64,000 nucleotides of DNA, taken from positions 1-64,000 of the forward strand of contig NZ_JAECZA010000012.1 of assembly GCF_016056275.1 (NCBI RefSeq). The letters run 5' to 3'. This DNA is from Dendronalium phyllosphericum CENA369 (lineage in GTDB: Bacteria; Cyanobacteriota; Cyanobacteriia; Cyanobacteriales; Nostocaceae). Below the pieces are notes generated by a model that worked only from the letters and a program-made list of their open reading frames with translations, was not told the DNA's origin and searched no databases. Positions 1 through 64,000 of the stretch are shown in pieces (the stretch's first letter is position 1; each line of letters opens with the position of its first letter). Both the position numbers and the translations under genes were made by a program.

Positions 1-40
1 CCCTCATCTTCCCCTGCTCCCCCTGCTCCCCAGTCTCTCT
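1..40. repeat. C-rich short repeat tract
   Basis: A CCCCTGCTCCCC-type low-complexity tract immediately upstream of folP. It is the same intergenic repeat style that appears (G-rich strand) inside recG near 27960 and downstream of the GH10-like gene near 37330. Confidence 0.5.
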
Positions 41-56
41 AAGCAAGAGCATATTT

Positions 57-905
57 ATGTCCAGCAAGTTGATAATTCGGGGGCACTGTTTCGATTGGGG
101 ACAGCGTACTTATTTGATGGGTGTTTTGAATGTAACGCCTGATAGCTTTAGTGATGGAGGTGATTTTAACAGTGCTTCTGCTGCTTTGGCACAAGCGCAA
201 GCAATGGAGGCTGCTGGTGCTGACATTATCGATGTGGGCGGTCAATCAACTCGACCAGGAGCAGAACAAATAACTCTTGGAGAAGAACTCGACCGAGTAA
301 TCACTGTATTGCAAGTGCTACGAGAAAAAATCTCAGTACCGATTTCTGTAGATACAACTAGGGCTGCTGTAGCCAAAGCATCTGTAGAAGCTGGAGCGGA
401 TATTATTAATGATATTTCTGGTGGGACGTTTGACTCAGATATGTTGTCAACAGTGGCGAGTTTAGATGTGCCGATTATTTTGATGCACATCAAGGGAACA
501 CCGTTGACGATGCGACAAATGACTGATTATCAGGATTTAATGGGAGAGATTTATAATTTCCTGGCAAAGCAAATAGCGGCGGCGACTGCTACGGGTATTA
601 ACCGAGAGAAAATCATCATCGATCCCGGTATTGGTTTTGCGAAGAACTACGAGCAAAATTTAGAAATTTTTCGCCGCTTGCAGTCATTAAAAGCGCTCAA
701 CAGCCCTATTTTAGTTGGAGCATCGCGTAAAAGTTTTATCGGCCGCATTTTAAATCAACCAGAGCCAAAAGCACGAGTTTGGGGAACAGCAGTTGCATGT
801 TGTGCTGCTATTTTCAATGGCGCAGATATATTACGAGTTCACGATGTTCGAGAAATGCGTGATGTTTCGCTGGTTGCTGATGTATTGTTGCGACAATCTA
901 ATTAA
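57..905 (+). CDS. folP: Dihydropteroate synthase
   Basis: Condenses p-aminobenzoate with hydroxymethyl-dihydropterin diphosphate in cytosolic folate synthesis. The 282-residue protein has the TIM-barrel signatures of the family: MGVLNVTPDSFSDGG near residues 21-35 (pterin/diphosphate loop), VDTTRAAVAKA followed by INDISGG (strand 4 region), DPGIGFAKN, and the C-terminal GASRKSFIGR that binds the substrate diphosphate. Length is normal for a bacterial FolP. The ATG at 57 follows a C-rich repeat tract (1-40), so the upstream limit of the operon is not visible. Transcribed toward a convergent SPFH gene about 100 nt downstream. Identification is secure; no oddities seen. Confidence 0.97.
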   Translation: MSSKLIIRGHCFDWGQRTYLMGVLNVTPDSFSDGGDFNSASAALAQAQAMEAAGADIIDVGGQSTRPGAEQITLGEELDRVITVLQVLREKISVPISVDTTRAAVAKASVEAGADIINDISGGTFDSDMLSTVASLDVPIILMHIKGTPLTMRQMTDYQDLMGEIYNFLAKQIAAATATGINREKIIIDPGIGFAKNYEQNLEIFRRLQSLKALNSPILVGASRKSFIGRILNQPEPKARVWGTAVACCAAIFNGADILRVHDVREMRDVSLVADVLLRQSN

Positions 906-1001
906 AACTCACACAGATCGATTTTAGATTTGGGATTTTGGATTTTAAATTGTACCTTTGATGCGTTCTGCCTTTTCACAACAAGAAATATTTACACCTA
1001 C

Positions 1002-1844
1002 CTACTTAGAACTTTTCTCGGAACCATTGCCTTCAATTTCATGACTTGCTGCTTCGCCAATCATCTGATCCAATGCTCCTTCTGATAATGCTGGATTGAG
1101 AAAGACAATTTTAGCATTTTGGCTGGCACTGAGCCTTTGGCTAGCTTCCAGATGTTCTTGAGCTACAAGATACTTGAGAATGTCTTTAGTTTCGGTCTTG
1201 GACGTTATGGCTTCAGAAAGTATGCGAATAGATTCTTTAGTTGCTTCAGCTCTCTTAATTGCAGCTTGCAAATCTCCTTCTGCCGCACTAATGGTTGCTT
1301 GTTTTTTGATTTCAGCGGCTTGCTGCTCTGCCATTGACTTCTGTACGCTCTCAGGTGGTGTAATGCTCTGAATATCCACCCGAATAATTTGAACTCCCCA
1401 CTCTGCACTTGTATCGTTCAAAACCTGTAACAGTGATTGGTTCATCTCGTTTCGAGAGGCTATGGTTTGCGATAGTGTTCTATCGGCAATATTGGCACGG
1501 AGTTCGACCTGAGCTAGGTTTGTTAATGCAATCTGAATATCATCGATTCTATAAAAACTTTTTTCCATATTAGTAATCCGCCAGTTGACAACGCCATCAA
1601 CTTCTAGGTAGACGTTATCTTTGGTAATTACATTCTGCGGCTTAATGTCTAAAATTTGTTCGCGTGTAGTATCTTCCATAACAATGGAATCAACTAGCGG
1701 AACGATGAAGTTAAGACCTGGCGTAAGTTTGCGATGATATCGCCCTAAACGTTCGACTAAAGCTTCATTTCCTTCATTAATAATTTTTGCAGATCCTAAG
1801 GCATAGCCTACAAGCGCTAAGACAATAGCAATGATTGGTTCCAT
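1002..1844 (-). CDS. SPFH/Band 7 (stomatin/paraslipin-like) membrane protein
   Basis: An N-terminal hydrophobic segment (residues 1-18) anchors the protein; the SPFH domain follows (NEALVERLGRYHRKLTPG, then PLVDSI). The middle holds the family signature around TREQILDIKPQNVITKDN, and the C-terminal half is a charged Ala/Glu coiled coil (AEQQAAEIKKQATISAAEGD). Known family members oligomerise into membrane microdomain scaffolds and often partner with NfeD or membrane proteases; no NfeD gene is next to it here. At 280 residues it is slightly shorter than many stomatins. Start ATG at 1844 is clear. Function in this organism is inferred only from the family. Confidence 0.9.
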   Translation of the reverse strand: MEPIIAIVLALVGYALGSAKIINEGNEALVERLGRYHRKLTPGLNFIVPLVDSIVMEDTTREQILDIKPQNVITKDNVYLEVDGVVNWRITNMEKSFYRIDDIQIALTNLAQVELRANIADRTLSQTIASRNEMNQSLLQVLNDTSAEWGVQIIRVDIQSITPPESVQKSMAEQQAAEIKKQATISAAEGDLQAAIKRAEATKESIRILSEAITSKTETKDILKYLVAQEHLEASQRLSASQNAKIVFLNPALSEGALDQMIGEAASHEIEGNGSEKSSK

Positions 1845-2237
1845 ATATGCTCCAATTAGTCTAGCTTTTAGAGAAATTTTAGTTTAAAGGACATGGTACT
1901 ACCTTGTCCTTTCTTTAAGTCTAATGTTTCGAGTCTGTAATTTTATGAACATAGCAGCCATGTATGATGACAAGGCGCTATGGGTTTGTGCATCTTTTGC
2001 CACTAGGACTATGTAGCAGAACGCAATCGTTATTAAAGCACCTAGATTACATACTGGCAAGGAGTATTTTTGTAATTAACTTTACTTCCCCACTGTTTGA
2101 CTCATCTGTTATAGTATACTTCTTAAAAAAATTGTAAATTTTTAATACAAAAAATTAAATATATAGAATTTATGCATTTACAGAAAAGCCGAAATGGCAG
2201 ATATACCTTTTTCATCCAAAAGAGAGCCGCTATAAAA
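1845..2237. other. Intergenic region, nothing recognised
   Basis: AT-rich spacer upstream of the SPFH gene. It has no convincing ORF, tRNA or strong hairpin; an AT-rich run near 2100-2165 precedes the MITE-like element. Confidence 0.6.
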
Positions 2238-2496
2238 TAAGCTAATCTGCTTTGAAGTTGCACAATCCTTTGCCTTAGAAAGACGCAAAGATGAAGTTGC
2301 GTGCAAAGAGAAGTGCGGTCTTGGGGAGACACTGCTAGCCCTTGGTTCCCTCGGTTGAAGCAAGTGTCATCTTTGCCCCTTCGGGTGACGCTCCTGCGTC
2401 GCTAACGCTTCGCTAACGGCAGTTCGGACTCGACGGAAAGCGGAGTCCAAACTTCCGAACCTGAAAGGGGATGCAATTTGAATGATTATTAGCTTA
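2238..2496 (+). mobile_element. MITE-like element, copy 1 (with 180-bp internal insert)
   Basis: Starts TAAGCTAATCTGC and ends ATTAGCTTA, giving a terminal inverted repeat of 9-10 bp with TA at both edges. The outer parts match copy 2 (5821-5899) almost base for base: left part 2238-2286, right part 2467-2496. Between them lies about 180 bp (2287-2466) that copy 2 lacks; it contains a GGTTCCCTCGGTTGAAGC-type repeat also seen at about 37460 and 61675. No coding capacity. The right end lies directly against the stop codon of the Rieske gene. TA flanks suggest mobilisation by an IS630/Tc1-mariner type transposase (inference). Confidence 0.7.
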
Positions 2497-3573
2497 TCAA
2501 TTTAAAATCTTAACTTGACTTTTTATTAATCTTTGCACGCTCACTAAGGCTCGATTCAACTCATAATTCCGCCTTTGGGAATTATGCAAATATGCTTGCT
2601 GTTCTTCCTCAATCATTTGCACATCTTGAAAAACTAAACCATCAAGTAATTTTTGTGCTGCACCAAATAAACTATCTTTCACAAATCTGCGAAACCACAC
2701 AGGCAATTTATGCAATCGCCAAAAGGCATTTAATGAGGTGAAATGAATTAAATAAGCCTTTGTTTGTGTCTCATTTATCGGACACAATAAACAGTAAATT
2801 TTAAAATCTTTGCCTAACGTAGAAACCCAATGAGGATAAACATAACTGACATTTAAGGCTTCAGTATGTAACCGTCGCAGTGCAGGAATAAATAACTGTG
2901 ATATAGACCAAATTTTATCTATTTTATAATAACTTTGTGCTGTGTAATGAGCATCGACACGGTTATCATCTTCATCAATGTCTTGCAATGCTGCTTCTGC
3001 CCAAGCTTGTAAATCTTGATGCAAATGCCCGTGATACATATCCATCAAATTTTCAATTAAAAAAGAATAATGAGCCTGACAATTAATAACTGAAACTGTA
3101 GCAATATAATTAAGATGTTCCCATTCTGGTAAACCCAACGGTTCTACAGATGGTTCTACATCTCCAGGAAATAACCAAATAAAACCGTCTTGTTCTTTTA
3201 CTGGGTAACGACGAATTGTGCAATTTGGTAGTTTTTGATTTGCTGCTAGATACGGAACTGCTGCACATTCACCTTTATAATTGAAGCGCCAACCGTGATA
3301 AGCACATTCCAATTCATCACCAACTACTTGTCCGTGACTGAGTTTAACTTGACGATGGGGACAGCAGTCTTTTAAGGCGTGAATTTGTCCTTGGCTGTCG
3401 CGGTAAAGTGCGATCGCTTGCTGCCAAATTATTATACCTATGGGTTTCTTTGTTACCTCAACACTACGTGCTACCACATACCAATGATTTGGGTTAATAT
3501 CCAACTGACGGACATCACTACTTTGCACAGTTTGAGATAAAGAGGACATAGACTCGTGCATCTTTTTTAGCAT
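2497..3573 (-). CDS. Rieske [2Fe-2S] ring-hydroxylating-type oxygenase
   Basis: A 358-residue oxygenase alpha-subunit-like protein. The Rieske cluster ligands are visible as C71-P-H73 and C90-x2-H93 (AYHGWRF). The mononuclear iron site is visible as N175-x2-D178-x2-H181-x3-H185 (ENLMDMYHGHLH). Overall size and order resemble cyanobacterial and plant single-component oxygenases (pheophorbide a oxygenase, vanillate demethylase type) that take electrons from a separate reductase. No reductase gene is adjacent, so the substrate cannot be told. Three closely spaced Met codons (residues 1, 5, 9) leave the exact start open. The stop codon touches MITE copy 1. Confidence 0.88.
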   Translation of the reverse strand: MLKKMHESMSSLSQTVQSSDVRQLDINPNHWYVVARSVEVTKKPIGIIIWQQAIALYRDSQGQIHALKDCCPHRQVKLSHGQVVGDELECAYHGWRFNYKGECAAVPYLAANQKLPNCTIRRYPVKEQDGFIWLFPGDVEPSVEPLGLPEWEHLNYIATVSVINCQAHYSFLIENLMDMYHGHLHQDLQAWAEAALQDIDEDDNRVDAHYTAQSYYKIDKIWSISQLFIPALRRLHTEALNVSYVYPHWVSTLGKDFKIYCLLCPINETQTKAYLIHFTSLNAFWRLHKLPVWFRRFVKDSLFGAAQKLLDGLVFQDVQMIEEEQQAYLHNSQRRNYELNRALVSVQRLIKSQVKILN

Positions 3574-3983
3574 TAGGCTCTAAAAGTACTGCTGACTTCT
3601 GTATCAGGTGCAGTTAAGAATATCTTACAAGTAATAAATTTTTTCAACGTTAGTAATATTTTTTACCATTTAACTCTGACGTTCGCAAACCGCGATCGCA
3701 AAACTACTTAAGTCTAACCTTGACAAAAATTATATTTATGAGAATTTTATACATAAATTAGTAATTCTACGAAAAGCAAATTTAATTATCAAAAATATCA
3801 TTGGAAACAGCTTTACAGAAAAAATATCAACAAAGCTATTAAGTAAAAAGTAATATTGGGAAGCATAATATATAACTTGTAGCTAAGAGTTTTCCGTGTA
3901 AATTTATTCAACTCGATTGCGAACTAAGACACTGTTTTGCCAAGTTTTTTGACAGGTAATTTGCTAACTTCACACCAGGATAT
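3574..3983. other. Divergent intergenic region
   Basis: A 410-nt AT-rich spacer between the divergent Rieske and EAL genes, presumably holding both promoters. It contains one HIP1-type octamer near 3690. No ORF or structured RNA recognised. Confidence 0.5.
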
Positions 3984-5696
3984 ATGAAACCCGATCGCCA
4001 ACTTTATCTCTACTCATTCCTAGCTCATTTCCGATTGCTCAAGAAAAGTTACCCTGCGAAAATCATGTTTGTGGCATTTGTGGGCACTCACGTACCACTT
4101 CTAACTTTACTCTTGAGTTTTTTGATTTCAAACTCTTATTCTCTGGAGATGGCGGCACGAGTTTTGATTATTGCTCTGCTAGCTACTTTAGCAGGTACGG
4201 CAGCTACCCTGTATACGCTACGCCATCTTCTCGCCCCAGTGATTTTGACATCTGCTGCCTTGCAAGACTATCTCAACACCAAAACATTACCCGAACTGCC
4301 TACAGACTATGCTGATGAAGCAGGTACGTTAATGGCAGATACCTCACAAACTCTTCAGAAATTAGATGAGTTAATTCACTACATTAGCAATTACGATAAT
4401 TTAACTGGCTTACCCAATCGAGATTTATTCCGCGATCGCTTACATCAAATTTTATCTCAACCGCAGAATAACCAACGGTTGATCGCTGTATTTTTACTGA
4501 GCATTGATGATTTTACCGATCTGAGTCATGCATTCGAGCATAATACATTAAATTTGTTATTAAGAGCAGTTGCCCAGCGTTTGACAACCTGTATGGGGCA
4601 AACAGATATTCTTGGCAATTTGAGTAGAAATGAATTTGCGATCGCTCGGACAGAAATTCCGTCTTTTGAGAACGTCATCAAGCTATCCCAGTTATTATTA
4701 AATACGCTGGCAAAACCTTTTTCTATAGAAGGTAACTCAATACACATTACAGCCAGCATTGGTATCACCATTAATGACCTCAATGATAGTAATGGTGTAG
4801 ATCGACTCTTGCAACAAGCTAATATCGCACTGTACCAAACAAAGCAACAACATCGTAATCGATACCAATTCTATTCACCAGAAATGAATGCTCAATTGCA
4901 GGAGCGACTGGCGTTAGAAAATGAATTGTATGGAGCGCTTGAGCGCAATGAAATACAAGTTCATTATCAACCCTTAATTGATTTGCATGCCAGGCAAGTG
5001 ACCGCAGTTGAAGCGCTAATTCGGTGGCAGCATCCGACTTGGGGTTTGGTTTCTCCAGCCAAGTTTATTCCAATTGCTGAAGCCAATGGTTTAATCGTAC
5101 CAATTGGGGAATGGGTTTTGCGAACTGCCTGTGCTCAAAACCGTGCTTGGCAGTCGGCTGGACTTCCCCCAATTCGGATATCTGTGAATCTATCTGCGCG
5201 ACAGTTTGAACAACCGAATCTATTGCAAGTCGTTAGCCAGATTCTTCAAGAAGTTGAACTAGAAGCTTCGTACTTGGAACTAGAAGTGACAGAAAGCTTG
5301 TTGATGGTTGACATTCAGCGATCTGTTACAACCTTAAAACAATTACGAGAACTGGGTATTTGGCTAGCTCTAGATGACTTCGGTACTGGTTATTCCTCTT
5401 TGAACTACTTAAAGCGTTTTCCCTTTAACATGCTCAAAATCGATCGCTCATTCGTGCATGATGTTACATCCAATCCTGATAGCGCTGCTGTGACTGATGC
5501 CATCATTGCCTTGGCAAAGAGCCTCCGCTTGAACATCACAGCAGAAGGTGTAGAAACTCAAGAACAAGTTGACTATCTAGAAATGCGAGGATGTCACGAA
5601 GTCCAGGGATTTTATTTTAGTCCTGCTGTTACTGCCGAGCAAATTGTCCAAATGTTGAAGCAAAATTCTCAGCCGAACCAGACAATAGCAGCATAG
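3984..5696 (+). CDS. Membrane GGDEF(degenerate)-EAL cyclic-di-GMP phosphodiesterase
   Basis: 570 residues. Two hydrophobic segments (about 27-50 and 56-80) anchor the N-terminus; a short linker precedes a GGDEF-fold domain beginning NYDNLTGLPNRDLF (about residue 139). The signature loop reads LSRNEFA (about 213-219) instead of GGDEF, so cyclase activity is unlikely. The EAL domain is well kept: EALIRWQHP (about 342), NLSARQF, DDFGTGYSSL and the EGVET motif. The expected activity is c-di-GMP hydrolysis at the membrane, with the degenerate GGDEF possibly a GTP-binding regulator (known for the family). No extracellular sensor domain is visible. Followed by a clear terminator. Confidence 0.92.
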   Translation: MKPDRQLYLYSFLAHFRLLKKSYPAKIMFVAFVGTHVPLLTLLLSFLISNSYSLEMAARVLIIALLATLAGTAATLYTLRHLLAPVILTSAALQDYLNTKTLPELPTDYADEAGTLMADTSQTLQKLDELIHYISNYDNLTGLPNRDLFRDRLHQILSQPQNNQRLIAVFLLSIDDFTDLSHAFEHNTLNLLLRAVAQRLTTCMGQTDILGNLSRNEFAIARTEIPSFENVIKLSQLLLNTLAKPFSIEGNSIHITASIGITINDLNDSNGVDRLLQQANIALYQTKQQHRNRYQFYSPEMNAQLQERLALENELYGALERNEIQVHYQPLIDLHARQVTAVEALIRWQHPTWGLVSPAKFIPIAEANGLIVPIGEWVLRTACAQNRAWQSAGLPPIRISVNLSARQFEQPNLLQVVSQILQEVELEASYLELEVTESLLMVDIQRSVTTLKQLRELGIWLALDDFGTGYSSLNYLKRFPFNMLKIDRSFVHDVTSNPDSAAVTDAIIALAKSLRLNITAEGVETQEQVDYLEMRGCHEVQGFYFSPAVTAEQIVQMLKQNSQPNQTIAA

Positions 5697-5730
5697 GAAA
5701 AATCTAAAAAAAATATTATTTTAAGAATTG

Positions 5731-5754
5731 AGGGAGGCTAATAACCTCCCTTTT
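5731..5754 (+). terminator. Rho-independent terminator after the EAL gene
   Basis: AGGGAGG pairs with CCTCCCT around a 7-nt loop and is followed by TTTT. It lies about 35 nt past the EAL stop codon. Confidence 0.8.
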
Positions 5755-5820
5755 ATCTAAATAGAATTCCAGAGTCAGGAGCGAAAATTCAGTATGAATT
5801 GGAGTCCTACTGGTGACTAG

Positions 5821-5899
5821 TAAGCTAATCTGCCTTTAAGTTGCACAATCCTTTGCCTTAGAAAGACGCGGGGATGCAATTTGAATGATTATTAGCTTA
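5821..5899 (+). mobile_element. MITE-like element, copy 2 (minimal 79-bp form)
   Basis: TAAGCTAATCTGCC ... GATTATTAGCTTA with perfect 9-bp terminal inverted repeats. It lacks the internal insert of copy 1 and so defines the compact form. Its right end supplies an ATG that opens a meaningless reading frame, which I do not call as a gene. Confidence 0.7.
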
Positions 5900-6092
5900 T
5901 ACGTGCGACTTTTCAAACATCCTCTGAATTTCCACGCTTTTGATTTTTATTCCAGTATTCTGACTTCTGGATTATTCAAGAAGCCTAGGATATTTACTTT
6001 TATAGCCGTAGTTACACTTTTAAGGACAGTTGCGCTCGCTCAAAGGCTTAAAGCAACTGGTTTTTTACTCAGCACTCAGCACATTGCTATAT

Positions 6093-6308
6093 TTAGTGAT
6101 TAGATGATTTCTCCTGCTTGGCTTTTTTAATTACTTCCATGTAGACATTAATCTCATTCACTTCTATATCATGTTCAACTCTAGTTACTTTCCATTGTTC
6201 CTTTTTTAGGTAAACCTCCTCTCCTACTCTGGGAGTGAATTGTATATCGTAGAACTTCTTGAGAAAATCTTTTTGGTTTTCTTCCCATAAGATGACTTTG
6301 TTACTCAT
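6093..6308 (-). CDS. Small conserved-looking protein of unknown function
   Basis: 71 residues, with ATG at 6308 and a purine-rich AAGAGAT stretch just upstream as ribosome site. Composition is mixed alpha/beta with strongly alternating strands (TPRVGEEVYL, QWKVTRVEHDIE, INVYMEVIKK), suggesting a small beta-barrel. No family recognised. It stands alone, and its 5' side faces the divergent kinase gene. Confidence 0.6.
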   Translation of the reverse strand: MSNKVILWEENQKDFLKKFYDIQFTPRVGEEVYLKKEQWKVTRVEHDIEVNEINVYMEVIKKAKQEKSSNH

Positions 6309-6567
6309 GTTTATCTCTTTTTTGCTACTTAATTAAAATCAGTACTTTGATGCATACACATGGTAAGTTTATCTTACTAATTCAATTGAATAGCGTAGTT
6401 AAAACCACATTTTTTACGTTGATATTTTGATGATTTTTTAAGAGCCTCAAAAAAATAATTATCTAATTTTGGTATTTATTCAGCTTTATCTGCTTGGAGT
6501 TAGCAAAGGGGCGATCGCCTGGGAATACTTTATATATAGAAATTGCAACAAATAGTATTAATCTACT

Positions 6568-7917
6568 ATGAGCTACTGTACCAATATTGATTGCCTGCGT
6601 CCGCAAAATTGCGATCGCTCTCGTTTTTGTAATAGTTGTGGTCAGGAATTGTTACTCAAACAGCGATATCGCCCACTCACTGTTATTGGATGCGGTGGCT
6701 TTGGTAGAACATTTTTAGCTATTGACGAACATCTTCCCACTAAACCCCAATGTGCAATCAAACAGTTATGTTTCCCAGAGGAAAATACTGAGGTTTGGCA
6801 TAAGGCAGTCAAATTATTTCATCAAGAAGCGCTTCGTCTCAATGAATTAGAATACCCTCAAATACCTAAATTATTAGCGCACTTTGAACAAAATCACAAG
6901 TTTTATATTGTCGAGGAATTCGTCGCTGGCAAAACACTCGCACAAGAATTACAACAACAAGGTGTTTTTAAAGAACCACAAATTTGGGAGATATTAAAGG
7001 GTTTATTGCCCACACTGCAATTTATCCATTCCCGACAAGTAATCCACCGAGATATTAAACCAGAAAATATTATGCGCCGTTCTCTTCGAGGAGACCTAGT
7101 TTTAATAGATTTCGGAGTTGCTAAATTTAGCACTAATATCAGACAATCGCGTACAGGCACAATAGTAGGTAGCCCAGAATTTATTGCTCCCGAACAAATG
7201 CGAGGTAAGGCATTACCAGCCAGCGATCTTTATAGCTTGGGGGTAACATGTATCTACTTACTCACCGCTATTTCTCCCTTTGATTTGTTCGATATTACTA
7301 GCGATCGCTGGGTATGGCAAGAACATTTACCAGCAAATAATATTGTTAGCGATCGCCTCAGCCAAATTTTAGATAAACTTTTACAAAATGCCGTTTCGCA
7401 ACGCTTCCAATCTGCCACAGAAGTATTGCAGACAATGGAACAACACTCAAATAAATTGCTAAATATTTCTATTTCTCCCACATTCACTACTATTGATTAC
7501 ACGCATTTGCACGATCTATTAGCAAAAGGAAAATGGCAATCAGCAGATCGAGAAACTTGGGATTTGATGTGTCAGGCATTAGCAAAGCCTAGAGGTAGTT
7601 ATATATTTAGTAGCGATATTGATAAATTTCCCTGTAAAGATTTGCAGACAATCGACGAACTATGGGTCAATTACAGTCGGGGACGCTTTGGTTTTAGCGT
7701 CCAAACACTTATTTATAAAAAGGCGAATAGAGACTATGGAATTTTTTGTAATTTAGTTGGTTGGCATATATACAATTCTACTTTTGCCAATGAATTAAAT
7801 TTCAGCCTCAAAGCACCAATCGGTCATCTACCTTCACGAATTTGGATTGGTGGTTCTCAATCATGGCGATACCCTAATACTTTAGCCGCAAAATTAGCAG
7901 CCTGTGGTATAAGTTAG
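6568..7917 (+). CDS. Serine/threonine protein kinase with C-terminal GUN4 domain
   Basis: 449 residues. An N-terminal zinc-ribbon-like Cys cluster (C4, C9, C21, C24) is followed by a complete Hanks kinase: P-loop GCGGFGRTFL (41-50), catalytic Lys65 (CAIKQL), HRDIKPEN (160-167), DFG (181-183) and an APE-type EFIAPEQ. From about residue 310 the sequence is GUN4 (DLLAKGKWQSADRETW, then GRFGFSVQ and GWHIYN), the domain that binds Mg-protoporphyrin/protoporphyrin and stimulates Mg-chelatase in the stand-alone protein. Such kinase-GUN4 fusions are typical of filamentous cyanobacteria. The plausible role is tetrapyrrole-responsive signalling (inference). All catalytic residues are present, so it is expected to be active. 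Confidence 0.93.
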   Translation: MSYCTNIDCLRPQNCDRSRFCNSCGQELLLKQRYRPLTVIGCGGFGRTFLAIDEHLPTKPQCAIKQLCFPEENTEVWHKAVKLFHQEALRLNELEYPQIPKLLAHFEQNHKFYIVEEFVAGKTLAQELQQQGVFKEPQIWEILKGLLPTLQFIHSRQVIHRDIKPENIMRRSLRGDLVLIDFGVAKFSTNIRQSRTGTIVGSPEFIAPEQMRGKALPASDLYSLGVTCIYLLTAISPFDLFDITSDRWVWQEHLPANNIVSDRLSQILDKLLQNAVSQRFQSATEVLQTMEQHSNKLLNISISPTFTTIDYTHLHDLLAKGKWQSADRETWDLMCQALAKPRGSYIFSSDIDKFPCKDLQTIDELWVNYSRGRFGFSVQTLIYKKANRDYGIFCNLVGWHIYNSTFANELNFSLKAPIGHLPSRIWIGGSQSWRYPNTLAAKLAACGIS

Positions 7918-8228
7918 TTTTTGGCAAAATTACTATCTCAATAACACTCGAAAAGATTGTTGAATGAGACGAGTAATAAACCCACTTGCAATACTTATCG
8001 AATTTTTGATAAATTTTATACCTAGAATATTCAAGATAGAGATTATCTTGAAAACAACACATAAACAACGGAAAACACCACAAATCGTTTTACTGTATCT
8101 TGTATACCCATTGACCTTAAATAATCCTTTAGGTATTGTATAAAGTTAACCTATAATGTTTCAAACATCAGGATTTTCTCTGTACATAGGTGTATTTGTG
8201 GTCAATTACGTCTTCTAGGGAAAATAAA
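7918..8228. other. Upstream region of the porin gene
   Basis: A 311-nt spacer that presumably carries the porin promoter and leader. An alternative in-frame TTG/ATG-like extension begins at 8190, but the ribosome site and signal peptide favour 8229. No structured RNA recognised. Confidence 0.4.
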
Positions 8229-9923
8229 ATGTCAGATTTATGGTGGAAAACTCTGGTATTGAGTCCAGTAGTTTTGGGAGTGACGGTGTTGTGTTCGTCT
8301 AGAGTAATTGCTGCTAAAACTCTAGACTCCGCTAAAGATATCAAAGCAGAAGTATTTCTCGCAGAAGCACCAACAGCTTCTAGGCAGTTAGTTGCTCAAG
8401 CGAAAACTGATGACAATAACGTTTTAGAACAAGTTAAGCGTTATAGCAGTGAAGCGAACAATCAAAATTCACTGTCTCAAGTAACATCAGTTTCTCAGTT
8501 TTCTGACGTACAACCAACTGACTGGGCATTTCAAGCATTACAATCTTTAGTTGAGCGCTACGGGTGTATTGCTGGGTATCCCAATGGAACTTACCGTGGC
8601 AACCGAGCACTGACTCGCTATGAGTTTGCCGCAGGTTTGAATGCTTGTTTGGATCGAGTTAACGAATTAATTGCTACAGCAACCGCTGACTTGGTAACAA
8701 AACAAGATTTGGCAACCTTACAACGCTTGCAAGAAGAATTCTCCGCAGAATTAGCAACTCTGCGCGGTCGAGTAGATTCTCTAGAAGCACGTACTGCGGA
8801 ACTAGAAGCTCATCAGTTCTCTACAACAACCAAGTTAGTTGGTGAGGCAATTTTTGCTGTGACTGACAACTTTGGTGGCAACGACGATAATAACACTGTC
8901 TTCCAAGACAGGGTACGTTTAGACCTACAAACCAGCTTCACAGGTAAAGATACCCTGCACACTAGGATTGCTGCTGGTAATGCCGTCGGATTGACTTTGC
9001 CAAATGACACGTTTGAAGGAACTCAAACTTTTAACTTAGCCCCCAATACGACCAATAGCGCTGCTATCGACTGGTTGTCATATTACTTCCCGTTGGGGAG
9101 CAACTCCCAAGTTTACATTGCTGCTACTGGAGGTATTCACAGCGATTACGTTCCTACCGTCAACCCATACTTTGAGGATTATGACGGTGGTAACGGTGCT
9201 TTGTCTACCTTTGCTTCTGAAAGCCCCATTTATCGCATTGGCGGGGGTGCTGGTATTGGCGTTAACTTGGGCTTTGGTGGTGGCAGTACCTTCAAACCTT
9301 CATTAACTTTGGGCTATTTTGGATCTGAACCAAATAACCCGCTAGGAGGTTCGGGTTTATTTGAGGGTAACTATGCTGCTTTAGGACAGTTGAATTTGAA
9401 CGTTGGCGATCGCTTTACCTTAGCAGCAACCTACGTCCACGGATATCATGGTGGCGGTACTGCTTTATTCGATGCCGGTTCGGCAAGTACAACGAGTGGC
9501 GTAGTCGGTACTCTCCAAGCCAACTTTGTTGGTGCTGGCAATGCATATGCTAGTAACTCCTACGGTGTTGAAGCCGCTTTCAAACCAAGTGACAAACTAT
9601 CGATTAGTGGCTTTGTAGTTTATAGCGACATCACAGGCTTTGGTGCTGGTGATGATGGCGAAGTTTGGAGTTACGGTGCTGGGGTAGCCTTACCAGACTT
9701 TGGTAAGAAAGGCAACCTCTTAGGAATTTTCGCAGGCGCACAACCATATTTAGGAAGTGCAGGTGGCGATCGCCCTTATCACATTGAAGGCTTCTATCGA
9801 TATCGCGTCAGCGACAACATTTCCATTACTCCTGGTGTGATTTGGTTAACAAATCCCGGTCAATCTACAACTGACAACGAAGATGCGGTGATTGGTACGT
9901 TGAGAACTACCTTTAACTTCTAA
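8229..9923 (+). CDS. SLH-domain outer-membrane porin (OprB-like, cyanobacterial iron-uptake porin family)
   Basis: About 564 residues from the ATG at 8229, chosen because an AGGGA ribosome site lies about 9 nt upstream and a signal peptide (LVLSPVVLGVTVLCSSRVIA) follows directly; an in-frame start at 8190 would bury the signal. One SLH repeat (FSDVQPTDWAFQAL, then LTRYEFAAGLNACLD) at about 90-145 anchors it to peptidoglycan or polymer. A short coiled coil (LRGRVDSLEARTAELE) at about 175-195 precedes a long OprB-type beta-barrel ending in Phe (TLRTTFNF), the usual outer-membrane C-terminal signature. It should be an abundant passive channel for small solutes or inorganic ions. Followed by a strong terminator. 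Confidence 0.92.
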   Translation: MSDLWWKTLVLSPVVLGVTVLCSSRVIAAKTLDSAKDIKAEVFLAEAPTASRQLVAQAKTDDNNVLEQVKRYSSEANNQNSLSQVTSVSQFSDVQPTDWAFQALQSLVERYGCIAGYPNGTYRGNRALTRYEFAAGLNACLDRVNELIATATADLVTKQDLATLQRLQEEFSAELATLRGRVDSLEARTAELEAHQFSTTTKLVGEAIFAVTDNFGGNDDNNTVFQDRVRLDLQTSFTGKDTLHTRIAAGNAVGLTLPNDTFEGTQTFNLAPNTTNSAAIDWLSYYFPLGSNSQVYIAATGGIHSDYVPTVNPYFEDYDGGNGALSTFASESPIYRIGGGAGIGVNLGFGGGSTFKPSLTLGYFGSEPNNPLGGSGLFEGNYAALGQLNLNVGDRFTLAATYVHGYHGGGTALFDAGSASTTSGVVGTLQANFVGAGNAYASNSYGVEAAFKPSDKLSISGFVVYSDITGFGAGDDGEVWSYGAGVALPDFGKKGNLLGIFAGAQPYLGSAGGDRPYHIEGFYRYRVSDNISITPGVIWLTNPGQSTTDNEDAVIGTLRTTFNF

Positions 9924-9965
9924 TTGATGCAGTATTTAGATGCCCTTTGGGCTTCTTGAAAGTTT

Positions 9966-10001
9966 AGATGAAGGATGAATTTTTATCCTTCATCTTTTTT
10001 T
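9966..10001 (+). terminator. Strong terminator after the porin gene
   Basis: AGATGAAGGAT pairs perfectly with ATCCTTCATCT around an 8-nt loop and is followed by a run of seven T. Classic intrinsic terminator. Confidence 0.9.
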
Positions 10002-10166
10002 GGCTAGACTTGCGACAATCATGCTTATTTGACGTTTTTAAGTAGCAACCTCAGAAAAAAGTTCTAATTGTAAAAGATATTACTGTGATTGAACTAAAGG
10101 ATAAATTCTTATAACCTGTTCTAACTTGAAGTTGCGAGTGTTTCTTGTCCTTCTTATTTTGCTTCC

Positions 10167-10541
10167 TTAGTCACCTACTTGGCTAACATGACCAGCGACG
10201 ACTTGCCAATTTCCTTGGGGTTGTGACTTAGCCCAAACTCTTGTGTATCGGTATATGCCTACAAAAGCTTTGCCTTCAAAAGTGCCAGCAACCTCCATTT
10301 TGACTGTTACTACTGCTGTATTACCATAGACTTTAACTTGTTGTTGTTGACCATTGAGTAGGACAAGTTTTTGAGTATCAGAGCGATGTGCTTCTAAGTC
10401 AGTCTGCTTATCAATTAATTCACCAGTGTGGGTGGTAAAAACTAAATCATCGGCAATTAGCTCTTCTAAGGCTGAGACATCATTTTTGAGCATAGCCTGC
10501 CGTAGCCTTTCTTCCAATTGTTCAATTAAAGTGATTTCCAT
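10167..10541 (-). CDS. NTF2-like / DUF4440 (SnoaL-fold) protein
   Basis: 124 residues with the compact cone-shaped fold pattern of the family: N-terminal helices (EQLEERLRQAMLKNDVSALEEL), ADDLVFTTHTGE, a central strand (VKVYGNTAVVTVKMEV) and a C-terminal YTRVWAKS...WQVVAGHVSQV. Such proteins are small-ligand binding or minor-activity enzymes, and the ligand here is unknown. It sits alone between convergent and divergent neighbours, with no operon partner. Confidence 0.82.
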   Translation of the reverse strand: MEITLIEQLEERLRQAMLKNDVSALEELIADDLVFTTHTGELIDKQTDLEAHRSDTQKLVLLNGQQQQVKVYGNTAVVTVKMEVAGTFEGKAFVGIYRYTRVWAKSQPQGNWQVVAGHVSQVGD

Positions 10542-10730
10542 CTTGCTTAGACAGTTAAAACTTCACAATTTGATATTACCCCTACAGAGCAAAATCAAGG
10601 GTGAAGTTTCGCTTCCCAACATCAAAGCCGTATACCTTCCACGCCAGTTGCTACCCAATTTGAAATATGTTACAAGCAATATTCCATGTAAAATCCTGCA
10701 AGATGTTTGAATATTGAGGGTTTGTAAATA

Positions 10731-11291
10731 ATGTCAGATTCGACTCACCTCAGCCAGTTTCGCTTGATGTCTCAATACAATTCCTGGGCAAATAACCAAA
10801 TTTATGACATTGCAGCATCTCTTACAGAAAAAGAACGAGAGCGCAACTTAGGAGCATTTTTTGGGTCTATTCACGGAACGCTGAATCATCTGCTTTTGAC
10901 CGATCGCGTTTGGCTAGGGAGATTTGCTATTACTACGTGCTATACATTTCAAGCTTTGCAGGATGCGAAGCTGTTATTAGATTACGAGTCTTTAGGGCAG
11001 ATACTTTATACTGACTTCGCCGAACTGCGTCACGAACGAAACCAAACGGATGGGGTAATAGAGAAATGGATGCAGGAACTTGAGCCTGAGATGCTATCAA
11101 CTTCTATGCGTTATCGTAACGTTGCTCGGCAAATCGAACGAGAACATTCCCTATGGTTCGCCCTAGCTCATTTTTTTAACCACCAAACTCACCACCGCAG
11201 CCAAGTGACGACTCTTTTCCACCAGCTGGGTCGAGATTATGGTGTCACAGATTTTCTTGCCATGTACGATTTAGCTAAAGATAGCGTGTAG
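10731..11291 (+). CDS. DinB family (four-helix, putative metal-dependent) protein
   Basis: 186 residues with the YfiT/DinB pattern: LMSQYNSWANNQIYD at the N-terminus, GTLNHLLLTDRVWLGRF with a conserved His, and HHRSQVTTLFHQLG at the C-terminus, which supply the three-His metal site of the family. Members include thiol transferases (mycothiol, bacillithiol) and uncharacterised stress proteins. Start ATG at 10731. Activity cannot be assigned; the family assignment is firm. Confidence 0.88.
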   Translation: MSDSTHLSQFRLMSQYNSWANNQIYDIAASLTEKERERNLGAFFGSIHGTLNHLLLTDRVWLGRFAITTCYTFQALQDAKLLLDYESLGQILYTDFAELRHERNQTDGVIEKWMQELEPEMLSTSMRYRNVARQIEREHSLWFALAHFFNHQTHHRSQVTTLFHQLGRDYGVTDFLAMYDLAKDSV

Positions 11292-11556
11292 TAATTCGTA
11301 ATTCCGACACACAGAAAAATAAAGTTGGTTTGTGTTTAACTAAAAATTCTCTATGCACCCAATAGAAAGATATTAAAAATTCAAATTTCTATACAAAGGA
11401 CGGTTTACCACCCCAGCACAGTCAGGTATTAGATTGCTCAAGTCGCAGTGAAAACTACTAAGCTGGTAAATAGCACGTTTAAATTTGCAGGAAATTCTGA
11501 ATCGCATTCATCGGCTGTTCGGACTTCCCCATTGGCTAACTACTTGTGATTACATT
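11292..11556. other. Region upstream of ffh
   Basis: A 265-nt spacer. A TTG at 11485 extends the ffh frame upstream by 24 codons, but that extension lacks any SRP54 similarity, so I treat it as leader. Confidence 0.4.
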
Positions 11557-13023
11557 ATGTTTGAAGCTCTATCTGACCGTTTAGAAACCGCTTGGAAGAA
11601 ACTGCGGGGACAAGATAAAATTTCTCAATCCAACATTCAAGACGCTTTGCGGGAAGTACGCCGCGCTTTGTTGGAAGCAGATGTCAACCTCCAAGTAGTC
11701 AAAGATTTTATTAGTGAAGTTGAAGCCAAAGCTCAGGGAGCCGAGGTGATTGCTGGCGTGCGTCCCGACCAACAGTTTATCAAAATTGTTCACGATGAAC
11801 TGGTACAGGTGATGGGAACAGAAAATGTTCCCTTGGCAGAAGCCCAAGAACAACCTACTGTTGTATTGATGGCTGGGTTGCAAGGTACTGGTAAAACCAC
11901 AGCTACTGCCAAGTTAGCCTTGCATCTACGTAAATTAGATCGTAGTTGCTTGTTAGTAGCGACAGATGTGTATCGCCCAGCAGCAATCGATCAGCTGCTG
12001 ACATTAGGTAAGCAAATTGATGTGCCAGTCTTTGAACTAGGAAGCGACGCTGACCCAGTAGAAATTGCCCGCCAAGGTGTAGAGCGTGGCAAAGCAGAAG
12101 GTGTCAATACAGTAATTATTGATACTGCTGGTCGTCTGCAAATTGACGAAGACATGATGGCGGAATTAGCCCGCATCAAACAAACAGTCCAACCCGACGA
12201 AACTTTGTTAGTCGTGGATGCGATGACTGGTCAAGAAGCAGCAAATCTCACCCGGACTTTCCACGAGCAGATTGGGATCACTGGGGCGATTCTCACCAAA
12301 CTAGATGGCGATAGCCGTGGTGGTGCAGCGCTGTCAGTGCGACAGATTTCGGGAGCACCGATTAAGTTTGTGGGTGTGGGTGAGAAAGTCGAGGCACTAC
12401 AACCATTTTATCCCGATCGCATGGCATCCCGAATTCTGGGAATGGGCGATGTCTTGACTTTGGTAGAGAAAGCCCAAGAAGAAATCGACTTAGCAGATGC
12501 CGAAAAAATGCAGGAGAAAATCCTGTCAGCGAAGTTTGACTTTACAGACTTTCTCAAGCAACTGCGCTTGTTGAAGAATATGGGATCGCTGGGAGGCATC
12601 ATCAAGATGATTCCGGGGATGAACAAGCTCTCAGATGACCAGCTAAAACAGGGAGAAACCCAGTTAAAGCGCTGTGAGGCGATGATTAACTCCATGACTC
12701 GCCAAGAACGCCACGACCCAGATTTATTAGCCAGTTCTCCCAGTCGAAGGCGGCGAATTGCTGCTGGTTCCGGCTATAAAGAGTCGGATGTGAGCAAATT
12801 GGTAGCTGATTTCCAAAAAATGCGATCGCTCATGCAGCAAATGGGTCAAGGTAGTTTCCCTGGTATGCCAGGCGGAATGTTTGGTGGTGGCGGTATGGGC
12901 AACGCTTTTGCAGGTGGGGGTGGTAATCGTCCTGCCCCTGGATGGCGAGGTTATACTGGCGGCGCAAGCACCAAAAAGAAAAAGAATAAAGATAAGAAGA
13001 AAAAAGGTTTCGGCAATCTCTAG
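11557..13023 (+). CDS. ffh: Signal recognition particle GTPase Ffh (SRP54)
   Basis: Targets membrane and secreted proteins co-translationally together with 4.5S RNA and FtsY. The ATG at 11557 begins MFEALSDRLETAWKKLRG, the usual Ffh start. The NG domain has G1 GLQGTGKTTATAKLA (about 106-120), DTAGR (about 188) and TKLDGDSRGG (about 246). The M domain follows (GGIIKMIPGM, the SRRRRIAAGSG signature, then MRSLMQQMGQ). After the M domain comes a Gly/Met-rich stretch and a Lys-rich tail, longer than in E. coli but common in cyanobacteria. It heads the ffh-rpsP-KH order typical of bacteria. Confidence 0.98.
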   Translation: MFEALSDRLETAWKKLRGQDKISQSNIQDALREVRRALLEADVNLQVVKDFISEVEAKAQGAEVIAGVRPDQQFIKIVHDELVQVMGTENVPLAEAQEQPTVVLMAGLQGTGKTTATAKLALHLRKLDRSCLLVATDVYRPAAIDQLLTLGKQIDVPVFELGSDADPVEIARQGVERGKAEGVNTVIIDTAGRLQIDEDMMAELARIKQTVQPDETLLVVDAMTGQEAANLTRTFHEQIGITGAILTKLDGDSRGGAALSVRQISGAPIKFVGVGEKVEALQPFYPDRMASRILGMGDVLTLVEKAQEEIDLADAEKMQEKILSAKFDFTDFLKQLRLLKNMGSLGGIIKMIPGMNKLSDDQLKQGETQLKRCEAMINSMTRQERHDPDLLASSPSRRRRIAAGSGYKESDVSKLVADFQKMRSLMQQMGQGSFPGMPGGMFGGGGMGNAFAGGGGNRPAPGWRGYTGGASTKKKKNKDKKKKGFGNL

Positions 13024-13066
13024 TCAGTGGTCAGTGGTCAGTGGCTAATGACAACTGACACTGACT
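13022..13066. repeat. Heptamer STRR (GTCAGTG family)
   Basis: Three tandem GTCAGTG heptamers followed by related GACAACTGACACTGAC sequence. This repeat style recurs near 26255-26305 and 27605-27660 and is typical of Nostocales genomes. Confidence 0.7.
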
Positions 13067-13139
13067 CATAGCAAGAAAAGCTGGTCAAGTGCTAAAATTA
13101 GCATTTCAGTATTACAAATAGGAGAATGATTCCTCAACC

Positions 13140-13400
13140 ATGATCAAACTGCGCTTGAAGCGATACGGCAAAAAGCGGGAAGCGAGCTACCGCATTATCG
13201 CCATTAATAGCCTCGCTCGCCGCGATGGTCGTCCTTTAGAAGAATTGGGATTCTACAACCCAAGAACTGATGAAGTGCGATTAGACGTTCCCGGCATCGT
13301 CAAGCGACTGCAACAAGGCGCTCAACCCACTGACACCGTCCGTCGCATCCTAGTAAAAGCTAATGTTTTTGAACAGGTCAGTGCCCCAGCCGCATCCTAA
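13140..13400 (+). CDS. rpsP: 30S ribosomal protein bS16
   Basis: 86 residues with the full S16 pattern: [39 protein letters not shown], then [13 protein letters not shown]. It binds and helps fold 16S rRNA during 30S assembly. ATG at 13140 is preceded by an AGGAGAATG-type ribosome site. The KH-domain gene follows after 16 nt, consistent with co-transcription. Confidence 0.98.
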
Positions 13401-13416
13401 AGTTGGAATAAAATCC

Positions 13417-13797
13417 GTGACAGCTAGTCCTAACTACGTTGAGCTGGTACGGTTTTTGATACAACCGTTCTTAGAATCTCCAGAAAGTTTAAGCGTCGAT
13501 TGTGAAATTTCTCAGACCCTCAATCGGGCTTGGATTCGCATCGCCTTTGACAGCACAGATAAAGGCAAAGTGTTTGGTCGAGGAGGACGCAACATTCAGG
13601 CTATTCGGACAGTGATTGCCGCAGCTGCCGCAGCTGCTGGGCAGTCAGTATACCTGGATATCTACGGCAGCGCTACCCCAGGTCGAGAAGGTACATCTTT
13701 TGATGAGGACACCGAAGAGCGATCGCCACCTCCCAAACCGAGGGAACGACGCGGAAATGGCCCTAGTATACCTATTGCTAAACCCCGTTTCCGTTAG
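13417..13797 (+). CDS. khpA: KH-domain RNA-binding protein (KhpA-like)
   Basis: The frame is open from 13363, inside rpsP, but similarity starts at VTASPNYVELVRFLIQPFL, so I choose the GTG at 13417 (126 residues, 16 nt after rpsP). The KH core carries the GXXG-type loop GRGGRNIQAIR, followed by an Ala-rich helix (TVIAAAAAAAGQSVYLDI). The C-terminal 40 residues are polar, Arg/Pro-rich and probably disordered. KhpA-family proteins bind structured RNAs and in Gram-positives work with KhpB; their partner in cyanobacteria is not shown here. The rpsP-KH neighbourhood is the conserved bacterial one. Confidence 0.9.
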   Translation: MTASPNYVELVRFLIQPFLESPESLSVDCEISQTLNRAWIRIAFDSTDKGKVFGRGGRNIQAIRTVIAAAAAAAGQSVYLDIYGSATPGREGTSFDEDTEERSPPPKPRERRGNGPSIPIAKPRFR

Positions 13798-13906
13798 GTT
13801 AAAACCTAAAGAGCAAATCTGATACAAAATGAAGGATGAAGAATGAAGGATAAAGGATAAAATTCCACACTTCAAACTTCATACTTCACACTTCAGATAA
13901 CTCTCT

Positions 13907-13916
13907 AAGGAGGTGA
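13907..13916 (+). promoter_or_regulatory. Ribosome binding site deciding the rpsU GTG start
   Basis: AAGGAGGTGA, a full anti-SD complement, lies 9 nt ahead of the GTG at 13926. A second AAGGAG directly abuts the GTG. Confidence 0.85.
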
Positions 13917-13925
13917 AATTAAGGA

Positions 13926-14102
13926 GTGGCTGAAGTCCGTTTAGGAGACAATGAGTCGATTGATTCTGCATTAAGACGTTTTAAAAAGAAAATTCAAAAA
14001 GCTGGGATTTTATCTGAAATTAAACGCCGAGAAAGATATGAAAAACCCAGTTTGCGTCGTCAGCGCAAAGCTGAAGCCTTACGCAAAGGCGTTCGCTACT
14101 AA
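13926..14102 (+). CDS. rpsU: 30S ribosomal protein bS21 (58 residues, GTG start)
   Basis: The frame from GTG reads [20 protein letters not shown], then [20 protein letters not shown], and ends ALRKGVRY. This is the bS21 pattern ([12 protein letters not shown], then RREYYEKPS). It is easily missed because it is short and starts with GTG, but the perfect Shine-Dalgarno ahead settles it. bS21 sits near the 16S 3' end and aids initiation. It follows the KH gene by about 130 nt and is followed by a terminator. Normal length for cyanobacterial S21. Confidence 0.96.
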
Positions 14103-14188
14103 ATCTAAACAATAGCTTTGGTTAAAGTAGCTAACGTATGTAATTGTGTAAGTGAAGTTTTGAGAGCATTGTTAGCTCAAATTTACAC

Positions 14189-14222
14189 AAAGTAGAGACT
14201 GAAATACGAGTGTCTCTACTTT
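14189..14222 (+). terminator. Hairpin terminator after rpsU
   Basis: AAAGTAGAGAC pairs with GTCTCTACTTT across a 12-nt loop. The right arm ends in T residues. It lies 87 nt after the rpsU stop. Confidence 0.7.
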
Positions 14223-14479
14223 TACTTTCTAAGTCGGGATCGAATAAAATAATAATTAATTTAAAATTGAAGTATTCTTAATTACTGAAATATAATTTGA
14301 TTATAAATTAGGTAGTAGTTTTAACCGAGAAAATTAATGCAACCTTGGTTAGAACTAGTAATATCAAAATTTATTATAGAATAGTATAAAAATAAACTCA
14401 AAAAATTGCATTTTTACGCCCTGTCAGTCAAATATTATCCTTTGTCAAAAACAGCATCCTCAGAAATTCAGAAATACTT
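14223..14479. other. Region upstream of phoH
   Basis: A 257-nt AT-rich spacer expected to hold the phoH promoter. No ORF or structure recognised. Confidence 0.4.
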
Positions 14480-15433
14480 ATGGCAGATGCCTTAATAATT
14501 CAGCTGCCTAACATTCCTAGTGCGATCGCTCTAGCAGGTGATGGTGAAGAAAATCTCAAAATTTTATCGCGGCAAACAGGAGCTAGCTTAGTACTACGCG
14601 GACAGGAAGTATACATTTCTGGTACTGAAGCGCAAAAAGACTTAGCTTCCCGATTAGTGCGATCGCTTGAAGACTTGTGGATTAAAGGCAATACTATCTC
14701 CACTGCCGACATTTTAACAGCTCGTCAAGCCCTAGATAACCATCGAGAAGACGAACTACAAGAATTACGACGAGATGTCTTAGCTAAAACTCGTCGAGGC
14801 GAAGAAATTCGCGCTAAAACCTTTCGACAACGGCAGTACATTGATGCCATACGCAAACGCGACTTGACATTTTGTATCGGTCCTGCTGGTACTGGTAAGA
14901 CTTACCTTGCTGTTGTCGTTGCCGTGCAGGCACTGTTAGCTAACCAAGTAGAGAAACTGATTTTAACTCGTCCTGCCGTAGAAGCAGGTGAAAAACTTGG
15001 CTTTTTGCCTGGAGACTTACAGCAAAAAATTAATCCCTATCTACGTCCGCTTTACGATGCTATTTATGAATTCATCGATCCCGAAAAAGTCCCTAATTTA
15101 ATGGAACGCGGTGTCATTGAAGTAGCACCGCTTGCCTATATGCGGGGACGTACATTGAATAATGCTTTTGTGATTGTGGATGAAGCCCAAAATACCACAC
15201 CCGCTCAGATGAAAATGGTTTTGACTCGTTTAGGCTTCCGTTCTCGCATGGTGATTACAGGTGATATTACTCAAACCGACTTACCACTCAACCAACAATC
15301 AGGGCTAACAGTAGCTTTGCAAATTTTAAAACATGTTGAAGGCATTACCTTTTGTGAATTTTCACAGCGAGATGTCGTCCGCCATCCTTTAGTTCAACGC
15401 ATTGTTGCTGCTTACGAACAATACGAAAAATAG
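14480..15433 (+). CDS. phoH: PhoH-family ATPase
   Basis: 317 residues. An N-terminal KH-like segment (about 1-110) precedes the P-loop domain: QRQYIDAIRKRDLTF, Walker A GPAGTGKTYLA (about 134-144), RPAVEAGEKLGFLPGDL, Walker B FVIVDEAQNTT (about 230-240) and GDITQTDLP. PhoH proteins are predicted ATP-dependent RNA helicase- or ribonuclease-associated factors linked to RNA turnover and ribosome biogenesis. Placement next to rpsU and the KH protein fits an RNA-metabolism context. Despite the name, phosphate control is not evident here: I found no Pho box by eye. Confidence 0.95.
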   Translation: MADALIIQLPNIPSAIALAGDGEENLKILSRQTGASLVLRGQEVYISGTEAQKDLASRLVRSLEDLWIKGNTISTADILTARQALDNHREDELQELRRDVLAKTRRGEEIRAKTFRQRQYIDAIRKRDLTFCIGPAGTGKTYLAVVVAVQALLANQVEKLILTRPAVEAGEKLGFLPGDLQQKINPYLRPLYDAIYEFIDPEKVPNLMERGVIEVAPLAYMRGRTLNNAFVIVDEAQNTTPAQMKMVLTRLGFRSRMVITGDITQTDLPLNQQSGLTVALQILKHVEGITFCEFSQRDVVRHPLVQRIVAAYEQYEK

Positions 15434-15435
15434 TA

Positions 15436-15490
15436 TTGTACAGACAAGGATTAATCGCGTCTCTAACAACTAACAACTAACAACTAAATT
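15436..15490. repeat. Degraded TGTACAGACGCG/CGCGTCTCTAC palindrome plus AACTAAC repeats
   Basis: TGTACAGACAAGGATTAATCGCGTCTCTAAC is a decayed copy of the near-perfect palindrome seen at 27588-27617. It is followed by AACAACTAACAACTAA short tandem repeats. Confidence 0.55.
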
Positions 15491-15895
15491 ATGAGTACTA
15501 ATCTGAAAGACTTTTTAGAAGCTTGCGAAAATTTGGGAACTTTGCGGTTAATTGTCACTAGTAGCGCTGCTGTTTTAGAAGCACGCGGCAAAGTGGAAAA
15601 GCTATTTTATGCTGTATTGCCTAAAGGTAAGTACGCGAACATGCACACAGAAGGATTTGAGTTTCACTTGAATATGGACAAAATTATTCAGGTAAAATTT
15701 GAGACAGGTGAAGCAAAAAGAGGTAACTTTACAACCTACGCTATCAGGTTTTTAGATGAGAAACTTGAACCTGCTTTAAGTCTATTTTTGCAATGGGGTA
15801 AACCAGGAGAATACGAACCAGGTCAGGTAGAAGCTTGGCAAGCTTTACGGGAGGAATATGGAGAAGTCTGGGAACCTTTGCCAGCAGAGATTTAA
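15491..15895 (+). CDS. Putative ChuX/HutX-like heme-utilisation-type protein
   Basis: 134 residues. The central GFEFHLNMDKIIQVKFETG and the following strand-rich part (YAIRFLDEKLEPALSLFLQW) resemble the single-domain ChuX/HutX intracellular heme-carrier fold. The N-terminal helix (LKDFLEACENLGTLRLI) fits as well. I recognise close relatives as conserved in Nostocales, but assignment to ChuX/HutX is from pattern memory, so the heme role is tentative. No heme transporter genes are adjacent. Intact, with a clear ATG. Confidence 0.6.
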   Translation: MSTNLKDFLEACENLGTLRLIVTSSAAVLEARGKVEKLFYAVLPKGKYANMHTEGFEFHLNMDKIIQVKFETGEAKRGNFTTYAIRFLDEKLEPALSLFLQWGKPGEYEPGQVEAWQALREEYGEVWEPLPAEI

Positions 15896-16075
15896 CAACA
15901 AAGTTAAACAAAGAGGACGCAGAATTTCAGTACAACTGTTTGCGTCTGTTTAGTTTCTAATACTTAGCTGATTTTAATCATTTTATCAGGTCTAATTCAG
16001 AGCGATCGCCGACTCTAGTAATAGAGGATTCCTCTACTAGAGGAGATTGACGCTTAATTAGAAAATAATAGATGT

Positions 16076-16576
16076 ATGAACAAACGCTATTTTTTAGAGG
16101 CTAGTGCTGTATTAGTTGGTGCAGCCTTTTTATCGCGCTATATCAATATCAATCAGAGGTCAGAAATCATGGCAACTTCTAATACTGAGTTTGAAATTAG
16201 CAAACCCGAACAAGAGTGGCAAACAATTTTATCGCCGGAACAGTTTCGTGTATTGCGGAAACATGGAACAGAACGGGCTTTCACCAGCCCACTTGATAAG
16301 CAATATGCAAATGGCACTTATGTGTGCGCTGGCTGCGAACTCCCACTGTTTACATCTGACACCAAATTTAACAGTGGTACGGGCTGGCCTAGTTTTTTTC
16401 AACCAATTGAAGGCGCAATTGACACGACTGTAGATAGATCGTTGTTTATGACCAGGACTGAAGTACATTGCCATCGCTGTGGCGGTCATTTGGGTCACGT
16501 GTTTGATGATGGGCCTGCACCCACTGGTAAACGCTACTGTATGAATGGAGTGGCAATGAAGTTTATTTCAGCCTAA
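16076..16576 (+). CDS. msrB: Peptide-methionine (R)-S-oxide reductase
   Basis: Repairs Met-R-sulfoxide in proteins. 166 residues; zinc ligands C84/C87 (CAGC) and C132/C135 (CHRC), the GTGWPSF motif, HLGHVFDDGP and catalytic C155 in RYCMNGVAMKF. An unusual feature is an N-terminal hydrophobic stretch (EASAVLVGAAFLSRY, residues 8-22) ahead of the catalytic domain. It suggests an exported or membrane-attached form, possibly lumenal or periplasmic. An internal Met32 (16169) could instead give a cytosolic enzyme of about 135 residues; both starts are plausible. Confidence 0.95.
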   Translation: MNKRYFLEASAVLVGAAFLSRYININQRSEIMATSNTEFEISKPEQEWQTILSPEQFRVLRKHGTERAFTSPLDKQYANGTYVCAGCELPLFTSDTKFNSGTGWPSFFQPIEGAIDTTVDRSLFMTRTEVHCHRCGGHLGHVFDDGPAPTGKRYCMNGVAMKFISA

Positions 16577-17050
16577 GATACCGCGAGAATATCTGCAAAG
16601 ATGCTTGCAGCTTTTCATAAGCTATCTCACTGCCGAATCTAATCATAAATAGTGAAATAAAGCAAGCGATTGCACCTCTATTTACATCTCAAATTAAAGG
16701 TTGAGATGTGAAAAATTTCTCCGATTTTTTGCCTGAGCGCAGATGCTAATACCCAATTCACCAAAATCTCGCTCGACATAAAATAACTTGTAAGGGCGAA
16801 CCGCCCGTGAACCCGCAAGGTTCGGTGGTTCGCCCTTACGCTTATTGTTTGTATCGTCTATAAAGTGAAATAGTACAAGCGTCCGCGCCAAAGATGATAC
16901 GATGCAGTTAAATGTAATTGTCGGGTAGTAAAGTAAAGTACCTACAGCCATACGCGCAAATGTGCCTAAGGCAGTTCCAGCAAACAAGGAACTAGGGAAT
17001 GGAGAAGAATTTTTATCCTTCTAAGAAACAACAAAAAAGATAGAGAACTT
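16577..17050. other. Intergenic region with large palindrome
   Basis: 474 nt between msrB and the carbonic anhydrase gene. It holds one prominent palindrome (listed separately) and no believable gene; a minus-strand frame at 16694-16987 has no protein-like composition. Confidence 0.5.
16790..16839. repeat. 50-bp dispersed palindrome
   Basis: GTAAGGGCGAACC at the left pairs perfectly with GGTTCGCCCTTAC at the right (13 bp). Inside, GAACC pairs with GGTTC around CGCAA, so the whole forms a long two-part hairpin. The GGGCGAACC/GGTTCGCCC style is a common dispersed cyanobacterial repeat. Confidence 0.75.
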
Positions 17051-17884
17051 ATGAAAAAATTGATTAGAGGGCTGCGCGAATTTAAAGCTAGCTATTTCAG
17101 TACGCATCAACAATTATTTGAACAACTTTCTCACGGTCAAAAGCCTAGAGTACTATTTATTACCTGTTCTGATTCGCGGATCGACCCCAACTTGATGACA
17201 CAAGCCCAGTTGGGTGAATTATTTGTGATCCGTAATGCAGGTAATATTATTCCACCATTTGGTGCTACTAATGGTGGTGAAGGAGCGACGATTGAATACG
17301 CTATTCAAGCATTAGATATTCAACAAATTATTGTCTGCGGTCACTCGCATTGTGGTGCGATGAAAGGGTTGATGAAGTTAGACAGTCTGCGATCGGAAAT
17401 GCCACTCGTACATGACTGGCTAAAATATGCAGAAGCAACCCGAAGACTAGTTTTAGACCATTACAGCCACTACGAAGGGGAAGAACTTTTAGAAATCATC
17501 ATAGCTGAGAATGTACTCACTCAAATTGAGAATTTGCGGACTTATCCGGTGATTCGTTCTAAGCTCTACCGAGGGCAACTCAGCATCTATGCTTGGATTT
17601 ATCAAATTGAGACAGGAGAAATTTTGGCATATGATGCAAACGATCATGGCTATGTATTACCTCAAAGCCAGCTTCCCCCATCGGAGATAGATAATACACT
17701 ATTTGATCCGCCTGCAATTAGGAATCGAGAAACTCCTGCTATTAAAACTCAGCAACAAGAATTTCAACAACCTGAAGAATTTACTATTTCTGCATCTCAA
17801 CGTTTTCCGATGACATTACTTTCTCCCGAACAAATGGATCGAATTTATCGAGGGTCGGCATCTAAAAAGTCAAACGGAAGCTAA
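17051..17884 (+). CDS. ccaA: Beta-class carbonic anhydrase (CcaA/IcfA type)
   Basis: Interconverts CO2 and bicarbonate, normally inside the carboxysome. 277 residues; zinc ligands C39 (in TCSDSRIDP), H98 and C101 (GHSHCGAM), with the Asp41-Arg43 dyad intact. The plant-like beta-CA core ends near residue 200 and is followed by a C-terminal extension of about 75 residues (PPSEIDNTLFDPPAI onward). Such an extension is characteristic of cyanobacterial CcaA, where it contributes to oligomerisation and CcmM association. No ccm genes are nearby, as is usual for ccaA. Start ATG at 17051. Confidence 0.93.
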   Translation: MKKLIRGLREFKASYFSTHQQLFEQLSHGQKPRVLFITCSDSRIDPNLMTQAQLGELFVIRNAGNIIPPFGATNGGEGATIEYAIQALDIQQIIVCGHSHCGAMKGLMKLDSLRSEMPLVHDWLKYAEATRRLVLDHYSHYEGEELLEIIIAENVLTQIENLRTYPVIRSKLYRGQLSIYAWIYQIETGEILAYDANDHGYVLPQSQLPPSEIDNTLFDPPAIRNRETPAIKTQQQEFQQPEEFTISASQRFPMTLLSPEQMDRIYRGSASKKSNGS

Positions 17885-18211
17885 GTTTAGTGGTAAAATA
17901 GCCGGGGAAGAATATTCCCCTAAATGGATTTATAGCAGTCGAAATGCTCTGAGTTACGTCAACAATCGCAGTTAATTTTCCAGCGGTTCGGGAAGTTCAA
18001 ATATGGAAGCGATCGCCATATCTCAAGAAACACCACAATTTTACTCGAACGCTGAAAATGGCGAGTTGTCAAAAAGCAAAAACCAATAGGTATAAATTCT
18101 TGATTAGGTAATAATTCTATCTGTCAATTTAGATATATCATTTTATAGATACACTCTCAATATTTAACATTTACAGTAAAAAGTAATAGGATATTGGGAG
18201 ATTATGATTTT
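17885..18211. other. Intergenic region, nothing recognised
   Basis: 327 nt with one HIP1-like site. A short hairpin-like GCCGGGGAAGAATATTCCCC near 17901-17920 could act as terminator for ccaA. A TTG at 18194 extends the next frame, but the ATG at 18212 is better placed. Confidence 0.4.
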
Positions 18212-18952
18212 ATGCCTGACGAGCAAAGCTTAGAAGGAAAATTGCTATCGCAGGAAGCAGAAAGAAAGATATTGCACGAATTGAATGAAGCAGAAAAAAT
18301 AGATATAGACGTGCAAACTGATGTCTTAAAAATAGTTCAAGGACAGGCAAACGCAGTTTCATTTACAGGTCAAGGAATAGTAACAAAAGAAGACATCCGC
18401 GTACAGGAAATCAAACTGCAAACAGATAGCATTGCCATCAATCCGTTGAGCGCTCTTTTTGGTCAAATGAAACTAGATGAGCCGATAAATGCTGTCGCTC
18501 GTATTATAATGACAGAAGTTGATATCAACCACGCTTTAAAGGCAGATTTTACTCGTGATTTCGCCAAAAATTTTCAGTTAAATGTAGACGGCGAAATTAT
18601 TAATTTGGAGTCGCAACAAGTGCAGATGTTTTTGCCTGGAGATAACAAAATTGAATTTCAAGGAAAGGTATTATTAAAAGAAAAGGGGAATACTCGCTCA
18701 TTAAGTTATACGGCCAGTGTCTATCCGCGTACTCACTCACAACCATTGACAATGGAAAGTTTTAACTGCACTGAGGGAGGAGGCATATCAATAGAAATAA
18801 TCGTGGCATTAATGCAGAAAGTTAAAGAACTAGTAAACCAAACATACTTTGAGTGGGAGGATACAGTTTTTAGAGTTAAAGATATGAAAGTAGAAAAAGG
18901 AAGTTTAACACTTTTGATAGAAGCTTATATGAAGCAAATACCCTCATCTTAA
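18212..18952 (+). CDS. DUF2993 (LmeA-like phospholipid-binding) protein
   Basis: About 246 residues from ATG 18212 (GGGAG ribosome site about 10 nt upstream). The pattern is an alternating-strand lipid-binding-like module: VQTDVLKIVQGQANAVSF, IRVQEIKLQTDSIAINPLSA, EPINAVARIIMTEVDINHAL, then a second sheet to the C-terminus. DUF2993/LmeA proteins bind phospholipids at membranes (mannan maturation in mycobacteria). In cyanobacteria they are widespread and uncharacterised. No signal peptide is visible here, which is unusual for the mycobacterial type. Confidence 0.78.
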   Translation: MPDEQSLEGKLLSQEAERKILHELNEAEKIDIDVQTDVLKIVQGQANAVSFTGQGIVTKEDIRVQEIKLQTDSIAINPLSALFGQMKLDEPINAVARIIMTEVDINHALKADFTRDFAKNFQLNVDGEIINLESQQVQMFLPGDNKIEFQGKVLLKEKGNTRSLSYTASVYPRTHSQPLTMESFNCTEGGGISIEIIVALMQKVKELVNQTYFEWEDTVFRVKDMKVEKGSLTLLIEAYMKQIPSS

Positions 18953-19084
18953 AAAAGACTATCTCCATAGTAAGAGATGCAGTAGAATTAACGAGAAAAG
19001 CTAATTTTTGTGACTAATGAGTGATGGCAATTTATGAAAAATTTTCTAAGCTAATAAAAGTGGTTTTTTCTAAAAAAAGCAAAT

Positions 19085-20779
19085 ATGCAAGAGTATGATG
19101 TTGTTATTATTGGTGCAGGACACAACGGCCTAGTCTGTGCAGCTTATTTGCTGAAAGCTGGATATAGTGTTCTGCTCCTAGAAAAGCGTTCCGTTCCCGG
19201 TGGTGCAGCAACAACCGAAGAATGTTTACCACAAGAAGCCCCAGGATTTAAATTTAATTTGTGTGCCATTGACCATGAATTTATTCACCTCGGGCCAGTA
19301 ATTGAAGAATTAGAACTGAAAAAATATGGTTTGGAGTATCTGGAGTGCGATCCAGTAGTCTTCTGTCCTCATCCCGACGGCAAGTACTTCTTAGCACACA
19401 AATCTGTAGAGAAGACTTGTGCAGAAATTGCCAGATATAGCGATCGCGATGCCAGAAAATATGCAGAATTCACAGATTATTGGCAACGGGCACTTGGTGC
19501 AATGATTCCTATGTTCAACGCACCACCAAAATCAGTTATAGATATTGTCGGCAACTACGACATCACAAAACTAAAAGATTTATTTTCTGTCATCGGTTCT
19601 CCTAACAAAACGCTGGACTTTATTCGCAACATGCTGACCAGCGCCGAAGATTTGCTTAACGAATGGTTCGATGAAGAATTTCTCAAAGCACCACTAGCAA
19701 GACTAGCAGCAGAACTCGGTGCGCCGCCATCGCAAAAAACCATTGCCATCGGTGCAATCATGATGGCAATGCGTCATAACCCCGGAATGGCAAGACCTCG
19801 CGGCGGTACTGGTGCGCTCGTAAAAGCTTTGGTGAATCTAGTTACAAGTAAAGGTGGCACTATTCTCACAGACCAGCACGTAGATAAAGTTTTGATTGAC
19901 AATGGCAAAGCAGTTGGTGTGCGGGTAGCCGGTGGTAAAGAATATCGTGCTAAACATGGGGTGATTTCTAACATCGATGCTAGACGGTTATTTTTGCAAA
20001 TGACTGACAAAAGCGATATCGATGCAGTTCAGCCAGACTTGTGGGAAAGATTAGATCGTCGCATCGTTAACAATAACGAAACTATCCTCAAGATAGATTT
20101 GGCTTTAGATGAACCTCTGCACTTCCCATACCACGCGCACAAAGATGAATATCTGATCGGATCTATCTTGATTGCAGATTCCGTGGCTCATGTCGAACAA
20201 GCTCATAGTAAGTGTACCTTGGGCGAGATACCTGATTCTGACCCATCAATGTATGTCGTCATGCCTAGCGCCCTTGACCCAACCTTAGCACCACCCGGTA
20301 AGCATACCGTGTGGATTGAGTTTTTCGCGCCTTATCAAATTGCGGGTGCAGAAGGCACAGGCTTAAAAGGTACTGGTTGGACGGATGAATTAAAAAACAA
20401 AGTTGCAGATAGAGTAGTTGACAAATTAGCAACTTATGCACCGAATGTGAAAAACGCAACCATCGCTCGGCGTGTGGAAAGCCCCGCAGAATTAGGCGAA
20501 AGATTGGGTGCATACAAAGGAAATTACTACCACATTGATATGTCCCTAGATCAAATGGTATTTTTCCGTCCTTTACCAGAATTGGCAAATTACAAAACCC
20601 CAATTGATAATTTATTTCTAACTGGTGCAGGAACTCACCCAGGTGGTTCTATTTCCGGAATGCCAGGACGCAATTGCGCCCGTTTATTTTTACAAAATAA
20701 GCATCCCATTGCCCAGACTTTGAAGGATGCAAGAGATTCGATCAAGTCAACTGTTGGCTCGGTGTTTGGAATTTCTTAG
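19085..20779 (+). CDS. crtO: Beta-carotene ketolase, CrtO type
   Basis: A 564-residue FAD-dependent ketolase that converts beta-carotene to echinenone/canthaxanthin; CrtO is related to phytoene desaturase and unrelated to CrtW. The dinucleotide motif IGAGHNGLVCAAYLL (9-23) is followed by LEKRSVPGGAATTEE. The sequence tracks Synechocystis CrtO throughout (CAIDHEFIHLGPV, APPSQK, RPRGGTGAL, NIDARRLFLQ, VRHVE-like SVAHVEQAH, WIEFFAPY). It ends with the family C-terminus GAGTHPGGSISGMPGRN. No other carotenoid gene is adjacent, as usual in cyanobacteria. Product identity is confident; the exact keto-carotenoid made is inferred. Confidence 0.95.
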   Translation: MQEYDVVIIGAGHNGLVCAAYLLKAGYSVLLLEKRSVPGGAATTEECLPQEAPGFKFNLCAIDHEFIHLGPVIEELELKKYGLEYLECDPVVFCPHPDGKYFLAHKSVEKTCAEIARYSDRDARKYAEFTDYWQRALGAMIPMFNAPPKSVIDIVGNYDITKLKDLFSVIGSPNKTLDFIRNMLTSAEDLLNEWFDEEFLKAPLARLAAELGAPPSQKTIAIGAIMMAMRHNPGMARPRGGTGALVKALVNLVTSKGGTILTDQHVDKVLIDNGKAVGVRVAGGKEYRAKHGVISNIDARRLFLQMTDKSDIDAVQPDLWERLDRRIVNNNETILKIDLALDEPLHFPYHAHKDEYLIGSILIADSVAHVEQAHSKCTLGEIPDSDPSMYVVMPSALDPTLAPPGKHTVWIEFFAPYQIAGAEGTGLKGTGWTDELKNKVADRVVDKLATYAPNVKNATIARRVESPAELGERLGAYKGNYYHIDMSLDQMVFFRPLPELANYKTPIDNLFLTGAGTHPGGSISGMPGRNCARLFLQNKHPIAQTLKDARDSIKSTVGSVFGIS

Positions 20780-20810
20780 ACTTGGTTAAGTCAAGTCATG
20801 ACCTTATAAA

Positions 20811-20854
20811 GTGTGCCTTGTCTAGCATTGTTAAATTTGCTGGACAAGGCACAC
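20811..20854. terminator. Terminator hairpin between crtO and the convergent gene
   Basis: GTGTGCCTTGTCTAGC pairs with GCTGGACAAGGCACAC (16 bp, one G-T wobble) around a 12-nt loop. A TTTTTT run follows after a few bases at 20860. It probably serves crtO. Confidence 0.75.
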
Positions 20855-20895
20855 ATTGATTTTTTGGTAGACACATTTGCACTTTACTTTCTGTT

Positions 20896-21756
20896 CTATC
20901 TAGGTATGACAGCTACTATTTCCGCCAACCGACGCTCACCATACCAAACCAAATCGAGTTTTTTGAGCTGCTCGACACTCATATTACCTTCTTTGTCAGT
21001 GAGGCTATGAGATTGGCGTTCTCCAAGCGAAGCTAGTAAATCCTGGCAGATGATAGTTTCATCGAACTGAGGATTTGTTTCTTCATCATTGATGATTGCC
21101 GTTGCTCGCTCTGGCGACAACCCTTGGAGAACCTGAAAAATAAATCGTGTGGGAAAATCAACCTCTTGGAGTGCGGGATGACGCTTTACCAAACCAGCTA
21201 GCAATACTCCTAGATAAGCAGCCGCCTGAGAATTACTCAGTACCTGCATTTTTTCGGATGCAATCTGAGCTAAATTCGTAAAAAATGCACATCCCAACTG
21301 TTGTTCAATGGCAATCATTGGATTTAAAACTGGGGAGGATTGCAACTGTGCCTCAAACAATGCCCGATGTTGTTGTGGCAGTTGGTTGAGTAAGGTTTGT
21401 TTAGCGCGATCGCTAATAATCATCTCACTGTCTAGCCCAAAACTGAAGTCTTTCCCAGGTTCTAAGCCTGTATTCACAAGAATATGAAAAACATGATTTT
21501 GGGCTTGTTGCTGCATTTTTTGATACTTTGATTGTCCGAGAAAATGTTGCACAAACCAACGGTGGCTATCAGAATCGCACTCGACTATTACCTGGTTAAC
21601 TATCACATCAGTTAACTTTTCTTCCCCTATAGTTTTTTGCCACCGTGCAATTAAAGTATTAATAGCAGCTAGATCGCGACAACGGAGCGCCTCGAGCAAT
21701 TGACGCTTCGCAGTCGTCGCTTGGTCTTTGTCTCGTCTAAATAAGTTAATTTTCAA
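20896..21756 (-). CDS. Conserved-looking cytosolic protein of unknown function
   Basis: 286 residues, mostly helical and polar, with no signal or membrane segment and no recognised motif. The N-terminus (KRQLLEALRCRDLAAINTLI) looks like a helical-repeat start. The middle mentions Gln/His-rich helices (KMQQQAQNHVFHI). The C-terminal 35 residues (MSVEQLKKLDLVWYGERRLA) form a separate small motif. It converges on crtO with a shared hairpin. I do not recognise the family; possibly cyanobacteria-specific. Confidence 0.75.
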   Translation of the reverse strand: MKINLFRRDKDQATTAKRQLLEALRCRDLAAINTLIARWQKTIGEEKLTDVIVNQVIVECDSDSHRWFVQHFLGQSKYQKMQQQAQNHVFHILVNTGLEPGKDFSFGLDSEMIISDRAKQTLLNQLPQQHRALFEAQLQSSPVLNPMIAIEQQLGCAFFTNLAQIASEKMQVLSNSQAAAYLGVLLAGLVKRHPALQEVDFPTRFIFQVLQGLSPERATAIINDEETNPQFDETIICQDLLASLGERQSHSLTDKEGNMSVEQLKKLDLVWYGERRLAEIVAVIPR

Positions 21757-22134
21757 TCTACTATTTGGGATTAGGTTTTTATTGATTCAGATTACAATTC
21801 TTTTATCGCATCTGTAGATCCAGTGTCATGGGTGGGATCACTGAAAGAATTGTTAAACAAACCCAAAATCTATTTGTTTTTTATTCTCTGTGTCAAGTTT
21901 GTTCAATTGGATACAGCAATCTGAATATTACATATTAACGATTCTTATCTTGCAAGATTTAGCTTAGTAGTTGCATCAAAATAACTAAGCAATACCCCCT
22001 AGAAAATTACTCGGTTTTTTTGATTTTTTGTCAGCAAAGTTTATACATCTTCTCCAATAACAGTAATAACACTAATTAAATAGCTTGAATTTTTGTATAA
22101 AAAGCTATGAGATAATGGACATCTTAAATTTAAT
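21757..22134. other. Divergent promoter region
   Basis: 378 nt of AT-rich sequence between a minus-strand unknown gene and a plus-strand glycosyltransferase. No ORF or structured RNA recognised. Confidence 0.4.
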
Positions 22135-23190
22135 TTGAACATAAAATATTTTGAGGATAAAAACTGCTACTTCCATAAGGAACAGTGTCTAGTGCCCGCC
22201 TGTCCTATCCTGGAGATAGGTAATACTGTTGTGGGTGAGACTGTGTTTTTCAGCGTTGTTATACCGACTTACAATCGCCAGCCGATTTTAGAAAAGTGCC
22301 TGCGAGCCTTAGAAGTACAAGAGTTGGGTGCATCAAGTGTAGTTACTAGTTATGAAATTGTCTTAGTAGATGATGGTTCTACTGATGGCACATTAGAGTG
22401 GTTGGCAACACACAAAAATGAATTTCCTCATGTGCGTTGGTTTCAACAGGATCATGCTGGCCCAGCGGCGGCACGGAATTTAGGTGTAGAAAAAGCATTG
22501 GGGGACACTATTATTTTTATTGATAGCGATTTAGTGGTGTTGCCAAACTTCTTGCAAGCTCATGCAGATGCATTGTTGCAAGGAAAAGAGCAATTGAACA
22601 GCGATCGCTTTTTTACTTATGGTGCAGTTATTAATACTGCTAATTTCGATAATCCTACTGCTGAACCCTATAAAATTACAGATTTTTCCGCTGCTTTTTT
22701 TGCCACTGGTAATGTAGCAATTTCTAAACACTGGTTAGAGAAAGCTGGACTGTTTGATACTAGCTTTCAACTCTATGGATGGGAAGATTTAGAATTAGGT
22801 GTAAGGCTCAAACAGCTAGGTTTAAAACTTATTAAATGTCCAGATGCCGTGGGTTATCACTGGCATCCAGCATTTAAATTAGAACAAATTCCTAACTTGA
22901 TAGAAAAAGAAATCCAACGCGGACGAATGGGAGTTTTGTTTTATCAAAAGCATCCCACATGGGAAGTGCGAATGATGATTCAAATGACTTGGCTACATCG
23001 CTTACTTTGGGGTATTCTTTCACTCAATGGCAGCCTGAACGAAAAGACAATGGCTCCATTATTGCAATGGCTGATTAATTTAGGTAAACCCCAGTTAGCT
23101 TTAGAAATTGCGCGGATTTTTCTGAACTGGTACAACGTTAAAGGCGTTTATGAAGCTTATAAACAAAATCAGCAAATCGAATTAAGATAA
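22135..23190 (+). CDS. Family 2 glycosyltransferase
   Basis: GT-A fold inverting transferase. FSVVIPTYNRQP opens the nucleotide-binding half, with LVDDGSTDGT, AGPAAARNLG and the metal motif FIDSDLV. The acceptor/catalytic motif is GWEDLELGVRL, and the C-terminus is helical. The frame begins at a TTG (22135), but conserved sequence starts near residue 38, so a later GTG (22231 or 22243) may be the true start; about 33 N-terminal residues are therefore uncertain. No membrane helices are apparent. The sugar and acceptor are unknown, and no polysaccharide cluster surrounds it. Confidence 0.88.
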   Translation: MNIKYFEDKNCYFHKEQCLVPACPILEIGNTVVGETVFFSVVIPTYNRQPILEKCLRALEVQELGASSVVTSYEIVLVDDGSTDGTLEWLATHKNEFPHVRWFQQDHAGPAAARNLGVEKALGDTIIFIDSDLVVLPNFLQAHADALLQGKEQLNSDRFFTYGAVINTANFDNPTAEPYKITDFSAAFFATGNVAISKHWLEKAGLFDTSFQLYGWEDLELGVRLKQLGLKLIKCPDAVGYHWHPAFKLEQIPNLIEKEIQRGRMGVLFYQKHPTWEVRMMIQMTWLHRLLWGILSLNGSLNEKTMAPLLQWLINLGKPQLALEIARIFLNWYNVKGVYEAYKQNQQIELR

Positions 23191-23537
23191 TACACCAGGG
23201 TAAGCTCATCTAATTGTGTATGAAGGTGGACTTGACAAATTAAATAAAATAAGCATTAGCGAACGTCTAAAAAACACTTAATATCAAAGCAAGATAAATG
23301 AGATGACAACTTCTTAGTTATTGTTTCATTGGCAATGTATTAGATTTTTCTAATTTATTGCATCAAGCATGATTAAGATGCTCTTACCCTGATGATACAC
23401 ATCTATTAAATTCATTTAATTAAAGATTTTAATACGACAGAACTATTGCATCTTTTTGTAAATTTTTAAAGTAAATATACGCAAATTTTCGTTTAATAAA
23501 TAGTTATATATACAGATGAAAATAAGGTACATATAAC
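23191..23537. other. Intergenic region, nothing recognised
   Basis: 347 nt of very AT-rich DNA between the glycosyltransferase and a small secreted-protein gene. It probably holds the latter's promoter. Confidence 0.4.
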
Positions 23538-23918
23538 ATGAATTACTGGGCATTAATTTGTAGAGTTTGCCTTGCTTGCTCTGCATTTTTTATTTTAGAA
23601 GGTTTGATGGCACAAGAAGCAAGAGGTGAATGGGTTCGCTCCCTGTACGCTGGACAATCTGATTGGGTAAAGTGGAACCTTAGTCAAGGTAGTTATGTTC
23701 TTGAGGCAAGTACCCTCCTAAATGCTGGCGATGTTGATATCGAGTTCTATGACTACACAGGTCAGAACTTGTTGTTCAAAGGCAACAAGGCTGGAGGCGA
23801 AATTATTCCATTTACTGTTAATCAGGAAGGGGATTTCTACATCAAGTACAGTATGCCTGTATGTATCAATCCATGGGGTGCATGTGCTGTCGAAATTAAT
23901 GTCAAAAGGGTACAGTAA
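23538..23918 (+). CDS. Small secreted protein of unknown function
   Basis: 126 residues. An N-terminal signal peptide (LICRVCLACSAFFILEGLMA) is followed by a strand-rich domain (DWVKWNLSQGSYVLEAS, DVDIEFYDYTGQNLLFKG, GDFYIKYSMPVC). The layout resembles small pre-peptidase C-terminal/beta-sandwich modules that describe polymer or ion binding. Two Cys (in PVCINPWGAC) could form a disulfide. Stand-alone gene, no recognised family. Confidence 0.65.
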   Translation: MNYWALICRVCLACSAFFILEGLMAQEARGEWVRSLYAGQSDWVKWNLSQGSYVLEASTLLNAGDVDIEFYDYTGQNLLFKGNKAGGEIIPFTVNQEGDFYIKYSMPVCINPWGACAVEINVKRVQ

Positions 23919-24144
23919 ATGATACTTTTACTTATTGCTCCGGCTCTCAAAAATGGTAATAGGAATTCAGCAAGAAAGTAAAAGCCGAAAGCTTAAGTTC
24001 GCAACAATTAGAAAACGATCTTCTTCAAGAAGATGAAAAGTTTGAGGCGATCGCCGAGCGTATAACTGATAAACTTTTATAAGATTATGCGGTTAGCATA
24101 AATATGTTATCCTAGGATAGTTGACTAATCTCGCACACCTAAGA

Positions 24145-24203
24145 ATTCGGGTGTTTCCTGCTTAAGGAAATACGCTTGGGTGGAGGTTTAACCCGAATAG
24201 GAG
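24145..24203 (+). promoter_or_regulatory. Structured 5' leader of rpsB
   Basis: ATTCGGGT (24145-24152) pairs perfectly with ACCCGAAT (24191-24198). An inner hairpin TTTCCT/AGGAAA (24154-24170) sits within. The rpsB Shine-Dalgarno AGGAG (24199-24203) directly follows the closing stem, so folding could control ribosome access. This suggests, but does not prove, an autoregulatory S2 leader. Confidence 0.5.
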
Positions 24204-24214
24204 TTAAAAAATAT

Positions 24215-25012
24215 ATGCCAGTCGTTTCATTGGCTCAAATGATGGAGTCAGGTGTTCATTTTGGGCATCAGACCCGCCGTTGGAACCCGAAAATGTCTCC
24301 CTACATTTATACTTCTCGCAATGGCGTACACATCATTGACTTGGTGCAGACTGCCCAGTTGATGGAAGATGCTTATGCTTACATGAGAACCCAAGCAGAG
24401 CAAGGGAAGAAATTTCTCTTCGTCGGCACAAAGCGGCAAGCGGCAGGAATTATTGCCCAAGAAGCCACTCGTTGTGGTTCTCACTACATTAACCAGCGCT
24501 GGTTGGGTGGAATGCTCACCAACTGGGCAACCATCAAAACCAGAGCAGACCGCCTCAAAGATTTAGAACGCCGCGAAGAAAGTGGTGCTCTCGATTTATT
24601 GCCGAAAAAAGAAGCTTCTATGCTGCGTCGGGAAATGGCAAAGCTTCAGAAATACCTAGGTGGCATTAAAACAATGCGGAAAGTACCCGATGTTGTGGTA
24701 ATCGTAGACCAACGGCGGGAGTACAACGCAGTTCAAGAATGCCAAAAACTGGGGATTCCGATTGTGTCTATGCTAGATACAAACTGTGACCCAGATGTAG
24801 TGGATATTCCGATTCCAGCTAACGACGATGCTATCAGATCGATTAAGTTGATAGTCGGCAAATTGGCGGATGCCATTTATGAAGGTCGTCACGGTCAACT
24901 GGATGCAGAAGAAGACTACGAGGATTACGAAGGCGCTGAGGAAGATTACGAATACGATGAAAGCGAGTATAGCGACTCGTTGATTCCTGACGACGAAGAG
25001 GAAGAAGAATAA
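24215..25012 (+). CDS. rpsB: 30S ribosomal protein uS2
   Basis: 265 residues from the ATG at 24215 ([19 protein letters not shown]), which has AGGAG 11 nt upstream; the open frame back to 24176 is leader. S2 signatures are [31 protein letters not shown] and DTNCDPD. The C-terminal 35 residues are an acidic Glu/Asp/Tyr tail ([16 protein letters not shown]), an extension often seen in cyanobacterial S2. Paired with tsf downstream, the standard bacterial order. Confidence 0.98.
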
Positions 25013-25296
25013 TTAAAGGCTGTTCGGCATTCGCTTTACAGCCCTTCTCCTAAAGGAGACGCTACGCAAACGAGCATCCTACGGCGGGCGTTGCCGTACC
25101 CCTGTTAAGTAAACTAGCAAGAGCGGCGACCTGAAAAAAAGGCTAGCCGTTCCCAAAAGCGAGGATAAAGTATGAAGTTGAAGATAAACAGACTTCATAC
25201 TTTAGATTTCATCCTTGTCCTCGTCCTGAGTAAGATAGAAATACTCAACACCCGTGAGCGATTACAACTCGAGGTCAAGTTAGGAATTGAGGCAAC
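25013..25296. other. rpsB-tsf spacer with repeats and a hairpin
   Basis: 284 nt containing GACGCTACGCAAACGAGC-type dispersed repeat sequence (about 25055-25105). At 25167-25203, AAAGTATGAAGT pairs with ACTTCATACTTT, a possible transcription attenuator between rpsB and tsf. Confidence 0.55.
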
Positions 25297-26241
25297 ATGG
25301 CGGAAATATCTGCAAAACTAGTCCAAGAGCTACGCCAAAAAACTGGTGCAGGCATGATGGACTGCAAAAAAGCGCTGAAAGAAACTGATGGCGATGTAGA
25401 ACAAGCTATAGACTGGCTAAGAAAAAAGAACTTAGTTTCAGCGGGTAAAAAAAGCGATCGCATTGCGGCAGAAGGTATAGTGGACACATACATTCAGCCT
25501 GGCGGTCAGGTAGGTGTACTCATTGAAGTCAACTGCCAAACTGATTTCGTTGCCCGCAATGAAGCTTTCAAAAGTTTAGTCAAGAACCTAGCTAAACAAG
25601 CAGCAACTGCTGATACTGTTGAGGCTTTATTAACTCAACCCTATATTGAAGATGAAAGCTTGACCGTAGAAGACTTCATCAAGCAAGTCATCGTCAATTT
25701 AGGTGAAAATATTCAAGTACGTCGCTTTGTTAATTACTCATTAACAGAAGGTACACCAGGTGTAGTAGACAGCTACATTCACACCGGCGGTCGAGTTGGT
25801 GTATTGGTCGAACTGAAATCTAAAAGCGAGTCTGCGGCTGGTAATGAAGAATTCCAAACCTTGGCACGGAACGCGGCCATGCAAGTTGCGGCTTGTCCGA
25901 ATGTTGAGTATGTAGGCGTAGACCAAATCCCTGTCGAAGTAGTTCAAAAAGAAAAAGACATTGAAATGGGGCGGGATGATTTGGCGAACAAACCAGATAA
26001 CATCAAAGAGAAGATTGTCCAAGGGCGGATTGAAAAACGTCTCAAAGAATTGACTTTGCTAGATCAACCTTACATTCGCGACCAGAGTATTTCTGTGGAA
26101 GACTTGGTCAAGCAAGTTAAGGCTAAAGTAGGCGAAGACATTCAAGTAAGTCGCTTTGTCCGCTATGTACTAGGCGAAGGCATTGAAAAGCAAGAAAGTA
26201 ATTTTGCTGAGGAAGTTGCCGCACAAATGGGTGGCAAGTAA
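25297..26241 (+). CDS. tsf: Translation elongation factor EF-Ts
   Basis: Nucleotide-exchange factor for EF-Tu. 314 residues: an N-terminal UBA-like domain ([20 protein letters not shown]), the TDFV motif in [13 protein letters not shown] (about 77-89), two core subdomains and a dimerisation segment. Two related stretches ([40 protein letters not shown]) are the paired core modules, as in other cyanobacterial EF-Ts. Length is normal for the group. ATG at 25297. A terminator follows downstream. Confidence 0.98.
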
Positions 26242-26313
26242 TTTAGTCATTAGTCAGTGGCCAGTAGTTAGTAGCAAACAACAACTGACCACTGACAACT
26301 GACTCTTTTAACA

Positions 26314-26345
26314 ACAGGTCAGTTAAACTACACTGACCTGTATTT
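26314..26345 (+). terminator. Terminator after tsf
   Basis: ACAGGTCAGT pairs perfectly with ACTGACCTGT around an 8-nt loop and is followed by ATTTTATT. It lies beyond a stretch of CAGTGG/ACTGAC-type short repeats at 26250-26305. Confidence 0.8.
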
Positions 26346-26505
26346 TATTAGTTCTTAGAGATGGTAACTAATTAATCGACTTGGGTAAAAGCTAAAAGCA
26401 TAGTTAATATAAAGTTTAAAATCTAAAATCTTTGAGATAGTTATTTTAGAATAAATACGTACATTTGTACCATAGTTTGGTTCTGATGGACAATCAACAG
26501 AAGAT

Positions 26506-27552
26506 ATGGCAAGAGCAATTGAGCAAATTGAGCGGGATATTGCAGCGCTGCAAGAAGCAATACGGGCGATCGCAGCAGAACTTCACAACGCTTATGCCAG
26601 TTATTTAAACTCTTTAGGGCAAGCCTTACAGAAACAGTTAATTCTGGCAATTTACCACTTGTGTACTCAAGGGTATCCGGAAAACTTCCTGAAGTTGTCA
26701 TTGCATCAGCGGCAACAATTGCAACAAGCCATGCGTAAATTAGGGCAACAGTCAGCTAGGCAGTTGCTTACTTATCTTAACAGTGAGGGGGATGAGGGAG
26801 ATGAGGGAGATGAGGAGGATGAGGGAGATGAAGGAGATGAGGAAGATGAGGGAGATGAGGGAGATGTAGAAACTGAAAACATCATTGCCTCACCTTTCGA
26901 GTTGGCAAGTGATGCTGCTAATGTCCCTAACATTGCACTCACGGACTTGCCGGAAACCGCAGCCAATCTGTTGGGTAATTCTGCCGACTTGGAGGCAGTA
27001 GCGTCTCAAACTCCGACCTCCTCACCGCATCCCCCTATTCCCATGTCCCTATCTTCATCTCCTGTGTCCCTCAGTGCTACCCAAGAGTTTCTCACTCCCG
27101 ATCTTTCTAACCCAGTAGAATTAGTAAAATGGCAACAGAGTCTGGAATATCTGACGCAGCAGACACTGAAAAAAGCTTCTCATGAAGCTAATGTTTTATT
27201 ACAAAAAGTTGGTATTTTACCTAAAAAATTACCCGAACCGATTTTAGAAGCGGCTGCGGCTGTATCGGAAGCATCTGCTGAAGTTATGCCAGGCCCCCCT
27301 AACCTTTTAAACTTAGTAATTGAAATTGAAAATGAGCAGGATGCAGAAAACAGCGGTCTGACGCAAATTATGACTATTAACCTACGGCTGGGGGAAATTG
27401 AATTTGCTGACGCGATGGTTTCATCTGGTCGCAAGCAAATTCGCAATATCTTAGTTCAGCTAAACAAAGTAGGACGCGAGTATCAAAAAAAGCAACGGGA
27501 ACGCTCAGTTGCTGAAGCTGAAGCTGCATGGCGTGCCAGTTGGTTTGAATAA
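26506..27552 (+). CDS. Unknown conserved-type protein with in-frame acidic repeat
   Basis: 348 residues. The N-terminal 90 are helical (IEQIERDIAALQEAI, then YASYLNSLGQALQKQLILAI). At residues 94-120 the DNA (26785-26866) becomes a tandem of GATGAGGGA nonamers coding Asp-Glu-Gly, then a Pro/Ser-rich linker (to about 200). The C-terminal part is again ordered (VELVKWQQSLEYLTQQTL, then LRLGEIEFADAMVSSGRKQI). No family recognised. Position just before recG may be conserved. The acidic run looks like recently expanded low-complexity DNA rather than a domain. Confidence 0.75.
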   Translation: MARAIEQIERDIAALQEAIRAIAAELHNAYASYLNSLGQALQKQLILAIYHLCTQGYPENFLKLSLHQRQQLQQAMRKLGQQSARQLLTYLNSEGDEGDEGDEEDEGDEGDEEDEGDEGDVETENIIASPFELASDAANVPNIALTDLPETAANLLGNSADLEAVASQTPTSSPHPPIPMSLSSSPVSLSATQEFLTPDLSNPVELVKWQQSLEYLTQQTLKKASHEANVLLQKVGILPKKLPEPILEAAAAVSEASAEVMPGPPNLLNLVIEIENEQDAENSGLTQIMTINLRLGEIEFADAMVSSGRKQIRNILVQLNKVGREYQKKQRERSVAEAEAAWRASWFE

Positions 27553-27588
27553 GTGCTGAGTGCTGAGTGCTGAGTGCTGAGTGCTGAG
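27553..27588. repeat. Five tandem GTGCTGA heptamers (STRR)
   Basis: Perfect tandem heptamer array starting two bases after the upstream stop codon. Typical Nostocales short tandemly repeated repetitive sequence. Confidence 0.85.
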
Positions 27589-27617
27589 TAGAGACGCGAT
27601 TAATCGCGTCTGTACAA
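27588..27617. repeat. Near-perfect palindrome GTAGAGACGCGATTAATCGCGTCTGTAC
   Basis: The two halves are complementary except at one position. The same palindrome is decayed at 15436-15465 and interrupted by an insertion at 37424-37497. Confidence 0.8.
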
Positions 27618-27662
27618 GAGTCAGTAGTCAGTAGTTTGTGATTTTCCACTGACAATTGACCA

Positions 27663-30164
27663 ATGACTAATGACACCCCAGATTGGATACGATTGCATAA
27701 AGCTTTGACAATAGAGGCAGAACAAGGCTTTACAGATTTGATGGGTAAGCAATACCGCTTCAGTGAATTTCTTAGCCTGACTTTTGGGAAATTTCCTACA
27801 GTTTTACCTTCTATTGAGCGCCGCTATTGGCAAGAACTAGCGGTTAAATTTGCTAGCTATCCCGATCTGGTTTTAGAAGACAGACAGCACTTATTGGCAG
27901 AAACTCGCAGATATCTCTATCAACTGCAAAAAGAGCAAGAGGGCGAAGGAGCAGATGGGCAGAAGAGCAGGGGAGCAGGGGAGCAAGGGAGAAGTTATCC
28001 AACCAAAATCCAGCAAAATTCTACCTCTCCAATTGTTGCTGAGGTGAGTCGCAGGCTGGGTCCTAAAATAGACCAAAAACTCAGCGATTTACCAGAAATA
28101 GGCTTCAGAAAAGCTGACAAATTGGCGGCTCTGCGTTTGTATACTGTGCGCGATTTGCTTTTCTACTATCCCCGCGACCACATTGACTATGCGCGTCAGG
28201 TGAATATCCGCGAGTTACAGGCAGGTGAGACTGTGACAATTGTAGCAACGGTGAAGCGTTGTAATTGCTTTACTAGCCCCAAGAATAAGAAATTATCAAT
28301 TTTAGAACTGATACTCAAAGATAACAGCGGTCAAATTAAAGTTGGTCGCTTCTGGGCTGGTACGCGTTTTAGCAGTCGTGCTTGGCAAGAAAGTTTAAAA
28401 CGCCGCTACCCAGTGGGTAGTATTGTGGCAGCGTGTGGGTTAGTGAAAGGAAGCAAGTACGGCTTGACACTGGATAACCCAGAACTGGAAGTTTTGGCAA
28501 ATCCAGGAGACACGATAGAGTCATTAACTATCGGGCGGGTAGTGCCAATTTATGCCTTAACTGAAGGTGTGATGGCAAATATGGTACGACAGGCAGTCAT
28601 TGCCGCTTTGCCAGCTGCGACTCACCTCAAAGACCCGTTGCCTCCTGGTTTGCGGCAGAAGTATGGTTTGATGGAATTAAAGGATGCGATCGCTAATATA
28701 CACTTTCCCGATGAGAGCGCTACTTTACAAGTTGCCCGTCGTCGCCTAGTCTTTGACGAATTTTTCTACCTGCAACTCGGTTTACTGCAACGTCAACAAC
28801 AAGCAAGGGCTATCCAAACTAGTGCCATTCTTGCTCCCAAAGGTCAGTTAATTGAAGAATTCCACAAGCTATTGCCTTTTCAACTGACTGGCGCACAGCA
28901 ACGAGTCTTGAACGACATCCTTAACGACTTGCAAAAACCCGTGCCGATGAATCGTTTGGTACAGGGTGATGTGGGTTCAGGTAAAACTGTGGTTGCCGTG
29001 ATTGCGATCTTGGCAGCTATTCAATCTGGCTACCAAGCTGCCTTAATGGCTCCCACGGAAGTTTTGGCAGAACAGCATTACCGCAAGTTAGTTAGCTGGT
29101 TTAACCTGCTGCATTTACCAGTGGAATTACTAACAGGTTCCACCAAAACCGCTAAAAGACGAGAAATTCATTCCCAGTTACAAACTGGCGAATTACCTCT
29201 ATTGGTGGGAACCCATGCCTTAATTCAAGACCCTGTAAACTTTCAGCAATTGGGGTTAGTGGTAATTGACGAACAGCATCGCTTCGGGGTAAAGCAGCGG
29301 GCGCTATTACAGCAAAAAGGCGAACAACCCCATGTATTAACTATGACTGCTACGCCCATTCCTCGGACACTAGCATTGACCATACACGGGGATATGAATG
29401 TCAGCCAGATTGATGAGTTACCACCGGGACGGCAAAAAATTCAGACTACTTTGTTAACAGGTCAGCAACGCACCCATGCTTACGACCTGATTCGCCGGGA
29501 AATTGTCCAAGGCAGACAAGTTTATGTAGTGTTACCACTAGTGGAAGAATCAGAAAAGCTAGATTTGCGATCGGCAGTTGAAGAACATCAAAAGCTACAG
29601 GAAAGTGTTTTTCCAGACTTTCAAGTAGGATTGTTACACGGTCGCATGAGTTCAGCTGATAAGGATGAAGCAATTACTAAATTTCGAGATAATCAAACGC
29701 AGATTCTAGTATCTACTACTGTTGTTGAGGTTGGAGTTGATGTGCCGAATGCAACAGTTATGCTCATTGAAAATGCAGAGCGATTTGGTTTATCGCAACT
29801 GCACCAATTACGCGGGCGCGTTGGTCGTGGCGCGGCTCAGTCTTATTGTTTGTTGATGAGCAGTTCTAGAAGTCCTGATGCTCAACAACGGCTGAAGGTG
29901 TTGGAACAGTCCCAAGATGGCTTTTTTATCTCGGAAATGGATATGCGTTTTCGCGGCCCTGGAGAAGTTTTAGGAACTCGACAATCGGGAGTGCCAGATT
30001 TTACCTTGGCAAGTTTAGTGGAAGATGAGGAAATTTTACTGCTGGCGCGACAAGCAGCCGAGAAAGTCATAGAAACGGATGCAACTCTAGAACGTTGGTC
30101 TTTGATGAAACAAGAGTTAAAGTACCGCTATGAGCGGCTGATGGGTGGAGCGATTTTGACATAA
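27663..30164 (+). CDS. recG: ATP-dependent DNA helicase RecG
   Basis: Regresses and restarts stalled replication forks and branch-migrates Holliday junctions. 833 residues, longer than the roughly 690 usual because of an N-terminal extension. The wedge/OB part is about residues 150-270. Helicase motifs are GDVGSGKTVVAV (about 436-447), APTEVLAEQHY, DEQHRFG (about 535), TMTATPIPRTLA and QLRGRVGRG, with the C-terminal TRG region present. Residues about 90-118 (27935-28010) are a Gly/Gln-rich insert encoded by AGCAGGGGAGCAGGGGAG-type intergenic repeat DNA that keeps frame. All catalytic motifs are intact. Confidence 0.96.
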   Translation: MTNDTPDWIRLHKALTIEAEQGFTDLMGKQYRFSEFLSLTFGKFPTVLPSIERRYWQELAVKFASYPDLVLEDRQHLLAETRRYLYQLQKEQEGEGADGQKSRGAGEQGRSYPTKIQQNSTSPIVAEVSRRLGPKIDQKLSDLPEIGFRKADKLAALRLYTVRDLLFYYPRDHIDYARQVNIRELQAGETVTIVATVKRCNCFTSPKNKKLSILELILKDNSGQIKVGRFWAGTRFSSRAWQESLKRRYPVGSIVAACGLVKGSKYGLTLDNPELEVLANPGDTIESLTIGRVVPIYALTEGVMANMVRQAVIAALPAATHLKDPLPPGLRQKYGLMELKDAIANIHFPDESATLQVARRRLVFDEFFYLQLGLLQRQQQARAIQTSAILAPKGQLIEEFHKLLPFQLTGAQQRVLNDILNDLQKPVPMNRLVQGDVGSGKTVVAVIAILAAIQSGYQAALMAPTEVLAEQHYRKLVSWFNLLHLPVELLTGSTKTAKRREIHSQLQTGELPLLVGTHALIQDPVNFQQLGLVVIDEQHRFGVKQRALLQQKGEQPHVLTMTATPIPRTLALTIHGDMNVSQIDELPPGRQKIQTTLLTGQQRTHAYDLIRREIVQGRQVYVVLPLVEESEKLDLRSAVEEHQKLQESVFPDFQVGLLHGRMSSADKDEAITKFRDNQTQILVSTTVVEVGVDVPNATVMLIENAERFGLSQLHQLRGRVGRGAAQSYCLLMSSSRSPDAQQRLKVLEQSQDGFFISEMDMRFRGPGEVLGTRQSGVPDFTLASLVEDEEILLLARQAAEKVIETDATLERWSLMKQELKYRYERLMGGAILT

Positions 30165-30237
30165 TATTATGTAAAGTGCTGAGATAAGAAGTATTTGCCT
30201 TGTCTTCTTGCTACACCCACTCCCTAGTTTATGAGGG

Positions 30238-32742
30238 CTAATTAGGAAGCAGTACAAACTCATATTCGTTAGTACCAGCTTTTTGTTGAACTTTGACTAA
30301 AAAGATGCGATTATTTATGCGATCGCCTGATTGTTCAAACTGAATCTTTCCAGTTGCACCCTCGACTGAAAAATTGGAACTATGGAGTACTTTTTGTAGT
30401 TCCTCACGGGTGCTAGCTTGCTTCAAACCTGCTATTAGCGCTAGAGTTCCATCATAAGTTGTCGCCGTTCGCCAATTTACACGTCCACCCCAAAGTGCCT
30501 GAGCTTTTTGCCCAAAAGGATTATCGGGAATTGCTTGAGGATGCCAAGGTGCAGCGAGTATCATTCCATTAATATCAGCTTTCCCTTCCGCTAGGGTTTG
30601 TTGCGTATACATTGTAGGACTACTAAATAGCGGCAATCGTCCTTGATTAGCTCGTGCCAGTTCTAGAGCTTTATTTATTTTGCTGATATGAGGAGCCAGA
30701 AACAAACCATTTGCTCCACTTTTGATAGCTTGAGAAAGTATTACATTGGAGTCGAAACTAGAGTCAGAAAAATTACAATTAGTAGGATTAATCTTACCGT
30801 TAGTCTGTTCTATTGCTTTAGCATATTCATCTGCGAACCACTTATTATCAGGAGACTCAGCATCAACACAAATAACAACGTTGCTTGTAGCCGCACTATT
30901 GATTTTGTAATTAGAAAGGCTTTTTACTAAGTTATTAGTACTAACAATACGGAATATATAATTGCTAAGACCAGACAAGCGTTGGTCAAAACTGGTGGGA
31001 GAAATCATCACTAGCTTTCCACTTTTGTACACGTATGCAGCAGGTACAGCAGCTTCGCTTGCGTTGTGCCCCACCACAGCTAGAATGCTTCGATCTTGGA
31101 CAAAGTGTTTAGCAATATTTTGGGCTTCATCTGTGTCATTATCATCATTAGCGATCGCCACCTCCAAGAGTTTGCCATTGATGCCACCACTATTATTTAC
31201 CTCATCTTGAGCTTGAGCTACACCACGTAGCATCTCTTTTGCGTTATTAATAGTTGTCCCAATGGGTACACTCACAGCAATTTTAAGCCGATCTCCTTTC
31301 TGACGAGCTTTAGCATTGTTCAAGTAAATCAATGCTTCTGGGTCTGTGAGATTAGCTTTACGATATAAATTGAATTTCTCAATAGCAGTCTGACAATCAC
31401 CTTTAGCAAATGCCTGAGCACCTGCTTCTTTATCTGGATTAGTATCTTGTTTCTCTAAAATTTCTTCACCCAAGCTAACATTGTCATTCAAACTATATGT
31501 CTCTTTAGCACAGGAGTTTTCTGTGGGCTGAGTTACAGGAGATGGATCTCTATGTAGAAAAAAGTAAACTACAGTACCACCAATAACTAATCCGATTACT
31601 CCAAAGATATATTGTCTAAGATAGTATAAAAAATTCTTATCTGGAGGTGGGGGAGCAGACGTAGGTGGTTGTTCGGTATTTATAGGGGCTTCGATTAAGG
31701 CTATATCTTCATCTCTTAGTCCTGACATTTGTTGAAGACGGTTTAAATCAGCACGAGCTTGGTCACTGAGAGGAAAATTACGTTCAATCTCATTGCGGTA
31801 CGCCTGCTCATATCGGTGTAACTTTTTTTTGTAAACTTCAATAGGTGCTAACACTTCAGTTTCAATTGCAGCAGTCTGCTCAGGTGTTAGTTGCAGCCTA
31901 TCTTGTAGCCCGTCCAATGCAGCGCGACCAATAAAAGAAATCTCACCGTTACCGCGCTTTACCCAATGCTCAACTTCTCTACGATATTGGAGATTAGGAT
32001 CGTCAACAGGTGCTTTGGCAAGGTAGATTTTATAGCCTTCTTTGATGGCATATATTTCCGGTTTCATGGCTGGAGCTGCTTCTTGTACCTTCTTGCCAGC
32101 ATATTCATGCAATTCATCAACAGAAATCCAACCATCTTCATCCCGGTCTGCTGCACCAGTTTTTAGCCCCTCAACTATGTAGCGGGTATAAGTTGAGATA
32201 TCTGCCCCTTGTTGTTCAAAAGAATACTGGGTCGAAGTTGAAGATGTGAGAACAGCGCGTCCTTCTCCACCTAATTGGTTCCTAACATCCACGAAACCAT
32301 CATCTCGCGCTAAAAGGCCCTCGGCAAATGCACCACTAAAGCAACAATCAAGAATTACTACCTCGCGTTTAGAGCGGCTATTGCTCATAACTTCATGCAC
32401 AAAGTTAGCTGGTACTGTTGTTGCCTTAACTAATACTCCTCTATCAGTTTTACAGGTGTTGCAAGTAGCAAAGTAAAGTTTTCCATTCTCGTCTTTAATA
32501 CCATGACCAGAGAAAAATAACAGTATGAGGTCATCTCTTTGACGACCATCAAACAAAGTTTCGATGGCTACTGCCATCTCATGTTGTTGAGGATTTATCA
32601 GTACTTTTACTTCATCAAAACCGCCAATCTCTGGGTTGTGCAAAACTTGCCGCATTGCTTCAACATCATTTGTCGCCGCTGGCAATGGGGTAAGACCAGG
32701 CTCGTACTCACTTACTCCAATTAAAAGAGCTACTTTTGCCAT
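30238..32742 (-). CDS. Caspase - EF-hand - transmembrane - periplasmic receptor fusion
   Basis: 834 residues. A C14/metacaspase-type domain (1-195) has catalytic His80 (FFSGHG) and Cys134 (DCCFSG), and then an EF-hand loop D199-x-D201-x-D203-G...E210. A helical linker follows, then one membrane helix (about 375-397) and a short TPR-like stretch. A type-1 periplasmic ligand-binding domain (485-834) starts LKIAVSVPIG and continues GGINGKLLEVAIANDDND, like branched-chain amino-acid binding proteins. Topology implies an outside sensor controlling a cytosolic, possibly calcium-tuned protease (inference). It lies 29 nt downstream of an EACC1-like gene, the pairing described for EACC1-associated caspases in bacterial conflict systems. 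Likely co-transcribed with it. Confidence 0.88.
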   Translation of the reverse strand: MAKVALLIGVSEYEPGLTPLPAATNDVEAMRQVLHNPEIGGFDEVKVLINPQQHEMAVAIETLFDGRQRDDLILLFFSGHGIKDENGKLYFATCNTCKTDRGVLVKATTVPANFVHEVMSNSRSKREVVILDCCFSGAFAEGLLARDDGFVDVRNQLGGEGRAVLTSSTSTQYSFEQQGADISTYTRYIVEGLKTGAADRDEDGWISVDELHEYAGKKVQEAAPAMKPEIYAIKEGYKIYLAKAPVDDPNLQYRREVEHWVKRGNGEISFIGRAALDGLQDRLQLTPEQTAAIETEVLAPIEVYKKKLHRYEQAYRNEIERNFPLSDQARADLNRLQQMSGLRDEDIALIEAPINTEQPPTSAPPPPDKNFLYYLRQYIFGVIGLVIGGTVVYFFLHRDPSPVTQPTENSCAKETYSLNDNVSLGEEILEKQDTNPDKEAGAQAFAKGDCQTAIEKFNLYRKANLTDPEALIYLNNAKARQKGDRLKIAVSVPIGTTINNAKEMLRGVAQAQDEVNNSGGINGKLLEVAIANDDNDTDEAQNIAKHFVQDRSILAVVGHNASEAAVPAAYVYKSGKLVMISPTSFDQRLSGLSNYIFRIVSTNNLVKSLSNYKINSAATSNVVICVDAESPDNKWFADEYAKAIEQTNGKINPTNCNFSDSSFDSNVILSQAIKSGANGLFLAPHISKINKALELARANQGRLPLFSSPTMYTQQTLAEGKADINGMILAAPWHPQAIPDNPFGQKAQALWGGRVNWRTATTYDGTLALIAGLKQASTREELQKVLHSSNFSVEGATGKIQFEQSGDRINNRIFLVKVQQKAGTNEYEFVLLPN

Positions 32743-32771
32743 TTGGCTATTCTTCCTTGCTGATAAATTTC

Positions 32772-33149
32772 TCAGTTACCTGCGATAAACTTTTGAGCTT
32801 GTTCAATGGCGGCGGCTAACTCTTGTTGACTGCTAGCTTTGACTTTAAGCTTTTTGCCGTTTGCCTCGACTTCTAATTCAATGGTTTTATTACCCAAGCG
32901 ATCGCGCAAAAATCCCAGGAATTTCTTAAAATTGGCAAGACTCACCTCTGCTTGCAATACCCCTACCAGAAAACCTCCAACAGATTTGGTATCTTTGGGT
33001 ATTTCGGTCACTGGTACGAGTTCCGCACTTTCTACATCTAAGTCTCTGATTTCTCGCAATAGATTTCGCGTTTCCTGCTCTTGCTCCTCTGGCTCTAAAT
33101 CTGGATTAGTCAGAGCGATTGTCAGTTTGACGTTAGATTTAGAACTCAT
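32772..33149 (-). CDS. EACC1-like effector-associated constant component
   Basis: 125 residues. LTIALTNPDLEPEEQEQETR leads into a conserved pattern of DLDVESAELVPV, then GGFLVGVLQAEVSLANFKKF, RDRLGNKTIELEVEANGK and a helix (ELAAAIEQAQKFI). This matches my memory of effector-associated constant component 1, a small protein encoded next to diverse effectors (caspases, NTPases) in Aravind-type conflict systems. It is the first gene of a two-gene operon with the caspase fusion. Its proposed role is coupling or restraint of the effector; biochemical function is unknown. Family assignment is by pattern only. Confidence 0.75.
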   Translation of the reverse strand: MSSKSNVKLTIALTNPDLEPEEQEQETRNLLREIRDLDVESAELVPVTEIPKDTKSVGGFLVGVLQAEVSLANFKKFLGFLRDRLGNKTIELEVEANGKKLKVKASSQQELAAAIEQAQKFIAGN

Positions 33150-33318
33150 TTTGTGTCCTTTGAGGTTTTCTAGCAGTTGACAGTCAATAGTATTTACGTG
33201 ATATTACTATTGACATCATATCGACTATGTAAAAAACCTAAAATCTTTCAAGATTTTTACAGAAATTTATAAATTTTAAGTGAAAATATCTAGAAATACA
33301 AGCGACCGCTTTTATTTG

Positions 33319-34101
33319 TTAACTGGAAGCGCTAGTATAAAACCGCAAGGCAAACCGCCAAAACCACGTGGAAACGAAAAACAACACCAGTGCTAACACG
33401 GCTGCACCTATCAACCAAGTAGTTTGACCTCGCCCTAAAACTATCTCTGCGGGTACAGTTGTTAAAAAGGTTACTGGAACTACAAAAGTGAAGAAGAAGC
33501 GGTAAGCTGTGGGGTAAGCTGCGATTGGATATCTGCCAGCTTCTAATAAACCTCGTAACACTTCGGTGGCATTGTATATTTTCACAAACCAAATGCTAGT
33601 TGCTCCCAGCATAAACCACAAGCTATAAAGAATCACCAAGCCGAAGAAAAACGGCACTACACTAATTAGATAGTTACTGATTTCTAAACCAAGGCGTTTA
33701 CCTGCGTAGCCAATTATTAAAATACCGAAAATTATATCCGACAGTCCCCAAGGAGAAATGGTATGAGTAGAAAGCCAAAACTGACTGCGAATCGGTTTTA
33801 GTAGTACAAAGTCTAAAGTACCTACCTGAACATGGCTAACAATGCGATTGAGATTTGGAGCCAGAAAGGTAGCAGAAAAGCCTTGTAGCAAGGTAAAAAC
33901 TCCGACAACAACTAAAGCTGCTTCCCATGACCAGCCGGCAAACGTGTAGCCTGTGCGGTAAAACAAGAATAGTCCAAACAGACTGCCTCCAAGATTGCTC
34001 AAGCTGCTGAGAGTGGCTATGACAAAGTTGAGGCGATACTCCATCTCTGCTGCGATCGCGGTACTCCAAAATAGCCTTAGTACTTTCCAATATCTTTGCA
34101 T
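33319..34101 (-). CDS. ABC-2 family transporter permease
   Basis: 260 residues with six hydrophobic segments and the usual start of the family (MQRYWKVLRLFWSTAIAAEMEYRLNFV). Markers include a central VQVGTLDFVLLKPI loop and a PYPLxx-like GRYPIAAYP segment. It is the membrane half of an ABC exporter whose ATPase gene is not adjacent in this window. In cyanobacteria such permeases usually sit with a second permease; here it stands alone, so the ATPase must be elsewhere. The substrate is unknown. Confidence 0.85.
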   Translation of the reverse strand: MQRYWKVLRLFWSTAIAAEMEYRLNFVIATLSSLSNLGGSLFGLFLFYRTGYTFAGWSWEAALVVVGVFTLLQGFSATFLAPNLNRIVSHVQVGTLDFVLLKPIRSQFWLSTHTISPWGLSDIIFGILIIGYAGKRLGLEISNYLISVVPFFFGLVILYSLWFMLGATSIWFVKIYNATEVLRGLLEAGRYPIAAYPTAYRFFFTFVVPVTFLTTVPAEIVLGRGQTTWLIGAAVLALVLFFVSTWFWRFALRFYTSASS

Positions 34102-34267
34102 TTTACACCCGTCATAGGGATTAAGTTAGAAGGGAAAAGGGGAAAGGGGAAGATTTTGTTTAATAATGATGCTAAATAAATTTACTTAAACTTAATAATA
34201 TTAATCATTTAGAAAAATTGCTGAACGTTAAGATGTTGAATGCATATGCTTGACAATGTGAAATTCT

Positions 34268-34873
34268 ATGCATTTTGACTTACCACAGTTGATTAAATCG
34301 CTAGGCTACTTTGGTGTTTGGGCAATTATCTTTGCTGAATCTGGCTTACTGATTGGTTTTTTTCTCCCAGGAGATAGCTTACTATTTACCGCTGGATTCA
34401 TCGCCTCTCAGAATTTGCTGAATGTTTGGATTTTGATGATTGGTGCTTTTATTTGTGCCTTCCTAGGTGATAATGTCGGCTACACTACAGGTCACAGATT
34501 TGGGAGAAGATTATTTCAAAGAGAAGATTCTTGGTTATTTCATAGAAAACATGTTGTCAAAACTCAACAGTTTTACCAACAGTACGGTAAAAAAACGATT
34601 GTTTTAGCAAGATTTGTGCCGATAGTACGGACTTTTGCACCAATTGTAGCTGGACTAGGTGCTATGGAGTACCGAACATTTTTATTTTACAACTTAATCG
34701 GCGGCTTTGTTTGGACATTTGGAATTACCCTATTAGGCTATTTCTTAGGAAAATCTCTCCCTGCCGAACAGTTAGATAAGTACTTATTACCGATAATTGG
34801 ATTAATTATTGTATTGTCTTTACTACCATCGATTCTTCACGTAATTAAAGAATATAGAACCAATAAAAAATAG
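34268..34873 (+). CDS. DedA family membrane protein
   Basis: 201 residues with the DedA/SNARE-associated (VTT) pattern: FAESGLLIGFFLPGDSLLF, GAFICAFLGDNVGYTTGHRFG, the conserved FxRFxPxxR-like ARFVPIVRTFAPIVAG, and terminal membrane helices. DedA-family proteins are lipid-carrier flippases or transporters (undecaprenyl phosphate, phosphatidylethanolamine) needed for envelope integrity. Start ATG at 34268, divergent from the ABC-2 permease. Full length. Confidence 0.92.
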   Translation: MHFDLPQLIKSLGYFGVWAIIFAESGLLIGFFLPGDSLLFTAGFIASQNLLNVWILMIGAFICAFLGDNVGYTTGHRFGRRLFQREDSWLFHRKHVVKTQQFYQQYGKKTIVLARFVPIVRTFAPIVAGLGAMEYRTFLFYNLIGGFVWTFGITLLGYFLGKSLPAEQLDKYLLPIIGLIIVLSLLPSILHVIKEYRTNKK

Positions 34874-35182
34874 GAGTTAGAAGTATTTTTGATCGAATGA
34901 ACATTTGTACTAATAAATAAAGTATTGCAGACACTGGCTATACTTCGTAGTACTCGATTCGCAATTGCAGCTTGTGCTAGGTGTTTTTACCTTTGAAGAT
35001 ACCTACACTCGCAAGGATGCACAACTCAAGACTGTAGTAGCCCAAACCAGTGGATTGGCGATCGCAACTAGTATACTCGTTCAATTTTAATTAGTATCCC
35101 AGAGTAAAAAGTGTATTTTGTTGGATAATTGCCATCCCCGGTATTGATTAGCCAGTAATTAGAAGTCTTTGTAAGACCAATA
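34874..35182. other. Spacer with a possible gene remnant
   Basis: 309 nt. A plus-strand open stretch at about 34924-35089 reads LDSQLQLVLGVFTFEDTYTR and on to SILVQF-stop, with coding-like composition but no start or ribosome site. It may be the tail of a decayed gene; I do not recognise it. Confidence 0.3.
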
Positions 35183-35680
35183 TCAAGCACTAAGAACTGG
35201 ACTTTCAATTAACTGGTTGTTAGAGACATCAAATCTAATAGTGCTAGCTGCCCAGTTTTTCATATCAGGTGCTAACCACACTAGCTTGCTGAGAATTTCA
35301 TCATTTACCCACAAGACTAAGGGAAAGCGAAAATTTTTCCGAAACTCATCTCGCATGAGATTCGTGCTGATAACTAATTGATTAATTGCCACTACAGATT
35401 CTAAACCCTGTATAACTAAAGCTTCGGGTTGAGAAGCACCAAGTGTATTTGTAATAGTTGTGTAAAGTGTCTCCACTGAAGGGGAGAGAGTAATTTCTTG
35501 GATATCTAGCGCTGAAAATTCCTTTACCAAACTTAGTATTTGCTGCTGTTTATTCACAGAGTTACAACACGCCAATATTAGTGCAAACTCTCCAGTCGCA
35601 ACCATTACAGCCCTTGCTAGTCTTTGAATAGCTGCTGTAGCGACTACCTGGTTGTTTTGAGAGTTACCTAAGCTTTTCAT
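35183..35680 (-). CDS. Stand-alone copy of a cyanobacterial NTPase/TPR N-terminal domain
   Basis: 165 residues: RLARAVMVATGEFALILACC, then LYTTITN, ALVIQGLESV, and MRDEFRKNFRFPLVLWVND ending LVWLAPDMKNWAASTIRFD. I recognise this as the N-terminal NTPase-like module of large cyanobacterial TPR or signal-transduction proteins, where several hundred more residues normally follow. Here it stops 13 residues after the module (IESPVLSA). It may be a stand-alone domain or a truncated descendant. No Walker A is obvious. It lies about 2 kb from the EACC1-caspase pair. Recognition is from memory, so moderate confidence. Confidence 0.65.
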   Translation of the reverse strand: MKSLGNSQNNQVVATAAIQRLARAVMVATGEFALILACCNSVNKQQQILSLVKEFSALDIQEITLSPSVETLYTTITNTLGASQPEALVIQGLESVVAINQLVISTNLMRDEFRKNFRFPLVLWVNDEILSKLVWLAPDMKNWAASTIRFDVSNNQLIESPVLSA

Positions 35681-36060
35681 GATAAACCCTGTTTTTGGTT
35701 TTCAAAGTTGCATCTACTAACAGTAGAATTACTTTTTGTAAAGTATTTTGGATTACAGACTACTTAAATTATAATTCGATTGAAATTTACTTTTGATAAC
35801 ACTTAACAGAATCTTAAAGATTCACTAGTTAAGTCGGCAAGACGTGTGTTATCCCACATCTGGAGATAAGAAATAGTGTAGTAATAATCACAAGTTAATG
35901 CAAGCGTCATAGGATATAAGGGTAAAAATTTTAAATAATCAAAAGATACAAGCCGCTTGCAAAAATTAATTAAACTCCTAATCAGTAGACACAAATGCAA
36001 CTTCTGTCAAAATATACCAAACATAGTTCATGTTTTCTTTTCTGAAAGCTGTAGCAAATT
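35681..36060. other. Divergent spacer, nothing recognised
   Basis: 380 nt of AT-rich DNA between divergent genes. No structured RNA or ORF of credible composition. Confidence 0.4.
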
Positions 36061-37329
36061 ATGCAAAAATTTGTAAAGTGGTGTGTGAAGTTTTTACAGG
36101 GAAAAATTATTTCCAGTAGAAAGGGAGCGTTTGTTGCGATCGCAACCTTGAGCGTGGTAGCAACGCTGATATTATCGTTACCTTTGAACGCTCAAACAAC
36201 TCCTTTGCCATACCCGCGCCGGGCTACGCCAAAGCCAGCAACTGAGTTAAGAGGAGTGTGGTTAACAAATATTGATAGTGATGTGCTGTTTGAAGGCAAT
36301 CGTCTTAAAAATGCTTTGCAAACCCTTGATGAATTAAACTTTAACACCGTTTATCCTACGGTATGGAATTGGGGTTATACACTTTATCCCAGCAAAGTTG
36401 CAGGCAAAGTTATTGGGCGATCGCTCGATCCCACCCCTGGACTGCAAGGGCGAGATATGCTCAAAGAAGTTGTCAGTGAGGGACATAAAAAAGGGTTAAC
36501 CGTGATTCCCTGGTTTGAATTTGGCTTCATGGCTCCTGCTGATTCGCTTTTAGCTAAAAATCGTCCCCAATGGCTCACCAACCGCAGCAACGGTACACGA
36601 ATTGTCAAAGAAGGCACACATGACCGCGTTTGGCTAAATCCCTTTCGCCCAGATGTGCAACAATTCATCCAAGATTTAATCGTTGAAATCGTCAGAAACT
36701 ACGATATTGACGGCATTCAATTTGACGACCATTTTGGCTTACCATCAGAACTAGGCTACGATGCTTATACAGTGGCGTTATACAAAAAAGAACATCGCGG
36801 TCAAGCTCCTCCCATAAACTTCAAAGATCCTGAATGGGTGCGTTGGAGAGCTAACAAAATCACCGACTTTATGAAGCGGCTATTCACAGCTATTAAAGCC
36901 AGTAAAAAAGACTGCCTTGTTTCCGTTTCACCTAATCCTCAACGTCTTTCTTATGAATTCTCTTTAGCAGACTGGCAGAAATGGGAGCGGATGGGACTGA
37001 TTGAAGAGTTGGTATTGCAGGTATATAGTAAGGACTTGAATTTCTTTATCAGTGAATTAGAGTATCCAGAAGTCAAAGCAGCACGAACTCACATCCCTGT
37101 GAGTATCGGCATTTTAGCTGGTTTGAAAAACAGAACCATACCCATACAAGAGATTCAGACACGAGTGCAAAAAGTACGCGATCGCAACTTTGCTGGAGTT
37201 TCCTTCTTTTTCTATGAAACCCTCTGGAACCTGAGCCAAGAAACAGCTCTCAAGCGTCGCTCTGGCTTCCAGCAAATCTTCCCCGCACCAACGACTTATC
37301 CCAATTTGCTTACAGGTTGGAAACCTTAA
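36061..37329 (+). CDS. Secreted GH10-like (GHL10/DUF187) glycosyl hydrolase
   Basis: 422 residues. A signal peptide or membrane anchor (FVAIATLSVVATLILSLPLNA, about 27-47) precedes the TIM-barrel GHL10 domain: ELRGVWLTNIDSDVLF, LDELNFNTVYPTVWNWGY, VIPWFEFGFM, VWLNPFRPDVQQFIQDL, and the acidic DIDGIQFDDHFGLP that supplies candidate catalytic residues. The family is predicted to cut cell-wall or exopolysaccharide glycosides; activity is largely untested. Full length with ATG at 36061. A repeat-rich G-tract follows directly after the stop. Confidence 0.9.
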   Translation: MQKFVKWCVKFLQGKIISSRKGAFVAIATLSVVATLILSLPLNAQTTPLPYPRRATPKPATELRGVWLTNIDSDVLFEGNRLKNALQTLDELNFNTVYPTVWNWGYTLYPSKVAGKVIGRSLDPTPGLQGRDMLKEVVSEGHKKGLTVIPWFEFGFMAPADSLLAKNRPQWLTNRSNGTRIVKEGTHDRVWLNPFRPDVQQFIQDLIVEIVRNYDIDGIQFDDHFGLPSELGYDAYTVALYKKEHRGQAPPINFKDPEWVRWRANKITDFMKRLFTAIKASKKDCLVSVSPNPQRLSYEFSLADWQKWERMGLIEELVLQVYSKDLNFFISELEYPEVKAARTHIPVSIGILAGLKNRTIPIQEIQTRVQKVRDRNFAGVSFFFYETLWNLSQETALKRRSGFQQIFPAPTTYPNLLTGWKP

Positions 37330-37423
37330 GAGAGCAGGGGGAGCGCAGGGGCGGAGGGGCAAAGAAGATGAGAGAGTAGGGGGCAGACAAGGGAGACAAT
37401 AAATAATAATTACTCCTGCCTCT

Positions 37424-37497
37424 TGTACAGACGCGATTAATGAGCCAGCGCGTTGCGGGGGTTCCCCCCGTTGTAGCGACTGGCGTCGCGTCTCTAC
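37424..37497. repeat. Palindrome split by a 45-bp nested repeat
   Basis: The left half TGTACAGACGCGATTAAT (37424-37441) and right half CGCGTCTCTAC (37487-37497) belong to the palindrome intact at 27588-27617. The 45 bp between them (37442-37486) contain GGGGGTTCCCCCCGTTGTAG, the same repeat family as at 2341-2370 and 61671-61698. Confidence 0.65.
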
Positions 37498-37523
37498 GAC
37501 AACTGACCACTAACAATTAACTC

Positions 37524-39014
37524 CTAACTTCCGATACCCAATCGCCCAGCCAAGGCGGGAGTTAGGGGTAGGAGAATAGTAATCATCAAAAACAGAGCCA
37601 AAAGACCCAGAGCGGCTCTGGCATCATCGGGTTCGCTGATTTCATTCAAGCTGGGGCGTTCTAGATTCCGTTGTAAGAATATAATCACGATCGCCCAGTA
37701 CAAGGCAAGAGAATTACCAAGAGCTACTAGCCCTAACAAAATTAAAGTCGCAAAAGTTGCCCGTCCTGCGGTTTTACGTCCGTAAATTGCCTGGACAATG
37801 CGACCACCATCTAATTGTCCTGCGGGCATCAAGTTTAAAGCAGTGATTACCAACCCCAACCAACCAATTACCACTAGGGGATGAACATTCACTAAAGGAG
37901 ATTGTAAAGCTGAACCCAGAACAACGCGCGCCAAGCTGCCCACCAAAATCGAGCCTTGAAAAAATTGATTGGGTAATTGAAATAAACTACCTGGGTGGGA
38001 AAGCAGCAAGCCGACAATCAGCATTAATAAAGAAACAATACCGCCGACGGCTGGCCCTGCCAAAGAAATATCAAATAATACCTTGCGATTGGGTATAAGA
38101 GATTCAAAGCGCGTAATCGCACCAAAAGACCCAATTTGCACCGCAGGTAAAAAGAAGGGCCAGCTAAGGCGGACTTGATGGCGGCGTGCAAGTAACCAAT
38201 GACCGATTTCATGAGCTACCAAAACCGTTAATATGCCAGCACTGATAGGTAAAGCCTCTGTTAACCGCGCTGGATTGGCAAATAAATCAAAATTTAGCAG
38301 CAGTCCAGCAGTTTCAAAACTAGTGCCAATAGTTGCTATAGCCAAGATACCTGCAAAGGCTTTTTGTGGTAACGTTGTCGGACGTGGCTCATTGCTGCTG
38401 GGTAAAACAATCACTACGGGTTTTCCGTCCGTATTTTCCACTAAAAACAGACGATAGCGATCGCCTAGCCTTTCTTTTAAACTAGCAGTGAGGCGGTTAA
38501 AAACTTCTTCTGGCTCTCCTCGAAGATTACCTTTAAAAATAGCTCCTTCTTGGTAAGCGATCGTTTCTGTAGCAAAAAATGTGTCAATACCAAAAATGCC
38601 TTTAATCGCGCTCAAATCCTCTTCTGGAATTGGCAATACTTCAACTTGCAGTCCAATAACTGGCTGTGGGTTATTTTCCGCTTGTGGCGAGGAATCAGTC
38701 GCTAGCCTTTGCGTTGCTCGTTGCCTGAGTATGGCATCTTGCCCCGCCGCTCGCAATTGTCTTCCCAAGAAGATATACAACCCAGCGGAAGCCACTACTA
38801 AGAACAATATCCCAACAATATTAATGTAAATCCCTGCGGCAAATAAGCCAAAGAATAACAGCCAGGGAGCCATTAACACCACAGACTGTAACCAGGCTAA
38901 GATTCCCAGCCTACCAAAAGGTCTGGCACGATAGAAGCCCCAACCCAAAATACCCAAAGCTACTAGTAAAATTGTCCCAATTATAGGAGTCTCTGACGAA
39001 GTAAACATTTCCAA
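37524..39014 (-). CDS. Site-2-type membrane metalloprotease (M50, EGY-like)
   Basis: 496 residues, with several membrane helices. Zinc motif VAHEIGHW (about 266-273) and the downstream NLMPAGQLDGG (about 396-406) define the M50 site-2 protease. An N-terminal soluble domain of about 150 residues (IPEEDLSAIKGIFGI, the GNLRG signature, then RLFLVENTDGKPVVIVLPS) between early helices is characteristic of the cyanobacterial/plant EGY1-EGY3 branch. HEIGH and LDG are both intact, so it is an active-type protease, unlike some plant EGYs. It probably cleaves membrane-tethered regulators or stress substrates; the target is unknown. Confidence 0.92.
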   Translation of the reverse strand: MEMFTSSETPIIGTILLVALGILGWGFYRARPFGRLGILAWLQSVVLMAPWLLFFGLFAAGIYINIVGILFLVVASAGLYIFLGRQLRAAGQDAILRQRATQRLATDSSPQAENNPQPVIGLQVEVLPIPEEDLSAIKGIFGIDTFFATETIAYQEGAIFKGNLRGEPEEVFNRLTASLKERLGDRYRLFLVENTDGKPVVIVLPSSNEPRPTTLPQKAFAGILAIATIGTSFETAGLLLNFDLFANPARLTEALPISAGILTVLVAHEIGHWLLARRHQVRLSWPFFLPAVQIGSFGAITRFESLIPNRKVLFDISLAGPAVGGIVSLLMLIVGLLLSHPGSLFQLPNQFFQGSILVGSLARVVLGSALQSPLVNVHPLVVIGWLGLVITALNLMPAGQLDGGRIVQAIYGRKTAGRATFATLILLGLVALGNSLALYWAIVIIFLQRNLERPSLNEISEPDDARAALGLLALFLMITILLPLTPALAGRLGIGS

Positions 39015-39382
39015 ACCCTTCGCTGTAAAAGACCAAGCCCGAATTAGTCAGGTGTTATAGATACATTTATTAATCTATAACGAGGGTTGTAGTCTACCCA
39101 AATCGAAAATGGCGTGATTCCCCAACTCCTCACATCTAAGTTAAGTAGTCGTTAGTGAATATTACTACTAAATTTAATACCAGAGGCGATCGCCTCTGGT
39201 ATTTTTAAGGTGTATTTAACTTTACTTCAACCGCAGTTGCGAATCAAAAGATGGAGATACTACACGTAGCTTGCTGAAGCGAAGGGGTACGATAAGCGGG
39301 CAAAACAATTAATAGCAGGTTTTAAACCCTACTTTTTTATTCTAACTTCTGAATTTAGAATAGCTAAATTCTTCTTCAGTTC
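39015..39382. other. Intergenic region with HIP1-centred palindrome
   Basis: 368 nt. At 39176-39203 a perfect 28-bp palindrome AATACCAGAGGCGATCGCCT... is centred on GCGATCGC and followed by TTTTT on the plus strand. It is terminator-like but has no plus-strand gene upstream. It may act for the minus-strand small genes or be a dispersed repeat. Confidence 0.6.
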
Positions 39383-39625
39383 CTAAATCTTTTCACTAAT
39401 TTTGATTTCCTCTTGACTACACTTCATCAATTCATAGAGATCGTAAGCATATAATTTTTCCTGGCTTGGCTTACTAGTTGCGCTTGTTGCTACTATTGGA
39501 TCGCCATAACCATTGCTTTTACCAATAAGTAAAAGTTTTTGACCTGCGTACTCTCCTATTAATTTGAAATCAGTTTCCGGGAAAAAACTTACATCAGTCA
39601 AGCAGCTACAGTTTTGAATGGGCAT
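39383..39625 (-). CDS. Small protein of unknown function
   Basis: 80 residues from ATG 39625, preceded by an AGGAAT ribosome site about 8 nt upstream. An open extension to 39685 begins with TTG in the loop of a hairpin, so I reject it. The sequence starts MPIQNCSCLTDVSFFPETDF and continues KLIGEYAGQKLLLIGKSNGY; it ends in a charged helix. No family recognised. It is second in a two-gene unit downstream of the putative c-di-AMP riboswitch. Confidence 0.6.
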   Translation of the reverse strand: MPIQNCSCLTDVSFFPETDFKLIGEYAGQKLLLIGKSNGYGDPIVATSATSKPSQEKLYAYDLYELMKCSQEEIKISEKI

Positions 39626-39664
39626 TTTTATTCCTAAGTTCTTCCAAAATCTTGAATATTTCAG

Positions 39665-39703
39665 TTTTTTGATAGGTAGTGTCAAACACTACCTATCAAA
39701 AAA
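39665..39703. terminator. Perfect 18-bp hairpin between two small genes
   Basis: TTTTTTGATAGGTAGTGT (39665-39682) pairs perfectly with ACACTACCTATCAAAAAA (39686-39703) around CAA. T-tracts on both strands fit a bidirectional or partial terminator. It sits just past the stop of the 64-residue gene and before the 80-residue gene, so it may set their expression ratio. Confidence 0.7.
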
Positions 39704-39706
39704 ATG

Positions 39707-39901
39707 TTAATTTTGTGCTTTGCTCCAAGTGGAATACACATCTTCTACAAATCTGCTGCGATCGTCGTTGCCCTGGTAAGTTGTTAGCATTACTTTCAAA
39801 GTAGTAAAATAAGCACCATTTATAATTTGATGTCCGTAACCAAAGACTTGACCTAATTGCCCTGTTTTTTGATGCAAGGCATAATCTCCAATACTTAACA
39901 T
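39707..39901 (-). CDS. Small protein of unknown function (first gene after riboswitch)
   Basis: 64 residues, ATG at 39901 with AGGGG about 8 nt upstream. MLSIGDYALHQKTGQLGQVF then GYGHQIINGAYFTTLKVMLT suggests a small beta-barrel (KOW/SH3-like strands). The tail is RSRFVEDVYSTWSKAQ. No family recognised. The next element upstream on this strand is the putative c-di-AMP riboswitch, about 320 nt away. Confidence 0.6.
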   Translation of the reverse strand: MLSIGDYALHQKTGQLGQVFGYGHQIINGAYFTTLKVMLTTYQGNDDRSRFVEDVYSTWSKAQN

Positions 39902-40218
39902 GATGGGAACCCCTAAATTAGCTAATTAAGTGGTTTATAGTTGACTATTTGTGGAACTGGACAAGACATTCAAGTAGATAGACGAACAAGCTATCTCGAC
40001 AAATGAACTGGGTTTACCCAGCTTTTAACCTATGAATTCTTCAATTAGAAACATTTTAAACTTTTACCTCAAGGCAACTAGTCTGCCTCAGATGCCAGAA
40101 ACACTGGTTATATTATCCTTGTCTCAGGATCGAAGCTAGGTACAACGAAGCGCAAAGTTACCAGCCAAGGATACTGACGAGACAAAGCATTTATCTTAAA
40201 TTATGCTGCTCGTTCAAT
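39902..40218 (-). promoter_or_regulatory. Long leader between riboswitch and first small gene
   Basis: 317 nt. On the minus strand it contains GCTGGGTAAACCCAGTT (a small hairpin) and CTGAGGCAGACTAGTTGCCTTGAGG-like pairing (about 40075-40098), candidates for an expression platform. No ORF longer than a few codons is seen. Confidence 0.35.
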
Positions 40219-40410
40219 CTCCCCTCAATGCCGACGAAGTTAGCTGACGGGCTAGAACTGAGAGATGTTCTTCTCCAGATAATTCCAGCTTTGTGTTTGA
40301 AGTTTATTCTTCGCACCTAAGCTTTGAACTATCTTAGAGATACGCCCCCGATTTGGTTCCTCCGCTCCTTGTTTACTTCCATAGATAAATTTCTTTGAAA
40401 GCAACAATGA
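40219..40410 (-). ncRNA. Putative cyclic-di-AMP riboswitch (ydaO/yuaA type)
   Basis: The minus strand carries the two conserved halves of the ydaO/yuaA class in order. The 5' half is AGCGGAGGAACCAAATCGGG followed by GGCGTATC (about 40370-40338). The 3' half is CCCGTCAGCTAACTTCGTCG followed by GCATTGAGGGGAG (about 40251-40219). These match the class signatures GGAGGAACC...GGGGTxAATC and CCCGxCAGCTAACxxCG..GGC. The intervening ~85 nt would hold the variable P-stems. The class senses c-di-AMP and usually turns expression off. Distal P1 boundaries are approximate. The downstream genes are two tiny unknowns rather than the usual potassium or cell-wall genes. Confidence 0.78.
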
Positions 40411-40731
40411 ATTAGGCAGACTGATTCAAATATTATCTATCATTCTAACTTTTACATGTTAGGAATGTCAAGTAAAAAACACACATTAATTATGATACAT
40501 TTCACACTTATGTATTGCTAATTTATGTGTATCAATTCTGATATTACGTTAGTTGCTAAAAGACTTACACTATCCTTAGAAAGATTAAAAAATCTTCCAC
40601 CTCTTTCATTTGACTCGATCTATTTCCCTGTCTATACCGTCAGGTTAGAGAGATATTTGTGTATATCGAAAGCACTTGATACTGCGAACACTCACTATTT
40701 ACTCGCTAGCAAATTGCTACACTTAGTTTCT
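40411..40731. other. Spacer upstream of the riboswitch
   Basis: 321 nt of AT-rich DNA expected to hold the riboswitch promoter. A plus-strand 74-codon frame at 40525-40749 lacks a ribosome site and overlaps the next gene, so I do not call it. Confidence 0.4.
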
Positions 40732-40944
40732 TCAGGTATTAGTGTTTGATTTTTCACCTGGGCGTTGGGTAGCAGGAGGATACTTAACACTTTCTTCAAC
40801 TCTACGGATTTCTGTGTTAGTTTGCTCTTCAGACAGCAACTCATCAGGATTTAATGATTTATCAGCAGCATCATCAATTACTCCATTGGCATTAACATTG
40901 GATTTATCAGAAGTGCCTTTATGGCTAGCATGTCCACCAGGCAT
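40732..40944 (-). CDS. Small hydrophilic protein, probably disordered
   Basis: 70 residues, ATG at 40944 with GAGAGG about 8 nt upstream. Very polar and low complexity: MPGGHASHKGTSDKSNVNAN, then SEEQTNTEIRRVEESV and a Pro/Lys tail. No hydrophobic core, so probably an intrinsically disordered stress-type peptide. No family recognised. Confidence 0.55.
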   Translation of the reverse strand: MPGGHASHKGTSDKSNVNANGVIDDAADKSLNPDELLSEEQTNTEIRRVEESVKYPPATQRPGEKSNTNT

Positions 40945-41743
40945 AACTATTACCTCTCATGTTTATAACTAAATACTCTCAGCCTAAACTCTTTTGTTTG
41001 GAGAAATACACTATCAGAAGGTTGATGGTGGGAAATAATCTAACGCGAGCGATCGCTCAAAAGCTCTGGATTTTGGCTTATAACTCATCCCTATTTCTCA
41101 ACCCACCGAATGTGTTAATTGAAAGTTAAGAATGAGTTAGTTAAAAATCAAAATCAAATAATATATATTTAGGAACATAGGAAAATAGTTGATTTCTATC
41201 TCAAGCAATACGAGTAACTTAATTTGTATCTGAATACACTAAATATTATCTAACTCAAGATAGACGATTGCTACTTTTTGCTAAATTACATTCATAACTA
41301 ATAAAAGCAGGTAGCTTATATGAATGTAGAACTAATTGCTAATTAACAATAGTTTCAATTTGATTCTTACCTACTTGACTATCTATTTCGTTGGCAAATT
41401 ATGAGTTACACCTGAGAACGCATTTGAGGAGATAAATTCAGGGTGTGAAAATCACAAAAATTTTGCATTCACTTGACAAATTTTAGATATGAAGCAACGA
41501 TGAAGATTTGTTTTGGTGACTGCGCTTCATTTCACTCTTTTTTTGAGGCTAGATTTTGACTTATTGATTTAATATTGTTGGCATTTAAAAATAAATGCCT
41601 AATTTTTTACGAGCTTGAAAATAGTTAAAATTTTGAATCTTTGGTGTAATTAGAGATAGCTTTTCAGCGATTGAACATTACTAAATATTTAAGCAGACTA
41701 ATTCAACCAGAGATTTTTAATACAAAATAACAAGAAGGGCTTT
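40945..41743. other. Long promoter region of the 12-gene cluster
   Basis: 799 nt without a credible gene; AT-rich with one HIP1 octamer near 41050. The unusually long upstream region hints at regulated transcription of the cluster. I could not identify an operator or structured RNA by eye. Confidence 0.4.
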
Positions 41744-43759
41744 ATGAAGCAATTTACTGTCAACACAACCCTAATGGGCAAAGTAACGGATATTGCAGAG
41801 GAGGAAGGCAAATTTAGTATTAAATGTCGTAGTGGAGATGAATTCCAAGTTGCAGTAGGTAAGGAAACACGATTTCAATTTTTACAAAATTTGGATGGTG
41901 TAAACCGCGATCGCGTCCCAACTCCTGAAAATTTCCATCAGTATTTGCCAGCAGATTTAGTAAGGAAATACATCCAGCCTCATAGCTTAGTAGTCCTACA
42001 AGGGGTATATTTAGAAAATAACGGTAGCTGCCAATATGATGCCCGCATTGTTAACTTACTAAATTCATATAAAGGTCAAGACGAATTAGTTTTTGAGCAG
42101 ACCCACTGGTGGCTAACCCAAATTTCCCGTTTAGCAGATAGTTGGTTAGGCTTTTTATTTCCCAATAAACAAACTTATGAAATCGATGATTTTGCTCTTT
42201 ACCGAACTAACTTAAATATCATCGGTTTACCAACAGATGATGAAATCCAAGAATGTGCTACTCTTTCCAGGCTGATTTATGGTCTTTCCTCTGCTTATTT
42301 ACTAACTGGAGGTGAACGCTATCTTTCAGCTGCTCGTGCTGGAGTTCAATTCCAACGAGAAACTTTTCGTAGTTTAACATCTGATGGCAAACATTGTTTT
42401 TGGGCTTTTGGTAAACGCAAGACGAAGTACAGTTATCAGTTATATATACGCTCTCTCAACGAAGATGATAGAGATACCATCCCACTTTACGAACAAATTT
42501 ACGCCTTAGCCGGATTGGCTCAGTATTATCGAATCACTTTAGATTGGGAAGTACTAGATGATATCAAGCGGACAGTTCGCGTCTTCAATGATTTATTTAC
42601 CGATCCTGAATCAGAGTACGGCAAATATGCTTACGGTGATTATTTTTCACACCTTGATTACGTGACATTAAATTGGGATAGTCCTGCTCTTGGTGATAAC
42701 CAATCCAGAAAAAATTGGAATTCGATTGGCGATCATATCCCGGCATATTTAATTAACGTGATTTTGGCATTAGATCCCTTGCCATTAACCGATCGCGGTC
42801 ACGAAGAAATTGAGGAATTTTTAGCAACCTGCAAAAAGATTCTCAAAACAGCGTCCACAATCATTGTCGAGAAATTTCCCGACCCAGATCCCAGCGTTCC
42901 GTTTGTGAATGAGCGATTTTTGCGGGATTGGAAACCAGACCATAATTGGCGGTGGCAACAAAATCGTGCCGTTGTCGGACACAATTTGAAAATAGCCTGG
43001 AACCTGACTCGTGTTGCTAACTATTATTACTCCTTAGCCGCTCAATCTGCTGTTGATAACGCCCAACAAGCTGAAGAAGCACAACGCTTAGGCGATAAGT
43101 TAATGAAGCTAGCAGACAATTTAGGCATGAAGATGGCAGAGATTGGCGTAGATTTATTTAGGGGTGGAATTTTTGATACTTTAGAACGTAATCCTCAAAA
43201 TGGAACGTCACTGGAATTTCCTTGGTTTAATACTAAAGACTTCTGGCAACAAGAACAAGCCCTATTAGCCTACTTAATTCTTCATGGTTGCAGTAATGAA
43301 AATCATGACCAAAAACAAGAGTATTTACGGTTAGCACGAGAAACTGCCGCATTTTGGAATTTATTCTTTCTTGACCAAGACAATAAAGGAATTTTCTTCC
43401 GAGTTAGTGAAAGTGGCGATGCAATTACTGTAGGGCAGTATGGACAGAAAGGCGGACATGCGATTTCTGGCTACCATGCTTTTGAATTGAATTATTTGGC
43501 TCATATCTATATCAGTACTTATGTGACCAAAGAACCCTTCTGTTTGTATTTCAAACCTAATCCTGATTGTCGAGCGCGATCGCTTAACGTTTTACCTGAT
43601 TTCTTTAGACCCAATGCTTTGCAAGTGACCAGAATCAGTATTGATGGTAGCGATCGCACATCAATAGACCCTGATAATTTCCGCATTGAACTGGGAGAAC
43701 AAGAATTTCAACTTGGTTCAGCAGCAGAAATCATTGTGGAATTTACACCTAAGAGTTAG
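41744..43759 (+). CDS. AGE-family (N-acylglucosamine 2-epimerase-like) protein
   Basis: 671 residues, about 250 more than a plain AGE epimerase. Residues 1-115 form a strand-rich N-terminal module (GKVTDIAEEEGKFSIKCRSG; HSLVVLQGVYLENNG). The rest fits an (alpha/alpha)6 barrel: LSRLIYGLSSAYLLTGGERY, LYEQIYALAGLAQYYRIT, HNLKIAWNLTRVANYY, FPWFNTKDFWQQEQALLAYL, GGHAISGYHAFELNYL. AGE enzymes isomerise or epimerise aldoses through His/Glu residues on this barrel; the exact sugar is unclear. RBS AAGAAGGG lies directly upstream. It is the first gene of a tight 12-gene cluster, 10 nt from the next. Family level is moderately certain, the substrate unknown. Confidence 0.7.
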   Translation: MKQFTVNTTLMGKVTDIAEEEGKFSIKCRSGDEFQVAVGKETRFQFLQNLDGVNRDRVPTPENFHQYLPADLVRKYIQPHSLVVLQGVYLENNGSCQYDARIVNLLNSYKGQDELVFEQTHWWLTQISRLADSWLGFLFPNKQTYEIDDFALYRTNLNIIGLPTDDEIQECATLSRLIYGLSSAYLLTGGERYLSAARAGVQFQRETFRSLTSDGKHCFWAFGKRKTKYSYQLYIRSLNEDDRDTIPLYEQIYALAGLAQYYRITLDWEVLDDIKRTVRVFNDLFTDPESEYGKYAYGDYFSHLDYVTLNWDSPALGDNQSRKNWNSIGDHIPAYLINVILALDPLPLTDRGHEEIEEFLATCKKILKTASTIIVEKFPDPDPSVPFVNERFLRDWKPDHNWRWQQNRAVVGHNLKIAWNLTRVANYYYSLAAQSAVDNAQQAEEAQRLGDKLMKLADNLGMKMAEIGVDLFRGGIFDTLERNPQNGTSLEFPWFNTKDFWQQEQALLAYLILHGCSNENHDQKQEYLRLARETAAFWNLFFLDQDNKGIFFRVSESGDAITVGQYGQKGGHAISGYHAFELNYLAHIYISTYVTKEPFCLYFKPNPDCRARSLNVLPDFFRPNALQVTRISIDGSDRTSIDPDNFRIELGEQEFQLGSAAEIIVEFTPKS

Positions 43760-43769
43760 GTAAGCAGTT

Positions 43770-44432
43770 ATGGCAACCCGAATGCTAGAAGGAAAGAAAG
43801 TCGCCATTCTTGTAGAAAGTGAATTTATTCCAGAGGAAATTGCTGCTTATCAACAACGCTTTGGCGAACTTGGGGCAACTGTAGATTTCATGTCTCGGTT
43901 GTGGGGCAATGAAAGTCTGCGTTTTGTCAGTGATGTTGATGCAGTAGGCAAGTCGTTGAAATACCTAGATGTGAACATTGACTTTCAAAATGTAGACATC
44001 AATGATTATGCTGCTGTGATTGTCTCTGCTGGCTACACCAGTGTACGTCTGCGTTATTTTGAGGCCACAGCAGGTCGTCCCATCAGTTCAGAACAGACTC
44101 GCACTGCACCAGCTGTCCAATTCTTTGCCCAGGCGATGGCAAATCCCAAAATTGTCAAAGGAGCTATTTGTCATGGATTGTGGCTGTTGACACCAATGCC
44201 AGAACTACTGCAAGGACGAAAAGTTATCTGTCACGAAGTTACTCTTGCAGATATTGCTAATGCTGGCGCTGTTTATGTTCCTTCTGCTTCGGGAATTGTT
44301 GTTGATGGTGAATTAGTTACAGGGCGGTCAGGTCATGACGTGGGTGCATTTATCGAAGCGATCGCTCAACTAATTATCCAACAAGATACAGAATCAGTCC
44401 AAAAACAGGAATTTATCGGAGTGACATCGTAA
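43770..44432 (+). CDS. DJ-1/PfpI family protein (first of two in the cluster)
   Basis: 220 residues of the DJ-1/PfpI/class-I glutamine-amidotransferase-like fold. KKVAILVESEFIPEEIAAY holds the early acidic residue; the nucleophile elbow is GAICHGLWLL with Cys near residue 134; the C-terminal VDGELVTGRSGHDVGAFI is typical. The family includes glyoxalases, deglycases, proteases and chaperones, so substrate is open. It is paralogous to the protein at 49416-50045 (shared LWGNxxxxF, ICHGLWLL, LVTGR). Start 10 nt after the epimerase stop; second gene of the cluster. Confidence 0.88.
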   Translation: MATRMLEGKKVAILVESEFIPEEIAAYQQRFGELGATVDFMSRLWGNESLRFVSDVDAVGKSLKYLDVNIDFQNVDINDYAAVIVSAGYTSVRLRYFEATAGRPISSEQTRTAPAVQFFAQAMANPKIVKGAICHGLWLLTPMPELLQGRKVICHEVTLADIANAGAVYVPSASGIVVDGELVTGRSGHDVGAFIEAIAQLIIQQDTESVQKQEFIGVTS

Positions 44433-44448
44433 CTTCAGGAGGAAAGCA

Positions 44449-45354
44449 ATGAGAACAACTAATTATGCACAGCGAGATCGAGCCGCACAAGTAGTTTTTT
44501 ACGTCCCATTGTGGAAGAGAAAGGGAATTTGTTTAGAGTTGTTCGACGATTATTGGCGAAATGTTCACGGCCCAGTCTGCGCCCGCTTACCTGGTCAGTA
44601 CCAATATTGGCAGTTTCATGTGGCTCACAATGAAGGAGGTATCTGGCCTAGCATTGAGGGTATAGACTACAACACACCCGCAGAAGATCAGTTTGATGGG
44701 ATTGCGGAATTAACCTTTAAAACAGTCGCAGATCGTCAGACATGGTTTCAGGCTTCTAGCATTCTTATGGATGACGAGCATAACTTATTTCGCAAGGCGA
44801 TCGGTTATAACACTAATCCTGGTAACTCCATCACCTATGTTGACGGGATTGAAAACGCCACACCTAACGGTTTAGTCGGTGTCGAAAAGTTTCATGTCAT
44901 GTTTAAGAAAGCTGATGACATTAGTGTAGAAGATTTCCGTCAATATCTGCAAGAAAGCTTTGCTTCAGAGTTAGTCAAGAGTGACTTAGTGCTGAAGTTA
45001 CGCATACATTTGTTTGAAGAAGTTGATAATTCTCGTCCCGATGCGGCTGGTGTATCTCATTCTGAACAACCAGAAAAAAACTATCAAGCAGCTTTAGAAA
45101 TTGCCTTTTCTAATCACCTAGAAATGGAACAATTTTTCACTTCCGAAATATACACCACAGCTACACAGTACCAAGCAAAATACGTTAGACAAATTAGCAT
45201 ATTCCCAGAGAGAACAGCTTTTACATTCGTCTATAACAGTCAGATGACACTAGCAGGGCAACGCAGTTCTACAGTTGCTGATTTGATTACAAATATAGGA
45301 GCCATCAATCAGCTTCAAGATGACATTTCTACTTTGATGCTTGGTAAAAGCTAA
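44449..45354 (+). CDS. Tandem EthD-domain protein
   Basis: 301 residues with two EthD-type ferredoxin-like barrels. The first has ICLELFDDYWRNVHGPVCAR and QYWQFHV; the second begins GVEKFHVMFKKADDISVEDF and has its own DLVLKLRIHLFE strand. EthD proteins dimerise into alpha+beta barrels, and relatives act as oxygenases, dehydratases or cyclases on aromatic or polyketide substrates. A fused tandem would be a covalent dimer. A very strong RBS (AGGAGGAAAGCA) precedes the ATG. Third gene of the cluster, its end overlapping a TTG of the next frame. Confidence 0.82.
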   Translation: MRTTNYAQRDRAAQVVFYVPLWKRKGICLELFDDYWRNVHGPVCARLPGQYQYWQFHVAHNEGGIWPSIEGIDYNTPAEDQFDGIAELTFKTVADRQTWFQASSILMDDEHNLFRKAIGYNTNPGNSITYVDGIENATPNGLVGVEKFHVMFKKADDISVEDFRQYLQESFASELVKSDLVLKLRIHLFEEVDNSRPDAAGVSHSEQPEKNYQAALEIAFSNHLEMEQFFTSEIYTTATQYQAKYVRQISIFPERTAFTFVYNSQMTLAGQRSSTVADLITNIGAINQLQDDISTLMLGKS

Positions 45355-45385
45355 TCAAGTTAATGGTTTTTCACAGGACAAAATT

Positions 45386-45745
45386 GTGTCTGAAAATTCT
45401 CTTAAAAAAAACGCAGTCCTTGACGATCGACAACTGCAAGAAAATCTCAAAGCAATCAATCCCAAATTTGGAGATTTTGTGATTCGTGTCGCAGGTGAAG
45501 CTTGGGGTCTACCATTAATCGACCAAAAAACCAAAGCTTTAATTACCATTGCTGTTGATGTAGTGAATCAGGATCGTGTTGGCCCAGGTAATCCCTTTGA
45601 CGCTCATGTTCACATGGCTATGCAGCAAGGCGCTACCCGTGAAGAAATTGAAGAACTACTTTTATTTCTGTGTGTTTACGCGGGATTTAATAAGGCGGCT
45701 GGTTATTTTGGTGCTTTAAATAAAGTTTTAGACAGTGCTAAATAA
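45386..45745 (+). CDS. Carboxymuconolactone-decarboxylase-like protein
   Basis: About 119 residues from GTG 45386, which has ACAGGACA about 8 nt upstream; a longer frame from TTG 45341 overlaps the EthD gene and lacks a good RBS. Core pattern is VAGEAWGLPLIDQKTKALIT, then DAHVHMAMQQGATREEIEEL and a helix LLFLCVYAGFNKA. The family includes the beta-ketoadipate decarboxylase and AhpD peroxidases. The AhpD CxxC is absent, so a decarboxylase or isomerase role is likelier. Fourth gene of the cluster. Confidence 0.83.
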   Translation: MSENSLKKNAVLDDRQLQENLKAINPKFGDFVIRVAGEAWGLPLIDQKTKALITIAVDVVNQDRVGPGNPFDAHVHMAMQQGATREEIEELLLFLCVYAGFNKAAGYFGALNKVLDSAK

Positions 45746-45762
45746 CAAGCTCATGAAGAAGG

Positions 45763-46620
45763 ATGTTCAAATTAGAATCAACTCGAAAATATGGAGTTAC
45801 TTTTTTTATGAACAACAAAAATAATATTAAATCTAATTTTGGAAACTACCTACAAGGAGTACAACATGTTGGTATAACTGTACATAACATGGCTAAATCT
45901 CTGGAATTTTACACAGAGGTATTAGGTGGTAAATTAGTAGTCAGTGGTGATGCATACAGTGGTAAAATTCTACATCACACTCTATTTCAAAAAGAGGAAA
46001 TTGAGGCATTAAACCTAGAACAAAATTCACCATTAATTGAAATCCCTGACATTAGAGATGGTAACAAACAAGTACTAGATATCAGATTTATTTCTTTTGG
46101 AAATATAGCTGTAGAACTATTACATTTTCGAGATGCAAAGCTAACACCTAATGCCCGCAATTGGATTAATCAGCAAACAAAATGTCATTCATCGGAAAAA
46201 ACATGTGTTGCTTATGTTCCTATTATGTATCTTTCGTTTCATGTCAAGGATGATGTTGATTTAAATAAGTTTGCCAAATCCTTAGAAGCAGAATGTAGAA
46301 AAAGGGAAATTGATTTAGTTTGTAACAGAATTATTCATGTAGATTCTGAAGAAGCAAGAAGACAAACTGCTTTTAAGTACACTGCTAATAAATTTTGGTA
46401 TGACCCAGACTACTTTATAGAAGGCTACTCAGATTCAGATTTTGGAGACTTCTATGGTTGGTCATTGTTTTACGCTAAAGGCCCAAACGGAGAGCAACTA
46501 GAATTTAACCAAGTAACTCGCAAAATTAAAGACCTTTTTATTAAAGGTCAAAAGGAATATAACCAAGACTACAGCACAACTTTTAATTGGCCATCAGCCC
46601 TTATTAGCAGCTATCAATAA
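45763..46620 (+). CDS. VOC-family (glyoxalase/dioxygenase-like) protein
   Basis: 285 residues; a second ATG at 45808 may be the real start. LQGVQHVGITVHNMAKSLEF then YTEVLGG is the first VOC motif with a metal His. The mid-region IRFISFGNIAVELLHF-like strand supplies the Glu, and MYLSFHVKDDVDLNKFAKSL begins the second half; FYGWSLFYAKGPNGEQLEFN supplies the terminal Glu. The protein is therefore a two-module VOC enzyme, expected to use a divalent metal for isomerisation, ring opening or epimerisation. Local DNA is more AT-rich than the first four cluster genes. Fifth in the cluster. Confidence 0.85.
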   Translation: MFKLESTRKYGVTFFMNNKNNIKSNFGNYLQGVQHVGITVHNMAKSLEFYTEVLGGKLVVSGDAYSGKILHHTLFQKEEIEALNLEQNSPLIEIPDIRDGNKQVLDIRFISFGNIAVELLHFRDAKLTPNARNWINQQTKCHSSEKTCVAYVPIMYLSFHVKDDVDLNKFAKSLEAECRKREIDLVCNRIIHVDSEEARRQTAFKYTANKFWYDPDYFIEGYSDSDFGDFYGWSLFYAKGPNGEQLEFNQVTRKIKDLFIKGQKEYNQDYSTTFNWPSALISSYQ

Positions 46621-46640
46621 AAAATAATTAATTTTATTTT

Positions 46641-47459
46641 ATGACAGAAATTACAGAAATAAAAAAATGGTCAAAATTTTCTGGTAAAAAAGTAGACATT
46701 TTAAAAAAGCTATTTTTAGCTGGAGAATCGATGAATTTGGATAAATTTGTACAATTCTTTACTGATGATGCTATATACCAGTTCAGCAACTTACCCATAG
46801 TATATGGGCCAGAAGGTATTCGAGATTCTTCTATAGATTTTTTAAAGAAAGTAGAAGGATTGCACCATCATATTAAAAATATTTGGGAACTAAAAAATGA
46901 ATTATTGATCTGCGAAATAGAAGTTACTTATATTCGTCATGACGGTAAAGTATTTACTTTGCCATGCAGTGATATTATTCGATTTACTGGGGACAAAATC
47001 CAGGAAATGTTGATTTATATGAATATTTTTCCAGTTTATATCACACCAGAAACCGAGCAAAAATCACTTACAGACAAAGTATCAAAGATTAACTTAATAG
47101 ATAGAGTTAATAATTTGTTTGCCTTGACTGATGTCAAAATTGAGAATTTTGATCTCAATGCTTATATTTCTTTCTTCACTGAAGATGCTTTTTATCAAGC
47201 TGGTAATGCTAAACCTGTATATGGATATCAAGGGATTAGAGAGTTTTCTGTACCTATCATTCAAAAGTTTAAAAGTTTAGCTCATGAAGTCAAAAACATT
47301 TGGCAATTAGAAAATACGGTTATCTGTCAAGTAGTAGTTATATACAATCGTAAAGACGACAAGGTGTTTAAGCTGCCCACTCTTAATATTATTCAATTTA
47401 GGGGTGACAAAATTAGCTCACTGCAAGCTTTTGGAGACCCTTCTCCTACTTTTTCATGA
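46641..47459 (+). CDS. Tandem SnoaL/NTF2-like protein
   Basis: 272 residues made of two NTF2-fold repeats. Repeat 1 (about 20-130) has DDAIYQFSNLPIVYGPEGIR and HIKNIWEL...LPCSDIIRF; repeat 2 (about 155-270) has EDAFYQAGNAKPVYGYQGIR and EVKNIWQL...LPTLNIIQF. SnoaL-fold enzymes are cyclases, hydroxylases or hydrolases on polyketide or terpenoid substrates, and tandem arrangement suggests a fused dimer. It shares the KNIW and LP...I.F blocks with the next gene, so all three domains look like recent paralogs. AT-rich DNA. Sixth gene of the cluster. Confidence 0.82.
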   Translation: MTEITEIKKWSKFSGKKVDILKKLFLAGESMNLDKFVQFFTDDAIYQFSNLPIVYGPEGIRDSSIDFLKKVEGLHHHIKNIWELKNELLICEIEVTYIRHDGKVFTLPCSDIIRFTGDKIQEMLIYMNIFPVYITPETEQKSLTDKVSKINLIDRVNNLFALTDVKIENFDLNAYISFFTEDAFYQAGNAKPVYGYQGIREFSVPIIQKFKSLAHEVKNIWQLENTVICQVVVIYNRKDDKVFKLPTLNIIQFRGDKISSLQAFGDPSPTFS

Positions 47460-47541
47460 GGATTATTTATTGTCAAAAACATTTAAATTTGTTTCTAGCT
47501 CTTTCTAATACCAGTTGAATCAATTTAAAAGATGGGGATTT

Positions 47542-47958
47542 ATGATTAAACCTGAAAATAATATTTTCCAACAAAATAATAAAGCTAATTTTCCAAATAA
47601 GACTGAACTAGTTAAATATCTTTTGGCAAATTACGATTTAACTAATGAGTATGACATTAGTTATTTTACAGACGATATAGTTTACAGAATAGGAAATATT
47701 GAGCCACTAATTGGTTCAAAGAAAATCTTAGAATTTGGGTTGCGCTTGAAAGATAAAATTGAACATACAAGTCATGAAATTAAGAATATTTGGGAAATAG
47801 AGGATACAGTAATAGTCGAATCAAATGTTATTTTTAAGCCTAAAGAGGGTAATGTGATTCAGCTACCTAATGCCACTATTATTAGATTTCGTGATTATAA
47901 AGTTCGACATTTACAGGCATTTATAGATATTTCTCATATTTTAAATAAAAATATTTGA
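47542..47958 (+). CDS. Single SnoaL/NTF2-like protein
   Basis: 138 residues from ATG 47542, with GGGG about 6 nt upstream; an upstream TTG at 47515 is less likely. YLLANYDLTNEYDISYFTDD, then SHEIKNIWEIEDTVIVES and LPNATIIRFRDYKV clearly repeat the domain of the preceding gene. Small-molecule pocket expected; substrate unknown. Seventh gene of the cluster, within its AT-rich part. Confidence 0.78.
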   Translation: MIKPENNIFQQNNKANFPNKTELVKYLLANYDLTNEYDISYFTDDIVYRIGNIEPLIGSKKILEFGLRLKDKIEHTSHEIKNIWEIEDTVIVESNVIFKPKEGNVIQLPNATIIRFRDYKVRHLQAFIDISHILNKNI

Positions 47959-47991
47959 AAAAATATCATATTTAAAACCTCAATATGGAAG

Positions 47992-48801
47992 ATGTTTATG
48001 TACTTATCTAATGAGTTCACCAATGCTACTCTTAATGGTAATTATTCAGTTGCTATCACTGGGCATAGTGGGCAAGTTCCAGAAGCTGGTGTTGGAATAC
48101 TAAATTTTGATGGTAAAGAAAAAGTTGTTGGTTTTATGATTTTTAATTTGCCTGGACTTTCATTTGGAGAAAGAAGTTTATGTAAATCTTTGTTTGAGGG
48201 AAAATACGCAGTTGATAATAATGGATCTGGCAGTGCTACAGCAAAATTTACTCTCGATGATGGTTCAATTAGTGAAACAAGTTTCATCTTTGTAGTTAAC
48301 ACAATAGAAATAAATAAAGTAGCAAGAGAGGTTTTTTTCATACAAAAAGATTTAACAAAAACTACAGGTAGTCTAATTACATTCGTAATTACTAGGTTGC
48401 CTGAAGAAGGAGAGTTTACACTTGCAAGCTTTAAAGGTACTTTTGCATTCAATGGTATTACACAAGGTTGTCAAATACCTGCTGCTGGCATAGGTACTAT
48501 TACCTTTGATGGTCAAGGCAAATATTCTGGTATAGATATTCTCAATTTTCCAGGAAGTGCTTTTCCAGATAGAAAGATAACCCAATCTCCCTTTGATGGA
48601 ATTTACACAATGAAAGAGCCTGGAATTTATCCTACTATTTCGACTACTACTCAGTCTAAAGCTATTTTCTTAATCACGAAAGCAATGACAATTTCTGGTA
48701 TTAATGTAGCGCAAGAATACTTTTACATTGTGCCCAGTAATAATTTAGAGTTTACTGGAGGAAATTTAGTTATATCTGTTGGTAAAAAAATCTTAGATTA
48801 A
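47992..48801 (+). CDS. Two-repeat beta-rich protein of unknown function
   Basis: 269 residues without a signal peptide. Two copies of a ~125-residue module are visible: one starts NATLNGNYSVAITG and contains AGVGILNFDGKEK; the other starts FKGTFAFNGI and contains AAGIGTITFDGQGKYSG. Each continues with NLPGLSFGER / NFPGSAFPDR. The G.Y.F ... aG.G.l.FDG pattern is a beta-barrel module common in uncharacterised bacterial proteins, perhaps allene-oxide-cyclase/dirigent-like. No family assigned with certainty. Eighth gene of the cluster. Confidence 0.68.
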   Translation: MFMYLSNEFTNATLNGNYSVAITGHSGQVPEAGVGILNFDGKEKVVGFMIFNLPGLSFGERSLCKSLFEGKYAVDNNGSGSATAKFTLDDGSISETSFIFVVNTIEINKVAREVFFIQKDLTKTTGSLITFVITRLPEEGEFTLASFKGTFAFNGITQGCQIPAAGIGTITFDGQGKYSGIDILNFPGSAFPDRKITQSPFDGIYTMKEPGIYPTISTTTQSKAIFLITKAMTISGINVAQEYFYIVPSNNLEFTGGNLVISVGKKILD

Positions 48802-48822
48802 CTAATCGATAAGTATGTAGTT

Positions 48823-49395
48823 ATGAAAAGACGTATTAACTATTATCAGGATTTAGCTGCTAATTATTCAAAACCAGGGCTAGTTTCTCCAGAATTAGCA
48901 GAAAAGCTCATCTTTGAAGCTGAAAAATTTATTTCCTTAAAAGAAGACAATTTTCCAGCAATTACTCCAGATTATCCATTAGAGCAGATTGAACAAGAAA
49001 ATAAAGCATGGTGGCCTACTCATTGTGAAGCTTTGAGACAAGGTAGAGGAGATATTTTAACAGGAGAATACCGCCAAGATTTAGTTTATTTTTGCCAGGA
49101 TGGCCCGTATTACGGTTTAGAAGAACAAAAAGAACGCGAGCAACATTGGTGGGCTTTAATCGCTCAACCTGGCGTAACTATGTGCTGGCCAATTGTCATG
49201 TTTCATGGTGAATTTGTCTGGTTTGAATGGAATTGCCTTGATAATGCAACTAACGAAACAATTGCTAAAGGTAGTGTTGCTTGGTTGCGTCGAGGTCATC
49301 GGGGTGGGTGTTATCTTAAGGGCGAACAACTAACTTTCTATCGTGATGTTTTTGCACCTAATGAACTTTTGAAATTGATGACTACAGCTAAATAA
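48823..49395 (+). CDS. NTF2-like/SnoaL-type protein with N-terminal helical arm
   Basis: 190 residues. The first ~60 are a helical arm (LVSPELAEKLIFEAEKFISL). Then comes GRGDILTGEYRQDLVYFCQD, the NTF2-like entry, followed by strands CWPIVMFHGEFVWFEWNCLD and GSVAWLRRGHRGGCYLKG. The pocket is unusually Trp/Cys-rich. It is not an obvious paralog of the two preceding SnoaL proteins. Function unknown; ninth gene of the cluster, 21 nt ahead of the second DJ-1 gene. Confidence 0.72.
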   Translation: MKRRINYYQDLAANYSKPGLVSPELAEKLIFEAEKFISLKEDNFPAITPDYPLEQIEQENKAWWPTHCEALRQGRGDILTGEYRQDLVYFCQDGPYYGLEEQKEREQHWWALIAQPGVTMCWPIVMFHGEFVWFEWNCLDNATNETIAKGSVAWLRRGHRGGCYLKGEQLTFYRDVFAPNELLKLMTTAK

Positions 49396-49415
49396 ACAAT
49401 TAATGGGGGGATAAT

Positions 49416-50045
49416 ATGACTACTGAAGGTAAAGGCAAAATTGGTGTACTTATTGAAGAGCATTTTGACCCATTGGAATTTCGGTCTTTCAATGAATACT
49501 TTCCTCAACAGGGTTATCAAGTAGAATATATTTCTCATTTATGGGGTAATCCAAACATAAATTTTCACAGCAATTCTGAGGATGGTGTAATTAAAGAACA
49601 CGTAACTGTCACCACAGAAGTTAATGACATTAATCCAACCGATTACAAGGCAATAATTTGTATTGGCGCTTATGCAATGGATCGGCTGAGATATGAGACA
49701 AAGGTGAGAAAGGGTCAACCAAATCAAGCCCCAGCAGTTGTATTTATTCGTAAAGCCATACAAGAACCTCATGTCAAAATAGGAGTGATTTGTCATGGTT
49801 TATGGTTACTTTGTGCTGCTGATGTTTTGGAAAATCGGCGAGTAACTTGCGCTCATAATATTCTGATTGATGTGGAAAATGCTGGGGCTGAGATTATTTA
49901 CGAAAATGATTTAGCTGCTGATATTGTAATTGATGAAAATTTAGTTACAGGTAGACATCCTGACCTGGTAAATAAATTTATGGAAACCTTGATAAGAGAA
50001 ATTGAGAATAAACAGCGCAGCCTCCATGCGGCTATGACTGTTTAA
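49416..50045 (+). CDS. DJ-1/PfpI family protein (second in the cluster)
   Basis: 209 residues, paralogous to the gene at 43770: GKIGVLIEEHFDPLEFRSFN, LWGNPNINF, nucleophile GVICHGLWLL (Cys near 126) and ENLVTGRHPDLVNKFME. The GGGGGGATAAT upstream gives a strong ribosome site. Divergence between the two copies is large, so the duplication is old and the two probably have different substrates. Tenth gene of the cluster. Confidence 0.86.
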   Translation: MTTEGKGKIGVLIEEHFDPLEFRSFNEYFPQQGYQVEYISHLWGNPNINFHSNSEDGVIKEHVTVTTEVNDINPTDYKAIICIGAYAMDRLRYETKVRKGQPNQAPAVVFIRKAIQEPHVKIGVICHGLWLLCAADVLENRRVTCAHNILIDVENAGAEIIYENDLAADIVIDENLVTGRHPDLVNKFMETLIREIENKQRSLHAAMTV

Positions 50046-50082
50046 ATGTTGTAGTTTTGAATGCTCCTAAAGGGATATCAAT

Positions 50083-52608
50083 ATGGCTCAGATTACCGTT
50101 CAGTTTACCTATTTTACAGGTATTAAAAGAGCAATTTTTCACAATCTCCATTTAATTGGAAGTTGGGATGAAAACGGTCGCTATTCTCAACAATGGCGAT
50201 CGCACCAAATGCAGCAAATCATTGCTGAAGATGGCTGTCCTGGTTTCCAAACTACGGTTGAACTTGATGATTTCCAACTTGGTTGGTTATTTCACTGGGG
50301 TGTAATGCTAGATAGTCCAGCCGGAAATAAGTTGTGGGGAATCCCTACAGAGATTAGCGATCGTTCGAATTGCGATCGCTATCGTAGTTTTACGTTACAA
50401 TCTCCTGATAACGGTCAATCTCAACAACAGAGATATTATCTAGTTCATAGCCGCAGACTAGGCGCGCAACCATATTATCTTCCTAGTGAATCTCAGCCTG
50501 CGCTGCGGTTTGCTGTCTGGTCGCCAAATGCCCGTAATGTAGAAGTTGTGTTTGGTAACAGCAGTAGTGGGTATATTGCAGACGATGTTTTTCGAGACGA
50601 TCCTGAGTTTGGCATGAATCCCCACCTGGGGCCATTTCCCATGTTGAGAACAGAAGAAGGGATTTGGCAAACAGATGTGACAATATCACCAGAATTGGCT
50701 GATTTATCCCACTTTGACCATGTTCCTTATATGTTTAGAATTACCAACGAAGGAGGACGGGTAGTTTATCGCACTGATTTGTACTCCCGTTGTCAAATTG
50801 GTAAAGGCAATACCAATCCTGATGGTAAACCTTTCTCTAGTCGATATCAAGATAAATACGCAAGACCTTTTTCAGGAAAATATCAAGATTTAGATGGTAC
50901 TAAAAGCTGTTCTGTAGTCGTCAATCCAGAGACAGTAACTAAACATTTTCAAGAACCAGTCTGGCCAGAACAAGAATTTATCCCAGAACAGGAGTTTTGG
51001 AGTGATGAGTTTTCATTGGAACGCCCTATACCCCAGCGTGTTGAAGATTTAGTGATTTATGAACTTCATGTAGGGTCTTTAGGCTATGGTCGCAATAGAC
51101 CAGGAAACTTTGAGGATGCGATCGCTTTACTACCCTATTTAGTAGACTTAGGAATTAACGCTGTCGAACTCTTACCAATGGCAGAATTTCGAGACAAAGT
51201 AAATTGGGGCTATGAAACATCCCATTACTTTGCTTTGGAATATAGTGCGGGTGGTAGAGACCAACTGAAACATTTCATCAGGGAATGCCATCGTCATGGA
51301 ATTGCCGTGATTTTAGATGTGGTGTACAACCACTTCAATCCTGATGGAGAACGGGCTGAATGGGCATACGACTCGGATATTCCCGAACATAATATCTATT
51401 ACTGGTATGAGGGCAACTCTGGTGATTATTTCTACCCAGACGGCAGACATTTCCCAGAAGGCGGCTATCTTGATAATTGGTCTACTGGTTACGCACCTAG
51501 ATTTCATGAAGAGATGGTGCGGAAAATGTTCGTTAGTAGTGCAGTCACTTTAATGGAAGAGTTTCATGTAGACGGCTTTCGGGTCGATCAAACAACTTCA
51601 ATGCACTCGTATAACCAGCTGCACGCTGATGGTAGACCTATTAGTAATGCCAATATTTTTGGTGCTAAATTCCTCAGAGAATGGACAAGGACAATAAAGC
51701 AGATCCGACCAAATGCCCTGCTAATCGCAGAAGACCATTCTGATTGGGATAAAGTTACTGAATCACCTGATGTTGGTGGTTTGGGCTTTGATGCAGCTTG
51801 GTATGCCAATTTCTATCACCATTTAATTGGTGATGCTAGACAAGGAACCGAATATGCCAAATTAATTCCTACTGCTGGATATGGTACGAATGAACCTCTA
51901 GCAATGGATAAATTTGCTGGGGCTTTAGGATGGTCTGGTCATAAAAAGGTGGTCTATCATGAATCCCATGACGAAGCAGGCAACTCTTATTTTAAGGAAG
52001 GAAACCATAGAATTGAATCGCGGCGCACGATTGTAGCAGCAGCCAACGCAGCACCCTTGATTGGAGACACTCGACGTTATGCGGAAGCGCGTTGCCGCTT
52101 TGCGTTTGGTATGTCTATTTTGTCGGCTGGTACACCAATGTTTTTGATGGGTGAGGAAATTGGCGCACAAAAACCCTACAGATTCAGCGATTTTATGGAT
52201 AATCGAGAGGATTTGTTAAGCGATCGCCAAACTCATGGTCAAAGATTATTCCAATTTTACCAAGACCTGATTCAGATGCGACGCAACCATTCCGGACTGC
52301 GATCGCACTTGATTGATATTCTCTCTGTGCACAATGCCAACCGAGTTATTGCTTTCAGACGTTGGGATATAAATGAAGAATTTTTAGTTGTAGCTAGTTT
52401 GAATAATCAGTCCTTTTCCTTTGGTTACACTATTAACAATTCCCGAATCGAAGATGGTCAGTGGCGCGAGATTTTTAATAGTGATGCTTCACTCTACGGA
52501 GGAAATAGTGTAGGCAACTTTGGATTTGATATATTTGCAGCTAATGGATATATTAATCCCATAGTTCCGGCAAACGGATTTGTTGTTTTCCAACGGCAAA
52601 GTACATAA
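50083..52608 (+). CDS. GH13 alpha-amylase-superfamily glucan enzyme (branching-enzyme-like)
   Basis: 841 residues. An N-terminal strand-rich module (about 1-125, LIGSWDENGRYSQQW) resembles a starch-binding CBM20/48. A CBM48-like domain follows (RFAVWSPNARNVEVVFG), then the GH13 barrel: ILDVVYNHFNPDG (region I), VDGFRVDQTTS (region II, nucleophile Asp), LLIAEDHSDWD (region III, acid Glu) and VYHESHDEAGN (region IV, Asp). The C-terminal all-beta domain is present. The layout resembles GlgB or trehalohydrolase (GH13_8-10) proteins; exact transglycosylation versus hydrolysis is unsettled. It is 37 nt after the DJ-1 gene and part of the same cluster, which ties the cluster to glucan or trehalose chemistry. 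Confidence 0.85.
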   Translation: MAQITVQFTYFTGIKRAIFHNLHLIGSWDENGRYSQQWRSHQMQQIIAEDGCPGFQTTVELDDFQLGWLFHWGVMLDSPAGNKLWGIPTEISDRSNCDRYRSFTLQSPDNGQSQQQRYYLVHSRRLGAQPYYLPSESQPALRFAVWSPNARNVEVVFGNSSSGYIADDVFRDDPEFGMNPHLGPFPMLRTEEGIWQTDVTISPELADLSHFDHVPYMFRITNEGGRVVYRTDLYSRCQIGKGNTNPDGKPFSSRYQDKYARPFSGKYQDLDGTKSCSVVVNPETVTKHFQEPVWPEQEFIPEQEFWSDEFSLERPIPQRVEDLVIYELHVGSLGYGRNRPGNFEDAIALLPYLVDLGINAVELLPMAEFRDKVNWGYETSHYFALEYSAGGRDQLKHFIRECHRHGIAVILDVVYNHFNPDGERAEWAYDSDIPEHNIYYWYEGNSGDYFYPDGRHFPEGGYLDNWSTGYAPRFHEEMVRKMFVSSAVTLMEEFHVDGFRVDQTTSMHSYNQLHADGRPISNANIFGAKFLREWTRTIKQIRPNALLIAEDHSDWDKVTESPDVGGLGFDAAWYANFYHHLIGDARQGTEYAKLIPTAGYGTNEPLAMDKFAGALGWSGHKKVVYHESHDEAGNSYFKEGNHRIESRRTIVAAANAAPLIGDTRRYAEARCRFAFGMSILSAGTPMFLMGEEIGAQKPYRFSDFMDNREDLLSDRQTHGQRLFQFYQDLIQMRRNHSGLRSHLIDILSVHNANRVIAFRRWDINEEFLVVASLNNQSFSFGYTINNSRIEDGQWREIFNSDASLYGGNSVGNFGFDIFAANGYINPIVPANGFVVFQRQST

Positions 52609-52761
52609 TACTGTTAGCTACAAATAGCAAGCAGGGAAAGCATCAGAAATCATTTTTAACTTTGATTGATAATTTGGTAAATGTTTGTTTTTTGACTTTC
52701 AGCCAAAGAAAATACTGATTTTTTTGGCTGCCACTTCATATACATTTTTTCCAGATGTAAT

Positions 52762-53643
52762 ATGTGTCAAATTGTGCAAGATAAACTCTACAACGTTTCA
52801 AACGCACGCGCCCGCCTAGGTGAAGGCCCAATCTGGAATATTAACGAACAATTACTTTACTGGGTTGATATCTATAATTACCGAGTGCATCAGTTTCATC
52901 CTGCTAGTGGAAAAAATGTGTTTTTTGATGTAGGAGATGTAGTAGGAGCGATCGCTCTTGCAGGAAAAAATCAATTGATTATGGCGCAACGCCATCATTT
53001 AGCATTTCTCGATACTCAAACAGGTATAGTCACGCCAATTGTTGAGCTTGAAACTGATTTGCCAGATAACCGTTGTAATGATGGTAAATGCGATCCTCAA
53101 GGTCGTTTTTGGTTTGGCTCTATGTCTTCTTCAGGAAAAGCTGAAGCTAGCCTCTATCGCTATGACTCTGATGGCTCATTACATACAATGGAAACAGAAC
53201 TGACTGTTGCCAATGGTTTAGGGTGGAGTCCCGATCGCAAAACATTTTACTTGACAGATTCTCCACAACAAAAAATATATGCTTACGACTTTGATGGAAC
53301 CACAGGTAATATTAGCAACCGCCGCATTTTTGTGGATTTAATGGGTGAGTCTTTCTTCCCCGATGGCTTGACTATAGATAGTCAGGGATATATCTGGTCA
53401 GCAATGTGGAATGGATGGTGCGTGATTCGTTTTAGCCCAGAAGGTAAAGAGATTTTTCGGTTACACCTATCAGTACCACTTGTCACCAGCTGCACCTTTG
53501 GAGGCGAGAATTTAGATATACTTTATATCACCACTGCCTCGGTTGGTCTTAGTCAAAAAGAAATCGAAAAAAGTTTTTACTCTGGTGATTTGTTTGCTTT
53601 TAAAACAGATGTTACTGGATTGTTAACTTATGACTTTAACTGA
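52762..53643 (+). CDS. SMP-30/gluconolactonase/LRE family lactonase
   Basis: 293 residues, six-bladed beta-propeller. Metal ligands are visible as Glu in ARLGEGPIWNI (about 20), Asn in LPDNRCNDGKCD, Asn in VANGLGWSPD and Asp in SFFPDGLTID. The family hydrolyses sugar lactones (gluconolactone, L-arabinono-lactone), an expected partner for sugar-epimerising or oxidising enzymes. It lies 153 nt after the GH13 gene, the largest gap in the cluster, so it may have its own promoter. Followed by a strong hairpin. Confidence 0.9.
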   Translation: MCQIVQDKLYNVSNARARLGEGPIWNINEQLLYWVDIYNYRVHQFHPASGKNVFFDVGDVVGAIALAGKNQLIMAQRHHLAFLDTQTGIVTPIVELETDLPDNRCNDGKCDPQGRFWFGSMSSSGKAEASLYRYDSDGSLHTMETELTVANGLGWSPDRKTFYLTDSPQQKIYAYDFDGTTGNISNRRIFVDLMGESFFPDGLTIDSQGYIWSAMWNGWCVIRFSPEGKEIFRLHLSVPLVTSCTFGGENLDILYITTASVGLSQKEIEKSFYSGDLFAFKTDVTGLLTYDFN

Positions 53644-53696
53644 TGCCTTTAGTTGATAAGTAATTATAAGAAAAGTTTTAAAAGTCTTCATACTAG

Positions 53697-53734
53697 ATTT
53701 AGACTAACAACCTATTTTAGTTGTTAGTCTAAAT
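53697..53734. terminator. Convergent terminator hairpin
   Basis: ATTTAGACTAACAAC pairs perfectly with GTTGTTAGTCTAAAT (15 bp) around an 8-nt loop, between the lactonase and a convergent small gene. Confidence 0.8.
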
Positions 53735-53747
53735 TCAAGTAGAAATA

Positions 53748-53990
53748 TTAAACTCTTACATTTACATAACGAGCAGGAACTCGGACTTTAACCCACTTGT
53801 TACCGCGTCGTACTGTTTCCCAATGTGCAGGAATTAGCTTCCGTTGAATTCGTTTAACAACAGGTTTATGCACAATAGCAACTTTATGAACATTAGGTCT
53901 AACAATGACCTCTGCTGCTGATGCCTGTGATGGTAAAGCAGAAATTGCAAATGGCAAAGCAAGTAATGTACCTAATAGAATACGTTTCAT
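53748..53990 (-). CDS. Small secreted basic protein
   Basis: 80 residues from ATG 53990 (AAAGG about 8 nt upstream); an extra TTG codon pair at 53996 is not needed. A signal peptide (ILLGTLLALPFAISALPSQA) ends at an Ala-x-Ala-like SQASAAE site. The mature ~52 residues are Lys/Arg/Val-rich (HKPVVKRIQRKLIPAHWETV) with a WETVRRGNKWVKVRVP segment reminiscent of small outer-envelope proteins. Function unknown. Confidence 0.72.
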   Translation of the reverse strand: MKRILLGTLLALPFAISALPSQASAAEVIVRPNVHKVAIVHKPVVKRIQRKLIPAHWETVRRGNKWVKVRVPARYVNVRV

Positions 53991-54480
53991 GTTCAAACCT
54001 TTATCAATTTATTTGCTTGAGTTTTTAGAGCATTTATTAATTCATAACGAACATCTATGCTTACTTAATCTTGATGATTACAGTAACTTCTGCTCGTATC
54101 ATGATTAATTTATTTTGCTCTGTTGTTCTCAGTTTAAAATACTAAATCATCAGATACATGGTAATAAAGTCATAATTTCGGTATGACTTTATTCATATTC
54201 AGCAATTCCAAATTGCACCATCATCTGATGTGAAGTCGTCAACATGATATCCTGCATTCCTGATGGTATGCTTTGAAGGGCGTTGTGCAAAGGGCAGAAG
54301 CAGAGGCGAAGAGGCGATCGCTTAACAACCAGTGCTGGACTATTCTCTATTTCTGGCTCCTACATTTTTATATACAGCTTACACAGCCTAACAACAGGGC
54401 GTTACATAAATGCCGGATGAATTGGCGATTGAAAGCATTGAAAATTCTTTGCAAATACGACAATAGATTTAATTCCAATA
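53991..54480. other. Spacer, mostly without recognised genes
   Basis: 490 nt upstream of both the secreted protein and two small plus-strand frames. A frame open from 54273 runs into the 54481 gene, but its first part is Arg/Trp/Leu-rich and not protein-like. Confidence 0.4.
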
Positions 54481-54617
54481 TGTCTGACGATAGAAGACTT
54501 ATAGGGAAAGATAAAGCTAATTATTTTATAGAATCAGCAAATAAATTGGATGAATTAAGTAGAGATGAATATACAAATTCAACATTTATTAATACAAGCA
54601 ATGGCAAACTCTCTTGA
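54481..54617 (+). CDS. Possible small protein, 45 residues
   Basis: ATG at 54481, in the frame open from 54273. MSDDRRLIGKDKANYFIESA then NKLDELSRDEYTNSTF is a believable small acidic/basic protein. It overlaps the start of the next frame by 17 nt, a pairing typical of coupled small genes. No ribosome site is evident, so weakly supported. Confidence 0.35.
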
Positions 54618-54786
54618 CGAACCATTAATTGATTGGCAAGCAGAAAACCTGCTAAAGATATTAGTATTTGTTGTCATATTTGGAATAGCAGTTGCAATTA
54701 ATATTATTAGTAAAAAAGTGGAACACGCTATTGCATTTGCTTTCATCTGCACAATCATTGCTGGGGCTTTTTTGATAATTAAATAA
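54601..54786 (+). CDS. Possible small membrane protein, 61 residues
   Basis: From ATG 54601; a start at 54565 is also open. MANSLDEPLIDWQAENLLKI leads into two hydrophobic segments (LVFVVIFGIAVAINII, HAIAFAFICTIIAGAFLII) split by a short KKVE loop. Together with the overlapping acidic/basic frame it resembles a small two-gene unit; I do not recognise it. No clear SD. Confidence 0.45.
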   Translation: MANSLDEPLIDWQAENLLKILVFVVIFGIAVAINIISKKVEHAIAFAFICTIIAGAFLIIK

Positions 54787-54987
54787 TCTTATGCCAATTC
54801 ACTATTTGAAATCTTGAATCTATGACAGTAGCAATGGCGAGGGTGGCGTTCTGATTGCTACTGCGACAATAAGCTATTAACGAAGGCAGGGGGCAGGAGG
54901 CAGGAGGTCGTTTTTGTAACGAGGATTTATACCCCGTTCCAAAAACTTTTCGCCTTTTAAGGCGAGGTTTTAGACCCGATTGTTTCG
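54787..54987. other. Spacer with a CRISPR-unrelated hairpin
   Basis: 201 nt with G-rich GGCAGGAGGCAGGAGG repeats (about 54885-54908) and an ATACCCC...CGAGG stretch. It abuts MITE copy 3. Confidence 0.4.
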
Positions 54988-55084
54988 ATAATCATTCAAA
55001 TTGCATCCCCACGTCTCCCCTTCTCCGCGTCTCCGCGTCTTTACTAAAGCAAAGGATTGTGCAACTTCAAGGCAGATTAGCTTA
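54988..55084 (-). mobile_element. MITE-like element, copy 3 (reverse, one end decayed)
   Basis: On the minus strand it reads TAAGCTAATCTGCCTTGAAG ... GGGGATGCAATTTGAATGAT, matching copies 1 and 2. Its interior carries GACGCGGAGACGCGGAG-type tandem repeat instead of the copy 1 insert. The outer terminal repeat survives only at the 55084 end; the other end reads TATCGAAACA and no longer matches. Confidence 0.65.
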
Positions 55085-55088
55085 ACTA

Positions 55089-55973
55089 CTATAAGGGATT
55101 AGCCTCTGTAACCACTTCTGGCAGTGGAATGAACTCTGTTTCATCTGGCACAGTAACAAAGCGGCTGTCGCGCCAATCGGCTTTTGCTTGCTCTATTCGC
55201 TCTGGTCGGCTAGAGACAAAATTCCACCATTTGTAGCGCTTACCCAATGGCTCGCCGCCAATCACAATACACCGAGCAGCGGTAGCAGCAGAAACCTCAA
55301 TTTCATGATATGGCTCTAGGATGGCGAGGCGATGTGCCTCTAGCGGTTCATCATTAATGCTCAATCCCTCTGTGACACTGTATACTGCTATCTCTGAATA
55401 ACCCGCGGGAATAGTGAAGCGAGCATTGGCAGATAATACCCCATCTAAATAGAGGATGGGTGAAAAAACTTTAACAGGTGAAGTATAACCATATGCTTCT
55501 CCAGCAATGAGTTTGATGACAACGCCGTTCTCTTCCCAGGTAGGAAGGGTTTGAGCAGGATAATGAATAAACCAAGGATCGGTTTCTTCATGTTCAATCG
55601 GCAAAGCAATCCAGGTTTGAATCCCATGAATGGTGGCTTCCCTGTGACGGTCAAAGTTGGGCGATCGCTCTGAGTGTACAATTCCCTTTCCCGCCGTCAT
55701 CCAGTTTACTGCACCCGGTTGAATCTCCTGTACAGTACCTAAACTATCGCGATGCATTAAAGCACCATCAAATAAATAAGTTAGCGTTGCAAGATTGATA
55801 TGAGGATGCGGTCGTACATCAATGCCTTTGTTGACTGGCAAAACAGACGGCCCAAGATGGTCGAAAAAAATAAACGGCCCGACCATTTGGCGATTAGGAT
55901 ATGGCAAACTGCGGCGGGCAACAAACCCACCCAAGTCTTTTACTTCAGGTTCAATTAGTTGAACTATTTTCAT
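55089..55973 (-). CDS. Pirin family bicupin
   Basis: 294 residues, two cupin barrels. The N-terminal pirin block has FIFFDHLGP and VRPHPHINLATLTYLFDG, which carries the metal His pair, then GKGIVHSE with a further His and Glu. The second cupin runs from about 160 (FSPILYLDGVLSANARFTIP). Bacterial pirins include quercetinases and regulators of metabolic enzymes. No partner is adjacent. ATG at 55973. Its 3' end is 4 nt from MITE copy 3. Confidence 0.93.
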   Translation of the reverse strand: MKIVQLIEPEVKDLGGFVARRSLPYPNRQMVGPFIFFDHLGPSVLPVNKGIDVRPHPHINLATLTYLFDGALMHRDSLGTVQEIQPGAVNWMTAGKGIVHSERSPNFDRHREATIHGIQTWIALPIEHEETDPWFIHYPAQTLPTWEENGVVIKLIAGEAYGYTSPVKVFSPILYLDGVLSANARFTIPAGYSEIAVYSVTEGLSINDEPLEAHRLAILEPYHEIEVSAATAARCIVIGGEPLGKRYKWWNFVSSRPERIEQAKADWRDSRFVTVPDETEFIPLPEVVTEANPL

Positions 55974-56179
55974 AAATCATGGGGGGTAATTGGTAAATGC
56001 TGGAATCATTATAAATAGATTCGCCTGAAAAAAAGTTAACCTTTTTTTGCAGCCTATAAAGAAGCTTATGTAATATTTGTCATCGGTTGGGAATGATAGA
56101 TATTGCATATAACCCCCAGAAAATACTTATGATCTATGCGTTCGCCAGGAAACTGCACCAATTTCTTGCTACTGGGAAG

Positions 56180-57286
56180 ATGAAGTGTTTCCCAAAACCG
56201 CATATCTGGTTGGGACTGGTATGCGGACTCCTAGTGTTATTGCTGGTAGTCCATCCAGTACAGTCCCAAAAACCTGACGCTAAACAATCATTACTAGTAG
56301 CAACCAGAGCCATTCCACCCTTTGTATTTGCAGACAATGGCGAACTATCTGGATTCAGTATCGATCTTTGGCGCAGCATCGCCAGCTATATCGGTGTAGA
56401 TTCTAAATTTGTGGAGTATCCAAATGTAGCTAATTTGCTTTCTGCTGTTAAGGATGGGAAAGCCAACGTAGGTATTGCAGCCATCTCAATTACTGCCGAA
56501 CGCCAGCAGGAATTTGATTTTTCCTTACCCATGTTTGCTGGAGGGTTACAAATTTTGGTACGCGACCCAAAAACAAACAGTACCGAGCCACCTAATATAT
56601 TGCAACTATTTTTCTCTGTTGCACTCTTGCAAGTCATAGGTCTGGCAATGCTGCTGATTGTTATAGCCGCTCACATCATTTGGTTATCTGAGCGCCATCA
56701 CAAAGAAGGCATGATTTCTAAATCCTACTTTCCTGGGATTTTTAAAGCCTGTTGGTGGGCAGCTGCTACCTTAGCTACCCAAGCTGATGAGATGCCCAAA
56801 GGAGTAATCGGTAGGGTGTTAGCTATTATTTGGATGTTTATCGGAGTTGTTTTTGTTGCCTACTTTACAGCAGCAGCTACCACCTCGCTAACTGTGCAAC
56901 AGCTACAAGCAGATATCAAAAGTGTAGACGATTTACCTGGTAAGCTCGTGGCAACAACAGCTGGCAGCACAGCTGCAACATACCTAAAAGAACATAAAAT
57001 TTCAGTCTTAGAAGTCGCCAAAATTGAGCAGGCTTACGATGCTTTGGAAACAAAAAAAGCTGACGCTGTTGTATTTGACGCTCCTGTGCTTCTATTTTAT
57101 GCTGCTAATCAAGGTCAAGGCAAAGTAGAGGTTGTGGGCAGTATCTTCCGCGAAGAAAACTACGGCATTGTTTTGCCTAATAATAGCCCCTACCGTAAAC
57201 CTATCAATAGTGCCTTGCTGAAACTCAAAGAGAATGGCACTTATCAATCGCTGTACGATCGCTGGTTTGGTACTAAAAAATCTTAA
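56180..57286 (+). CDS. GluR0-like ligand-gated ion channel (ionotropic glutamate receptor family)
   Basis: About 368 residues from ATG 56180, chosen because GGGAAG precedes it and a signal peptide (IWLGLVCGLLVLLLVVHPVQS) follows directly; the frame is open from 56087. Lobe S1 (LLVATRAIPPFVF to LQILVRD) is followed by two membrane helices around a pore loop (WWAAATLATQADEMPKG, about 190-207), then lobe S2 (SVDDLPGKLVATTAGSTA to the end, AVVFDAPVLL). This is the periplasmic-binding-domain/channel layout of cyanobacterial GluR0. The filter reads TQADEM instead of the K+-type VGYGD. Ligand unknown; glutamate inferred from family only. Confidence 0.85.
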   Translation: MKCFPKPHIWLGLVCGLLVLLLVVHPVQSQKPDAKQSLLVATRAIPPFVFADNGELSGFSIDLWRSIASYIGVDSKFVEYPNVANLLSAVKDGKANVGIAAISITAERQQEFDFSLPMFAGGLQILVRDPKTNSTEPPNILQLFFSVALLQVIGLAMLLIVIAAHIIWLSERHHKEGMISKSYFPGIFKACWWAAATLATQADEMPKGVIGRVLAIIWMFIGVVFVAYFTAAATTSLTVQQLQADIKSVDDLPGKLVATTAGSTAATYLKEHKISVLEVAKIEQAYDALETKKADAVVFDAPVLLFYAANQGQGKVEVVGSIFREENYGIVLPNNSPYRKPINSALLKLKENGTYQSLYDRWFGTKKS

Positions 57287-57386
57287 AAATGTGGATGCGA
57301 TCGCTATTAAAGTTAGAGCGATCGCATCTTGTCAACAAAAAAATCCCATTCTTAACAATCCTCAGATTAATTGCATTAAATTATGC

Positions 57387-58208
57387 TTATTGACGCTGAG
57401 AAAAAAGCATTTCCCAGTCAATAACTGGTGGTCTAGTTCCCTTGTTTATCAGTTCAAAAACTTGCCTTTGAGTTGATGGGTGAAAAATAGATTCCACACA
57501 AGCTGCTGCTACGTCAATTCGACTGGCATCACCGATAAGGGTATCACCTTTACCCACTACAACATTAAGCTTGCCTCCTGTTTTTGCTTTTAAGAGGGTG
57601 TTGAGGTCGTATGAAGTATACGGGCCATCAATTAAACGTCCTGGGCGGATAATGGTGTAAGGCAATCCCGAACTGACGATCGCTTCTTCACCTTTTTGTT
57701 TTGCATCAAGTACACCAAACGCATTGAGAATACTGAAGGGAAATTTATCTTTGCGGAGAACGCCAGAGGAAGACACAAAAACAAAGCGCTTGAGATTACG
57801 AGGTGCTGCTAATACTAAGTTGCTGATGCCTTGTGCATCAACCTTGGCTGGAGTATTCTTTGCTTTTGCATCTCTGTATGTGGGGTCAAGAAAAATCATT
57901 GCCCATTCTATTAAGTTAGGATTTGGAGTAAATCCCCACCTAGCAGAGGGAAAGGCAGTAGTCCCCGTACAACATATAATGTGTGTGACATCCTGCATTG
58001 CAGCTGGCAGTGTAATCGGTTCGCTTGTGTCACCTACAGCAATTTCTACGCAATTATCAAACATTTTCTCAGCGTTTACCGCATTGCGTGTTAATATGCG
58101 AACTTTTAAATTTTTCTCCAACAACTTTCCGACTACGATCTGTCCCACTCCCCCAGTAGCACCCGCAACTAAGATTAAATTTTCATCTGATGCTCTTACT
58201 TCAACCAT
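57387..58208 (-). CDS. NAD(P)-binding atypical short-chain dehydrogenase
   Basis: 273 residues. The glycine motif is LILVAGATGGVGQIVVGKLL (11-30), of the TGxxGxxG atypical type. Downstream are CTGTTAFPS, RFVFVSSSGVL and PYTIIRPGRLIDGP, but no YxxxK at the usual place. Relatives in cyanobacteria (Ycf39/HIP-like, Tic62-like) serve as redox-sensing or assembly factors for photosynthesis. Upstream of a DUF1400-SGNH gene on the same strand, with a 19-nt gap and so possibly co-transcribed. Confidence 0.85.
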   Translation of the reverse strand: MVEVRASDENLILVAGATGGVGQIVVGKLLEKNLKVRILTRNAVNAEKMFDNCVEIAVGDTSEPITLPAAMQDVTHIICCTGTTAFPSARWGFTPNPNLIEWAMIFLDPTYRDAKAKNTPAKVDAQGISNLVLAAPRNLKRFVFVSSSGVLRKDKFPFSILNAFGVLDAKQKGEEAIVSSGLPYTIIRPGRLIDGPYTSYDLNTLLKAKTGGKLNVVVGKGDTLIGDASRIDVAAACVESIFHPSTQRQVFELINKGTRPPVIDWEMLFSQRQ

Positions 58209-58226
58209 AACTGTCCTTGAGATAAT

Positions 58227-59348
58227 CTATTTATTTAGAATGTTTAATAAAACCTGCCGATAAATATTTATTCCCTGGTTATTCAAATGAGCACCATCTT
58301 CGGAACTGAAATTATCTTTCAAAGCATCGTTCTGATTTAACGATTCAACTTGTTGTATTTCAAATGCTATCTGATTCTTCACTGCAACTTGATGGATGAC
58401 TTGATTAATTTGTTTAACTCTAGCATTGGTTGCAGAAATATTTGGGTCTTTACTAGCTACTACTGTTGAGTAAAAAGCTGGAATTAGAAATATTTGACTG
58501 CTACCTAACTTTTGCACTAAGGAAATTGATTCTTGGAGTTTGTTTGCAAATAAAGTATCGCTTAATCCATACCAAGCATCATTCGCACCAATAGCTATTA
58601 CAGCTTTATTACATTTAATCTTATTCGGAATTAGTAATTTCAACTGCTCAACAAGTGAAATCCCACTTAAACCATTCAAAGCAAAATTAAAAGTCCCTTT
58701 TCCCATAGTCTTCCCTAGTTCAGCAGTTACAGAATCGCCAAATAAGCAAGCAGAAAATTCCTTTCCTTTAGTCGCAAATTCTTGATATTGGACTTCCATT
58801 TGCCATGTAGATGTAGAACTTAAGTTATCTTTAGGTGGAATTTCACTTGGAAAGAGATTTAACTTATTTACGACTTTTAGAACTGCTGGAATATTAATAA
58901 TCAGTCTAGAACTGGGATAAGCTTCTATAAAGCTAACAATTCCCAAACCTTCTTGAGAATTAGCTCCGAGAATCACAGCAGCATTTAGTGCTTGTACCCC
59001 CGCTGTATCGCGACGGGCAATACTTTGGGAAACAAGTGATAAATTTTCTTTCGCCAGTTCTGTATTTAATAGCTTATCCAAAGCTGCAAGCTCAAGAGAC
59101 ATTTTTACTTGTAGCGCCTGATGAAACTCTTTTTGTTCTGCCAAACTGAAAAAATTGAGAACATATTGCAAATTTGAAGAAACTTCTTGTCTTTGTGCAT
59201 ACTTGCGTAAATCGGCAACAGGTAGCGACTCTTCAAAGACTCCGTAGCGAAAAATAATTTGTTCGGCGGCAAAACACGGAATTGAAGCCGTCTTCAGTAA
59301 CACCAGACAACTAGATATACTCAGCAATAAATGACGTAAATATCTCAT
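58227..59348 (-). CDS. Secreted DUF1400-SGNH/GDSL hydrolase fusion
   Basis: 373 residues. A signal peptide (LLSISSCLVLLKTASIPCFA) is followed by a DUF1400-type helical domain (30-150: IIFRYGVFEESLPVADLRKY, then LSLVSQSI, GLGIVSFIEAYPS). The C-terminal SGNH hydrolase shows G204-D205-S206 (CLFGDSV), the GANDAWYG block with N256, and D351-x2-H354 (DGAHLNNQG). The catalytic Ser/Asp/His set is therefore intact. DUF1400 usually precedes an alpha/beta hydrolase in cyanobacteria; pairing it with an SGNH fold is uncommon. Expected to be an envelope or secreted esterase/lipase. ATG at 59348. Confidence 0.85.
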   Translation of the reverse strand: MRYLRHLLLSISSCLVLLKTASIPCFAAEQIIFRYGVFEESLPVADLRKYAQRQEVSSNLQYVLNFFSLAEQKEFHQALQVKMSLELAALDKLLNTELAKENLSLVSQSIARRDTAGVQALNAAVILGANSQEGLGIVSFIEAYPSSRLIINIPAVLKVVNKLNLFPSEIPPKDNLSSTSTWQMEVQYQEFATKGKEFSACLFGDSVTAELGKTMGKGTFNFALNGLSGISLVEQLKLLIPNKIKCNKAVIAIGANDAWYGLSDTLFANKLQESISLVQKLGSSQIFLIPAFYSTVVASKDPNISATNARVKQINQVIHQVAVKNQIAFEIQQVESLNQNDALKDNFSSEDGAHLNNQGINIYRQVLLNILNK

Positions 59349-60015
59349 AAATCCTAGCAGAGTAGTTATCTAGCTTCTCATTTTGGCATTTTATTTCTTA
59401 AAAAACTATCTCAAGCCACTACACGATTTGCTTGAGTACCTAGATTATCTTACTTTACATACGAATGGCACTAAGTAGAACGGTGTGGAAAAACAAAACT
59501 ATGTTAAGAAAAACTAAATAGGCTCAAACCCTCTTCCCTCCTAGCTTCTGCCTTCTGCCTTCTTCAATGATGATACAGCGGTTTCCAGTGAAAGAGTAAA
59601 TAACAGGTAATCAAGAAGAGTCATTTTAGGGCTGCTGAAAAATTAGTTGAATAATTTGCTTAATTGTCTTAACTGTCCTTGCATTTTTACTCTAATGGTG
59701 AAAATATTTTTATGGCGTACTAATTTTATTATTTAAATCTTTAAAAAAGGAATTTATTGATATGACATAGTATTCCATTAAAACTATTAGAAGTAAGGCA
59801 AGGGCGAATAAATTAATACTAGGGACGGCTTTACTTACCGTTATGATAAAGATATTCATATGCTGAAATGGATAAGAATTTAATGTCTATTGGTATTTTA
59901 AAGTTATAGTTTATTTTTGTTTAGAAATTAAAACAGTATGGCCAAAATAATAAATACATAAACGTTTGTGATGGGCTTATTTTCACTAAAAATTGAGGAT
60001 CGATAGGTAAGTAAA
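59349..60015. other. Gene-poor spacer
   Basis: 667 nt with a CTTCTGCCTTCTGCCTTCTT heptamer-like repeat near 59545-59565 and very AT-rich DNA elsewhere. No credible ORF or structured RNA seen. Confidence 0.5.
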
Positions 60016-61005
60016 ATGGATGAACTCGTCAAGAAAATTGCTGGTTTCGGTCTTCCTGGTATACTTTTTGTGATTGCAACTGCTACATCAGGGGGTAGTG
60101 TCGTCGCTGTTGTTACTCTACTCTCATCATTGGGAGGGCCATTAGGCTTGTTAGGCGGTTTAGGATTGCTCGGTCTTGTAGGTATTGTCGGAGAATATAT
60201 AGCGGGTTTTGGAATTGAAAATATTCTCAAGCTCATCTATTCAGAACGTAGTAAAAGCGAATCTGTAAGATTGCTGCTCAAAGAAATTCAAGATTTGCCC
60301 ATTACAGATGACCTAAAACTCAAACTGAAACATAATATCAGCCCAGTAGTAATTACTGAGCCGCAACAAGGCCCTGCTCCAAAAACAGTTGAAAAAGTTG
60401 TCGAAGATACAATTCAAGCTACAGATGCGAATATTAATGACCTACTAAACAAACCTGTTCTGATTGAAAATCAACAGACAAAACGGTATCTGTTTTCCGA
60501 TGGAGAACCAATCAAAGGAAATCGAGGAGATGAGGGTGGTTGGCTAGCATCAAGTGGTTTTGAAAGTCCGAAAATCGTTGGTACTGATGCTAATTACTAC
60601 AACCGTGCTTTATGGAAGATTATACCAAGTGGTGATAGTTTTCTGATTGAAAATCAACAGACAAAACGGTATCTGTTTTCTGATGGAGAACCAATCAAAG
60701 GAAACCGAGGAGATGAGGGTGGTTGGCTAGCATCAAGCGGCTTTGAAAGTCCGAAAATCGTTGGTACTGATGCTAATTACTATGATCGTGCCTTATGGAA
60801 GATTATACCAAGTGGTGATAGTTTTCTGATTGAAAATCAACAGACAAAACGGTATTTGTTTTCTGATGGAGAACCAATCAAAGGAAATCGAGGAGATGAG
60901 GGTGGTTGGCTAGCATCAAGCGGCTTTGAAAGTCCTAAAATTGTTGGTACTGATTCTAATTACTACGATCGTGCCTTATGGAAGATTACACAGTCATTTG
61001 TATAG
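60016..61005 (+). CDS. Membrane-anchored protein with three near-identical 61-residue repeats
   Basis: 329 residues. The N-terminal ~75 are Gly/Leu-rich and hydrophobic (LGGPLGLLGGLGLLGLVGI), suggesting one or two membrane segments or a membrane-active hairpin. A charged linker follows (about 75-145). Then come three repeats of 61 residues starting LIENQQTKRYLFSDGEPIKG and ending ALWKI; units begin at 60460, 60643 and 60826 (exact 183-bp period), the third ending early. Repeats differ by only a few bases, so they expanded recently. The closing W-x-I echoes beta-trefoil repeats, but a single unit is too long for that fold to be sure. Possible surface or toxin-like protein; no family assigned. 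Confidence 0.75.
   Translation: MDELVKKIAGFGLPGILFVIATATSGGSVVAVVTLLSSLGGPLGLLGGLGLLGLVGIVGEYIAGFGIENILKLIYSERSKSESVRLLLKEIQDLPITDDLKLKLKHNISPVVITEPQQGPAPKTVEKVVEDTIQATDANINDLLNKPVLIENQQTKRYLFSDGEPIKGNRGDEGGWLASSGFESPKIVGTDANYYNRALWKIIPSGDSFLIENQQTKRYLFSDGEPIKGNRGDEGGWLASSGFESPKIVGTDANYYDRALWKIIPSGDSFLIENQQTKRYLFSDGEPIKGNRGDEGGWLASSGFESPKIVGTDSNYYDRALWKITQSFV
60460..60990 (+). repeat. Three 183-bp tandem repeats inside the gene
   Basis: Units at 60460-60642, 60643-60825 and 60826-60990 (last partial). Identity is nearly complete, with differences mostly silent or N/D changes (YYNRALW vs YYDRALW). The period is an exact multiple of three. Confidence 0.95.
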
Positions 61006-61180
61006 TTGCTTGGTTATGAGTGGGTGTCAAGCTAGGGTGTTGATTTTGTGGAAAGAACCTACATCATCTCTCTATCGGCGATCGCGGTTACTCATGCCAT
61101 TAGCGCGCTCTTTTACATGAAAAGCTGTAATCCTTATCCTGCACATTTTACAGCTTTTCTTAGTGCCATTCCTTTACCTC

Positions 61181-61368
61181 CCCTTCGGGGCGGGAGTGGG
61201 GAGTAGGGAGTAGGGAGTAGGGGAAGAAATTAGCCCCGAAAAAGGTTAAAGCCTCGCCCGCAAGTGGCGCGAAAAATCCTTGTATTGCACAAGATAGGTT
61301 GAAACCCCGCCCCGAAGGGGGCGGCTTAGTTTCCCTACTCCCCAATCCCTACTCCCTACTCCCTTTTA
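61181..61368. repeat. Interleaved inverted-repeat block with GGAGTAGG arrays
   Basis: CCCTTCGGGGCGGG (61181-61194) matches the inverse CCCGCCCCGAAGGG (61306-61319). GGGAGTAGGGAGTAGGG arrays (about 61198-61225) match the inverse CCCTACTCCCTACTCCC (about 61345-61365). The two pairs interleave rather than nest. Intergenic repeat cluster without coding capacity. Confidence 0.7.
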
Positions 61369-61539
61369 TATACCTTGGTTTATTTGCACCTTTCTACAAT
61401 GCAGCCATAAAAAGCTCCCCACGACTTAACAGGGGAAGCTTAAGGCATAAAGCTCTAGCATTTTCATCTTGATGCTACCATTTTGAAGTTTATTTGCGAT
61501 GAGGGGCGATCGCCCTTTTGAGTTTGTAATCATTAACTG

Positions 61540-61705
61540 CCAAGCGATATAGCAAAGTGCTGAGTGCTGTAGACGCTTCTGCGGCTTCCCGCAGGGTGGA
61601 GTCAGTGCGTTGCGGTGAGCAGTCCGTTGGGCGGCTTCGCCGACTTGAAGGAACTGCGAACCCGAAGGGAGGTTCCCTCCGTTGAAGCAACTGGCGTTGC
61701 TGAGT
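61540..61705. repeat. Complex dispersed-repeat block
   Basis: Contains GTGCTGAGTGCTG heptamers, GCGGCTTCCCGC and GGCGGCTTCGCCG mini-hairpins, and GGAGGTTCCCTCCGTTGAAG of the family found inside MITE copy 1 and at 37442-37486. Confidence 0.6.
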
Positions 61706-61719
61706 AGAAAGCCAGTTAC

Positions 61720-61770
61720 TTCAAGGCTTTGAGCAATCAATACTGTCCTAACCTATGTGACTATAGCGAT
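61720..61770 (+). repeat. 51-bp direct repeat, copy 1
   Basis: TTCAAGGCTTTGAGCAATCA onward matches 62260-62310 with about nine mismatches. The pair brackets the small gene at 62044 and decayed coding sequence. Confidence 0.7.
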
Positions 61771-61803
61771 ACCTTGCCAGAGCGAGTGGACGTGTCAGGG
61801 TAA

Positions 61804-61986
61804 AAACTGCTTCTGGCTTGGCTCAAAGAATTGCGATCGCAGTCTGTGGCTTTAGGAGACTACGAACATACGCCCCTAGTCATTTCTCCTTATTCATACA
61901 ACAACGCCGTTTTTCAGCGCTTCTGGAAAAGTTACCTTTTGATGAACATCAATCTAATTGAATTCCTTCTTCAGACAGAAGATTGA
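61804..61986 (+). pseudogene. Probable gene fragment
   Basis: An open 60-codon stretch without a start: KLLLAWLKELRSQSVALGDY, then EHTPLVISPYSYNNAVFQRF and a short tail to TGA. Composition is protein-like and unlike random frames nearby, but I cannot name the family. Confidence 0.35.
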
Positions 61987-62043
61987 ATTCAACTGTTTTT
62001 CGTAAGTTATCTGATATAAACAACAAAAATTTAGAATACAATT

Positions 62044-62250
62044 ATGCCACTGCAAAAAATAAGTGAAGTTGATACAGACTGCTGTAATACTATTCAAAGT
62101 AACGATGCAAAAGTCAAAGAAGTGTATATTGAATCAACTGATGAGAAGATTCGGACAGTAAAAGATATTATAGTAGATGAGCAAGGAGTATTCCGCAAGA
62201 GACGACCAAGGAACATTCCCCTATTTCATAGTTCTGTAAAAAATAAATAA
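62044..62250 (+). CDS. Small protein of unknown function
   Basis: 68 residues, ATG at 62044. MPLQKISEVDTDCCNTIQSN then AKVKEVYIESTDEKIRTVKD ends in a basic tail (FRKRRPRNIP). No convincing Shine-Dalgarno. It lies between two direct repeats in remnant-rich DNA, so it may itself be a leftover. Confidence 0.4.
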   Translation: MPLQKISEVDTDCCNTIQSNDAKVKEVYIESTDEKIRTVKDIIVDEQGVFRKRRPRNIPLFHSSVKNK

Positions 62251-62259
62251 TTAAAATAA

Positions 62260-62310
62260 TTCAAGACTTTGAGCAATCAACACTGTTTTAACCTCTGTGA
62301 CTACGGCTAT
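62260..62310 (+). repeat. 51-bp direct repeat, copy 2
   Basis: TTCAAGACTTTGAGCAATCA onward, the partner of 61720-61770. It directly precedes a transposase-like remnant. Confidence 0.7.
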
Positions 62311-62311
62311 A

Positions 62312-62614
62312 TTTATTAGACCAATCTCTCAAATAAAGATTACTTTTCTTTGGGATTGTGCTTCTTATCATCGTTCGCATAAAGTCCCATCACACAAGCC
62401 CTTGACGCAGTCATTTCCAGGAAGCGATCGCCACGCTCAGTTTCCGTTCAACGGTCTAGGTCATGTGCGGGGCGTAGGGAACATGTCTTTAGACGGTATG
62501 ATAATAGCAGTAGACACTTCCCTACCCGATGCCTTGGTGTATGCGCTGATTCAAGGTTTCTTTAAGATTATCGAAAGCGTGTTGCTCTGGGCTGCTGGAT
62601 TCACAACAACATGA
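62312..62614 (+). pseudogene. Mosaic of gene remnants, including an IS630-type transposase scrap
   Basis: KITFLWDCASYHRSHK (about 62327-62377) resembles the central DDE block (xxWDGASYHRS) of IS630-family transposases, but neither flank continues it. After about 62440 the frame reads NMSLDGMIIAVDTSLPDALV then YALIQGFF, which resembles the end of a TRAP-transporter TAXI-type receptor. I read this as two unrelated decayed fragments rather than one gene. Confidence 0.4.
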
Positions 62615-62698
62615 TGCAAGCTGTGATATTCATTTGTCAAAAATGACAGAAAGTGTGTGAGGAAGGCAAATACACCAATGGATGTAAACTAAAATCTG

Positions 62699-64000
62699 CT
62701 ATGAGCGAGGAGGTTGGTTGCGTTTGCTTTTGAAAGATGCAAGCAATTCTCGCACCTGTTCTCCTGCGATTTCGCGTGCGCCTAAACCAAAGGCCAGGGC
62801 AGTTGCTACTGCGATCGCACCTAACAACAATCCAAATGCTAAATTAACAATGTTGCTAGCAACACCAATCTGTTGTAGTGCCATTGCTGAGACTAAAGCA
62901 ATAATTGCTATCCGTGCAATTTGTCCTAATATTTGTGCTTGGCGATCGCCAGAACTGGTAATGATGTTATAAGCCAGATTTGCTAAGAATAGTCCCACGG
63001 CGAATACTGCTAATCCTGCCAATATCCGACCAAAAATCACTACAATACCGCTTACCAAACTAGTTAGCGCTGGAATATTGAGGATATCAACTGCCGCAAC
63101 AGTAGCAAATAACATGATACCCACTAGTACTACAATCCCAACTATTTCTGATGGGGTACGGCTTGTAGTTGCTGCTGCAACTGCATCTGGAGGTGTGGAG
63201 TAATCCCGTGGTACGTCAACAGGAGGAGGTGTAGTTCGTCTTACCCTTGTTTGTGGTAAACCGAGAATAGAAAAAATGTTGTCGAAGCCCAGACTAGAGA
63301 GAATATTGGTAACGAGATCCCCGACAAATCGCCCTAAGAAGTAAGCTGCAATTAATACAAATACTGCTGTGAAAATAGCAGGGAGGGCGTTGAGGATTTG
63401 TTGCAGCATGGCAACAGCTGGAACAGAAATCGCGTCAATTCGTAAAGCATTGAGCGCGGCGATCGCTACCGGAATTAAAATCAATACGTATACAATAGTG
63501 CCAATAATTGCCGAAAGCGATTGTCCTGTTGTCCTTTGCTGCAAACCAAATCTCGTACCGAGGCGGTCAATTCCTGCTGAGGCTAGCAAGTTGGTGACAA
63601 TCCGACGTACTACAGTAGCAAGTAACCAGCCAGTGAAAGCAATCAGCACTGCTGCCAGAATATTTGGCAGAATCGAAATAATTTGGGTAATTAAAGTCTG
63701 TACGGGTAGTAGTGCTTGATTTAACTCTAGGGTATTGAGAATCGGCAACAGAAAAAGTAAAAAGATGAACCAATAAAGGGCATTACCAATCGTATCGCTT
63801 AGAGACAATTGATTTTGGTTAGGAGGTGTATCAACGTTAGTTTGTTGATTTAACTGCTCATCTAGCCTCAAGACACGCAGTGACCGTGTTGCGATTAGCT
63901 TGACAATTGTTGCTACTACCCAGGCGATCGCCAGAATAATTGCCGCACCGATTAATCTAGGTATAAACCCAATCAGTTGATTGAGGAAAGTATTGAGAGG
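62699..64000 (-). CDS. Conserved-TM-helix protein (MscS-related), 5' end beyond the window
   Basis: The frame stays open to 64000: before the TTG that opens a 390-codon stretch, sequence reads FLNQLIGFIPRLIGAAIILA and continues in frame, so the true start is outside. Repeated units of about 80-100 residues each carry paired helices (ILPNILAAVLIAFTGWLLAT, ALPAIFTAVFVLIAAYFLGR, IFGRILAGLAVFAVGLFLAN) with VVRRI/DRLGTRFGL-like linkers. This is the conserved TM helix repeat of cyanobacterial mechanosensitive-channel relatives. A Pro-rich loop (PPPVDVPRDYSTPPD) splits repeats 2 and 3. Channel role in osmotic stress inferred from family. Confidence 0.88.
   Translation of the reverse strand, partial: PLNTFLNQLIGFIPRLIGAAIILAIAWVVATIVKLIATRSLRVLRLDEQLNQQTNVDTPPNQNQLSLSDTIGNALYWFIFLLFLLPILNTLELNQALLPVQTLITQIISILPNILAAVLIAFTGWLLATVVRRIVTNLLASAGIDRLGTRFGLQQRTTGQSLSAIIGTIVYVLILIPVAIAALNALRIDAISVPAVAMLQQILNALPAIFTAVFVLIAAYFLGRFVGDLVTNILSSLGFDNIFSILGLPQTRVRRTTPPPVDVPRDYSTPPDAVAAATTSRTPSEIVGIVVLVGIMLFATVAAVDILNIPALTSLVSGIVVIFGRILAGLAVFAVGLFLANLAYNIITSSGDRQAQILGQIARIAIIALVSAMALQQIGVASNIVNLAFGLLLGAIAVATALAFGLGAREIAGEQVRELLASFKSKRNQPPRS

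Follow-up and report, generated by a model that had tools for sequence, protein, structure and literature searches.

A twelve-gene run of Dendronalium phyllosphericum related to the icfG operon of Synechocystis

The icfG operon and its relatives

The closest described system is the icfG operon of Synechocystis sp. PCC 6803 (slr1852-slr1862), whose gene content is set out in PMC8670252, PMC12329169 and PMC3564720. According to PMC8670252 and PMC12329169, the operon is salt-repressed and tied to carbon regulation. As far as these accounts go, its enzymes appear as annotations without a pathway, and the signalling half is the part that has been studied. A phenotype in growth with glucose at low CO2 has been reported for icfG mutants. 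Among the loci compared here, that of Synechocystis salina (L134) has the order NTF2-CMD-DJ1-AGE-STAS-GlgX-STAS-phosphatase-kinase, which matches slr1852-1862. On the strength of this order, slr1852 is taken as NTF2-like and slr1854 as the gene for DJ-1.

The window, the whole stretch of DNA that was analysed, comprises 64,000 nucleotides of D. phyllosphericum CENA369 (NZ_JAECZA010000012.1, positions 1 to 64,000). A preliminary description reported a run of twelve plus-strand genes at 41744-53643, and the open reading frames of the window contain this co-directional run as described:

41744..43759, plus strand: g1, AGE-fold sugar 2-epimerase/isomerase-like protein, 671 aa (predicted structure)
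43770..44432, plus strand: g2, DJ-1/PfpI protein (DJ1a), part of the conserved frame (PF01965)
44449..45354, plus strand: g3, EthD-domain protein, 301 aa (PF07110)
45386..45745, plus strand: g4, CMD (carboxymuconolactone-decarboxylase-like) protein (PF02627)
45763..46620, plus strand: g5, VOC/glyoxalase-superfamily protein (PF00903)
46641..47459, plus strand: g6, tandem SnoaL_2 protein (PF12680, two stretches)
47541..47958, plus strand: g7, single SnoaL_2 protein (PF12680, one stretch; frame listed from TTG 47515)
47992..48801, plus strand: g8, orphan protein, 269 aa (no Pfam match)
48823..49395, plus strand: g9, NTF2/SnoaL-fold protein, hallmark of the icfG-type neighbourhood (predicted structure)
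49416..50045, plus strand: g10, DJ-1/PfpI protein (DJ1b), the icfG-type DJ-1 (PF01965)
50083..52608, plus strand: g11, GH13 protein, 841 aa, branching-enzyme/TreZ-like, 3' end of the frame (alpha-amylase Pfam)
52762..53643, plus strand: g12, SMP-30/gluconolactonase-like protein (PF08450, SGL; E 9.5e-87)

Frame lengths are counted from the first ATG, GTG or TTG after a stop; GTG 45386 and ATG 47541 are taken as the likely starts of g4 and g7. From this start g4 has 119 aa, the same as the frame of L204, and an alternative longer start at TTG 45341 runs into g3. With the likely starts, the gaps from g1 to g12 are 10, 16, 31, 17, 20, 81, 33, 21, 20, 37 and 153 nt.

Like the icfG operon, the window combines NTF2-like, CMD, DJ-1, AGE-type and GH13 genes in one run; the order differs, with AGE coming first. 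Unlike the operon, it lacks STAS, phosphatase and kinase genes: the twelve proteins show no Pfam match to STAS, SpoIIE/PP2C phosphatase or RsbW-like kinase (g1, g8 and g9 match nothing), and one representative query of each has no match at E 1e-4 in the rest of the window. Its GH13 protein is not the GlgX of the operon, its AGE lies on a separate deep branch from icfG-type AGEs, and EthD, VOC, SnoaL, g8 and SMP-30 are additional. Judged from sequence, the run is icfG-related but is not the icfG operon, because of the missing signalling genes, the AGE branch and the different GH13.

The same genome also carries an icfG-type locus with STAS and GlgX, on contig C307 (L041), whose GH13 scores 708 bits against the GlgX model TIGR02100 (cut-off 640.9). 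This locus and that of the Nostoc sp. NIES-3756 plasmid pNOS3756_1 (L214) are expanded icfG-type loci, sharing CMD, EthD, NTF2, DJ-1 and AGE with the window, as well as VOC and SnoaL/NTF2-type genes in between. Both keep STAS and GlgX, which the window lacks, and add SDR, aldose-1-epimerase-like/DUF4432, NHL and NmrA genes; L041 fuses EthD with NTF2, which are separate genes in the window. This kind of locus is already known through the icfG operon, and the run is a variant of it. Literature searches by family name found no description of loci of the expanded, fused or cassette kind.

Families and folds of the encoded proteins

Pfam agrees with the families first named for DJ-1 (g2, g10), EthD, CMD, VOC, SnoaL (g6, g7), GH13 and SMP-30, and structure models back the epimerase call for g1 and the NTF2-like call for g9. 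No family of Pfam or NCBIfam matches g1. Its AF2 model (pLDDT 85.3) shows an AGE fold over approximately residues 104-599, with beta-strand-rich extra parts at the N terminus (~1-110) and the C terminus (~600-671). Structures of AGE, CE and mannose isomerase align with the model at Z 28.6-34.5 over 368-400 residues, 5x32 being the top match, and other families reach Z 23.0 and lower. Besides the fold, g1 shares with the AGE superfamily (glucose/cellobiose 2-epimerase, mannose isomerase) the W-Q-Q-E motif and the histidine of the GH motif: H413, invariant in 42 aligned rows, aligns with that motif in solved AGEs. H572 and H578 are likewise invariant, and both lie outside the alignments shown. 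Unlike the superfamily, g1 has no Pfam match, carries the extra terminal parts and replaces the glutamate of the GHxxE motif with K416 in 70 of 70 aligned members, so that ordinary AGE chemistry is not assured. Quick trees with midpoint roots were made for AGE and NTF2; the former sets g1 on a deep branch apart from the icfG-type AGEs, and the idea that g1 recently arose by duplication of the AGE on C307 is rejected.

The AF2 model of g9 (pLDDT 90.6) matches the SnoaL structure 7e85 (E 6.8e-7, TMt 0.71, TMq 0.44), and g9 is 58-93% identical to 48 other aligned members. For g11, the GlgB equivalog gives 181.3 bits (cut-off 741), the TreZ equivalog 174.6 bits (538.8) and GlgX TIGR02100 94.5 bits (640.9). 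None of the NCBIfam models shown reaches its curated cut-off with g11, and GlgX, GlgB or TreZ proper are rejected as identities on these scores. Catalytic regions of GH13 are present in the alignment with solved GlgB (GFRVD against GIRVD, IAED against IAEE); the third, HESHDE, is read in the open reading frame. An identity of g11 as Lti2 was considered and dropped, the literature giving nothing useful on it. Both g2 and g10 miss the curated PfpI cut-offs, and the DJ-1 assignments are made at the level of the family. Among the 217 family genomes searched, g8 has no full-length relative; weak partial matches occur in five of the 216 others.

The preliminary description also read tight control into the gap upstream of g1. 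The upstream stretch has no open reading frame of at least 80 aa, and this suggestion is not borne out, because six aligned upstream regions share no conserved element (L205, with 31 nt upstream, and loci in which the start of AGE is truncated or damaged were excluded). A conserved upstream control element is rejected on the same alignment.

A common frame, its interiors and wider recurrence

The arrangement AGE-DJ1 ... GH13 is common to the window and 10 other genomes of the family (L202-L211), whose AGE, DJ1a and GH13 proteins are 60-91% identical to those of the window. At E <= 1e-60, g11 has relatives of 64-87% identity in 10 other genomes among the 217 of the family, and DJ1a (g2) accompanies all 10. 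What lies inside this frame varies across the 11 loci. In contrast to the EthD-type interior of the window, a ThiJ-ThDP-GMC interior occupies L202, L203, L205 and L207, and L210 and L211 have none. The alternative cassette encodes a ThDP enzyme and GMC oxidoreductases, with alpha/beta hydrolases as well in L203. Among the EthD-type relatives, L206 has no NTF2 and L208 is degraded; CMD of the EthD-type loci is 81-87% identical to g4. VOC/SnoaL genes occur in two of the 11 frame loci, SMP-30 in two (the window and L203, 87% identity) and g8 in one; some genes may therefore have joined the run late.

With g9 as bait, 135 NTF2 loci were found, and the following counts refer to the best 80 of these, with complete flanks in 51. 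CMD lies nearby in 62, DJ-1 in 64, AGE in 58, any GH13 in 42 and EthD in 39. These counts are not independent, because genomes are shared (by title, L060/L071, L079/L133, L105/L114, L117/L118, L116/L127 and L082/L101 are one-genome pairs) and many loci are the same records as the genomes searched separately. CMD is 31-89% identical to g4 in the NTF2 loci, and DJ-1 of the relatives is 49-90% identical to g10. Three loci (L114, L117, L127) show NTF2 without any partner in the compared stretch, and L182 has nearly none. A tyrosinase-like gene adjoins seven loci; on a Gloeothece plasmid, genes for a halogenase, a monooxygenase, KAS III and a ThDP enzyme lie close to a related block, and copies of related blocks are found on plasmids elsewhere too.

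Presence across genomes is patchy: g9-type NTF2 is found in 25 of 386 genomes of the phylum, and g3 has matches in 30 of 243 genomes of the order, strong in 26. The weak ones (G051, G068, G188, G208) were outside the locus comparison, and four genomes of genus g45 have EthD relatives of 40-45% identity that the cluster does not surround. Paenibacillus and Accumulibacter, very different organisms, both have much of the core. All five core genes (NTF2, CMD, DJ-1, AGE, GH13) are found in 3 of 18 loci labelled non-cyanobacterial and parts of the set in more; the labels are record titles, and misbinning is possible because most of the records are MAG (Paenibacillus agilis N4 is not so marked).

Single open frames join CMD-EthD-VOC-SnoaL in 19 of the best 80 loci, EthD-NTF2 in 27 and VOC to EthD in 23. 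Because relatives fuse them into one gene, EthD, CMD, VOC and SnoaL probably act together. The families, far from being scattered and never co-occurring, recur as a neighbourhood.

Possible roles of the locus

We tentatively favour reading the run as a relative of the metabolic part of icfG-type loci such as slr1852-slr1862 that has diverged and carries no regulators, a glucan-sugar locus that may feed an exchangeable pathway. As the comparison shows, the frame in this family of cyanobacteria is fixed, with AGE-DJ1 on the 5' side and a distinct GH13 on the 3' side of exchangeable cassettes. The cassette of the window comprises EthD, CMD, VOC, SnoaL, NTF2 and the second DJ-1; in relatives these families are fused, giving one or two long polypeptides. 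The GH13 protein would act on an alpha-glucan (glycogen or maltodextrin), and AGE would epimerise or isomerise the reducing sugar so released. The small, cofactor-poor cassette enzymes might then isomerise, cyclise or decarboxylate a sugar-derived carbonyl, with DJ-1 removing reactive dicarbonyls and SMP-30 opening a lactone. The link to sugars or glucans proposed at the outset is supported by the AGE fold and GH13 of the window-type frame and by GlgX in icfG-type relatives. Of the further proposal, a self-contained pathway with no regulator, the lack of signalling genes is borne out in the window itself, but neither part is supported for the wider system: among the best 80 of 135 loci, and with a single representative query for each family, STAS lies near NTF2 in 42, the SpoIIE-type phosphatase in 29 and the RsbW-like kinase in 21. 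Since STAS stands beside about half of the relatives and the matching phosphatase and kinase beside fewer, the block is probably under carbon or stress control where signalling genes are present. The comparison splits the core from exchangeable additions and points to a natural variant without regulators, in which assays could address the metabolic half by itself.

A more far-reaching version, which we regard as doubtful, sees a modular type of locus with fixed AGE-DJ1 and GH13 arms (the latter below the tested cut-offs) and swappable interiors, one of them the disassembled counterpart of the icfG-type CMD-EthD-VOC-SnoaL polypeptide. Such loci would make an undescribed glucan-derived metabolite, which in icfG-type loci would inform the STAS/phosphatase/kinase switch of the carbon status.

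Two DJ-1 proteins and one VOC protein within a single run, together with the salt repression and carbon link of the icfG operon (PMC8670252, PMC12329169), would also suit detoxification, which we consider a minority possibility. AGE, the two DJ-1 proteins, VOC and GH13 would limit the damage done by reducing sugars and dicarbonyls when glycogen is turned over or cells dry out; the cassette proteins would scavenge further reactive carbonyls, with no product made. However, the alternative cassette of ThDP enzyme, GMC oxidoreductases and, in L203, alpha/beta hydrolases resembles a pathway more than a set of scavengers, and the DJ-1 calls are family-level ones below the PfpI cut-offs.

The swapping of two distinct enzyme sets within one fixed frame would suit a secondary metabolite cluster in which AGE-DJ1-GH13 is a sugar-donor module and the interior tailors cores differing between strains. 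The Gloeothece block and the tyrosinase-like neighbours point in this direction. Among the twelve, however, Pfam finds neither a glycosyltransferase nor a carrier protein, and no gene for a transporter or for export, and the core is largely present in Paenibacillus and Accumulibacter; we hold such a cluster to be rather improbable.

Loose co-location, in which operon transfer would hold together a patchwork of genes belonging to no common pathway, seems very improbable. It would be consistent with patchy presence (g11 in 11 of 217 family genomes, NTF2 in 25 of 386 of the phylum), plasmid copies, a variable interior and the confinement of g8 to the window. Chance as an account of the run is unlikely on these comparisons, because the neighbourhood recurs with two baits and its genes are fused repeatedly; a chance patchwork is rejected on the fusions and on recurrence across phyla. 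Against loose co-location stand the repeated fusion of the same families, the recurrence across phyla and the retention of the frame in 11 loci.

Gene content and protein identities

The ORF listing of the window places twelve ORFs, all on the plus strand, at 41744-53643, which confirms the twelve-gene run claimed in the preliminary description; the family names proposed there match Pfam for nine of the twelve proteins. The order is AGE (g1), DJ1a, EthD, CMD (g4), VOC, tandem SnoaL_2 (g6), SnoaL_2 (g7), the orphan g8, NTF2-like (g9), DJ1b, GH13 (g11) and SMP-30 (g12). With the likely starts of g4 (GTG 45386) and g7 (ATG 47541), intergenic gaps span 10-37 nt, save for g6-g7 (81 nt) and g11-g12 (153 nt). 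At E 1e-4, none of the twelve proteins has a relative elsewhere in the window, and neither Pfam annotation of the twelve nor the search of this remainder reveals signalling genes.

Pfam returned no match for g1, g8 and g9. The structure model of g1 (42 rows, pLDDT 85.3) displays the AGE-superfamily fold over approximately residues 104-599 (Z 28.6-34.5, with non-AGE families at Z <= 23.0), while ~110 N-terminal and ~70 C-terminal residues fall outside most structure matches. Lys416 replaces the motif Glu after GH in every aligned g1 member, which counts against simple AGE chemistry. The g9 model (49 rows, pLDDT 90.6) is matched by SnoaL/NTF2 folds, with a best E of 6.8e-7. No full-length relative of g8 was found among 217 genomes. 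The catalytic regions of g11 are recognisable as GH13; as GlgB, TreZ or GlgX, its scores miss all three cut-offs by wide margins. Within the family, 11 of 217 genomes, that of the same strain among them, encode a protein of the g11 type at 64-87% identity (E <= 1e-60). A phylum sample of 377 genomes, searched at E <= 1e-40, yields just one g11 match outside the own genome, a 35% partial.

A c-di-AMP riboswitch (RF00379, 52.2 bits) lies on the minus strand at 40214-40391, ~1.4 kb ahead of the cluster. The downstream flank (53748-57286) carries a small ORF and a pirin-family gene on the minus strand and, on the plus strand, a gene resembling those for solute-binding/ligand-gated-channel proteins, all outside the conserved run.

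Recurrence of the families and the icfG type

Counting the own genome, 30 of the 243 genomes searched in the order have a match to the EthD protein. Leaving out four weak matches, an NTF2-like gene adjoins EthD in 21 of 26 genomes. One genome (G159) has the cluster divided across contig ends, with pieces of VOC, SnoaL, DJ-1 and AGE, and four genomes of genus g45 have EthD at 40-45% identity without the cluster.

An NTF2 alignment recovered 135 loci in named genomes. Among the best 80 of these, the examined stretch includes CMD in 62 (42 in the full-flank subset of 51 loci), DJ-1 in 64 (44), AGE in 58 (43), any GH13 in 42 (33), STAS in 42 (32), a SpoIIE-type phosphatase in 29 (21), an RsbW-like kinase in 21 (14), EthD in 39, SnoaL in 30 and VOC in 28. 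Non-cyanobacterial titles account for 18 of the best 80, with DJ-1 in 11, AGE in 9, CMD in 8 and the phosphatase in 8. Three NTF2 loci (L114, L117, L127) have none of the partners in the examined stretch. The phylum sample has NTF2 in 25 of its 386 genomes; 17 additional stretches from it show CMD in 14, DJ-1 in 13 and AGE in 12, and one (L182) has none of the three. Fusions are frequent among the best 80 of 135: a single open frame joins CMD, EthD, VOC and SnoaL in 19 (for example 842 aa in L032 and 1189 aa in L043), and EthD is fused to NTF2 in 27. In seven Calothrix/Rivularia/Richelia loci (L092, L096, L097, L102, L104, L107, L112) a common ORF family adjoins the NTF2 core; Pfam identifies the family's member in L104 as a tyrosinase.

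Among the genes that recur in NTF2 loci are those for STAS proteins, for a phosphatase of SpoIIE/HAMP type and for a small kinase of HATPase type. In Synechocystis salina LEGE 00031 (L134) the order is NTF2, CMD, DJ-1, AGE, STAS, GlgX, STAS, phosphatase, kinase. Published accounts of Synechocystis sp. PCC 6803 describe slr1852-slr1862 as a salt-repressed operon in which slr1855 encodes an epimerase and slr1856 an anti-sigma antagonist, alongside genes for a glycogen enzyme and IcfG (PMC8670252), and slr1853 as CMD (PMC3564720). From this order and the gene content in those papers, sequence comparison assigns the core of the window run to the icfG type. The preliminary description had proposed a self-contained sugar-converting pathway lacking a regulator. 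This is partly right: the families do recur together, but STAS genes lie near in 42 of the best 80 NTF2 loci, and the phosphatase and kinase in fewer.

The same strain also has an icfG-type locus with STAS, AGE and GlgX on contig C307, where GlgX passes its cut-off (708 vs 640.9 bits) and is followed by genes for a MinD/ParA-like ATPase and for a CHAT-domain protein (L201 5977-8250), not by a phosphatase and a kinase as in the icfG operon. The window NTF2 clusters among icfG-type NTF2 proteins. By contrast, the window is devoid of signalling genes, its GH13 is a different protein, and its AGE groups with five frame-type sequences across a long branch (SH-aLRT 100), opposite the icfG-type AGEs, which come from cyanobacteria as well as other phyla and include that of C307. 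The run is a variant of a known icfG-type system, with testable chemistry. Judging from family knowledge, GH13 would act on an alpha-glucan and AGE on a reducing sugar, the cassette enzymes may reshape a sugar-derived carbonyl, and DJ-1 would handle dicarbonyls.

NTF2 relatives are found on five plasmid records. In the expanded locus of the Nostoc NIES-3756 plasmid, genes for STAS, an ATP-binding protein and a PP2C phosphatase stand upstream, and the far end holds AGE, STAS and GlgX; the Gloeocapsopsis dulcis plasmid carries GlgX, AGE, NTF2, CMD and DJ-1. On a Gloeothece PCC 7822 plasmid (L213), a CMD-NTF2-EthD block with CDGSH genes neighbours a halogenase, 4-HPA 3-monooxygenase, KAS III and a ThDP enzyme. 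NHL-repeat proteins are present in the expanded icfG-type loci L041 (from contig C307; NHL gene at L041 10743-11900) and L214 (the Nostoc NIES-3756 plasmid); the L041 protein scores weakly, under the cut-off, against ScyE/ScyF of scytonemin clusters.

Frame and exchangeable interior

Comparison of loci at the sequence level establishes a frame (AGE-DJ1a at the 5' end, GH13 at the 3' end), swapped interiors, fusions in relatives and, for the window, the lack of signalling genes. DJ1a is present in all ten other g11 loci and AGE in nine; the L202 stretch ends before the AGE position, the L203 stretch cuts AGE, the L208 AGE is a 93-residue remnant and the L206 match begins at residue 125. The interiors are of three kinds.

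Interiors of the ten other loci with g11-type GH13
EthD-type: L204, L206 (without NTF2), L209, L208 (degraded)
ThiJ-ThDP-GMC: L202, L203, L205, L207
No interior: L210, L211

The L209 interior comprises an EthD-VOC fusion, SnoaL, CMD, NTF2 and DJ1b, and L203 additionally has a 232-aa EthD, a second GMC oxidoreductase, two alpha/beta hydrolases and a KSI/SnoaL protein. Across the 11 frame loci, SMP-30 follows GH13 only in the window and L203, and window-type VOC and SnoaL occur only in the window and L209. DJ1a of the minimal frame loci is a 573-aa ORF (L210 9407-11125, L211 9696-11417), with an ankyrin-repeat part at the C-terminus in L210.
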